38,062 nucleotides of DNA, from positions 1-38,062 of the forward strand of contig NZ_WIQU01000051.1 in NCBI RefSeq assembly GCF_015732285.1. The letters run 5' to 3'. Positions 1 through 38,062 of this stretch are shown here, piece after piece. Position numbers and translations under genes: made by a program. Origin of the DNA: Pectinatus frisingensis (GTDB lineage Bacteria; Bacillota; Negativicutes; Selenomonadales; Selenomonadaceae). A model generated the notes under the pieces. The model was not told the DNA's origin. It was given only the letters and a program-made list of their open reading frames with translations, and made no database searches. Within the stretch, counting starts at the first letter, position 1. Every line of letters starts with the position of its first letter.

Positions 1-642
1 GGTGATGTCGTCACTGAAGCTGTGGACACGGATATGTTTCACGTTCAGCACTGTTTTTACAGGAATTTTGTAGGCACTGTAGCGGTCGGTTACAACGGCT
101 CTGGGTTTGCCAAGGTGCTTAATGGAATTAAGCAGGGAAAATGCCTGAGGACTATCCCGGTATTTGGAAAGATGAAAACCAAGGACAAAGCGTGTCTCGC
201 TATCTACAACTAACCAGAGATAATATTTCATGCCACGGATTTTTACCACGGTTTCGTTCGCGTGCCATTCATCGGAGTCGAAATTGAGCGTTGGCATCAG
301 CTTGAAATTGGTCTTTCCTGACAATTTCGACATGGCAGATGCTGTAATAGCAGCTTGTTTCGGGACAAAAAGGGAATGGCCGCATTTCTTGTCACCACAT
401 TGGTAGTTTGAATAATACTTGTGTTCATGATGAAGAAACATGGCTTTCCCGCAGATAGGGCAAATTGGGTAAGAACGTATGCGTGGCCTTCCTGATTTGC
501 CGGTTGCATTGGCATCTGGTACAAATTGATGCCCGCATACACGGCAAAGATATTTCTGGTTTCCATCTTTATCTTTGCCATAACGATAAAAGTTTTGATG
601 GTTGTTGCATTTTGGACAGCAAATCTGATATGATTTTGTCAT
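1..642 (-). CDS. IS6/IS240-family DDE transposase with N-terminal zinc ribbons (3' end cut by window)
   Basis: The frame is open for 214 codons from an ATG at 642 (SD AAGGAG eight bases upstream) to the window edge. The N-terminus has two cysteine-pair zinc-ribbon-like segments (CCPKCN..CRVCG and CPICG..CGDKKCG). A DDE domain of the IS240 type follows (WHANETVVKIRG, VVDSETRFVLGFHLS, RAVVTDRYSAY). It would cut and join DNA ends of its own element. The residue expected to be the first catalytic aspartate (the D of a typical DET) reads Asn at codon 129, while the second (VVTDR) is intact. The third acidic residue lies outside the window. Family assignment is firm; activity is doubtful. Confidence 0.85.
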   Translation of the reverse strand, partial: MTKSYQICCPKCNNHQNFYRYGKDKDGNQKYLCRVCGHQFVPDANATGKSGRPRIRSYPICPICGKAMFLHHEHKYYSNYQCGDKKCGHSLFVPKQAAITASAMSKLSGKTNFKLMPTLNFDSDEWHANETVVKIRGMKYYLWLVVDSETRFVLGFHLSKYRDSPQAFSLLNSIKHLGKPRAVVTDRYSAYKIPVKTVLNVKHIRVHSFSDDIT

Positions 643-715
643 GAGGACTCGTCTCCTTTCGGGAGGTACAGTATTTGTGATAAAACCATTGTACCAGAAG
701 GGCTGACGAGTCCTC
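643..715. repeat. 11-bp inverted repeat bracketing the transposase promoter and RBS
   Basis: GAGGACTCGTC (643-653) and GACGAGTCCTC (705-715) are perfect inverted copies. On the transposase strand the downstream arm lies between the SD (652-659 region) and the ATG, and the upstream arm overlaps the -35. A transcript entering from outside would carry both arms and could fold over the start. One from the internal promoter would carry only the second arm. Confidence 0.6.
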
Positions 716-717
716 AA
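688..717 (-). promoter_or_regulatory. Predicted transposase promoter
   Basis: Read on the - strand there is TTGAGG (712-717) as -35 and TACAAT (688-693) as -10, 18 bases apart. Transcription would begin near 681, between the two arms of the adjacent inverted repeat. Predicted from consensus only. Confidence 0.45.
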
Positions 718-751
718 CTTTCATTTAACTTTACAATACGGATATTTTAAT

Positions 752-1357
752 ATGGAGGAAAAATATAAAAACATGATTTTTAATATTATTTTATTTGATG
801 ACTTTGAAACATTAGATGTTTTTGGACCAATAGAAATCTTTGGCAGAAATAAAAATCATCAAATTAAGTATTATTCTCTCAATGGAGGACAAGTAATAAG
901 TGCTCAGGGACTAGAAGTCAATACATCACCAATAGCTCAGTCTAATCCGTCCGGTGTTTTGGTTATTCCTGGTGGAATGGGGACCAGAAAATTGATTTCA
1001 GATACTATATTTTTAAAAGCTTTATATGATATGGCGTCAATAGCCACATATTGTTTGTCCATTTGTACCGGGTCAGCAGTACTTGCTAAAGCAGGCGTAT
1101 TAGACGGTAAAAAAGCAACATCTAATAAAAAAGCTTTTAATTGGGTCATGACAAGTTCAGATAAAGTATTATGGCAAAAATCTGCCAGATGGGTAGTAGA
1201 TGGTAAATTTTATACAGCATCAGGAGTTTCTGCCGGTATTGACATGGCATTAGGATTCATTAAGGATATTTATGAAATAGACATCGCACGACAATATGCG
1301 AATGATATTGAATATATCTGGCATGAGGATAAAGGACAGGATCCATTTGCTGTCTAA
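752..1357 (+). CDS. DJ-1/PfpI family protein (GATase1-like)
   Basis: This is a single-domain protein of the DJ-1/PfpI superfamily, cytosolic proteins of the class-I glutamine amidotransferase fold. Members act as chaperone/deglycase, hydratase or regulator-associated enzymes. The N-terminal strand and LDVFGPIEIFG segment match the family start, GG at residues 74-75 forms the usual turn, and SICTGSAVLAKAG carries the nucleophile-elbow cysteine (Cys105). The annotated ATG has no SD. An internal ATG at 773, preceded by GGAGG at a long 14-base spacing and giving MIFNIILFDDFE, is an equally plausible start. It is followed by a second PfpI gene, and the IS lies immediately upstream. The exact substrate is unknown. 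Confidence 0.85.
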   Translation: MEEKYKNMIFNIILFDDFETLDVFGPIEIFGRNKNHQIKYYSLNGGQVISAQGLEVNTSPIAQSNPSGVLVIPGGMGTRKLISDTIFLKALYDMASIATYCLSICTGSAVLAKAGVLDGKKATSNKKAFNWVMTSSDKVLWQKSARWVVDGKFYTASGVSAGIDMALGFIKDIYEIDIARQYANDIEYIWHEDKGQDPFAV

Positions 1358-1397
1358 CGATTCAATCTATTAAAGCATACATACCTCAAACAAAAGG

Positions 1398-2024
1398 ATG
1401 GTTAGAAAATTTATGAAAAAACTTCTTCTAGTAGTTATATTACCAGAATTTGCCGATTGGGAAGCAGCCTTCTTAACTTCAACAATAAAAAGCATCGATC
1501 CAGATTATCAAATCAAATATGTAAGTATTAAAAAAGAAATATGTACTTCTATCGGAGGATTGCGGGTTAATGTCGACTGTGCAATACAGGATGCTCCGGA
1601 AGAATTCTCAGGATTAGTGTTAGTTGGCGGTCTTTCTTGGAGAACAAAAGAATCAGAAAAAGTAATGACATTAGTCGATACAGCCTTAGTCAACAAAATT
1701 CCTATAGGCGCAATTTGCGATGCTACAGTATTTTTAGGGGCAAATGGGGTTTTAAACAATATAAAACATACCAGCAATGCTTTAACAGAATTAAAATCAT
1801 ATGCTAAAGATAAGTATACCAATGAGGGAAATTATATAAATGAGCAGGCTGTAGTCGATGGTAATATAGTCACCGCCAATGGAGCAGCAGCATTAGAATT
1901 TACAAAATCAATGTTATCCGTATTAGGTATTATACAAGGGAAACAGCTTGATGATTACTACTATTTTATGAAGAATGGGCTATATAAATCCATCCAGCAG
2001 GGAATAGATATACCATTTAGATGA
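1398..2024 (+). CDS. DJ-1/PfpI family protein, second copy
   Basis: A second DJ-1/PfpI-type protein, distinct in sequence from its neighbour and not a recent duplicate. It has the family's N-terminal strand (KKLLLVVILPEFADWE), a VGG turn near residues 76-78 and the elbow AICDATVFLGANG with candidate nucleophile Cys107. The D-A-T context after the cysteine is typical of the subgroup often labelled 'type 1 glutamine amidotransferase'. Two starts are possible: 1398, directly abutting an AAAAGG, or the in-frame ATG at 1413, which gives the more typical MKKLLLVV N-terminus. The gap to the previous gene is 40 bases, so co-transcription is likely. No glutaminase partner is nearby. Confidence 0.85.
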   Translation: MVRKFMKKLLLVVILPEFADWEAAFLTSTIKSIDPDYQIKYVSIKKEICTSIGGLRVNVDCAIQDAPEEFSGLVLVGGLSWRTKESEKVMTLVDTALVNKIPIGAICDATVFLGANGVLNNIKHTSNALTELKSYAKDKYTNEGNYINEQAVVDGNIVTANGAAALEFTKSMLSVLGIIQGKQLDDYYYFMKNGLYKSIQQGIDIPFR

Positions 2025-2076
2025 TGGGCAAGATATACTCCCAAAATAAAGTGTAATAAAAACGAAGGAGGTAAAT

Positions 2077-2712
2077 ATGATTTTTGATTTTAAAAAAGAA
2101 TACAAAGAACTTTATATGCCAAAAAAGGAACCGGAAATTATAACTGTTCCAACAATGAATTATATTGCTGTGCGTGGTAAAGGTAATCCAAATGAAAAAG
2201 ATGGTGTATATCAACAGACAATCAGTGTGTTATATGCAGTAGCCTATACATTAAAAATGAGCTATAAAGGAGAATACAAGATTGATAGATTCTTTGAATA
2301 TGTAGTACCACCGCTTGAAGGTTTTTGGTGGCAGAATAATGTTGAAGGTGTTGACTATAGCAATAAGGATAATTTTCATTGGATCTCCGTTATCAGGCTG
2401 CCTGATTTTGTAAAAGAAACCGATTTTAACTGGGCAGTTGAAACAGCAGCGAAGAAAAAGAAGATAGATTGTTCTTCTGCTGAATTTATTACAGTTCATG
2501 AAGGTTTGTGCATACAAATTATGCATATTGGTCCATTTGATGATGAACCAACTACTGTTGCGATTATGGATGAATATATTAAGAGCAACGGATTTGAAAA
2601 TGATATTACAGATAAACGATTACATCATGAGATATATCTTTCTGATCCCAGAAAGGCCATGCCTGCAAAATGGAAAACAGTCATTCGTCATCCGATTAGA
2701 AAAGTAAAGTAA
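2077..2712 (+). CDS. GyrI-like small-molecule-binding domain protein
   Basis: The 211-residue protein matches the stand-alone GyrI-like (SbmC/Rob effector domain) family. It shows the opening ...EPEIITVPTMNYIAVRGKG, a central YKIDRFFEYVVPPLEGFWW, and the late LCIQIMHIGPFDDEPTTVA and HHEIYLSDPRKA motifs that recur across the family. Such proteins bind drug-like or hydrophobic ligands; some hydrolyse cyclopropanoids or inhibit gyrase. The start is set by a strong GAAGGAGG 6 bases upstream. It lacks a DNA-binding domain, unlike the AraC/GyrI fusion encoded at 7763-8728. Its actual ligand cannot be read from sequence. Confidence 0.85.
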   Translation: MIFDFKKEYKELYMPKKEPEIITVPTMNYIAVRGKGNPNEKDGVYQQTISVLYAVAYTLKMSYKGEYKIDRFFEYVVPPLEGFWWQNNVEGVDYSNKDNFHWISVIRLPDFVKETDFNWAVETAAKKKKIDCSSAEFITVHEGLCIQIMHIGPFDDEPTTVAIMDEYIKSNGFENDITDKRLHHEIYLSDPRKAMPAKWKTVIRHPIRKVK

Positions 2713-2774
2713 TAGATATAATTTTTATTTAAAATCCATTCATTACTTGATTATTTAACTCCAGTTGCATACCG

Positions 2775-3461
2775 ATGAATACCCTTAACATTGGGCTGCT
2801 TGCTCACCGCAACGTAGTGATGTTAAATATTTCTGCGGATGAAATTCAAATTCTGTATAATGAGTTGTCGACGTATAATAATAATTCACTGGCTTTGGCG
2901 GTTTACAAGGCTTCAGAGAAAGTACTCGAAGAGTTGAATATTACAAGTCCTTCACTTCGAAGATACATTGAAAAAGGCCTGCTCCAAATCACAACGAATA
3001 TCGCACACGCAATCAAGACGAATAATCTCACCAAAGTCTTTGTATTTCCGTTCAATCCAGACTTAAATCCCGGAATTAAGTTTTCATCCGGAGTGAAGAT
3101 GGACGATGAAGACTACCGAAAATTGATTGGCGAATTGTTATTATGTCGATATGCATCGGATAAACTGGGACTTATAAACGAAAGAATAAAATCCTTTGAT
3201 GATTTGGAAGATATATTGATTGATGCCCACTTAAGCGAAGAAGAAATCCATTTGGTTTTTAGTATTCTTGAAGATATTGAGATTGCCGCACTCATCAATA
3301 GGCACCCGTTCCAATTGGATATTCAAGCGGTGGATTTATCCGAAGCCGAACAGTCGTTAAGGTTATATCTAAAAAACTATATTGCTCGACTTCCGACCGA
3401 CAGGCAAGAACAGGTTTTTGAAATAATGGCTCATCTCATAGATAAAAACTCGAGGCTATAA
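2775..3461 (+). CDS. DUF6179-like protein, probably the C-terminal part of a longer gene
   Basis: The 228-residue product is acidic and helical. Segments such as LLLCRYASDKLGLINERIKSFDDLEDILIDAHLS and HPFQLD recall from memory the C-terminal half of DUF6179 proteins, which are normally about twice this length. No SD precedes the ATG at 2775, and the open frame extends back only eight codons to a stop at 2748-2750. A 5' truncation is therefore likely, making this either a fragment or a gene with a poor start. No catalytic motif is visible. The function is unknown and the family call is tentative. Confidence 0.5.
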   Translation: MNTLNIGLLAHRNVVMLNISADEIQILYNELSTYNNNSLALAVYKASEKVLEELNITSPSLRRYIEKGLLQITTNIAHAIKTNNLTKVFVFPFNPDLNPGIKFSSGVKMDDEDYRKLIGELLLCRYASDKLGLINERIKSFDDLEDILIDAHLSEEEIHLVFSILEDIEIAALINRHPFQLDIQAVDLSEAEQSLRLYLKNYIARLPTDRQEQVFEIMAHLIDKNSRL

Positions 3462-3530
3462 GTTAACAGGCGCTTGACTGCGTTTGAAAATTGCTGTCCA
3501 GAGTAGGATTGTTGGATGTTAAAGGCATGA

Positions 3531-3558
3531 TTGTTATTTCGTGTTATTTTATTATAAT
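3531..3558 (+). promoter_or_regulatory. Predicted promoter for the TfoX/endonuclease VIII gene run
   Basis: TTGTTA (3531-3536) and TATAAT (3553-3558) are separated by 16 bases in a very AT-rich stretch. They lie about 105 bases upstream of the TfoX C-terminal-domain gene at 3666. The gap 3462-3665 holds no other feature I can support. Confidence 0.45.
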
Positions 3559-3665
3559 ATAACTAGGATATGGTAAAAACTTGTTGGATGGGAAATAGAG
3601 CATGCAGTCTGGGGATACCATGTGATTGCCGTGATGTAAACGAAATGTGATAAGAGGGATGCGTT

Positions 3666-3920
3666 ATGAGCGAACTATCAAAACTGCCAAACGTGGGCAA
3701 AGTGCTGGAAGAAAATCTGCTGGCTGTCGGCATTGAAACACCGGAGCAGCTTAGAAAAATTGGCGTGGAGGAAGCGTTTAGGCGCATCCGTATTGAGCGT
3801 GATCCTGGTGCCTGCTTGCACATGCTGTACGGGATACAGGGAGCAATCCTTGGCATTCCGGATAAACATCTGTCTGCTGATACCAAACAGGAATTAAAAG
3901 CATTCTTCCATAGTTTATAA
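3666..3920 (+). CDS. TfoX/Sxy C-terminal-domain protein
   Basis: This 84-residue protein consists only of the TfoX C-terminal domain. LSKLPNVGKVLEENLLAVGIETPEQLRKIGVEEAFRRI is a helix-hairpin-helix-like opening, followed by the conserved CLHMLYGIQGAILGI helix. In gamma-proteobacteria full-length TfoX/Sxy activates competence genes with CRP. Stand-alone domains in Bacillota have no assigned role. The start has AGAGGGA 7 bases upstream. It opens a run of five closely spaced genes ending with 6277; a separate TfoX N-terminal-domain gene lies at 5246-5566 in the same run. Confidence 0.9.
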   Translation: MSELSKLPNVGKVLEENLLAVGIETPEQLRKIGVEEAFRRIRIERDPGACLHMLYGIQGAILGIPDKHLSADTKQELKAFFHSL

Positions 3921-3947
3921 AAGAATGGCGAGAAGGAGGGATAATCT

Positions 3948-4769
3948 ATGCTTGAAATCCCAGAAGCAATCGTTATTGCGGCGCAGCTAAATCAAACAAT
4001 AAAGGACAAGCGTATAAAAAAGGTGATTGCAGCGGCATCGCCCCATAAATTTGCCTGGTTTTTCGGTGATCCTTCCCAGTATCACTCGCTCCTTTTCGGC
4101 AGAAAGGTTGAAAATACCGCCTCATACGGCGGCAGGGTGGAAATCAACGCCGAAGGCATTTTTCTCCATTTTGGCGATGGCGTAAATCTGCGTTACTATG
4201 CAGCCGATGAAATCGTACCCCAAAAGCATCAGCTATTTGTGGCGTTCGAAGATGGTTCTGCGCTGGTGGGAACGGTTGCCATGTATGGCGGTCTGTGGTG
4301 CTTTACCAAGGGGGCGTTTGACGACAATGATTATTATAAAGCCGCGAAAAAAGCCGTTTCACCCTTGTCTGACAGGTTTGATTACGAATTTTTTCTCACC
4401 TTGTTTGACCAAAAAGGCATGAAGATGAGCGCAAAAGGGTTTCTGGCGACCGGGCAGCGGATACCGGGGCTTGGGAACGGTGTTTTACAGGACATTCTGC
4501 TGAATGCCGGCATTCACCCGAAGAGAAAGATGAATACCCTTTTGGACGGAGAAAAGCGAAAGCTATTTGATAGCTTAAAAGCAACTCTTGCCGAAATGGT
4601 AGAAGGTGGCGGTCGGGATACTGAACGAGACCTATTTGGCAATTGGGGCGGCTATAAAACAAAATTGAGTAAAAACACTGTGTCCTGCCCCAAATGTGGC
4701 GGCGCGATCAAAAAGGAAACCTATATGGGCGGCAGTATTTACTACTGCGAGCATTGCCAAAAGAGGTAA
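3948..4769 (+). CDS. Endonuclease VIII/Fpg-like protein lacking the N-terminal proline
   Basis: The 273-residue protein has the Fpg/Nei architecture: an N-terminal MLEIPEAIVIAAQLN, a central H2TH region (PGLGNGVLQDILLNAGIHPKRK, about 174-195) and a C-terminal zinc finger with Cys247, Cys250, Cys267 and Cys270 in CX2C-X16-CX2C spacing. True glycosylases start M-P-E with Pro2 as the nucleophile after Met removal. Here residue 2 is Leu, Glu3 is retained, and the finger arginine position before the third cysteine is Gly262. This matches a Bacillota subgroup annotated 'endonuclease VIII' whose base-excision activity is unproven. A strong AAGGAGGG site precedes it. Confidence 0.85.
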   Translation: MLEIPEAIVIAAQLNQTIKDKRIKKVIAAASPHKFAWFFGDPSQYHSLLFGRKVENTASYGGRVEINAEGIFLHFGDGVNLRYYAADEIVPQKHQLFVAFEDGSALVGTVAMYGGLWCFTKGAFDDNDYYKAAKKAVSPLSDRFDYEFFLTLFDQKGMKMSAKGFLATGQRIPGLGNGVLQDILLNAGIHPKRKMNTLLDGEKRKLFDSLKATLAEMVEGGGRDTERDLFGNWGGYKTKLSKNTVSCPKCGGAIKKETYMGGSIYYCEHCQKR

Positions 4770-4784
4770 AAGGAGGAATCTATC

Positions 4785-5216
4785 ATGAACAGAATCAGCA
4801 TTATTTGCCTTGGCGTAAAGGATATGGCACAGTCCATCCGTTTTTACCGCGACGGGCTGGGCTTTGCCACCAATGAAAAAGCAGATAACCCGAAAGTGGT
4901 TTTCTTTAACACCACTGGCACAAAATTTGAACTGTATCCGCTTAAGCTACTGGCAGAGGATATTAACGAGAAAAACCCGCCACAGATTGACGCAGGGTTC
5001 GCCGGAATTACATTGGCCTACAACGTGAAAAGCGAGGCGGAGGTGCATGAAGTTATGGAGCTTGCGAAAAAAGCGGGCGCAGTTATCGCCAAAGAACCGC
5101 AGAAAGTCTTCTGGGGCGGGTACAGCGGCTATTTCACCGATCCAAACGGCTATTACTGGGAGGTCGCATATAACCCTAACTGGTCGTTTGACGAGAACGA
5201 TATGTTAGTGTTGTAA
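4785..5216 (+). CDS. VOC family (glyoxalase/bleomycin-resistance-like) protein
   Basis: The 143-residue protein is built as two beta-alpha-beta-beta-beta modules of the vicinal oxygen chelate fold. It opens with ISIICLGVKDMAQSIRFYRDGLGF and closes with the diagnostic GYFTDPNGYYWEVAYNPNW. The Glu in YYWEVAYN is a usual metal ligand of the family. The likely role is a metal-dependent lyase, dioxygenase or binding protein of unknown substrate. AGGAGG lies 8 bases before the ATG, and it follows the endonuclease VIII-like gene by 15 bases, so the two are very probably co-transcribed. Confidence 0.9.
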   Translation: MNRISIICLGVKDMAQSIRFYRDGLGFATNEKADNPKVVFFNTTGTKFELYPLKLLAEDINEKNPPQIDAGFAGITLAYNVKSEAEVHEVMELAKKAGAVIAKEPQKVFWGGYSGYFTDPNGYYWEVAYNPNWSFDENDMLVL

Positions 5217-5245
5217 AAATACCGGAAAGGGTCGATGAGGTAAAG

Positions 5246-5566
5246 ATGAGCACTGCTATAGATTTTATTGAATATGTCTGCGACCAGATCGCGGGTGTAG
5301 GCAAAATTCGTTACAGGAAAATGTTTGGGGAGTATATGGTCTATGTGAACGACAAACCAATTCTCCTCGTTTGCGACAATACCGTGTTTGTTAAAATCCT
5401 GCCGTGTTTGGACGAAACGATGCGGGAAGCCGATAAGGAGTTTCCTTATGACGGGGCCAAGGAGCACTATGTCCTAGACATCGACAATACAGAATTCAGC
5501 AAGAAAGTGATTGCGATTCTGGAACCGGTTACGCCGATACCAAAGCCGAAAAAGAAAGGCAGGTAA
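5246..5566 (+). CDS. TfoX/Sxy N-terminal-domain protein
   Basis: This 106-residue protein is a stand-alone TfoX N-terminal domain: the opening helix DFIEYVCDQIAGVGKIRYRKMFGEYMVYVND contains the conserved MFGxY motif, followed by ILLVCDNTVFVKIL. It ends in a lysine-rich tail (PKPKKKGR). GAGGT precedes the ATG. The complementary TfoX C-terminal domain is encoded separately at 3666-3920 in the same gene run, so the two halves of the proteobacterial protein are split here with two unrelated genes between them. The Bacillota function is unknown. Confidence 0.88.
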   Translation: MSTAIDFIEYVCDQIAGVGKIRYRKMFGEYMVYVNDKPILLVCDNTVFVKILPCLDETMREADKEFPYDGAKEHYVLDIDNTEFSKKVIAILEPVTPIPKPKKKGR

Positions 5567-5632
5567 GGGTTCCAGAGATTTTGCCTATTTATGCCCTGGC
5601 CTTTTAAAGAGTGTGCGATGAGGTGAATATTG

Positions 5633-6277
5633 ATGCGAGCATACCAAATCAAGATAGAATTGGTTGATTCGAAGCCTCTTATTTGGCGCCGGGTCATTAT
5701 CCCGGCAGATGTCACCTTTAAGCGGCTGCATGACACGATCCAGTTTGCTATGGATTGGTGGGACAGCCATTTATATGAGTTCGAATTTCCGCAGGAAAAG
5801 CTTCGCGTCACAAATGATGAAGGAGCCTATGAAGAGTTTAAGTTCTATCAAGAAAAATATAAGGGAAAAGCACTGACCAAGCGCAATGATCCGCACGGGT
5901 TTATTGCCCGGACATTGGAGACAGCTATAAGGCAGCCGCAGACCATTAAAATTGATCGATATCTGGAGGAATATAAAACACTGACTTATGTTTACGATTT
6001 CGGCGATGATTGGCGGCACCAAATAGAGCTTGAGAAAATTATTGCTGATTATCAATTTGGCTATCCGACAATTCTGGAGGGTGAGGGCGCTTGTCCACCT
6101 GAGGACGTAGGCGGGATTCCTGGGTATGAGGAGTTTCTTCGTGTCTGGAACGATCCTAAGCATCCCGAGCATGAAGAAATGCGCCAATGGGGCGAAAGCC
6201 AACATTACCGGGATTTTGACATTGCTTTTAGAAGCAACTTGCTTAAGACTTGCTTGAAGATTAAAAAGGTGAAATGA
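5633..6277 (+). CDS. Plasmid pRiA4b ORF-3-like family protein
   Basis: The 214-residue protein matches the pRiA4b ORF-3-like family: YQIKIELVDSKPLIWRRVIIPADVTFKRLHDTIQFAMDW near the start, then LTYVYDFGDDWRHQIELE and the ACPPEDVGGIPGYEEFLRVWNDPKHPEHEEM signature. The family is common on plasmids and in accessory DNA; its biochemical role is unknown. The ATG at 5633 is preferred because GAGGTG lies 7 bases upstream; a TTG one codon earlier is also in frame. It is the last gene of the run that starts at 3666. Confidence 0.9.
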   Translation: MRAYQIKIELVDSKPLIWRRVIIPADVTFKRLHDTIQFAMDWWDSHLYEFEFPQEKLRVTNDEGAYEEFKFYQEKYKGKALTKRNDPHGFIARTLETAIRQPQTIKIDRYLEEYKTLTYVYDFGDDWRHQIELEKIIADYQFGYPTILEGEGACPPEDVGGIPGYEEFLRVWNDPKHPEHEEMRQWGESQHYRDFDIAFRSNLLKTCLKIKKVK

Positions 6278-6281
6278 AACA

Positions 6282-6302
6282 GGCATCATCCTTCGGGATG
6301 CC
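6282..6302 (+). terminator. Weak hairpin after the pRiA4b ORF-3-like gene
   Basis: GGCATC (6282-6287) can pair with GATGCC (6297-6302) immediately after the stop codon, followed by a short pyrimidine stretch (gttcttct). The stem is short and the T-tract imperfect, so termination is possible but unproven. Confidence 0.3.
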
Positions 6303-6413
6303 GTTCTTCTATCCTCGAAAATAATCCCACAGCCATCAGCCCCACTCCGAGAATAATTATCGTGCATTTTGTTTGTGAGACCCCAATCCCGAAAATGATG
6401 TAATGACGGGAAT

Positions 6414-6442
6414 TTGACAATGTAACGATATGGTGTTATTCT
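6414..6442 (+). promoter_or_regulatory. Predicted promoter of the CD3324-family gene
   Basis: TTGACA (6414-6419) is followed 17 bases later by TATTCT (6437-6442). It lies about 160 bases before the coding start, which leaves a long 5' leader containing a stable hairpin. Confidence 0.5.
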
Positions 6443-6473
6443 CTATGTAATTATTGAAAAAATAACAGATAAA

Positions 6474-6598
6474 AAGGAAGGAGCATGTCTTATTACTAAA
6501 CGTTCACCAGATTCGGAATTGTGCATAGCAGGGGCTATCGCATAATTCCAATATGAAGATAGTCCTTGCGGAATCCTATTCTTTTCGATTATAGGAGG
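6474..6598 (+). promoter_or_regulatory. Structured 5' leader with tiny ORF and possible RBS sequestration
   Basis: After an AAGGAAGGAG (6474-6483) a 4-codon ORF (6485-6499, Met-Ser-Tyr-Tyr-stop) can be read. A 15-bp stem follows, with one bulge: GGAATTGTGC/ATAGC at 6515-6529 pairs with GCTAT at 6534-6538 and GCATAATTCC at 6540-6549. Further on, CCTAT (6575-6579) can pair with ATAGG (6591-6595), which overlaps the SD AGGAGG (6593-6598). The layout suggests attenuation or translational control. I do not recognise it as a known riboswitch. Confidence 0.4.
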
Positions 6599-6604
6599 CG
6601 CACG

Positions 6605-6880
6605 ATGGACTATATTAATGCAAATTGTGTATTGCCGGACGATTTAATCGTGGCAATACAACAACATATTGACGGCCAGTATCTATATATTCCCCGTAAA
6701 GCAGAGAGTAAAAAGAAATGGGGCGAGCTTACAAATAACAAGCATTTCCTGAATGAGCGAAACACGGCTATTTTTGAGGAATATCAAGCTGGTGTATCTG
6801 TTCAGGAATTGGCAAGTAAATATTATTTGTCACCAAAGTCTGTATATAAGATATTAGCTGCAAAAAAATACGATAAATAA
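6605..6880 (+). CDS. CD3324 family HTH protein
   Basis: This 91-residue protein resembles the CD3324 family of small Bacillota proteins: the N-terminus MDYINANCVLPDDLIVAIQQHIDGQYLYIPRK and the WGE..... NERN segment, then a C-terminal helix-turn-helix (VSVQELASKYYLSPKSVYKIL). It probably binds DNA; target and role are unknown. The ATG at 6605 is chosen because AGGAGG sits 6 bases upstream; an earlier ATG at 6566 would place the SD inside the gene and disrupt the leader structure. Confidence 0.85.
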   Translation: MDYINANCVLPDDLIVAIQQHIDGQYLYIPRKAESKKKWGELTNNKHFLNERNTAIFEEYQAGVSVQELASKYYLSPKSVYKILAAKKYDK

Positions 6881-6886
6881 ATTTTG

Positions 6887-6926
6887 AAAAGGCGACTTGA
6901 CATAATAGATGTGTCCTGTCGTTTTT
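6887..6926 (+). terminator. Possible intrinsic terminator after the CD3324 gene
   Basis: A run AAAAGGCGAC just past the stop can pair loosely with GTCGTTTTTT about 20 bases later, ending in a six-T tract. The stem is short (about 5 bp GC core plus A-T pairs), so this is tentative. Confidence 0.35.
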
Positions 6927-7018
6927 TCGTTTCTGTATCGTTTAGTAGGGAGCTTTTATAAAATGAGCGGAGTATAATTTAGCTACAAAATTAATTAGAG
7001 AGATAAGGAGCAATCATA

Positions 7019-7735
7019 ATGGAATATGTAAAAAGCCAAAAGTACAATACTCCTGAGTTGCTGGCAAAAATCATGGGGCCTAACCCATTCAAATTACAAG
7101 AGGAAATGCTGAGGAATCATAAAATACCTGCTGGAAGCCTTGTCTGCGATCTCGGAAGCGGGCAAGGGCTTACAAGCGTTATGCTTGTAAAAGATTATGG
7201 CTTTACTGTTTATGCCGCGGATTTATGGAGTGACCCGCAAGAAAACCGCAAATTCTTTGATGGAATGGGTCTTACTCATGAACAGATAATACCTGTTAAG
7301 GTTGACGCTACAGTCTTGCCATTTGAGAAGGATTTTTTCGATGCAATAATCAGCACAGATTCCTATAATTTTTGGGGTCGTGACCCGGAATATTTAGACG
7401 CGAAACTGTTGCCTTATGTCAAGAGCGGAGGATATATTTACGCCTGTGTACCCGGCATGAAAAAAGATTGCCATGATAACCTGCCGAAAGAATTGCTTCT
7501 CTCGTGGACGCCGGAGCAGCTTATCTATCTGCGAGATACTGCTTATTGGACCAAAATTGTAAATAGCAGCCGGAATGCCGAAGTTATTTCCGTGTACGAG
7601 ATGGAAAGCAACGAGGAAGTTTGGGCGGATTGGCTTATGCAGGAAAATGAGATTGCGGTTAATGACCGCAAAACATGGAGTGCAGGCGGTGGAAAATATT
7701 TGAACTTTATTGCCTTCATTTTGCAAAAAAAATAG
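7019..7735 (+). CDS. SAM-dependent class I methyltransferase
   Basis: The 238-residue protein has the class I methyltransferase fold: motif I CDLGSGQG (about residues 43-50) binds S-adenosylmethionine, an acidic residue follows at the end of strand 2 (VYAADLW), and motif IV region DAIISTDSYNFWG is near residue 110. The family includes UbiE-like and small-molecule methyltransferases; the substrate cannot be inferred. AAGGAG lies 8 bases before the ATG. A TATAAT (6973-6978) upstream may be a -10 but has no clear -35. It is convergent with the AraC-type gene, the two stops being 27 bases apart. Confidence 0.85.
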   Translation: MEYVKSQKYNTPELLAKIMGPNPFKLQEEMLRNHKIPAGSLVCDLGSGQGLTSVMLVKDYGFTVYAADLWSDPQENRKFFDGMGLTHEQIIPVKVDATVLPFEKDFFDAIISTDSYNFWGRDPEYLDAKLLPYVKSGGYIYACVPGMKKDCHDNLPKELLLSWTPEQLIYLRDTAYWTKIVNSSRNAEVISVYEMESNEEVWADWLMQENEIAVNDRKTWSAGGGKYLNFIAFILQKK

Positions 7736-7762
7736 CGCTAGTTGATAAGCAGTTGATTTTAT

Positions 7763-8728
7763 TTACCTCCGCACTGGCCTGATATACTTAAAAAACCGTT
7801 CTGGATTATGATAAAGGTAAATTATTCTGCCGGGGGAAGTATCAAAGCAGTAACCAGTGCCTGCAAAATCAAAAGCTGCCATTGCTTTTTCAATCTTTTC
7901 CTCTACACTACGATTTTCCTGCTCATAATCGAATGGTCCGTGTTCAAAAACAATATACTCCGCTTCGGGAACATCAATCATAAGCATTTGTGGTGGTACT
8001 TCGCCTTCATAATCAAAAGGAAGACGTACGCCATAACACTCTGTGCGTGGAAAGCCCCAATTGCAGAGTCTGCCGTCAGTGTCATTAATGTACGCCATAA
8101 TCTGACCACTGCCGCTGTTAGATTCACTCCCACCGTCGTCATCCAATTTGCCCTTGATACTATCGAGCAAGCCACAAATTGTTTCGCAGTCCTGTCCCGG
8201 AATGAGACTTTGCTTTTGCCAGAAATCCCAATACCCATTACTTTGATAGTTTTTAATGTGCAAAAATTTGTGTGCTGGAATCGTTACAAAATAAATTTTA
8301 ATATCATCCGTAGATTTTATCATACCAATCTCTCCTAATCCTAAAAAGTAGCGGTCAAAAACGTTTATTTTTGTACGAAGAACAACAGGCTTGGGCTTTT
8401 TTCGATATGCACTTGGAGTTACACCATATGTTTCCTTAAAAGCTCTGGTAAAAGCTTCATGTGACGAAAAGCCATAATCAAAAGCAATATCTAAAAGGCC
8501 CTTTTCACTATCCCGAACCTCTTTTAGCGCAAAGGCTAATTTTCTACGACACAGATAATCTCTAAAGTGCATACCCGATACTTCTTTGAATTTTCTCGTT
8601 GCATAAAATTCGGAATAACCCAGCCTGCGAGAAAGGAAGCGTAGTGTCAAAACTTCGTCATTATAATTTTTAATACATTTGTCAATTTCATCAATAATTA
8701 TTTGAATTTGTGTCTGCCAATCATACAT
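7763..8728 (-). CDS. AraC family regulator with GyrI-like effector domain
   Basis: This 321-residue Rob-type regulator has an N-terminal double helix-turn-helix of the AraC family (residues about 24-110: LSRRLGYSEFYATRKFKEVSG, then the diagnostic DIAFDYGFSSHEAFTRAFKETYGVTPSAYRK). A GyrI-like small-molecule domain occupies about 130-318 (IYFVTIPAHKFLHIKNY, VPEAEYIVFEHGPFDYEQE). It should activate or repress genes on binding a hydrophobic or antimicrobial ligand. A GAGG lies about 11 bases upstream on the - strand. The nearest related gene is the lone GyrI-like protein at 2077-2712; targets cannot be named. Confidence 0.9.
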   Translation of the reverse strand: MYDWQTQIQIIIDEIDKCIKNYNDEVLTLRFLSRRLGYSEFYATRKFKEVSGMHFRDYLCRRKLAFALKEVRDSEKGLLDIAFDYGFSSHEAFTRAFKETYGVTPSAYRKKPKPVVLRTKINVFDRYFLGLGEIGMIKSTDDIKIYFVTIPAHKFLHIKNYQSNGYWDFWQKQSLIPGQDCETICGLLDSIKGKLDDDGGSESNSGSGQIMAYINDTDGRLCNWGFPRTECYGVRLPFDYEGEVPPQMLMIDVPEAEYIVFEHGPFDYEQENRSVEEKIEKAMAAFDFAGTGYCFDTSPGRIIYLYHNPERFFKYIRPVRR

Positions 8729-9261
8729 TCATCTGTTAACCTCGTTTCAACCACTCTATATTTATTATAAATACATAGAGAAAGTACTGCTTGATTTCAC
8801 TTGCGGTCATTTCATTTTTCTCTTTTAAGTTCTGCAGCTTTGCAGCTGGCGCAGAATAATGAAAACCAGTTTCAGTGAATTGGCGACCTAGTGGTTTCGC
8901 TCCGCAAGGCCGTTTTTTGCGACACCCCAACTGGGGATAATTTGATACTGAAACTCCACTACAAACTTTATCAATAGTTCTTACGTGTCACTGGTGTCAA
9001 ATCCACAAATGCAAGTAGACGTCTAGCAAGTAAAAAGGACGTCTATTTTTTTTCGAAAAAGCGGGAAATAATTGTGGAGCAAAGCACGGGTGTACTTCCA
9101 TCCAGCCACATTTTCGTTTTAAGAAAAATAAGGATGGAGAGCTCAAAAAAGTGGTGGATTAATCATTCTACAATAGCATAGATTTTAAGTCTTAGTCGTT
9201 TGATATTTGATAATATTGAACGTCTATTTTTTATTCGTTTTTAGCGAAGGAGGAAAAGAGA
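8729..9261. other. 533-base non-coding gap at the junction of accessory genes and element backbone
   Basis: No convincing gene is present. A small - strand open frame at 8736-8930 has arginine-rich, low-complexity-looking content and no SD. The gap contains a terminator-like hairpin (9016-9053), a degenerate direct repeat of about 27 bases at 9038-9063 and 9219-9246 (both containing ACGTCTATTTTTT), and the strong SD of the next gene. It separates single accessory genes from plasmid/ICE-type genes, so an element boundary may lie here, but no attachment site is identifiable. Confidence 0.5.
9016..9053 (+). terminator. Intrinsic terminator-like hairpin
   Basis: TAGACGTC (9016-9023) pairs with GACGTCTA (9038-9045) and is followed directly by a run of eight or more T residues. 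TAGACGTCTA at 9016-9025 is also a palindrome by itself. No + strand gene ends upstream, so it would terminate an unannotated transcript or act as attenuator for the gene at 9262. Confidence 0.5.
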
Positions 9262-9699
9262 ATGTTAAGACACGGTATGATTGAACGATTTAAAAAGGCT
9301 GCTCCAATAATTCAGGAACTCATTGAGGATTTAGCCTGGATTCAAAATGAATTCAATCCGGAGCATGCAACAGAAGAAGAGAGAACCTATGTAATGCATT
9401 TATTGGGATTAGGCAGCAATTGCTTCGATGAAAGTGACTGGCGCTTAAAGCGTATGCTTGCGGCCATAGGGAAGCAAGGGCGCTTAATTCGGAATTCATC
9501 TGGTAGATTTGAAATGGAAGGAACAGATATTGAATTTACGTGTGGCAGTAGTTGCGAAGTTTATGCACCATATTTTTCAGACGAAGAAGAATGGATGACC
9601 TGGCTTCCCACATCCATTGAATATAGTAGCGATTATTATTTTACGGCACGTCCGGATATGAAATTGGAGGGTGCCTTAGTAAGAGTCAAAGGGAGATAA
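9262..9699 (+). CDS. DUF5348-domain-like protein
   Basis: In the 145-residue protein the C-terminal 70 residues fit DUF5348: GRLIRNSSGRFEMEGTDIEFTCGSSCEVY, then WLPTSIEYSSDYYFTARPDMKLEGALVRVKGR. The N-terminal 70 residues are helical and not recognised. DUF5348 proteins typically sit beside replication and partition genes of Bacillota plasmids and ICEs, which fits here: ParA follows. AAGGAGG nine bases before the ATG fixes the start. Function unknown. Confidence 0.75.
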   Translation: MLRHGMIERFKKAAPIIQELIEDLAWIQNEFNPEHATEEERTYVMHLLGLGSNCFDESDWRLKRMLAAIGKQGRLIRNSSGRFEMEGTDIEFTCGSSCEVYAPYFSDEEEWMTWLPTSIEYSSDYYFTARPDMKLEGALVRVKGR

Positions 9700-9710
9700 A
9701 AAATAGGGTA

Positions 9711-9747
9711 TGAAAAAAGCACTATCAGTTAGCCTCTGATAGTGCTT
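9711..9747 (-). terminator. 12-bp perfect hairpin, terminator-like on the - strand
   Basis: AAGCACTATCAG (9717-9728) and CTGATAGTGCTT (9736-9747) form a perfect 12-bp stem with a 7-base loop. The T-tract follows the stem only when read on the - strand (TTTTTT at 9713-9718 complement). On the + strand the stem runs straight into GACGTG. It may insulate parA from, or terminate, antisense transcription; a bidirectional role is possible. Confidence 0.5.
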
Positions 9748-9850
9748 GACGTGAAAATTTGTTAGAAACGAATCTCGTTCTCTAAGATTTATTATAGCAG
9801 ATTTTCGCTTGATTTGTATAGAAAAGTTAAGCGAGAGGACTTGAAAATTT

Positions 9851-10600
9851 ATGAAAACATTTTCGTTCATCAACAAAAAGGGCGGCGTTGGCAAAACGAC
9901 GATTACAGTTAATATGGCGTATGCCATAGCCGAAAGTTGTGATTTAAGAGTTCTGGTTATAGACAATGACGATCAGGGCAATGATTCGCAGTTCTTTGAT
10001 GCAGATCCAGAAAAATCATTGGCAGATATTCTTTTAGGCAAGGCGGATATCCGGGAAGTTATCCAACATACACGATATCCGAACATTGACATTGTTGCCA
10101 GTGGTGCCGTTTTACTGGATGCCAATGTGGCCGTCATAAAAGATGAAGAGATTGTGCAGCAGACCATTTTAAAAGAATCCTTGCCAAAGGTTGCTGAAAA
10201 TTATGATGTGTGCCTTATCGACAATCCTCCGACAATTAACGCTTCTGTGATCAATGCCTTGGTAGCTAGTGATGAAGTCATCATTGTGACGACACCGGAT
10301 ATTTATGGCATTCGCGGCGTTTCGCAGATGGTGGAGTATATTAAGGCGATTAAAGAATATAATCCTGTCTTGCGGTTTCGTGGTTGCCTTCTCAATAAAT
10401 TTTCCTCTACTCCGCATGGATTCCGTTGCATCGAGCTATTAAAGAGTCAGTTTCCCTTATTTAGAACAAGAATTCGTTATACAAAAGATAAACTGGAAGC
10501 GTCGGCAGAAAAAAGAAAATCCATTTTCGAGTATTCGCCCAATTGTGGTTTTGCACGGGATCTTGTGCGGTTTTTAAAAGAACTTTTAGCGGGGGAATAA
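9851..10600 (+). CDS. parA: ParA family partition ATPase
   Basis: This 249-residue ParA/MinD-type ATPase drives segregation of a plasmid or excised element together with ParB. It has a deviant Walker A motif KGGVGKTT (residues 10-17), Walker A' VLVIDNDDQGN (35-44) and Walker B VCLIDNPP (about 120-127). It lacks the long N-terminal HTH of P1-type ParA, so it is the short chromosomal/type Ib-like form. The asparagine in IDNDDQGN, where many ParAs have IDxDPQGN, is a small variation. A 6-bp inverted repeat (TCGCTT 9805-9810, AAGCGA 9829-9834) just ahead of the SD might be an operator. ParB follows after 4 bases. Confidence 0.93.
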   Translation: MKTFSFINKKGGVGKTTITVNMAYAIAESCDLRVLVIDNDDQGNDSQFFDADPEKSLADILLGKADIREVIQHTRYPNIDIVASGAVLLDANVAVIKDEEIVQQTILKESLPKVAENYDVCLIDNPPTINASVINALVASDEVIIVTTPDIYGIRGVSQMVEYIKAIKEYNPVLRFRGCLLNKFSSTPHGFRCIELLKSQFPLFRTRIRYTKDKLEASAEKRKSIFEYSPNCGFARDLVRFLKELLAGE

Positions 10601-10604
10601 AACG

Positions 10605-11825
10605 ATGAAAAAACAGTCAGCAAGCTTAATCGCAAAGCTTTTAAATAAAAATTCTCAACCGGTGCAAGGCAGTAGTAGTAACGAGTTTAAAACTACGGAA
10701 GAAATCATCATGCGAGACGTTCATGAACTGGTGCCGAATCCTAAGAATGAAAAATACAGTTTGGATAATATTGAAGAGCTGGCGATGATGATCCAGCTTA
10801 CCCATAATATCGAGCCAATTATTTTAAAGGCGATCGATAATGGCAAATTTATGATTACTAGCGGCCATCGCCGCCGCTTGGCACAGCTGTATCGCTTAGA
10901 GCAAGGCATGACAGATAATCCAATGGTCCCAACCATTACACGAGAGATCATCAACGATTTTGAGGATGCCATCACAGACGATGAAATGGAAACGTTGAAT
11001 ATCGTGTTCCCAAATAAAGGGCAGCGCAGAAATCTGACTCCTTCGCAGGAAGCGGACGAAATTGCACTGATCAAGCCAATTATCAAGAAGCTTTATGACT
11101 ACCAGAAAGCAGCCGGAAATATTGATGGTAAATTTCGACCTTATTTTGCTAATATCCTTGGTATTTCGGAAACGTCTTTACAGCGCAAAGAGGCCATCTG
11201 GAAGGTTTCAGATGAAGTTAAGGCTGCAGTTGATGCCGGAAATATTACAGCCACTGCTGCAGCAGAATTGGCAAGTATGGATACAGAAGAGCAAAATTCG
11301 GTAGTGGAAGCAATTAAGGACCGGGGCGAAGAAGTTACGGTTCAGGCTGTGAAAGCGGAAAAGAAAAAAGTTGTTGTGCCTAAAAATGAACTTATTCCTG
11401 TTGTGAAAGAGAGTCCGACAGAATCCAGTTTAGAGGATAAAGGGCAGACAAAATTATTCGGCCAAGAGCCCCAAAATAATACAGATAAAAATATAAGTGA
11501 TGATTGTCTTGATTTGGATAACGAGAGTATACCGTCTATGCAAAATCAAGAATTGACAGATAAAGATATTGCCGCAAAAATCTGGCTTCAGCAAGAACTT
11601 GCTGGGAAATTAAAAGAAGCTGAAAAACGGCTTACCGTAGAAACTGCAGATAAAACAGTAGAAGAGTGTCAGGAGTGGCAAGCCCGTGTCAAGGTTATAA
11701 AAGATGTCTTGGCTTATTTAGAGGGTTTCCCTTGTCCTGATAGATGTGAAGAATGCTGTAACAGCTGTGACCGGCCCTGTGAGCATTCGAAAAGCTTTCA
11801 AGCCGCAAATACCATGAATGAATAA
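10605..11825 (+). CDS. parB: ParB/RepB/Spo0J family partition protein with cysteine-rich tail
   Basis: The 406-residue DNA-binding partner of the upstream ParA. The N-terminal ParB domain contains VHELVPNPKNEKYS and the GHRR box (residues 87-90, in ITSGHRRR) that in the family binds CTP. A central HTH-like region follows (ANILGISETSLQRKEAIWKVSDEVKAAVDAG, near 185-215), then an acidic linker. The last 40 residues hold six cysteines within 16 residues (CPDRCEECCNSCDRPC), an unusual possible metal-binding tail. It is separated from parA by 4 bases and preceded by GGGGGA. No parS-like site could be identified by eye. Confidence 0.9.
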   Translation: MKKQSASLIAKLLNKNSQPVQGSSSNEFKTTEEIIMRDVHELVPNPKNEKYSLDNIEELAMMIQLTHNIEPIILKAIDNGKFMITSGHRRRLAQLYRLEQGMTDNPMVPTITREIINDFEDAITDDEMETLNIVFPNKGQRRNLTPSQEADEIALIKPIIKKLYDYQKAAGNIDGKFRPYFANILGISETSLQRKEAIWKVSDEVKAAVDAGNITATAAAELASMDTEEQNSVVEAIKDRGEEVTVQAVKAEKKKVVVPKNELIPVVKESPTESSLEDKGQTKLFGQEPQNNTDKNISDDCLDLDNESIPSMQNQELTDKDIAAKIWLQQELAGKLKEAEKRLTVETADKTVEECQEWQARVKVIKDVLAYLEGFPCPDRCEECCNSCDRPCEHSKSFQAANTMNE

Positions 11826-11851
11826 CTATCTGTAGTAGGGGAGAGGACAAA

Positions 11852-12898
11852 ATGAGTAAGTTATTGATCAATGAAGTTCCGTTGATGTGCCTGCCCAGCC
11901 TTGCAGTAAAAATCGGCTTGAATGAAGCGCTTTTTATACAGCAACTGCATTATTGGGTGGACCGCAGTAAAAATATTATCGATGGCCGGCAATGGGTATA
12001 TAACACCATGGCCGACTGGTCAAAGCAATTTCCGTTTTGGTCGCAGAAGACGTTAGCGCGGACGATTTCAAATTTGGGAAAGCAAAAACTGGTTATTTCC
12101 GGTAATTATAATCAAAAAGGTTATGATCGTACGAAGTGGTACACGATTGATTATGATGCACTGGAACGGTTAGAAAAGGATGAGCCTGAAATAGAAAAAA
12201 ATGGAAAATTAGAGGAGGAAGCGTCAAAAGAAAACGCTGCTTCAGTTAGTGACCAGTCCATAGAGACAGATTGTCCTTATGAGGGAAATCAAGGCTTGCC
12301 GGGTCCTTTGTCGGAAAATGCCCAAAATGACCGTTTCATAGGGACAAGTTGTCCAGCTCCATCCGGTCAGATTGTCCCTATGGAATCGGACAATCTGACC
12401 TCACCAATACCAGAGAATAACAACAGAGAATTCTCAGAAAAAACAACAACAAACGGGAGTGAGGAAGCTGTTGTTGGTGGAGATGTGGTTAACATAAAAA
12501 ATTCATTAGATCGCTTGTTGTTTGTAATGCAAAGCTATGGCATTACGCTTGCTATTGCAAAGAAATTTATTGCTGAATACGGTCTTGCTGCGGTTGAACA
12601 GCAATTGGAACTTTTGAAAAAGGCTTTGCAAAAAGGGAAGATAAATAATCCGGCAGGTTGGCTACACATGGCTTTGCGGGAGGGATATGTTGATACGCCA
12701 GCGGCGTTTAAACAGCTTCAGGAAGAGAAAAAGGCTGCTATGCGAGAAAAGGCGGCGGAAATAGAACGGCAGCAAATGGCTGCTTTGGAGAGAGAACTGG
12801 AAGAGGAAGCAAATCAATTTGAAATTCCTGAAGATAGTCCATTTCAGGCGTTTCTTACAAAATTAAAAAAAGAACAAGCTGAAAAGAGTATGGTGTAA
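11852..12898 (+). CDS. Replication-initiator-like winged-helix protein
   Basis: The N-terminal 110 residues of this 348-residue protein match a family found in phages, plasmids and ICEs of Bacillota: VPLMCLPSLAVKIGLNEALFIQQLHYWVDRS, then WVYNTMADWSKQFPFWSQKTLARTISNL and DRTKWYTIDY. It reads as a winged helix that recognises an origin or loads replication proteins. A Ser/Thr/Pro-rich linker follows, and the C-terminal 150 residues are helical with a charged coiled coil. Its position after ParA/ParB supports a replication role. GGGGAGAGG precedes the ATG. The exact mechanism is inferred. Confidence 0.7.
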   Translation: MSKLLINEVPLMCLPSLAVKIGLNEALFIQQLHYWVDRSKNIIDGRQWVYNTMADWSKQFPFWSQKTLARTISNLGKQKLVISGNYNQKGYDRTKWYTIDYDALERLEKDEPEIEKNGKLEEEASKENAASVSDQSIETDCPYEGNQGLPGPLSENAQNDRFIGTSCPAPSGQIVPMESDNLTSPIPENNNREFSEKTTTNGSEEAVVGGDVVNIKNSLDRLLFVMQSYGITLAIAKKFIAEYGLAAVEQQLELLKKALQKGKINNPAGWLHMALREGYVDTPAAFKQLQEEKKAAMREKAAEIERQQMAALERELEEEANQFEIPEDSPFQAFLTKLKKEQAEKSMV

Positions 12899-12911
12899 AT
12901 GCCTGGAAATT

Positions 12912-12933
12912 AAGGGGCCCATAATGGACACCT
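12912..12933. repeat. Palindromic repeat copy 1 (GGGGCCCATAATGGACACC)
   Basis: An imperfect palindrome lies 14 bases after the stop of the replication-like gene. It matches copies at 14390 and 27061, differing by GCCCAT for GTCCAT. About 30 bases downstream is GGGGAAAATC, also found after copy 2. Confidence 0.6.
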
Positions 12934-12969
12934 GATTAGGCTTGTAACAATTTTTTATGGGGAAAATCA

Positions 12970-12999
12970 ATGTGCTGGTCAAGGATGTGGATTGAATGA
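12970..12999 (+). CDS. Nine-codon possible leader ORF
   Basis: An ATG at 12970, preceded by GGGGAAAATCA, opens a 9-residue frame (MCWSRMWIE). Its TGA (12997-12999) overlaps the ATG of the next small gene (12996) as ATGA, the arrangement that couples translation. There is no protein-level support; it may be chance. Confidence 0.25.
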   Translation: MCWSRMWIE

Positions 13000-13172
13000 G
13001 GGTGGAGTTTATTGAAAACGGGAGAAGAATTATATCGACAAATCGCGGTGTGTTCAAAGATAGCGAATTTATATGGTATGACAATGCCTATGTTTTGAGC
13101 ATGAAATTTGATGAGGAAAAGGTCGAAATTATGATAAAAAAGATACCAAAAGCAGGAGGTGAAGTGCGATGA
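12996..13172 (+). CDS. Small hypothetical protein, 58 residues
   Basis: A short frame with AAGGA about 10 bases upstream encodes a charged, beta-rich-looking 58-residue protein (starts MRVEFIENGRRIIS). Its TGA overlaps the ATG of the next gene by ATGA, so the two are translationally coupled, and both lie in the same array as the ArdC-like gene. I do not recognise the family. The context suggests an element-maintenance or regulatory accessory. Confidence 0.6.
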   Translation: MRVEFIENGRRIISTNRGVFKDSEFIWYDNAYVLSMKFDEEKVEIMIKKIPKAGGEVR

Positions 13173-13285
13173 AGGCGGAAAAGCCGGTGGAAGATTATGG
13201 GATGGAATTCAATGAACAGGTGCTGACTAAAGAGGAACAGGAAGAATTGGAGCAGGAATCCGATGAAGAAAATGCAAAACGATGA
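13169..13285 (+). CDS. Small acidic hypothetical protein, 38 residues
   Basis: A 38-residue, strongly acidic protein (starts MKAEKPVEDYGMEF; many Glu/Gln in the second half) with an excellent SD AGGAGGTG 7 bases before the ATG. It overlaps the previous stop by 4 bases and ends 12 bases before the ArdC-like gene, so it clearly belongs to that operon. Family unknown. Small acidic proteins are common next to antirestriction genes, sometimes as DNA mimics, but this one is probably too short for that. Confidence 0.6.
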   Translation: MKAEKPVEDYGMEFNEQVLTKEEQEELEQESDEENAKR

Positions 13286-13297
13286 GAGGGTGAGAGT

Positions 13298-14386
13298 ATG
13301 CCATTACCGGAACATGTGCAAGAGCAGCGGAATGCTCTTGTGGAAAAAGTAATAAAAGACATTGAGGCAGGGAAGCCGTTCTTTTGGGACTCTGAGCACT
13401 TTGGCAGGCCAGCGCATAATATGGCACTTGGTGCGTCCTATCGTGGGCTCAATCGTATGCGCCTGATGATTGCAGCTGAGGACAAAGGTTACACCGATAG
13501 TCGCTGGTGTACCTATAAGCAGGCGCAGGACAAAGGCTGGCAGGTCAAAAAAGGCGAAAAAGGGACACACATCGAATTTTGGAGCAAATTAATTACGGTC
13601 AAAGAAGTAAATCAAGAAACGGGTGAAGAAGAGAAAAAATTGAAAGACTTAGATTGTCCCATAGTTAAATATTACACGGTATTCAATGCACAGCAAATGG
13701 AAGGCGTTCCTCCAGAACATTCCTTGACCATTGACGAAAATGAGAAGAATAAATACATGGAAAATATGCTAAAAAATAGTGAAGCAAAAATCTTCTTTGA
13801 TCAGAGTAATCGGAATTTTTACAGCCCTACTACAGATGAGATCCATGTATTGCCGCGAGAAAAATTTAAAACCATGGATGGCTTTTATGCGACTTGCGCG
13901 CATGAAATTGCCCATAGTACCGGACATTCTACCCGGATGAATCGGGATATGTTCAATTTTGAAAAAAGTGAATATGCCAAGGAAGAACTACGGGCCGAGC
14001 TTGCCTCTACGTTTTTGCAGCAGCAATACGGAATAAAATTTGATGAAAAGCATTATGAGAATCATGCCGCATATCTGCAGTCTTGGGCTAAAGTTTTAAA
14101 AGATGATCCAAACGAATTATACAGGGCTGCTTCTAAGGCACAAGAAATGGCAGACTATATTGAGCATAATATGCTGTTAAAAGGCCTTGAACAAGCAAAG
14201 CAAAAAGCGCTGGAAAGTGCCAATGAAGTACCGATTCTTAGTAAAGAGGTCAAGGAACCGGCAAAAATATCGCCATTTCAGGAGATTGCGAATCGGGCCA
14301 TGGAGAAGAAAAAGCAGCAACAGAGGAAACAAAAATTACAGGTTTCGATAAAGGATAAACCAAAACAGGCAGAATTGGCACGATGA
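13298..14386 (+). CDS. ArdC-type antirestriction protein (ssDNA-binding domain + zincin metallopeptidase)
   Basis: This 362-residue protein has an ArdC N-terminal ssDNA-binding domain (HVQEQRNALVEKVIKDIEAG, NMALGASYRGLNRMRLMIAA, DSRWCTYKQAQDKGWQVKKGEKGT) and a zincin-like 'MPTase polyvalent' domain. The latter has the metal-binding HEIAH at 202-206 (ATCAHEIAHSTGHSTRM) and a downstream YAKEELRAELAS supplying the third ligand. ArdC proteins protect incoming conjugative DNA against restriction in the recipient. It lies in the leading operon with ParA/ParB, as expected of a conjugative element. The last 60 residues are a lysine/glutamine-rich tail. Confidence 0.88.
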   Translation: MPLPEHVQEQRNALVEKVIKDIEAGKPFFWDSEHFGRPAHNMALGASYRGLNRMRLMIAAEDKGYTDSRWCTYKQAQDKGWQVKKGEKGTHIEFWSKLITVKEVNQETGEEEKKLKDLDCPIVKYYTVFNAQQMEGVPPEHSLTIDENEKNKYMENMLKNSEAKIFFDQSNRNFYSPTTDEIHVLPREKFKTMDGFYATCAHEIAHSTGHSTRMNRDMFNFEKSEYAKEELRAELASTFLQQQYGIKFDEKHYENHAAYLQSWAKVLKDDPNELYRAASKAQEMADYIEHNMLLKGLEQAKQKALESANEVPILSKEVKEPAKISPFQEIANRAMEKKKQQQRKQKLQVSIKDKPKQAELAR

Positions 14387-14387
14387 T

Positions 14388-14416
14388 AAAAGGGGTCCAT
14401 AATGGACACCTTTTGA
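14388..14416. repeat. Palindromic repeat copy 2 (GGGGTCCATAATGGACACC)
   Basis: AAAAGGGGTCCAT and ATGGACACCTTTT form a 13-bp arm pair with one mismatch, immediately after the ArdC-like stop codon and followed by TTTTGAATTT. It could act as a weak intrinsic terminator. It is shared with the sites at 12912 and 27061. Confidence 0.65.
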
Positions 14417-14437
14417 ATTTGGGAGGGGAAAATCGAC

Positions 14438-15454
14438 ATGGAAAAAGATTTATGGACGATGATAGATGAAGCTGATGCACAGAATTATGGTAATATTGCC
14501 ATTCAGCTAAAGCGAGACATGGAAAAAAGCGTGCAGGCCACGATGGATAAGTCACCGGAAAACGTGCGCCGCGATATCGGTAGGACTTCCCATAATTTGT
14601 ATGAGAAGATGAATCAGTTTGCGCAGGCAGAACAGGATTATGTACCATCGCCAGAAACATGGCTAGAATATGAACCGAAACATGAGGCTATCAAGGAAAA
14701 TTTGCAAAATTTACAGGCAGTACAGAAAAAAGCAAACTCTGCGCAGGACGTTATGGCTGCTTCGGATAAAACGGTAGCTTCCTTTCAGCAAGCCAGTATT
14801 TTTCTACAAACGGAATATGAAAAGCTCATGGAACGTGAACGGCAGGTTCAGCGGGAAATGGAGCAAATCAAGAATATTATTGAACAAATGCATGAGCAGA
14901 CAAAGGGTAGTTCGCCAGAAAAAATGCAGAATTTAGTAGCTAATGGTAAAAAATTTGTTTCGGATATAGAAAATCTTCGTGAGGATATTCGATGGCAAAA
15001 GCCGGTCATTGCGGCTGCTTTATGGAAAGAGGCACGTGAACAGGTAAAGCAAGTTTATACTGGTATTCGAGAAGTACCGGATAAAATAAAAGCTGTGGTT
15101 CGGGACAAAACCTATAGCATCGTGGATCAGGCTATTCAAAAGACTTCATCCATTTTTGAAAAGGGAATCCAATATCTTCAGTCGAAGAAAGAAGAAGTTT
15201 TAAATCTTTCACCATTAGAAAAGAAACGGCAGGCTGTAGAAAAGGAGCAGCAGGAAAAATTGCAGACAGCAGAACAACAGCAGTCGGCTGTTCAACGCAT
15301 AAATGAGCCAGAGAAAGGCAGAACCGTGGCATCCGTCCAAGATAAGGTTTCTGATAATGAAAGTAATATTAAAAAGCCAAGGAAAGTACTTCTCCGTATT
15401 GAATCAAAGGGGAATGTGCGTAGTCAGGAACATGAAAGGGACCGATCCTTGTGA
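14438..15454 (+). CDS. Coiled-coil hypothetical protein of the mobile element
   Basis: The 338-residue protein is nearly all helix with long heptad-rich stretches (for example YEKLMERERQVQREMEQIKNIIEQMHEQ around 128-155) and a basic C-terminal tail. There is no signal peptide or membrane segment. A GGGAGGGG lies 7 bases before the ATG. It follows the ArdC-like gene and the second palindrome, so it is part of the element backbone or its mobilization accessory set. I do not recognise the family; partners of relaxases are often of this type, but that is inference. Confidence 0.6.
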   Translation: MEKDLWTMIDEADAQNYGNIAIQLKRDMEKSVQATMDKSPENVRRDIGRTSHNLYEKMNQFAQAEQDYVPSPETWLEYEPKHEAIKENLQNLQAVQKKANSAQDVMAASDKTVASFQQASIFLQTEYEKLMERERQVQREMEQIKNIIEQMHEQTKGSSPEKMQNLVANGKKFVSDIENLREDIRWQKPVIAAALWKEAREQVKQVYTGIREVPDKIKAVVRDKTYSIVDQAIQKTSSIFEKGIQYLQSKKEEVLNLSPLEKKRQAVEKEQQEKLQTAEQQQSAVQRINEPEKGRTVASVQDKVSDNESNIKKPRKVLLRIESKGNVRSQEHERDRSL

Positions 15455-15577
15455 AACTTTGCTATGAAGCCAAAATGACTAGCGGGGATATATCCAAAAC
15501 GCGGATAATTTATATATATTAATGGAAATATTTTGGAGAAACATTTATAATAAAAAAAACAAGTACGAGGTGTGCAT

Positions 15578-16588
15578 ATGAATTCTGAAATTATAATGTA
15601 TCAGACTGAAGATGGTCTGACTAAAATAGAAACTACCTTTGATAACGATACTGTTTGGCTCTCGATTGATGGAATGGCAGAGCTATTTCAGCGAGACAAG
15701 TCTACCATCTCACGTCACATAAAAAATATATTTAAAGAAGGCGAATTAATAAGAGATTCAGTTGTTGCAAATTTTGCAACAACTGCTGCGGATGGAAAAA
15801 CATATCAAGTTGACTATTATAACTTAGACGTTATTATTTCTGTGGGCTATCGTGTAAGATCTTTACGAGGCACTCAGTTTAGGATTTGGGCAAACAATGT
15901 TTTGAAAGAGTATATGAAAAAAGGATTCGCCATGAATGATGATTTTTTAAAAAATAATGGCGGTGGAATTTATTTTGATGAATTACTGGAGCGTATCCGT
16001 GATATCCGTTCCTCAGAAAAAGTGTTTTGGAGAAAGGTTCTTGATATTTATGCAACCAGTGTTGATTATGATCCGAGAACGGAAGCCTCTGCGTTGTTTT
16101 TCAAAACTGTGCAGAATAAAATGCATTGGGCAGCACATGGACAGACTGCAGCAGAAAAAATTTATTATTCGGCAGATGCAGACAAACCTTATATGGGTAT
16201 ACTCAGTTTCAAGGGAGAACAGCCTACGCAAGCTGACGCATTAGTAGCAAAAAACTATTGCACTGAAGACGAATTATCTGCATTAAACAGTGTAGTTTCT
16301 GCTTATCTTGAATTTGCAGAAATGCAGGCTCGTAGAAGGATACCTATGTATATGTCAGATTGGATTGAAACATTAGATGGATTTCTGAAATTGTCCAAGC
16401 ATGAAATTCTTACTCATTCCGGAAAAATTAGTACTAAAACGGCTGAACTAAAAGCGAAAGAAGAGTATAAAAAATATAAGATATTGCATTTAGGTGATGT
16501 TTCAAAGGCCGAAAAAGATTATATAAAGGCATTGGAAGATATGGAAATGAAATTGTTGGGTGAAAAAAATAACAAATCACCACTCTAA
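15578..16588 (+). CDS. RhuM family protein
   Basis: This 336-residue protein matches the RhuM ('virulence protein') family common in mobile elements and defence islands. Near the N-terminus is a DNA-binding HTH (VWLSIDGMAELFQRDKSTISRHIKNIFKEGEL), then YYNLDVIISVGYRVRSLRGTQFRIWANNVLKEYMKKG. A C-terminal half has the recognisable YCTEDELSALNSVVSAYLEFAEMQARRRIPMYMSDWIETLDGFL. Its biochemical role is unestablished. The ATG at 15578 with ACGAGG 7 bases upstream is preferred over the in-frame GTG at 15572. It opens the cargo region. Confidence 0.9.
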   Translation: MNSEIIMYQTEDGLTKIETTFDNDTVWLSIDGMAELFQRDKSTISRHIKNIFKEGELIRDSVVANFATTAADGKTYQVDYYNLDVIISVGYRVRSLRGTQFRIWANNVLKEYMKKGFAMNDDFLKNNGGGIYFDELLERIRDIRSSEKVFWRKVLDIYATSVDYDPRTEASALFFKTVQNKMHWAAHGQTAAEKIYYSADADKPYMGILSFKGEQPTQADALVAKNYCTEDELSALNSVVSAYLEFAEMQARRRIPMYMSDWIETLDGFLKLSKHEILTHSGKISTKTAELKAKEEYKKYKILHLGDVSKAEKDYIKALEDMEMKLLGEKNNKSPL

Positions 16589-16803
16589 TAATATATTTGA
16601 AATATCTTCTATTTAGATGATTTAGTTAATAAATGGCCAGACTCTCAGTACAAACAAAATCTTCAGAAGTGAGTTGCGATATCGGAGGAAAGCGTAGTTT
16701 TTACAAGATGATTAGTTATATAAGGTAATCTAAGCGAAAGTAATTAGCTTATTTTACTAGGTTTCAAAATGGTATGTATATTAATATTTTTTGGAGAGTT
16801 TAT

Positions 16804-17967
16804 ATGAATATAAACGAACTGCAAGAGGAAATTGAAAATTTGATTTTGAGTAAACGAGAAGATGATTATTGGGACTTTAAGGAAAAGCATCACGCCAATA
16901 CTGCTGATTTATTGCACGATATTATCTGTATGGCCAATAATCGCGCTGATAGAGACGCTTATATTATATATGGAGTTGTAGATAAAACTGGTAATATTGT
17001 TGGTGTAGAGGCTGATCCAGGGCGTAGAAATCAGCAAGAGATTATAAATCAGTTAAAAAGCAAGAATTTTGTTTCAGGGATTCGTCCGCGTATTGAATTA
17101 AGGACCCTCAATATCCAAGATCATGAGATTGATGTACTTATTGTTAAAAATACGTCAGATACGCCTTATTATTTAATAGAAGATTATAAGGATCAAGGGC
17201 GGATTGTACGAGCTTATCATATATATACAAGAGTCTGTGATACGAATACCGATATTGATAAAAGTGCGGACATTGACCACACAGAGTATTTATGGAAAAA
17301 GAGGTTTGGATTAACTACAGTTCCGTTGGAACGTTTCATAAAAAAACTGAAAAATAAAGAGGAATGGATTAAAAAGGAGAACTTTCACTATAGCAAATAT
17401 AATCCTGAGTATACTATTGTATTTGATGATGAAGAAGATGATGAACGAGGAAAACCTGAATTTTATGCATATGCAATGTGTAATTCTTCGGTTAATTATG
17501 GGTATGTGAATATCAAATATTTTGAAACGCGTTTATATGGATGTCGAATTGTCACCTTAGATAGCGGACGTTTTATGACGACTGTACCAGAATGGGGATT
17601 TCTAAAATTTGATAAATATAAAATGGATATTACTTACTCTTTCAAATATTATCTGAAAAGTGGAATTTCCTATATGCTCCATAAATTCTTGCTCAGAGAA
17701 GATAGTGAAGAAGCGAAGTATGCGTGCGAGCGATTTTATGAGGTTATCCTTATATTTAAGGATGAGAGAGAAAAAGATGATTTTGTCTCATTTATTTACG
17801 GGAAGAAAGAAGAGATGATAAAAAGAGTCGAACAGATTCCTGAGGAGTATGGCTGGATTGAGGCAGAGAATAAACGATCGCGGGACGAGATTATTAAAAG
17901 GTTAAAAGCAGGTCGTGTACTCAATGAAATGTTGGTAGAATTTCGTAACGATTATTCTCATGTGTAA
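16804..17967 (+). CDS. AlbA_2 (Schlafen-like) domain protein
   Basis: The first 130 residues of this 387-residue protein form an AlbA_2 domain: DDYWDFKEKHHANTADLLHDIICMANNRADRDAYIIYGVVDKTGNIVGVE, then a short linker and IELRTLNIQDHEIDVLIVKNT. AlbA_2/Schlafen domains bind or cleave nucleic acids, and such genes recur in defence islands. The remaining 250 residues are unrecognised, with an acidic stretch (FDDEEDDERG). The ATG at 16804 (GGAGAG 5 bases upstream) is chosen over one at 16774. The large STAND gene starts only 44 bases downstream, so the pair is likely one operon. Confidence 0.75.
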   Translation: MNINELQEEIENLILSKREDDYWDFKEKHHANTADLLHDIICMANNRADRDAYIIYGVVDKTGNIVGVEADPGRRNQQEIINQLKSKNFVSGIRPRIELRTLNIQDHEIDVLIVKNTSDTPYYLIEDYKDQGRIVRAYHIYTRVCDTNTDIDKSADIDHTEYLWKKRFGLTTVPLERFIKKLKNKEEWIKKENFHYSKYNPEYTIVFDDEEDDERGKPEFYAYAMCNSSVNYGYVNIKYFETRLYGCRIVTLDSGRFMTTVPEWGFLKFDKYKMDITYSFKYYLKSGISYMLHKFLLREDSEEAKYACERFYEVILIFKDEREKDDFVSFIYGKKEEMIKRVEQIPEEYGWIEAENKRSRDEIIKRLKAGRVLNEMLVEFRNDYSHV

Positions 17968-18011
17968 TAAAATTGACGAGATTTTTGAGCTTTGGGGGCA
18001 GAAGTTTAGTT

Positions 18012-21000
18012 ATGTCTAATAGAGATGATTTCACACAAAAAACGAAAGATGAACTTGCAAAGCGCGTTGCCTGGCTATGTTCAAATCCTAATTGCCGACG
18101 AGCCACAATCGGTGCAAAGTCCGGCAGCGAAGGTGCCATTATTACTGGGATAGCGGCACATATTACTGCTGCTCCCGGTGGGTCCAGATATGATCCCGCA
18201 CTTAGTCCAGATCAGAGAAAAAATATTACTAATGGTATTTGGCTCTGTAGCAATTGCTCAATTCTCATAGATCGTGATGAAGACGCATTTTCCGTTTCAC
18301 GGCTGAATGATTGGAAACGTACAGCTGAGAGCCAATCTTTTGCTGCAATTGCAGGGTCAAGCATTGATGCTCAGCTCCTAAGAAAAATTTCTGTCGAGAT
18401 GGATGAAGATGACCTTAAAATAATTCGAAGCCTTTCATTGCCGCAGGATGATGATCTTGAGGAAGTGACAATGCGACTACGTAACGCCGCTAGAATAGAT
18501 ATAGAGCATTTCAAGAACGAGCAGAGTTGGCCAAAACACGTAGTTCCTATTAATATGACTTCGAAGGACACTAACGGCGTCCATGTATTTAGCCTGGCAG
18601 GCATCGCGGATGCAATGGAATTTGTCAATGAAATTTCCATTGTTGCCGCACCGGGGCTTGGGAAAACGACAACAATGATACAGCTTGCAGATACTATTCT
18701 CGCATCAGAGGGCGGGATAGCTGTTGTTATTCCGCTCGCAGAATGGTCAATGCAATCAGACACCTTTTTTAAAATGCTTATCCAGAGGAATGCTTTTCGT
18801 GATTTCCGTGAACAGCACTTTATGCTGCTTGCATGTCATGGTCGGCTACAGCTTATGTTGGATGGTTGGAATGAACTTGATTATGAAGCGAAGCTTCGTG
18901 TTAATCGCCAAATAAAAACCCTTCAGCGTGAATTTCCTCGTATCAGGATAGCTATCAGTACAAGACCCCAGGTAGGGGATTTGTCGATTGCGGGACCCAA
19001 ACTTGAACTTAACACACTTTCTGATGAACAACAGAAGGAGATTGCTCATGTATTGCTTGGAGACAATGGAATAGCATTATTAGAGCAAGCATGGCAAACG
19101 GATGGGGTGAGGGAACTGGTAGCAATCCCCCTTTATCTGAATTGGTTGCTTGCCTATGCTACTTCTGGGAAAATGCCGACTACTAAAGAAGAAGTACTAA
19201 ACCGTTTTGTCGCAGAATACGAGAGGGCGCAGGAACGGGCTTTAATTTTAAGGCAAAAGCTTTTTTGCTGTCATCAGGTATTTCTTGCAGGATTGGCTTC
19301 AAAGGCCACCAGTATTTCCAATACCGTAATTCGGGAGGATATGGCACGTGCCGTAATTAGTCAGATTGAAAATGATTTAGTAACAGGAGGGCAGATAACG
19401 GGTCGACCGGAACCACAGGATGTTCTTGATACGCTAATAAATCAGCATTTGTTGGTTAGGTCAGGTGGGAATGCCGGAATTTCCTTCCAACACCAGCAAA
19501 TCCAAGAGTGGTATGCTTCTTTTGCTGTCGAGAAATTGATGCTAGCAGCAGAAGCAGGTGATGTGGAAGCAGTAAAACAACTGAGCTTCAATATTCTTAA
19601 TTTGCACTTATGGGAGGAGCCAATTCTTTTTGCGTGTGAACGATTATCTAATCGTGATCAAAATGGTGTTAAAGCGGTTGCTACCGCAATTTTGCAGTCT
19701 ATTTCGGTCGATCCAATGCTTGCTGCAGAAATGATTTATAGATCATCGACGGTCGTCTGGGATATCGTTCAAGATGAGGTTAAGGCTTTCGCTTTACGTT
19801 GGCATAAACCAGGTAAAGTGGATCGGGCAATTGGTTTTATGATCACTACTGGATGTCCAGAATTCGCGGAACAGATTTGGCCATTAGTCACCCATCCTGA
19901 TGATCAGATACATTTAAAAGCCCTTCGCGCCGCTCGGCAATTTCGACCTAGCGTCTTGGGCGCTAGTATCCAAGAACGACTGGCCATTGTACCTGAAGAA
20001 GTGCGTGAAAGTGTCCTGGCAGAAATCGCTATGGAGAGTGGCCTTGATGGAATAAATTTTGTTACAAATCTTGCCAAGTTAGAAACGAGTACCAAAGTAC
20101 AATTTGCAGTGATAGAGGCTCTTTTGTTTCGGCGTGCAGAGCGGTTTGCCATTGCGATTATCAAAGTCGCGAGGGAAGACATTTGGCAGATGCTCGCCTG
20201 TAGCAATTATGCGAATGAAATTACTGACGCCGAAATTGCGGGACGATGGAAAAAAGAACACCTAACATATATTACAGAAGAAACCAATGTATTAAAAAAA
20301 CTGAGTTTGCTTGTTAATGATGGTGAAATCAGCCCTTATATTGGAAAGCAAGTTGAGGATATCATAGTATCGGATGAATTCCCAATAGATGATAATAACG
20401 CCTATTGGACATTAGTAAAGGCAAAGGAACAATATCTTCAAGAGGTCAAAAGGGGAATTCTGCGTCGTATTGAGACTGGAAGTAAAACCCCTTACGGATC
20501 AATTGACTTATTAAGGGACGCAGGAGTAGTCGAAGAAGGGGCCATTATTGACTTAATTGTTAATACTTCCCAAGAAAATCGTTTTGCAGACGAGGCGACT
20601 GTGATAGCTGGGCCAAAGACGGTAAGTATTCTCATCGAAAAGCTGATTAAACTTGACAAAAAAATTCAGGAAATGGATGGGCCGATCAAAGAGAGCACGA
20701 GAAGTGAATATTGGCGTTTAATTGACCGTATTAGTCACAGTCAGCCTGTATCAATCCTGACGACACTACAGTCGTATAGTAACACCCATGAGCCGCATGT
20801 TATTGCACTTTTAGCAGATATTCTGGCACGACATGCTCAAAAGAACGAAGCAGAATTATTAAATACGGATGAAGGACTTCAAGAATTTCTTGTTAAGACC
20901 GTTAATCAATGGGTTGAGGTGCTGAAATCGCTACCTGCAAGCCGTGAACAACTTTCGTCAGTTGTTCGAGTAATATCATTTTTTCCAAAGCCAGAGTTCT

Positions 21001-22418
21001 TTGAAGGGCTACAAAGTCTTCTGCTGGAAGACCTTTCACAATGGAAACAGGCAAAGCATGGATTTGCTGCAAACCCAAGGAATCGACATGCTTTTCAAGA
21101 GGCTACTATTTGCTATACTAACATTTACAAAGATGCTTTTTCAGCTATTAGCGGAGATAAGGTCATTCAATTAATGCTTCGATACCTATCCGATCTTGAC
21201 TTTGGTATTGAGGCAGCATATGTGCTTAAAATTATCTGGGATAAACAACAGGACGATTATGAGAGGAAAGTTTTTAAACCATGGCCCGATTTCTCAGAAG
21301 TAGCTGCCCGTCATCTACGACGCCAGCAAGAGGATGTAATCTATGAATCACTATCACCTTTTGCTGAAGCGATTTTTTCTGCTATACATAATATCAACTC
21401 ATCTAATTGCGGCGATAAAGAATACCGACACGTTTTAAAACTTGCCAAGATAGCATTAAGTATGCCTCATGGTGATAGGGGTTCTATTGCTTTTGAACTT
21501 TTGCATGTACCGTTGCCGCTATCAGAAAAGCTTGAACTTTTAAGATCGCTCGTTATTGCAGGATACAAAATAGAAGCCGATATAGTTATCCAAGGGCTGA
21601 AAGATTTATTAGAAGAGGCTAAGAAGAAACCATGGTTGCTGGATGAGCATCATAATCAGCTTGTAGAATGGCTGCAACTATTACCTTTTTCCGATCAGCC
21701 AGAGGCCCTGGATGAAGCTTTAGATTTGGGGAAAGAACATCTTAAAGAGCCTTACAGGTTCCAAGAATTATTAGCTTCTCTTGCGTATGCCCCGAATACG
21801 CGGGCGGAGTTATCTTTGTTCAAATTGGCGGAGGGTGATCCACGATTTTATAAAGATTACTATTGGCTAAATGCAGTAGTTTTACGTGATACGGATTCGT
21901 CAGTCACAAGGATTCTTGACTTAGTCTGTAGCGGTAAGGTGGCCGGAAACCAGCAGGGACTGCTTTCAGGAAGTATACCAGATTTAATCGCTCGCCATCC
22001 TGATGTATATCACAATTTATTACAGCGTTATGGGCAACTCTCTGCTACCGCCAAGTCTCGAATAAAGCCCTTAATAGCAGAGATTGCAGATAAAGAGGGG
22101 TTATTGGTATTAGTACAGAGCTATGGTGAGGAAGGCCTTAAATTTGATTGGGTGTTGGAAGGAATGATAAATGAAATAGCTGTGGGTAAAAAAACATTGC
22201 CGCACGTCTATGAATACTATAGCGTCGATGTGTCGGCTCTGCGAAAAAAACTCTTTGCAATGGTTAAGAAAACCAATATTGCGGCTAATGTTGCAGTATC
22301 GTGCTTGGAACTAATTGACGAATTGCGCGATGAATATGGAATTGTTGACACTGAGCCGCGTCATCCGGATATTGAATCTGGGCGTCCTTGGCCCCTTATG
22401 ATGCAGGGTGTTAGCTGA
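18012..22418 (+). CDS. HNH-like zinc domain + STAND/NACHT-type NTPase, 1468 residues
   Basis: The N-terminal 110 residues have an HNH-like zinc fold: CSNPNC (Cys23, Cys28), GIAAHITAA (His50), NITNGIWLCSNC (Cys79, Cys82) and LIDRDED. The last catalytic histidine of the HNH motif is not evident (SNCSILID). A STAND P-loop NTPase follows: Walker A APGLGKTT (213-220), Walker B LMLDGWNEL (281-289) and the RIAISTRPQ sensor strand (about 312-320). About 900 helical residues of HEAT-like character make up the rest, a plausible ligand-sensing part. This order (effector, NTPase, sensor) is that of bacterial NLR-like anti-phage proteins. The ATG at 18012 is preferred to a TTG at 17973. Confidence 0.8.
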   Translation: MSNRDDFTQKTKDELAKRVAWLCSNPNCRRATIGAKSGSEGAIITGIAAHITAAPGGSRYDPALSPDQRKNITNGIWLCSNCSILIDRDEDAFSVSRLNDWKRTAESQSFAAIAGSSIDAQLLRKISVEMDEDDLKIIRSLSLPQDDDLEEVTMRLRNAARIDIEHFKNEQSWPKHVVPINMTSKDTNGVHVFSLAGIADAMEFVNEISIVAAPGLGKTTTMIQLADTILASEGGIAVVIPLAEWSMQSDTFFKMLIQRNAFRDFREQHFMLLACHGRLQLMLDGWNELDYEAKLRVNRQIKTLQREFPRIRIAISTRPQVGDLSIAGPKLELNTLSDEQQKEIAHVLLGDNGIALLEQAWQTDGVRELVAIPLYLNWLLAYATSGKMPTTKEEVLNRFVAEYERAQERALILRQKLFCCHQVFLAGLASKATSISNTVIREDMARAVISQIENDLVTGGQITGRPEPQDVLDTLINQHLLVRSGGNAGISFQHQQIQEWYASFAVEKLMLAAEAGDVEAVKQLSFNILNLHLWEEPILFACERLSNRDQNGVKAVATAILQSISVDPMLAAEMIYRSSTVVWDIVQDEVKAFALRWHKPGKVDRAIGFMITTGCPEFAEQIWPLVTHPDDQIHLKALRAARQFRPSVLGASIQERLAIVPEEVRESVLAEIAMESGLDGINFVTNLAKLETSTKVQFAVIEALLFRRAERFAIAIIKVAREDIWQMLACSNYANEITDAEIAGRWKKEHLTYITEETNVLKKLSLLVNDGEISPYIGKQVEDIIVSDEFPIDDNNAYWTLVKAKEQYLQEVKRGILRRIETGSKTPYGSIDLLRDAGVVEEGAIIDLIVNTSQENRFADEATVIAGPKTVSILIEKLIKLDKKIQEMDGPIKESTRSEYWRLIDRISHSQPVSILTTLQSYSNTHEPHVIALLADILARHAQKNEAELLNTDEGLQEFLVKTVNQWVEVLKSLPASREQLSSVVRVISFFPKPEFFEGLQSLLLEDLSQWKQAKHGFAANPRNRHAFQEATICYTNIYKDAFSAISGDKVIQLMLRYLSDLDFGIEAAYVLKIIWDKQQDDYERKVFKPWPDFSEVAARHLRRQQEDVIYESLSPFAEAIFSAIHNINSSNCGDKEYRHVLKLAKIALSMPHGDRGSIAFELLHVPLPLSEKLELLRSLVIAGYKIEADIVIQGLKDLLEEAKKKPWLLDEHHNQLVEWLQLLPFSDQPEALDEALDLGKEHLKEPYRFQELLASLAYAPNTRAELSLFKLAEGDPRFYKDYYWLNAVVLRDTDSSVTRILDLVCSGKVAGNQQGLLSGSIPDLIARHPDVYHNLLQRYGQLSATAKSRIKPLIAEIADKEGLLVLVQSYGEEGLKFDWVLEGMINEIAVGKKTLPHVYEYYSVDVSALRKKLFAMVKKTNIAANVAVSCLELIDELRDEYGIVDTEPRHPDIESGRPWPLMMQGVS

Positions 22419-22504
22419 TATAAATATATATTACGAAATTCATAATGATGCGATTATAGGAGTGATTTGGGAATTAACAACTTAGTGTAAAAAAGGTACA
22501 TTAA

Positions 22505-22657
22505 GACGTACTGTTTAAGGCCTTTGCCAAGCAATACGGAGAGCTTTGGTTGACAATCGACAAAAGGCATGAAGAACTGGTAGATCGTCTTAAGGAAAAA
22601 GCTTTGAGTGTTCTTGAAAAGTATAAAGAGTATGAAGAACAAAACTTGTACAAATGA
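22505..22657 (+). pseudogene. Gene remnant, 51 codons without a start
   Basis: A frame bounded by a stop at 22502-22504 and TGA at 22655-22657 encodes a natural-looking helical tail (DVLFKAFAKQYGELW... KYKEYEEQNLYK). There is no ATG, GTG or SD to initiate it. It is therefore probably the 3' remnant of a lost gene. The parent family is not recognised. Confidence 0.35.
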
Positions 22658-22691
22658 ATTGGTTGTGGATGGCAATCATAATATCGGATAG

Positions 22692-22725
22692 CCGGTAAAG
22701 GAAGCAATAACCTTTGCCGGTTTTT
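22692..22725 (+). terminator. Intrinsic terminator
   Basis: CCGGTAAAGG (22692-22701) pairs with CCTTTGCCGG (22711-22720), one G-T wobble, loop 9 bases, followed by TTTTT. It sits after the gene remnant and insulates the HNH-STAND gene from the next pair. The 418-base gap 22419-22836 otherwise holds only that remnant. Confidence 0.75.
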
Positions 22726-22836
22726 GCACTTTTGGCGCAGATGTGCTAATCTGATCTTGGGATATATTGTAAGATGATGCCGGATTTAAGTTGATACAAT
22801 CCCAGAAAGACAATTTCAGAGGGGTGAAGTGGAAAC

Positions 22837-24495
22837 ATGCTAACAGTTGAGCAGTACATTTCTCAAATGAAGAAAAAGGAGAAACTCGATGAGTTCGACT
22901 TTAAGAATCATGCGGAAAACATGGCCGCTGTAATGAAATGTGTAGTGGAATACTTCAACACGTATCTAAACCCAGAGGAATATGATTACGAGACGATAAA
23001 ACTCGAGCAGTCGGCGGCGAGGGTAGAAAAAGAAATTGCTGACACCTTACTCCGCAGTAAAGACTTTATTATCGAGTACTATAAAAAATATAAATCACGA
23101 ATTGACAGAACGCTAAAATCTCATTTAAAAAGCTATGAGTATATGGAATTGTTTTATAGCCGGGATGATTTTGAAGATATGATTAACGAGTTTTGTGAAG
23201 ATCGCAAAATACAGGATATGGGGTTAGCCGAACACAAGGAAGAGCTTATCATCTTGGTGCAAGAGCTAAAGGAACGTGAAACAGAGAAACCTTCTCGTAC
23301 TGGATATAAGTATTTGGACGAAGCCTTGCTTTCTTGGATAAAGGATACATATGCGGAATTCAAGGTAAACTTATTTGGCTTTGCCGGTGAAATCGCTTAT
23401 GAATATTACAAAAAATATGTAGAGAGCATCTACGATAGGAGTACTGAGCAGCATTACCATATTAATCGGTACAATCACCGTTATAATAACAATCCCTTCG
23501 GAGTCGACGAAATATATAAAGACAATTGCCATAGGCCATTCATTGAAGGCCGTAAAGGCGAACTGGAAATGTTAATCATGTATGATTGGGTGCATAGCTG
23601 GGTCGAAGATGCAGAATACTGGCCGGAATATGTGAATCTTTGTGTCAACACGGGGCGGGTTAATATCGTCCGCAACATGAACATTCTGCTTCCCGTAATC
23701 AATAAAGGGATTGACTATCCGGAGGACATCAAGAGCTCTAGTGTATTTGTGGAAACGACAACTGGGGCTTTGAAGGCCGACCCCGGCGGACCATATATCT
23801 TACGTCTTTCATATGACAAGGAAAATGATCTTATCTGGAAAGACGACGGGCAGTTGACCCGTGTAATAACCAATTTGCAGGAAAGCTTCGCAGCATACGG
23901 TCCGCCAAACGCTTTGGAATTGTTCTCACCTCTTCGAGGCCCGATGTACAACGAAAAAGAGTTTTTCGCCAGGTACAGCCAACTGGAGAAAAAACTGAAG
24001 AAGTACGCTGGTATCACCATTGCTCTGGTTAACGGACCGCAAAGACATAAAGCAAAGCCGAGCTACCTGATGCAAACAACCAAGGATATTATCAAGATAA
24101 GGACGCTGGCTAAGGAATTGAAGCTCCGACTTAAGATATCTTTAGACATCTCAAAGCTTATTACGAATAAGAACAATCACAGCCAATTTGAACAAGAATT
24201 CAATCAACTAAGTGAGCTTCGCCATTCCATCGTTGGGGTGCACTTAGCTAACAGGTTTCCTAGTAGCAGTCTTATTGACAGAATTTATAAGGAAGACAAG
24301 GTGTATTTGAATCAGTACGAATACCCTCGACTGTCGGATTTTCTCGGGTCCATTTCGGCACTTTTCAACGACAACCGACGCCGCTATTTCGTACCGGAAG
24401 AAGTAAAAAGTTCGGAAGAGCTCGAAGAGCTGGCAGATAACTTGCTGAGAGCTGGGTTTTCCTTTGTTGACTGGAAGGATGAGCAACAGCCATGA
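22837..24495 (+). CDS. Unrecognised 552-residue protein, possible TIM-barrel C-terminal half
   Basis: I do not recognise this protein. Residues 1-230 are helical and charged with a His/Asn/Tyr-rich patch near 205-220 (HYHINRYNHRYNNN). From about 230 to 540 alternating hydrophobic strands and helices appear. LRLKISLDISKLIT (about 433-446) and SIVGVHLANRF (near 464-474) resemble the late strands of xylose-isomerase/endonuclease IV-type TIM barrels, where an acidic residue and a histidine bind metal. That reading is inference. Its stop overlaps the next ATG as ATGA, so the two genes are translationally coupled. AGAGGGGTG precedes the start. Confidence 0.6.
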   Translation: MLTVEQYISQMKKKEKLDEFDFKNHAENMAAVMKCVVEYFNTYLNPEEYDYETIKLEQSAARVEKEIADTLLRSKDFIIEYYKKYKSRIDRTLKSHLKSYEYMELFYSRDDFEDMINEFCEDRKIQDMGLAEHKEELIILVQELKERETEKPSRTGYKYLDEALLSWIKDTYAEFKVNLFGFAGEIAYEYYKKYVESIYDRSTEQHYHINRYNHRYNNNPFGVDEIYKDNCHRPFIEGRKGELEMLIMYDWVHSWVEDAEYWPEYVNLCVNTGRVNIVRNMNILLPVINKGIDYPEDIKSSSVFVETTTGALKADPGGPYILRLSYDKENDLIWKDDGQLTRVITNLQESFAAYGPPNALELFSPLRGPMYNEKEFFARYSQLEKKLKKYAGITIALVNGPQRHKAKPSYLMQTTKDIIKIRTLAKELKLRLKISLDISKLITNKNNHSQFEQEFNQLSELRHSIVGVHLANRFPSSSLIDRIYKEDKVYLNQYEYPRLSDFLGSISALFNDNRRRYFVPEEVKSSEELEELADNLLRAGFSFVDWKDEQQP

Positions 24496-25811
24496 GTACT
24501 GAAGACGAAAGAACAAAGCTGTATAACGAAGTTTGGAGCGAGCCGGTAACTACCGTAGCAAAGCGTTATGGGATTTCCGACAACGGTCTGCGCAAACGCT
24601 GCATCAATCTGCAAATTCCTCTGCCGCCGCTCGGCTATTGGGCTAAAGTGAAGGCCGGAGCCAAGGTGTCGAAGCCCGAATTGCCGGTAGTGAAAGCCAA
24701 AGAGGAGAGCATTGTTTTAAGAAATACGAAACATGAGCATGAAATGGAATTTATCGATATCAGTGCCCAACCAACAGAAGAATTGAAAAAGCTCGATGGG
24801 CTTGACGTGTTTACACCCCGCTCCCGGGAAGCGTTTGAAAAGTGGTGCGGGAAGATCCATGTTCCGAAAAAAGTCGACCCGTTTCATCATCTGATTATTG
24901 AATATCAAAAGGAAATTGAATATCGGAAGGTGCGCAACAGGGAGCATCAGTTCCGTGATATGTTCCAGTTCGGGGACGTGGCGTTCTTTCCCAAAGTACA
25001 ATACCGCCCTGATCACATGGTCTTGCCGATCAAGGTGTCCGACAGACAGAGCAATCGGGCCTGCCGGATCGTTGACGCGCTTATAAAAGCGGTAGAAGAG
25101 CTGGGCGGTAAGGTTAAGGTTGAAAGTCCGCATTATAACCAACGAGAAGCTGCCGACTGTGCCAGTATTAATTTATTTAAAAACTCCTTTTCATTTCAGG
25201 TGAAAGAAGCGATGGCAAAACGACGGGCCGTCATCGCCGATATGCCGTCCGAAAACATGGTTCACGAATTTAGGCCCATGTATGAAAGAGTGTTCACCGG
25301 CAAGCTGGAAATTGAATTCAAGCAAATTTCTGATTACTGGGAAAAAGACAAGATGGAGCGGGTCTTAGCCCTTGCTGATTTTGCCGAGGCATCTTTAGAA
25401 GAACAATTGGGCGAGGTATTCAAGTGGATGGTCAAGACCGCCCAGGAGGCAAAAATTGCATGGGTCATACAGAACAGGGAAGAGGAAATAAGGGAAAGGG
25501 AACGGGAACGTCAGCGCGCAATTGAAGAAGAAAGACAGAAAGAGCTGCAGACGATCCAGGCCATGGAAAAACGCCAGAAGCAGTTGGTCGAGAACATCGA
25601 GCAACAGATGGCCGGCTGGTTTAAAGCGCAGAAACTTCGTAAATATGCCGATGAGATTGAGGCCTATGCAAAACAGGTTGTGGACCTTGAGGCAAAAAAA
25701 TCGCTGGATAGATATGTTCAATTGGTTAGAAGAAAGGCGGAAAAAAACGATCCGATTGCCGAAATCGTCCAGGAGATCAAAGCAATAGGGGTAAAGACAG
25801 AGTTTCCTTAA
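24492..25811 (+). CDS. HTH-containing coiled-coil protein, second gene of a coupled pair
   Basis: The 439-residue protein starts with an HTH (RTKLYNEVWSEPVTTVAKRYGISDNGLRKRCINLQIPLPPLGYWAKVKAG, residues about 7-56). I have seen this LYxEVW...PPxGYWAK signature in uncharacterised proteins of many bacteria. The middle is mixed alpha/beta. Residues about 320-400 are a strongly charged single helix or coiled coil (REERERERQRAIEEERQKEL type). It overlaps the preceding gene by 4 bases, and an AAGGATGAG inside that gene serves as SD. The pair in a defence-type island suggests a two-component system with a DNA-binding subunit; function unknown. Confidence 0.65.
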   Translation: MSTEDERTKLYNEVWSEPVTTVAKRYGISDNGLRKRCINLQIPLPPLGYWAKVKAGAKVSKPELPVVKAKEESIVLRNTKHEHEMEFIDISAQPTEELKKLDGLDVFTPRSREAFEKWCGKIHVPKKVDPFHHLIIEYQKEIEYRKVRNREHQFRDMFQFGDVAFFPKVQYRPDHMVLPIKVSDRQSNRACRIVDALIKAVEELGGKVKVESPHYNQREAADCASINLFKNSFSFQVKEAMAKRRAVIADMPSENMVHEFRPMYERVFTGKLEIEFKQISDYWEKDKMERVLALADFAEASLEEQLGEVFKWMVKTAQEAKIAWVIQNREEEIRERERERQRAIEEERQKELQTIQAMEKRQKQLVENIEQQMAGWFKAQKLRKYADEIEAYAKQVVDLEAKKSLDRYVQLVRRKAEKNDPIAEIVQEIKAIGVKTEFP

Positions 25812-26110
25812 GATTAGCCTTATAGATGTGGATGTTTCTTTATTTGTTGTCTGTACGGTGAATTAAATTTGTAGCCGTTGTTTCCCTTTATCACTCCTCC
25901 ATGCATTTGGAGTGCATGGTGTTGAACGGAAATAGCTACTTGAAATATTTCTTTGATAAATTATTGATAAAAATTTTTTGGTTTTTGCTTAAATAAATTT
26001 ACGAAAGGTAATATGTAATTAGGTTAATATATTATATAGCCACTGGGTTATAAATAGTCACAACTAACCATATTGGGATTGCCAAATAGTAATTAATCGG
26101 TAATCTCAAT
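25812..26110. other. AT-rich gap of about 300 bases, no gene
   Basis: The gap contains a short hairpin CCATGCA (25899-25905) / TGCATGG (25913-25919) without a T-tract, runs of A/T near 25970-26040, and the left arm of the larger hairpin described separately. The N-terminal part of the truncated YhcG gene that should be here is absent. Confidence 0.5.
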
Positions 26111-26122
26111 ATGGTTTATTTA
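26068..26122 (+). terminator. 16-bp stem hairpin followed by T-rich tract
   Basis: CCATATTGGGATTGCC (26068-26083) and GGTAATCTCAATATGG (26099-26114) pair over 16 bp with two G-T wobbles, followed by TTTATTTATTTAA. It looks like an intrinsic terminator, or the end of a small inserted element. It overlaps the apparent start codon of the truncated YhcG frame, which argues that this start is not native. Confidence 0.45.
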
Positions 26123-26944
26123 TTTAACATTAAATTTTCCTCCTTGGCGAAGGGCTATTCTGTTCGCAATTTAAAATATATGGCAAAGCTTGCAACTGTA
26201 TTTCCAGATGCTGTAATTGTGCAAGAGGTACTTGCACAATTGCCATGGTATCAAAATATTGCTCTTTTGGACAAAATAAAAGATCGAGACATTCATATAT
26301 GGTATGCGAGAAAAGCCATTGAAAATGGCTGGTCGCGTAATGTTTTGGTGCATCAAATCGAGAGTAAGCTTTATGAACGGCAGGTGATTGCTGATAAGGT
26401 TTCGAATTTCGATCATCGTCTACTGGCTCTGCAGAGCGAGCTAGCACAGCAGACAATGAAAGATCCCTATATATTTGACTTTATAACCTTTAAGGAAGAT
26501 ATGATTGAAAGAGATGTTAAGGAAGCGCTGGTCAAAAATGTTACCCGGCTGCTTTTAGAACTGGGAAAAGGTTCTGCATTTTTGGGAAACCAATATCACC
26601 TTAATGTTGGTAGAGACGACTTTTACATAGACCTGCTTTTTTACAATCTGAACCTTCGTTGTTATGTTGTCATTGAATTGAAGACAGGCGCATTTAAACC
26701 GGAATATGCGGGCCAATTAAATTTTTATCTGTCAGCAGTTGATGGGATGCTTAAAAAAGAAATAGATAATCATTCCATTGGCCTTTTGCTTTGTAAGAGC
26801 AAAAATGATTTGGTTGCTGAATATTCTCTAAAGGATATGAGCAAGCCAATCGGTGTGAGTGAATATAGAGTTACTAGTGATCTTCCAGAGAAATTAAAGG
26901 AACAACTACCATCTATTGAGGATATCCAGAGTCGAATGAAATAA
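26111..26944 (+). pseudogene. YhcG/DUF1016-family PD-(D/E)XK nuclease, 5'-truncated
   Basis: From residue about 16 the frame matches the YhcG (DUF1016) family: GYSVRNLKYMAKLATVFPD, VLAQLPWYQNIALLDK, WYARKAIENGWSRNVLVHQIES, then the C-terminal nuclease with FYIDLLFYNLNLRCYVVIELKTG (Asp174, Glu189, Lys191) and PEYAGQLNFYLSAVDG. Family members usually carry some 50-60 more residues at the N-terminus, ahead of the G-x-S-x-RNLxxM motif. Here these are replaced by MVYLFNIKFSSLAK, read from a hairpin with no SD. The nuclease core is intact but translation is unlikely. YhcG proteins often accompany restriction or retron-like defence genes. Confidence 0.8.
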
Positions 26945-27060
26945 TGCTCTTTGGGACTATATCTGTAAGGTAGGCGGAATCAAATTGAATGTTTTACAGC
27001 TTTCAGTTCTTGGTATGAACAGGAGAAGTATCACCGAGCAGATAAAAATTGGTTATGAGA

Positions 27061-27099
27061 ATTCAACAGGGGTCCATTATGGACCCCTGTTGAATTTTA
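27061..27099. repeat. Palindromic repeat copy 3, 17-bp perfect arms
   Basis: ATTCAACAGGGGTCCAT (27061-27077) and ATGGACCCCTGTTGAAT (27079-27095) are perfect inverted copies around one T, followed by TTTAAC. The core GGGGTCCATWATGGAC is shared with 12912 and 14388. It lies in the 249-base gap after the YhcG remnant. The rest of that gap has no supported gene. Confidence 0.75.
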
Positions 27100-27193
27100 A
27101 CATAAACAAAAATATAATAAAGAGAGATACATATGTAGTGATATAGATTATATTTTTGTTGGCCCATATTGGATGTCTTGTATGTTAAGATAG

Positions 27194-28438
27194 GTGGCCA
27201 TTAAGAAAGGGACGAGTTTTTTGTTGGAAATCAAGCAATTTGGAGATTGGAAAACAAGAAATACGATAAAAGACATGATGGGAGTAAAGGCATATTCAAA
27301 AGATAATGAATGGTATTTCGCTATTGATGAAAATATTATTGATTTTTCTGCAATGAAAGCTTTACTCCCTTCGGCAGAGTATCAGAAACTTTGTTTTCTT
27401 CAAGCCAAGAAAATAGAATTTGCAGAGTTGTTCAAGGATATTTCAAAAATCACTGAATTTCCCAAAAGAAAATATGTTGTGGTTGGAGATGTAGATTCAA
27501 TATATACTCTTTCTGATAAGCTGAGTATGTGTATTCTTATTGATGAACACAATACAAAAAGAACATTAGCTGTTATATTGAAACAGCCATTAGAGACAGA
27601 TGATTTGAAAGAAAAGCGTATTAGAGTTATTGGGGAATTAGGAATGTATTCTCCTTATGCAAGATTTCAATTAGAAAATATTTCTGAACTTGAAATTATT
27701 GGACCATGTTCTAGACTTGTTGAGTATGAGGACTATACTCAACAATATAAATCTTATTTTAAAGAAGCTGAGCAACAAAAAGAGTTTTCCTTTGAGTTCG
27801 TAAAGCTTGGTGTTATAAGTAACAGAAAATCTCAAGGGTATCAAGATTTTTTGAAGCACTTGAAAAAATCAACGATTGCACAAGAAAACATTATTTTGGA
27901 AGATATTAAAATGACACATGAAAATATCATCGCTAGCATAAAAAAGCTGAATGATGAAAACGAATGCCAAGGTATTTGTATTATTCGTGGTGGGGGCAAT
28001 CCAGAAGAATTGATTGAATTTAGTAAACCTGCTTTGCTAGATACAATAATAGCGTCAAAGCTTCCGATTATTACAGGAGTAGGCCATGTAATGGATCTTG
28101 CTTTATGCGACTATATTGCAGATTACAATGCCGGAACTCCTACTGGTGTGGCCGAGTATTTTAATTATTTAGTAGGGAAGAAAGCTGCTAATGAAAAAGC
28201 AAAAACTAAAGATACTGCTATTCAGTTTATCCGTGAAAAGAAAAAACATGCAGATGAAGAGCTCAAAGATTTAGAAATAAAGTATCAAAAGTTAGCAGAA
28301 GAGAATGCATTTTTGGAATATGAAAATAGTATACTTCAACAAGAAAATAACCAGCTTCAAACAAAATTAAATGAGGCCCACCAGAATCAGAAAAAAGTTA
28401 GTGCTTTTGGATTGATTGGAAAACTTTTTAGATTTTAA
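27194..28438 (+). CDS. Exonuclease VII large-subunit-like (XseA-like) protein with C-terminal coil
   Basis: This 414-residue relative of XseA has an OB-fold N-terminal region (about 93-170: YVVVGDVDSIYTLSDKL..., IRVIGELGMYSPYARFQLENI) and the catalytic-core signature: LGVISNRKSQGYQDFLKHL, ICIIRGGGNPEELIEFSKP (262-279) and IITGVGHVMDLALCDYIADYNAGTPTGVAEYF (292-323). The usual GHExD appears as GHVMD (His298, Asp301). The XseB-binding helices are replaced by a leucine-zipper-like coil (about 352-400). No xseB gene is adjacent. It may act as a specialised nuclease in defence. The GTG at 27194 lacks an SD; a TTG at 27221 with AAAGGGA 8 bases upstream is a good alternative. Confidence 0.75.
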   Translation: MAIKKGTSFLLEIKQFGDWKTRNTIKDMMGVKAYSKDNEWYFAIDENIIDFSAMKALLPSAEYQKLCFLQAKKIEFAELFKDISKITEFPKRKYVVVGDVDSIYTLSDKLSMCILIDEHNTKRTLAVILKQPLETDDLKEKRIRVIGELGMYSPYARFQLENISELEIIGPCSRLVEYEDYTQQYKSYFKEAEQQKEFSFEFVKLGVISNRKSQGYQDFLKHLKKSTIAQENIILEDIKMTHENIIASIKKLNDENECQGICIIRGGGNPEELIEFSKPALLDTIIASKLPIITGVGHVMDLALCDYIADYNAGTPTGVAEYFNYLVGKKAANEKAKTKDTAIQFIREKKKHADEELKDLEIKYQKLAEENAFLEYENSILQQENNQLQTKLNEAHQNQKKVSAFGLIGKLFRF

Positions 28439-28460
28439 CAATAAAAGAGGATTAATGATT

Positions 28461-28722
28461 TTATAAATTCCATCTTTAGTACATTTTATCTTCAGTAATT
28501 TTTACCCTGTTTTTAACTTCAGATTCATTACACCAATGGGTACCGAAATGGATGTCCTTTTCTTTTAAAATAAATTTTTTGTAAGTTGGGAAATATGAGC
28601 TGAAATGGCCTGTTTGTGTTGGTCGTTGGTGACCTGTAGAATGGGGTATGGGTGTTTTTGAAGCTTCTTTTAAAAGATTAAACTTTTTTGTTGGGATTCA
28701 TGGCGAGTATATAGTCAGATAA
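28461..28722 (-). pseudogene. Decayed copy of the relaxase 3' end
   Basis: This 260-base stretch aligns almost without gaps to 36595-36855, the 3' end of the - strand relaxase-like gene. Shared blocks include TTTATCTTCAG, TTAACTTCAGATTCATTA, CCAATGGG, AAATATGAG and GATTCATGG. Read on the - strand it keeps residues such as NESEV and EDK but has an early stop five codons before the equivalent end. Only the last 85 or so codons are present, so it is a fragment left by recombination. The rest of the 420-base gap 28439-28858 holds the tiny ORF described next. Confidence 0.8.
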
Positions 28723-28794
28723 AATAAGAGTATGAAAAAAAGTCTGGATGGGTCTTCTATGATAAAATAAAATTCATAGGAGGCCTAATTTATT

Positions 28795-28839
28795 ATGGCG
28801 AGAAAGAAAAAATCATATCGAATTGACAGTACCTATTGA
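28795..28839 (+). CDS. Fourteen-codon ORF before the Avs-like gene
   Basis: ATG at 28795 with AGGAGG 10 bases upstream encodes MARKKKSYRIDSTY, ending 19 bases before the next start. CTATG (28757-28761) and CATAG (28775-28779) form a short stem just ahead of the SD. It may be a leader peptide of the Avs-like gene or the decapitated start of a lost recombinase/transposase; neither is proven. Confidence 0.35.
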   Translation: MARKKKSYRIDSTY

Positions 28840-28858
28840 AATATAAGGAGGATAAGAT

Positions 28859-31800
28859 ATGAGTAATCCAACGGCTGGGATAGGTGATCCTTATTGGTAT
28901 GAGTGGTCTATCGGCCTATTATATATTGTGGATATGTTGAATCCAGATAACGGGATAAAATCGGTTACATTACAGTCAACTAGTGTACAAGGATTAGACG
29001 ATGTTGTAATTAATTATTCAAATGGTGTTACTAGATGTATTCAAATTAAACATTCGCGTGTTGGAGATACGCTTACTTTTGGTGATCTTGTTTCAAAAAC
29101 GGACGAAAAAGAACCGTTACTAAAAAGTCTAGCAAACGCTTGGAAAGAAGCAAAAGAAAAGTGGCAACAATGTGAGCCCATTTTATTTACCAATAGACTG
29201 GCTGGCACCCGCTCCTCAACAGTAAAATCTGAAGATGATGAAAAACATAAAAGACCAGCTTTGTCTACATTTTGGGAACATCTTCAACAAGAGATTGAAC
29301 AAAAGGAAGGAATGGGTTTAATATCATTTCCTCCAGATTGGCAGCAAGCCTGGGGAGAATGGTATGAACAACTGTCAGTATTAGATGACGATAAAACAAA
29401 AGTAGAGTTTCTAAAATCATTGTCAATTGAGACGGGGCAACCGGATTTAACTGAAGTTACAGATAGGCTACTGGCTAAAATTAGCGAAACATTCGGAATA
29501 GACCAGAGGCAATCTCGGGGTATTTTAGCGTATCTTGATACTGCTTTGCGGGAATGGGCTACAACCAAAAGAGGAGTGCGGGAAGCTGTTACTCCCGAAG
29601 TGGTATATCAAAAAATAAGTCTTTCAGCGCAACATTCAGTTGGCGATCATGCCTTGCCACCACCTGCGCCATTTTTCCCAAGCAGGATGGATTTTTTAGC
29701 TCAACTTTCACAGGAACTTCTTGAAGGTCCGAATTCAATTGTCTTTTTGACAGGAAAGCCTGGAGTTGGAAAAACAAGTGTAGTAAGCGCGTTAGCGAAT
29801 CGACGGGAACCTGTTATAGATTTACGTTATCATGCTTATAAACCAATTACGCCTTCTACAAAGATTTTGCCTATTGATGTGGGGGAGACGACAAAGATAG
29901 AAGTATTGTGGGGAGATCTTCTTACTCAATTAAGAACAATATTTAAAGGCAGTCTTGCAAAATATAAAGTGCCAATTCGTAACGACTTTTTAACTTCTGA
30001 GCAGTTGCGAGAAGAAGTAATAAGATTATGCTCTATTTTAACCAGTGAGCGGCAACGACCGACTATTATTGCAATTGATGGTATTGATCATGCCGCACGG
30101 GCTGGTATTGATAAATATACATTCCTTACATCACTTATTCCTCCGGAGAATATTCCGGACGGGATACGGTTTTTAATTGTAGGACAACCACCAGAGGCTT
30201 ATCCTAAATATCCTATCTGGCTGCGAAGCAATAATCCTAAAATCACAAAATTTGAAATCAAAGGCATTACTAGACCAGATATTGAAGTACTGTTGACAGA
30301 AATAAACTCGACAATAGCTGAAGATGAATTTGATGCCGCAGTTAGAATGATTGATTATATTGCGGAAGGTAACACATTATCTGCTGTTTTTGCTGTAAAT
30401 GAAGCAAAAGATTGTGCTAGTGTGGAAGAACTTCAAGTTAGACTGAGTGAAAGAAAGTTAAGCCATGGAATAACTACTTATTATGATACAATCTGGCAGG
30501 CAGCCTTAGCGAAAATAGAAACCCGATTTCCATTTATAAGTTATCGACTAGCTGGATGTCTTTCTCTTTATGGAGAGCGGCTTACAGGGAAAGCATTAAA
30601 CGGTATTTTTAATGACTATAATTTGCCCGCATCAGATTGGGCAAATCTATTAAGAGCAATTCGTCCGCTGGTGCAGGAAAAACAGGGCGAATTTTATGTT
30701 ACTCACAATGATGTCAGAGTACATCTTTTAAAACAGGTTCAGGCTGAACCTGAGCGCCTTAGAGAAATCGCTGCGGCTATCGCAAAGTACTACATAGCGG
30801 AAAATGATAAAACACAATTACGGCACACCAATCTTTTCGAGCTTCTTGAGTTAGCGGAAATGGTTGAACAGCAAGCACAAATTTTTACAACAGAATTTGT
30901 TATGGAAGCGGCTGCTCTCGGAAGACCGAGAAACGAATTAGTGGGCCAATGCCAGAAAGCTCTTAACGCTGTTCTTACTACAAATAATTGGGATTTACTA
31001 CATACGCTTACCTGTGCATTAACTAGTTTAAACCAACTCTTTAAAACGGTGGATATTACAGAAGGAGACTTTGAATTTGTATCGGACATTCCTCCCATCT
31101 TGTTGTCGGAAGGAACGGTTCCGCGGATTGAGATGTGGGATTTTGAAATGGTGGAAGGGGCATTTAATGATATTTGGCGATTGATTGAGTGTCGGGAGTT
31201 ACACCGAGCAAAGGGGATTATATATCGATGGTTTAACGGTATATCGCCTGTCAAATTAGGCGATATACTTTTACCTCAGACAATGGAAGAAGGCGGCGAT
31301 CATGAAAATATAGATAATAGGACAGTTGCATTATTTAAGTTATGGGGCCGTATTAGTCAGCACACCGGATTTAGCTGGACCATTAAACAAAAGGACATTG
31401 AACGAGAGAATTTAAGTGAATTTGAAAAACAAGTAGTAGCGCATTTCTTTAGCGGTTACTTAGATGAGGGAGCCCGTTTAGGGGGCGCAATGAGATGGAT
31501 CAGGACTTTGAGAAAAACGATTATCTATTTTCAGCATGATCTTGAAAAGATAATGCATCTCTTTGCAAAACAAAGACGTTGGTGTGAAATCGCAATTACT
31601 TTGAAAGTGTTAAGTGATCGGCGGGAGAATTGGGATCTTTCTTTTAAAGTTAATGCTGCTACTTGGGCACTGTTTATTAACCGAGCTAAACTTAATAAAA
31701 TTTGGGTGGATCCAATAATCGCAAATGGTTTTACGGTATTTGATGGTTATTCTAACCGTTACACTGCAGAACATGGTTATTTAGTTGCGGCAGTAAGTTT

Positions 31801-34800
31801 TGTTTTAGGATGGACGCAGCCGCAACGCGAAAGTGCTGGCATCAGCCAAGAGGGGGTCACTTCTTATTTTAGCCAAAGTAGAGATAAACGGTCTCGGGAG
31901 CATTTGGCTGTGCTATTGAATGCGACTGCAATGACTGGACGATGGTTACGCAGCCTAATAACTAGAGGGCCTGTTTTTGCTGCCAATGTAGTTACCGCTA
32001 ACCAACTAGTCATCATTTTAACGGCGCTACTTGCTCGTCGATCACCGAATGAAAGCATATGGGACAGCAAACAGATTACGGCGCTGATATTTGAGATGAT
32101 AATAGAGATATCTGGAAAAGTTGGAGGCCCGCATGCATATGAGGTGTTTAAATTTGTTAAGTGCTCTATTTCCAGTTATCCAGTTGATTTTAGGCTCAAG
32201 CTATTCTGGTCTTATCTAGAAGATCGAGGGGAGTATGACCTGCTTGAGCAGTGGATAAATCATTGGCTTGGTCCAACAGGTGCAGTTTGGCATGAAGATA
32301 TTAGTGACCGTTATAGCATAATCAACACTTTTGTTGAGGTCGCAAGTAATCCGAGATGGCAACCGTATGTAAATGAAGCCAATGAGAAGATGAGATGGAG
32401 TTTTATAAGTTACAGCAATCATAAAGAGTATATTCTTTATGATTTGTTGGAGTGGTATGAACAGTTAGCGAAGGTTAGGCCAGATGTTTGGGAAAATCAG
32501 GGTGCTAAGCTGCTTGCAATATCTCAAGTAGTTTCTCAAATTGGCGATAATCGAGCTTCCGAATATATTGAAGCTGCTGTGGTATCCTCGGCCGCAAAAT
32601 GTGGGGTTAATTCCCTGTGGAGAATAGTTGTAGCCGAAGGTAAGGATAGAGCGTGGCTAGAGAATCCGAGCATTATTGCTGATGGTATTATCAGTTTGTT
32701 GGAAGATGGTAGAGTATGTGAGAAAGATTTGCTTAGCTTTTGGTCTTTAGGGATTGGTTGTTTTAGCTGGCAACAAGAATATGACCGGTGTTATCTCAAG
32801 GATTTACGAACAGCAATTCAGCTTGCGGCTGAGCGATTGGATTTTAATATTGAAAAAAGAATAGATCAGTTGGGAAAATGCGACTTCTTTGATAAAGATC
32901 AGTATGAACATTACCGCCTACCTGGACGATGGTTCAGGAGGGGAGAGGTGGGAAGTAGTGACGAAGAATTACCCAAACTATTTCAAGCTCTTGAAGCAAT
33001 TCCATTAGCAGAAGCAATAAGTTACTTATATAGGAGAAAACAAAGTAAAGAAAGCTATGGTGGCCATATTTGGCATGGCATTGCTCATTGTGCGCAACGA
33101 CTAAAAACAGAGAAACCGGAAAATTATGCAATGCTACTGAAACAATTATTTGATTTGCTTAAATCGCGCGAAGATATTTATCCCTGGGGAAGATATGATA
33201 GTGCAGACGTTGCTTATAAAGCGCTAATTCCAATGCTTGATGAGCAACAACGGTGGAGTATTGTTCAGGACGTGGTTAACCGCATTACTGATGAACCCGA
33301 TTCTGCTATTTGGCTAGACGCTACCACACAAAATTTAAATCAGCTTATTTTTGAAAGAGCAAAGTTGGTTGGAATAGAAGCGTGGCTTAAAGGAGTAGAT
33401 AATCTTCTCAATATGCATGAGCGTTGGATTACTGGCAATGGTTTCCTACCGGAGGGGGTACGTATTGAGGTTCCGAGCAGTTCGGCAGAAGGAATACCGC
33501 AAACATGGGCACAGCTCGCAGTACGTTGTGCAGTTGGGCGGATGGTATCTAATTTAGGCTCTTGGACTGAAGCAGCGCTAAGAGGCTTATGGGCATTGGC
33601 GCAAGTTTCACCCAATGATTTAGGCTACCTATTGGATATTTGGGATGATTTTGATAATCGGCAGAAGGAATGGGTGCTAGTATTAGTAGAAAGAATCGTG
33701 ACAATATCAGAAGAAACATATGAGATATTTCGACCTATTGTAGAGGAATGTTATAACGGATATGATTTGCAATTAAAACTGCAGGCTTGGGTTATTTTGC
33801 AAAGACGCGAGATGGTAAACTATAAACCATGTCCTGAATGGCTGCTTCCTAAACATCCTGAACATGAAAAGATCATGCAATTATCGTTAATTGGTGAAAC
33901 CGGTTTGCCTAGAATACCTAGTCAGCAGCACGGTGATATGCAGCTAATTCGTAGTTTCCAGACCGTCACCAGTATTCTGCGACGGTTAGAAGCCGCTACT
34001 TATGATGACTTGACAGATGTGGAAAAGCGATTCACAGCTTATATAAAAAAGTATGGCATTGGAAATAGGGTGAAAACTGAGAACGTATCTGGTAATTACG
34101 GTGATATGATATTAACTTTTTCACCAGAACTAGAAATATTAATGAAAATACTTTATTGCCAAATGTATAAACAACGGTGGTCCGATATACCCTTAGTTCG
34201 CATTGCACAAGCGTTGCTTCATAGTGATGAGCCATTTATTTTATTCAATATTCCTCGCAAGGTAAACAGTACACTTTCATGGCCAGCCGATGAAGAACTT
34301 GAAAAGATACTGTTAGATTCAGGTAAGGCGCGCGAGTGCTTCCTTGAGATTTTAAATTGTGGGCTGGATGACAACACAATGCTACTGGGAGGAGAGCTAT
34401 TTTTATATAGCCGACAAAATGATGTTCGGGTAACTTATAATATCGGCTTAACTGATAAAGCGACTCAACCACCAAAAAAAAGGCGTTCGACGTTTAGTGG
34501 AAGATCATTTGCCTTTTATTATCCTGAGCGCTTTGATCCTTATGAAAGCGATGATGAGGAGTTGCCTACTGAGGTTACAGTACAGTCTGGTGGAATTTGC
34601 TATTTTATATACCAGCAAATATTGAGTTATCCATCAATTGATTTAAGTGCCCTATTTGATTGGCATCCGGATATTAAAAATCCCACTATTTTTATTCAAA
34701 ATGAGGAGGTTGTCGCCTGGTATGAGTGCCTGCATGGACCTATGAGACAGATACTTCAGGATCGATTTTATCGGCAACCTATTTTGCATCGGTGGGTATG

Positions 34801-34894
34801 CTCTCATGATAAGTTTGAGCAATCGATAAAAGACCAGGGAATATTGAAGTATCCTCAATTAGATATTGAAGTAAATCCAATAAATATTGACTAA
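28859..34894 (+). CDS. Avs-like protein: PD-(D/E)XK (DUF4297/Cap4-like) nuclease + STAND NTPase, 2011 residues
   Basis: The N-terminus reads as a Cap4/DUF4297-type nuclease: GDPYWYEWSIGLLYIVDML (Glu15), VQGLDDVVINY (Asp47/48) and TRCIQIKHS (Gln62-x-Lys64). A STAND ATPase follows: Walker A TGKPGVGKTS (298-307), Walker B TIIAIDGIDHAA (402-413) and RFLIVGQPPE (437-446). Over 1400 C-terminal residues form a helical sensor-like region with no enzymatic motif. Avs proteins of this layout bind conserved phage proteins, oligomerise and cut dsDNA; the Cap4-STAND order resembles Avs2. The exact subfamily needs a search. AAGGAGG precedes the ATG. Confidence 0.8.
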   Translation: MSNPTAGIGDPYWYEWSIGLLYIVDMLNPDNGIKSVTLQSTSVQGLDDVVINYSNGVTRCIQIKHSRVGDTLTFGDLVSKTDEKEPLLKSLANAWKEAKEKWQQCEPILFTNRLAGTRSSTVKSEDDEKHKRPALSTFWEHLQQEIEQKEGMGLISFPPDWQQAWGEWYEQLSVLDDDKTKVEFLKSLSIETGQPDLTEVTDRLLAKISETFGIDQRQSRGILAYLDTALREWATTKRGVREAVTPEVVYQKISLSAQHSVGDHALPPPAPFFPSRMDFLAQLSQELLEGPNSIVFLTGKPGVGKTSVVSALANRREPVIDLRYHAYKPITPSTKILPIDVGETTKIEVLWGDLLTQLRTIFKGSLAKYKVPIRNDFLTSEQLREEVIRLCSILTSERQRPTIIAIDGIDHAARAGIDKYTFLTSLIPPENIPDGIRFLIVGQPPEAYPKYPIWLRSNNPKITKFEIKGITRPDIEVLLTEINSTIAEDEFDAAVRMIDYIAEGNTLSAVFAVNEAKDCASVEELQVRLSERKLSHGITTYYDTIWQAALAKIETRFPFISYRLAGCLSLYGERLTGKALNGIFNDYNLPASDWANLLRAIRPLVQEKQGEFYVTHNDVRVHLLKQVQAEPERLREIAAAIAKYYIAENDKTQLRHTNLFELLELAEMVEQQAQIFTTEFVMEAAALGRPRNELVGQCQKALNAVLTTNNWDLLHTLTCALTSLNQLFKTVDITEGDFEFVSDIPPILLSEGTVPRIEMWDFEMVEGAFNDIWRLIECRELHRAKGIIYRWFNGISPVKLGDILLPQTMEEGGDHENIDNRTVALFKLWGRISQHTGFSWTIKQKDIERENLSEFEKQVVAHFFSGYLDEGARLGGAMRWIRTLRKTIIYFQHDLEKIMHLFAKQRRWCEIAITLKVLSDRRENWDLSFKVNAATWALFINRAKLNKIWVDPIIANGFTVFDGYSNRYTAEHGYLVAAVSFVLGWTQPQRESAGISQEGVTSYFSQSRDKRSREHLAVLLNATAMTGRWLRSLITRGPVFAANVVTANQLVIILTALLARRSPNESIWDSKQITALIFEMIIEISGKVGGPHAYEVFKFVKCSISSYPVDFRLKLFWSYLEDRGEYDLLEQWINHWLGPTGAVWHEDISDRYSIINTFVEVASNPRWQPYVNEANEKMRWSFISYSNHKEYILYDLLEWYEQLAKVRPDVWENQGAKLLAISQVVSQIGDNRASEYIEAAVVSSAAKCGVNSLWRIVVAEGKDRAWLENPSIIADGIISLLEDGRVCEKDLLSFWSLGIGCFSWQQEYDRCYLKDLRTAIQLAAERLDFNIEKRIDQLGKCDFFDKDQYEHYRLPGRWFRRGEVGSSDEELPKLFQALEAIPLAEAISYLYRRKQSKESYGGHIWHGIAHCAQRLKTEKPENYAMLLKQLFDLLKSREDIYPWGRYDSADVAYKALIPMLDEQQRWSIVQDVVNRITDEPDSAIWLDATTQNLNQLIFERAKLVGIEAWLKGVDNLLNMHERWITGNGFLPEGVRIEVPSSSAEGIPQTWAQLAVRCAVGRMVSNLGSWTEAALRGLWALAQVSPNDLGYLLDIWDDFDNRQKEWVLVLVERIVTISEETYEIFRPIVEECYNGYDLQLKLQAWVILQRREMVNYKPCPEWLLPKHPEHEKIMQLSLIGETGLPRIPSQQHGDMQLIRSFQTVTSILRRLEAATYDDLTDVEKRFTAYIKKYGIGNRVKTENVSGNYGDMILTFSPELEILMKILYCQMYKQRWSDIPLVRIAQALLHSDEPFILFNIPRKVNSTLSWPADEELEKILLDSGKARECFLEILNCGLDDNTMLLGGELFLYSRQNDVRVTYNIGLTDKATQPPKKRRSTFSGRSFAFYYPERFDPYESDDEELPTEVTVQSGGICYFIYQQILSYPSIDLSALFDWHPDIKNPTIFIQNEEVVAWYECLHGPMRQILQDRFYRQPILHRWVCSHDKFEQSIKDQGILKYPQLDIEVNPINID

Positions 34895-34992
34895 CTAGCG
34901 ATGAAAGATCCAGTACTGGTTAGCAAAAGTAAGTTTGATTAATCGTTAATTCATGCATTACGTTAGAGGATATGTTGAAAGGAAAGGTGAGT

Positions 34993-35790
34993 ATGAAGAA
35001 AAAAGGCATTTTTATATGGCGTGATTCAAAAGATTGGTTGATGGTCGTACATAATTTATTATCTGATATTATGAATGATGCAGTCGTAGCCAAAGTACGT
35101 CAAAATGTTCCAGAATATATTAGTCATGATAATTTTCTCTGGTTAGATTTAATTATTGATGCACATTATAATTGTTTTTATGATATCAAGGAAGTCATTA
35201 ATTCACGATTTTGCCAGTATTACTCGCATATTAAGGCATATCATGGTTGTCGCCCCGAAGATGTTAATTCTTATTATAAAAACGGTATTGTCACTTTAGA
35301 TCCTCAAATGTTCAACCAATTAGCCTATCAAATTTTTTGCTCTAAAGAACTTAATTTCGATAAAAGAACTGTTGAAGATGCAATTAAAAAGGTTGGAACA
35401 AATTTAAGAGAGGGACGAGTATTTCTCAGCTTAGACGATCAATTGTTAGTTGAGGAATGTGGACATTATCTTTTATATGGAAGTGAATATTTAATTGCTA
35501 TTGCAGCAGTACTGTCTGAGCCTTCGGGAATAGATTATAGACAAGTTTTGCGACAAAAAGGAAAACCAACTGTTTTTTTGTGTGATGTTCCAATTAATTT
35601 TATAAAAAGAAACACTTTATGTGAATTAACAGGGGTTATCTTGCAAAGTTGGTTGAAATATGTTTTGTATAATGAAATACCCTCGCGCCAAATAGATTTT
35701 ACATTAACGCTATATAATAATGTACCACCTGATAATATAGTAGGTCACTATCATCCAGATAGAGCTAGGGATCCTTTTTACTATTATTAA
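34993..35790 (+). CDS. Hypothetical protein downstream of the Avs-like gene
   Basis: The 265-residue protein is not recognised. It is soluble-looking, with a repeated Tyr/His/Asp flavour (IIDAHYNCFYDIKEVINSRFCQYY; a terminal HYHPDRARDPFYYY), no signal peptide and no membrane segment. The ATG at 34993 is chosen because AAAGGTGA precedes it; 34972 is an alternative. It starts 98 bases after the STAND gene in the same direction, so it is probably co-transcribed and may be an accessory. Codon use and A/T content match the AT-rich cargo rather than the backbone. Confidence 0.5.
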   Translation: MKKKGIFIWRDSKDWLMVVHNLLSDIMNDAVVAKVRQNVPEYISHDNFLWLDLIIDAHYNCFYDIKEVINSRFCQYYSHIKAYHGCRPEDVNSYYKNGIVTLDPQMFNQLAYQIFCSKELNFDKRTVEDAIKKVGTNLREGRVFLSLDDQLLVEECGHYLLYGSEYLIAIAAVLSEPSGIDYRQVLRQKGKPTVFLCDVPINFIKRNTLCELTGVILQSWLKYVLYNEIPSRQIDFTLTLYNNVPPDNIVGHYHPDRARDPFYYY

Positions 35791-36065
35791 ATTTGGGTTA
35801 GGGATTAATACAAAGCATATGGTTAACGTTCAAAATCTTCAAAACCGAGTTTGTACAGAGGGGAAATTTCGAAAACCTGTGTCAATTATGCCAAGAAATA
35901 GTAGTTTATTTGACTTGGTTTAACACACAGCGAATCCATGGTTAACTAAATTATTTAACACCGACTGAGTTTCGACGACAGACCTTATAAAAACTGTCCG
36001 AATAGTAATTTTAATTTTATTGAATCTGTTTGTATGTATGATTATCTTGTAGGGAGGAAGTTGCG
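35791..36065. other. AT-rich gap of 275 bases, no gene
   Basis: No start with an SD and no recognisable protein remnant can be read on either strand. Two GGTTAAC segments (35821 region and 35939 region) and a strong SD AGGGAGGAAG for the next gene are the only notable items. Confidence 0.4.
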
Positions 36066-36517
36066 ATGAAATTTAGAATTAATGGATTTAGTTCCCTATC
36101 GGCGGTATTTCATGGGAATATACAGAAAATGAAAGGAGGCAAATTCAAAAGCTCTTCTATTTCTTGGAAAGCAAGCGTCTTTTAATCAATCCTGCGGATA
36201 TGGAACTTCCAGATCAATGTGCTCAGTCAGCAGTGGAGATAAAAGAATTCCTTGTAGGTTTACTGTGTGGCTTTCGGTTTTCTAAAGACGTTGAATCGCA
36301 CTTGAAAGAATTATGTGTCGCTTGCAACGTTTTTCTTGATGAAATTAATTTCCGGCAACAACCTCATATTATCTATAAAAATAATAGTGGTGATTGGGCT
36401 GACAGCAATTTTTCAACAATCATGAAAACCTTTAGAAAGGTTTTTAGAACGAAAATTGCATACATGGAAGAAAATTATGGATTGTCATTTGATAATCATA
36501 TTCCAGAAAAATATTAA
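36066..36517 (+). pseudogene. DUF6650-like gene broken by a 1-base frameshift
   Basis: The native start is the ATG at 36066 with AGGGAGGAAG 5 bases upstream. Its frame reads MKFRINGFSS and then drifts to a stop. A neighbouring frame, open from the TTC at 36092, continues PIGGISWEYTENERRQIQKLFYFLESKRLL and on to 36517. Adding one C to the CCC at 36094-36096 joins them into a 150-residue protein with the G-x-S-x-PIGGxSWEY opening that I associate with DUF6650 proteins. Start codons available inside the second frame (TTG at 36164) lack an SD. Either a real frameshift or a base-calling error in a C-run. Function unknown. Confidence 0.75.
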
Positions 36518-36594
36518 TAAGAATTTTATTGATGAGAGAATAGTCATTGCCTCCGTTTAATGTAGAGTTCGGCTAAAAAACTTTATAGTTGAAT

Positions 36595-38062
36595 TTATAA
36601 ACGCCATTCTTTATACAGTTTATCTTCAGCAATTTGTACCTTGTCGTTAACTTCAGATTCATTATTCCAATGGGCATCTAAATGAATGTTTTTTTCTTTT
36701 GAAATAAGTTTTTCCACAAGGGTAGAAATATGAGATGAAATTGTTTGCTTTTGGTGACTGTGGGCAGTCTGTAAAATAGGGTGAGAATGTCTTGTTAAAT
36801 TCTTTTGTAAAGCTGCATTCTTTTTTCTCGATTCATGGGGCGTATAGAGTCGTACAATTTCAGATGTAAAATCATTTTTGATTGGAATAGAAGCACTTTG
36901 GATTTTCCACTTAGTATTGTTGTTCGTCATCACCTGAAGCTCATATTTTGGCACGGTGCCGCGCTTTATATTATCGCCAAGTTTTACAGCAGTCACGGTA
37001 TAGGTAGTATCTATCTTCTTGGCTGTATCGGTAAGAGCAGGAAGTTGCTCTAAAAGGGCATAGGAATCACCCTTATAAACCAAGATTTTGAGCTTAGAAA
37101 TCGGCTGGATACCGTCAATTTTGCATTTGCGGTTTAGTGTTGCCGGGAGTTTGTCGGTGAAAAGGATCGTATCCATATTTTCTGCACTAAGTTTTTGTGC
37201 AGCTTCACTGTATTTAACAACCTGTTTTTTTAGTGAAAGATATTCGGCATAGAGATGGTTACTCTGGCGTTGGTTTTCGGCATTTTTCTGCTGTAAAGTT
37301 TTAAAAATATTATCGATCTTCTCTTTGGCCTCACCAGCAATGGCGCGGCGATAATTATTCAGCTGCTTACCAAGAAGATTTCGTTCTTCGGTAAGCAGCT
37401 TTATTTTTTTACTGCATTCTGCCAACTCATGCGTTTTATCAGGAACGCCATAAAGGAAAGTAGCCATTTCTTTTATACGTTGCAGTTCTTTGGCAGATTT
37501 TGCGTAGGCTTTGCGTGTTTTATAATACTGATGATGGAATGCCTTATCCTCTGCAGCAAGCCTTAGTTGGTGATCATTCAGGATCTGTGGCTTCAAGGAT
37601 TTATAGGCAGCTAATTTATCGTCAGCCAGATTCCGGTATGTAGTGGCTGTTTCTTCAAGATAAGAATAGACATCGCCAACGCTGATGATAAGCGGTTCTT
37701 CCATGATTTCAACTGCCTCAAATTTTGCTCTTTCTATGTCTTGTTCTTTTTGCAGCCGCAGTCGTTCCTGCTGTATTTGCCGGGCAACTTGACGGATCAC
37801 GACATCATTGGCAAAAACTAAGATATTTTGCTCTTTAGAAGAAAGAGCAGCGACATCTATTTCCTCACTAGTTTCCGGAAAATCTGATTCGTGATCGGCT
37901 TGCTCAATTCGATCCATAATTTTTTGCATGGCTGCCGGATTTCGATAAGCGCTGCCCAGGTGTGGGGCAGGGGTTCGGTTGAGAAGTTCAGCTTCGTCAT
38001 TTTTTCCGGATAAAACTAGTTCTTCATGCTGGGCATTTAGGGTCTTTTCACTGATACAAGTG
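36595..38062 (-). CDS. MobA/MobL-like relaxase, C-terminal part (5' end beyond window)
   Basis: The frame is open from the window edge to a stop at 36595, at least 488 codons; an internal ATG at 37929 is not the true start. The visible N-terminal part (TLNAQHEELVLSG, NRTPAPHLGSAYRNPAAM) resembles the segment after the relaxase domain in MOBQ-type MobA/MobL proteins. What follows is a long Lys/Glu-rich helical region (about 80-300) and a less charged tail. The catalytic tyrosine and histidine triad would be outside the window. The family call rests on that segment and on context (ArdC, ParA/ParB, replication gene). A fragment of its 3' end recurs at 28461-28722. Confidence 0.6.
   Translation of the reverse strand, partial: TCISEKTLNAQHEELVLSGKNDEAELLNRTPAPHLGSAYRNPAAMQKIMDRIEQADHESDFPETSEEIDVAALSSKEQNILVFANDVVIRQVARQIQQERLRLQKEQDIERAKFEAVEIMEEPLIISVGDVYSYLEETATTYRNLADDKLAAYKSLKPQILNDHQLRLAAEDKAFHHQYYKTRKAYAKSAKELQRIKEMATFLYGVPDKTHELAECSKKIKLLTEERNLLGKQLNNYRRAIAGEAKEKIDNIFKTLQQKNAENQRQSNHLYAEYLSLKKQVVKYSEAAQKLSAENMDTILFTDKLPATLNRKCKIDGIQPISKLKILVYKGDSYALLEQLPALTDTAKKIDTTYTVTAVKLGDNIKRGTVPKYELQVMTNNNTKWKIQSASIPIKNDFTSEIVRLYTPHESRKKNAALQKNLTRHSHPILQTAHSHQKQTISSHISTLVEKLISKEKNIHLDAHWNNESEVNDKVQIAEDKLYKEWRL

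Follow-up and report, generated by a model that had tools for sequence, protein, structure and literature searches.

The window, by which we mean the whole analysed stretch of 38,062 nucleotides from Pectinatus frisingensis, contains a gene related to xseA, the gene for the large subunit of exonuclease VII (ExoVII), in the midst of defence genes. Upstream of it, on the forward strand, lie the genes for ParA (9851..10600) and a ParB-like protein (10605..11825), with homologs of both in the same five other loci that carry an xseA-like gene, an ArdC-like antirestriction protein with ArdcN and MPTase-PolyVal domains (13298..14386), a Schlafen AlbA_2 protein (16774..17967), a protein that combines an N-terminus like that of the HNH effectors of SAVED systems with the NACHT C-terminal domain NCAB2 (17973..22418), and an N-terminally short PDDEXK nuclease of the YhcG/DUF1016 type (PDC-S02; 26111..26944). 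Downstream follow a 2011-aa Avs-like/LmuA-like NTPase defence protein (28859..34894, forward strand) and, on the reverse strand, what the contig end leaves of a MobA-like relaxase, namely its C-terminal part (36595..38061), which has no Pfam match of its own and was recognised by its homology to the MobA/MobL protein of locus L076 (24% identity, E 1e-28). A megablast search of the island against plasmids gave no match. The window further contains a transposase fragment at the contig start (1-717; DDE_Tnp_IS240 and InsA zinc ribbon), two adjoining genes of 552 and 439 aa without an above-cut-off family (22837-25811), the second of which weakly matches LmuB, and, between the xseA-like and Avs-like genes, a short open reading frame, MARKKKSYRIDSTY, with the look of a transposase start (28795-28839).

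The xseA-like gene, as first listed, is an open reading frame on the forward strand that starts with GTG and encodes 414 aa (27194..28438). An alternative TTG start at 27221, preceded in the sequence by AAAGGG, would give a protein of 405 aa and is probably the true start. From the N-terminus, the product comprises a segment without a Pfam match of its own that aligns, in degenerate form, with the DUF5710 domain of the family members of loci L021 and L031 (27224..27391, forward strand); an OB fold recognised in the AlphaFold model and by fold match (residues 88-172; 27455..27709, forward); a catalytic core delineated by alignment and model, with D218, RGGG from R265, H298 and D301 (27791..28177, forward); a long helix or coil at the place of the XseB-binding arm and C-terminal segment of XseA (28139..28396, forward); and a C-terminal basic-hydrophobic tail, QKKVSAFGLIGKLFRF, of MinD-like sequence pattern (28388..28435, forward). 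Between the YhcG gene and the xseA-like gene stands a perfect 15-bp inverted repeat followed by TTTT (27062..27094), which reads as terminator-like downstream of the YhcG gene and was not listed by the terminator scan. The promoter scan indicated a promoter-like site on the forward strand (TTGAAT-17-TATAAT, 10 of 12; 27090..27118), one of 16 such sites found against 14.1 expected, that is, no excess over chance.

The Pfam profile Exonuc_VII_L matches the window protein with an E-value of 1.2e-32, over profile positions 4-211 of 315 only. The PF02601 score of 114.1 bits, above the curated cut-off of 35.9, places the protein in the XseA superfamily, yet it scores 129.5 bits, below the equivalog cut-off of 180, against TIGR00237 (xseA, NCBIfam) and likewise departs from the canonical large subunit in its C-terminal third, in its grouping away from housekeeping XseA and in having no linked xseB; it is therefore a variant of XseA. 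The host genome encodes an ordinary XseA on contig C19, matched by both halves of the family profile, and the only PF02609 (xseB) match of the genome directly follows that gene. The window protein is thus an additional copy, with no xseB linked to it.

The AlphaFold model of the window protein (mean pLDDT 78, built with 15 sequences) consists of the OB fold, the catalytic domain and a single predicted helix that makes up the C-terminal part (residues 316-413). Among solved folds, chain B of the E. coli ExoVII structure (8txr_B) matches best, with a Z of 21.4 and an rmsd of 15.1 over 279 residues, model residues 73-369 being aligned to residues 10-308 of the chain. Because 8txr_B as modelled stops near residue 308, the absence of the C-terminal third is read from the profile and not from the fold match; Foldseek comparison with the longer 8txr chains A and C gave TM-scores of 0.31-0.34 over the whole model. 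The truncation of the profile match is a property of the family, as the match passes position 213 of 315 in none of the 10 Pfam-scanned members, and the number of residues after the TP motif is 69-97 in the 11 members with a MinD-like tail (hereafter tailed members) compared with 156 in the host XseA. The profile positions past 213 we take to be the XseB-binding arm and the end segment of XseA. The sequence-only reading, that the OB fold and the catalytic signature are kept while the XseB-binding part gave way to another structure, agrees well with these data: the motifs RGGGNPEEL, GVGHVMD and TPTGVAEYF are all present, and the predicted helix stands in the place of the XseB-binding arm.

Among the catalytic residues, D218, R265, GGG and H298 are invariant in all 12 aligned members, and D301 is kept in 11 of the 12, the exception being L068 with asparagine. 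These residues correspond to the catalytic residues of E. coli XseA, among which the importance of H238 is taken from the title of the structure entry 8txr (H238A). At the N-terminus, a DUF5710 domain is recognisable in L031 (1.3e-18) and L021 (4.5e-10). In L028, a separate DUF5710 gene lies directly after the xseA-like gene (L028:11088-11711).

In a profile search of 380 genomes of the class, family members were detected in 13 genomes belonging to 11 genera at an E-value of 1e-35 or better; we read the class as Negativicutes because four members come from an uncultured Selenomonadales bacterium, Megamonas, Selenomonas ruminantium and Centipeda periodontii. A broader profile returned the same 13 from the same genomes at 277 bits or more and everything else at 130 bits or less, four matches at 126-130 bits being set apart by score alone. 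Two of the 13 members (L025 and L068) fall outside the tailed clade. In a sample of the phylum, 66 of 398 genomes were matched, all but the window at 160.1 bits or less, and the 14 loci examined from this search yielded 12 new sequences with ordinary C-termini and two that were already in the set. A single-protein scan of genome contigs gave no relative of the window protein, and an alignment scan of named genomes gave 19 loci, of which four contain family members and 15, judged by the C-terminus, ordinary XseA (one of them, L032, cut by a contig end). Scans of viral sequences returned nothing in one case and, in the two others, L103, located at the edge of an IMG/VR contig and the sole match in the last scan. 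With a score of 123 bits, inside the range of ordinary XseA, and a very long branch, L103 can be regarded as a possible member only; its record of 39.6 kb, represented here by a 1.8-kb stretch, showed no integrase.

In a phylogenetic tree of 50 sequences, based on the OB and catalytic columns, the 11 tailed members including the window protein form one clade (support 97/94) and group with the two transmembrane members L025 and L068 (13 members, 96/97), whereas the host XseA pairs with that of a genus-mate (100/99). Forcing the window protein together with the host XseA and its genus-mate is rejected (p-AU 1.7e-14). This tree left out L103 and L107 (long branches), the partial L032 and seven near-duplicates. 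In a quick tree that included L103 and L107, the 14 family sequences are not one group: L025, L068 and L103 are placed apart, and L031 is found next to the remaining ten. The long branches call for caution here. For xseB, we built a small home-made model from ten xseB sequences, which was positive in 34 of 40 ordinary xseA loci not used in its construction. It detected no xseB in any of 14 loci, namely the window, the 12 other members and L103, among which L060 (3.3 kb) and L103 (1.8 kb) are short. Together with the gene context given below, these results support a distinct, XseB-less clade, sporadically distributed and carried by mobile elements, the outcome for which the sequence-only reading had suggested a tree of XseA homologues. 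The two outcomes named there as contrary, clustering with the housekeeping XseA of the host and an xseB directly linked in relatives, are rejected by the p-AU value and not seen in any of the 14 loci, respectively.

At the C-terminus of each of the 11 tailed members stands a short stretch of basic and hydrophobic residues that resembles the membrane-targeting sequence of MinD. Examples are L021 (KKGFFKRLFGF) and L065 (KKGFFSKLFG), the end of E. coli MinD being KKGFLKRLFGG; nine of the ten residues of KKGFFKRLFG in L021 are identical to E. coli MinD. A pattern derived from the family tails fits all 11 tailed members and one of 342 neighbouring ORFs, which by sequence is itself a MinD-family ATPase (the background consisted of ORFs of at least 150 aa, taken as ORFs only, with those containing RGGG excluded). 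Since the pattern was written after the tails had been seen and with MinD in mind, agreement with E. coli MinD does not test it independently. It also fits L103, looked at later (one case), and does not fit the host's own two MinD proteins. The hydrophobic moment of the tails is weakly raised (p = 0.03). In L025 and L068, a transmembrane-type helix is found at the C-terminus instead, with a best 19-residue hydropathy of 2.98 and 2.01, respectively; the highest value in the last 45 residues is 0.88 among 40 ordinary XseA sequences and 0.96 among the ordinary plasmid and phage copies. Neither the conserved MinD-like tail, nor the transmembrane tails of other members, nor the N-terminal relation to DUF5710 had been noticed in the sequence-only reading. 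The pattern of these C-termini suggests that the tail is a membrane tether.

The helix that carries the tail had been described as a leucine zipper. A helix or coil is indeed predicted, and its zipper periodicity is modest, being reached by 34 of 300 shuffled sequences. When the heptad pattern of each protein was compared with 300 shuffles, it was reached by no more than 16 of them in L028, L031, L060, L065, L066, L067 and L103, and the signal was absent in the tailed members L021, L030, L063 and L064. In view of these four, oligomerisation of the stalk cannot be called general.

Outside the clade, overlapping tblastn searches of plasmids yielded lists of 85, 102, 12, 126 and 3 records, from which 17 regions were examined. 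Transmembrane-type C-terminal helices were found in plasmid copies of Paenibacillus (L107), Sulfuricystis (L124) and Azospira (L125), the latter two, both from Betaproteobacteria, being 94% identical; a Rhodococcus copy (L128:1908-2897) shows, by eye, two hydrophobic stretches some distance before its end, which the 45-residue measure misses. No xseB was present in the examined stretches of L107, L124, L125 and L128 (4.4 kb for L128). Four haloarchaeal plasmid XseA proteins also have a transmembrane-type tail, with xseB kept next door (L049:4025-5260, L104:2366-3418, L105:2444-3496 and L106:2582-3685). Among nine examined plasmid copies with ordinary C-termini, xseB adjoins in eight; the Sphingomonas copy L132, of ordinary length and without an anchor or an xseB within 4.4 kb, indicates that xseB can be missing from the neighbourhood of a copy that has no anchor. 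A Microvirga copy (L129), an orphan according to the plasmid gene table, was rejected as such because the home-made model identified xseB at L129:3012-3233. GHxxN replaces GHxxD in L068, L107, L124 and L125, and such transmembrane copies may be altered or inactive. The phage collection gave 44 records, of which two were examined: one holds an ordinary xseA and the other a phage xseA followed by an xseB-like small gene. In the Paenibacillus plasmid (L107:2459-5873), the anchored XseA-like gene is followed by genes for a multi-transmembrane protein and then, by eye, a GHKL ATPase-like protein, possibly a multi-gene system.

In nine of the 11 tailed members, the xseA-like gene is immediately preceded, at a distance of 12 to about 86 bp and on the same strand, by a gene for a Cro/CI-type regulator (HTH_3); the exceptions are the window and L064. 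Eight of these nine loci also have a recombinase nearby: a tyrosine recombinase in L021, L031, L060, L063 and L065, a serine recombinase in L030 and, 3.7 kb away, in L028. The recombinase of L066 is broken, and the contig of L067, 14.5 kb long, showed none. The defence-island location proposed from the window sequence holds for the window, with its YhcG, Schlafen, HNH-NACHT and Avs-like genes, but is not typical of the family, which usually occupies a regulator-xseA-recombinase module. The wider surroundings of two of the five loci with ParA and ParB homologs (G560 and G500) include T4SS coupling proteins and, in G500, a MobA/MobL relaxase, to which the fragment at the end of the window's contig is homologous; some of the element genes are tens of kilobases from the xseA-like gene. 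From this gene content, we read the carriers as ICE-like elements. Two features of these loci deserve mention in their own right. Adjoining the integrase of L065 is an ORF with the repeated peptide LTLTRVVFE that has the look of a CRISPR array (L065:7453-7920), and the G560 locus (L072:14028-19016) contains repeated tail-collar-like fragments next to a tyrosine recombinase and type IV pilus-like genes, an arrangement that, by eye, we take to resemble a PilV shufflon.

Retention of the gene is illustrated by L060 and L066, which are 95% identical at the DNA level over a block that begins where the regulator gene ends, spans the xseA-like gene and runs into the integrase. The regulators of the two loci are 49% identical and the xseA-like proteins 96%; the integrase of L066 is broken and its xseA-like gene intact. 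The dN/dS ratio of the xseA-like pair is 0.12, indicating purifying selection. The shared block behind differing regulators has the appearance of an exchange of immunity regulators. L064 and the window, in turn, retain the xseA-like gene with neither an adjoining regulator nor an adjoining integrase. Although the sample is small, retention in L066, L064 and the window favours a function that is useful apart from the integration module.

Comparison with known systems helps to frame that function. The window protein resembles XseA (PF02601, TIGR00237, 8txr) in its OB fold, its catalytic motifs and the fold match, and differs from it by the absent last third of the profile, the added tail and N-terminal segment and the lack of a linked xseB. 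Its position beside a regulator and an integrase in most relatives recalls the superinfection-exclusion genes that prophages keep next to the repressor, although the carrier here is ICE-like and the product a putative nuclease. The likeness to MinD is confined to the C-terminal basic-hydrophobic stretch, of nearly identical letters in L021; in the xseA-like proteins this tail sits on a nuclease with no ATP-driven dimer switch, and the tails of the host MinD proteins look different. TubY of plasmid pBc10987 is likewise a mobile-element protein with a coiled coil that ends in an amphipathic tail which is reported to bind the membrane when oligomeric (PMC7762940), but TubY is a DNA-binding regulator and not a nuclease. 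A further comparison is SNIPE, reported to be a membrane-bound nuclease that cuts phage DNA at entry, during injection, and to have homologs with many kinds of anchors (PMC13190303). The window protein shares with it the combination of a nuclease with a predicted membrane-targeting segment, and the window copy lies among defence genes, whereas neither the GIY-YIG nuclease nor the DUF4041 domain of SNIPE was listed for it in a Pfam scan at E 0.1.

As the best explanation, held tentatively and somewhat short of an even chance, we propose that the xseA-like protein is a membrane-tethered, XseB-independent nuclease of the exonuclease VII type, carried as cargo by ICE-like elements of Selenomonadaceae and relatives and attacking DNA at its entry. 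In this view, the OB fold and the catalytic core would reside in the cytoplasm atop the helical stalk, which the MinD-like C-terminal helix would fix to the inner membrane; oligomerisation of the stalk, where present, might strengthen the grip. The enzyme would degrade the single-stranded ends of DNA crossing the membrane, be it the strand of a rival conjugative element, transforming DNA or phage DNA, so that location rather than sequence would discriminate foreign from own DNA. At the usual locus the gene would probably be co-transcribed with the Cro/CI-type regulator of the element, and in the window it would be cargo among defence genes. The gene context suggests a role in entry exclusion or defence, and such a role at the membrane is favoured by the SNIPE precedent together with the report that, in E. 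coli, DNA brought into the cell has its ends degraded by ExoVII (PMC3434165). As XseA is reported to require XseB for DNA binding (PMC11077951), an XseB-less family would need another way to bind DNA.

The strongest rival, which we consider rather unlikely, is a nuclease internal to the ICE that cuts back or removes the single-stranded intermediates arising when the element itself excises, replicates, transfers or integrates, close to the membrane that houses the conjugation machine. The placement of the gene between or beside the regulator and the recombinase in most loci would be natural for such an enzyme, as would the DUF5710 N-termini of L021 and L031 and the adjoining DUF5710 gene of L028. 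It is harder to reconcile with the persistence of the gene apart from regulator and integrase in L064 and the window, or next to a broken integrase in L066 with the L060/L066 pair under purifying selection. Moreover, close relatives do not share a type of recombinase (L030 has a serine and L063 a tyrosine recombinase, with xseA-like proteins 68% identical), which argues that there is no fixed recombinase partner. The pairing with the regulator could alternatively mark a toxin or abortive-infection module, in which harmful free XseA activity is held in check by the regulator until infection. Overexpression of XseA is reported to be toxic (PMC11077951), and the regulator is directly upstream in nine of the 11 loci; nevertheless, we regard this as improbable, since the divergence of the L060 and L066 regulators (49% identity) beside nearly identical xseA-like proteins (96%) points, in this one case, to the absence of strict pairing, and no such regulator adjoins the gene in the window or L064.

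Two further alternatives concern the protein itself. That the tail serves for docking or DNA binding and the enzyme is cytosolic appears quite unlikely, even if the lysine-rich tail of TubY reportedly binds DNA besides the membrane (PMC7762940), so that a MinD-like tail need not mean membrane only, and even if the hydrophobic moment is weak and the host MinD tails lie outside the pattern. The transmembrane-type segments of L025 and L068, and of distant plasmid copies with no xseB next to them, as well as the identity of nine in ten residues between the L021 tail and E. coli MinD, speak for an anchor. An ordinary spare XseA that borrows the host XseB for repair is very improbable: the host does have xseB and the catalytic core is kept, but the profile positions past 213 are missing in all 10 scanned members, the tree separates the window protein from housekeeping XseA, and xseB adjoins eight of the nine examined plasmid copies with ordinary C-termini (not L132).

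The proposal of a membrane-tethered nuclease may be extended to the copies outside the clade. It is possible, if doubtful, that elements of several phyla have repeatedly turned XseA into an anchored, XseB-free membrane guard against incoming DNA. The anchor would be the MinD-like tail in the copies on Selenomonadaceae ICE-like elements, and a transmembrane segment both in the remaining members of the class and on Paenibacillus, betaproteobacterial and Rhodococcus plasmids; this doubtful reading would also take in the haloarchaeal plasmid copies, which are transmembrane-tailed with xseB kept. Our search of the openly licensed literature found nothing on membrane-anchored or ICE-borne exonuclease VII. 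If the proposal is true, a housekeeping repair nuclease would have been recast as a membrane guard, its partner-binding arm swapped for an anchor, and one more nuclease family would join the defences in which place distinguishes foreign DNA from the cell's own. The XseB-less family would then also provide a ready test of whether exonuclease VII activity needs XseB.
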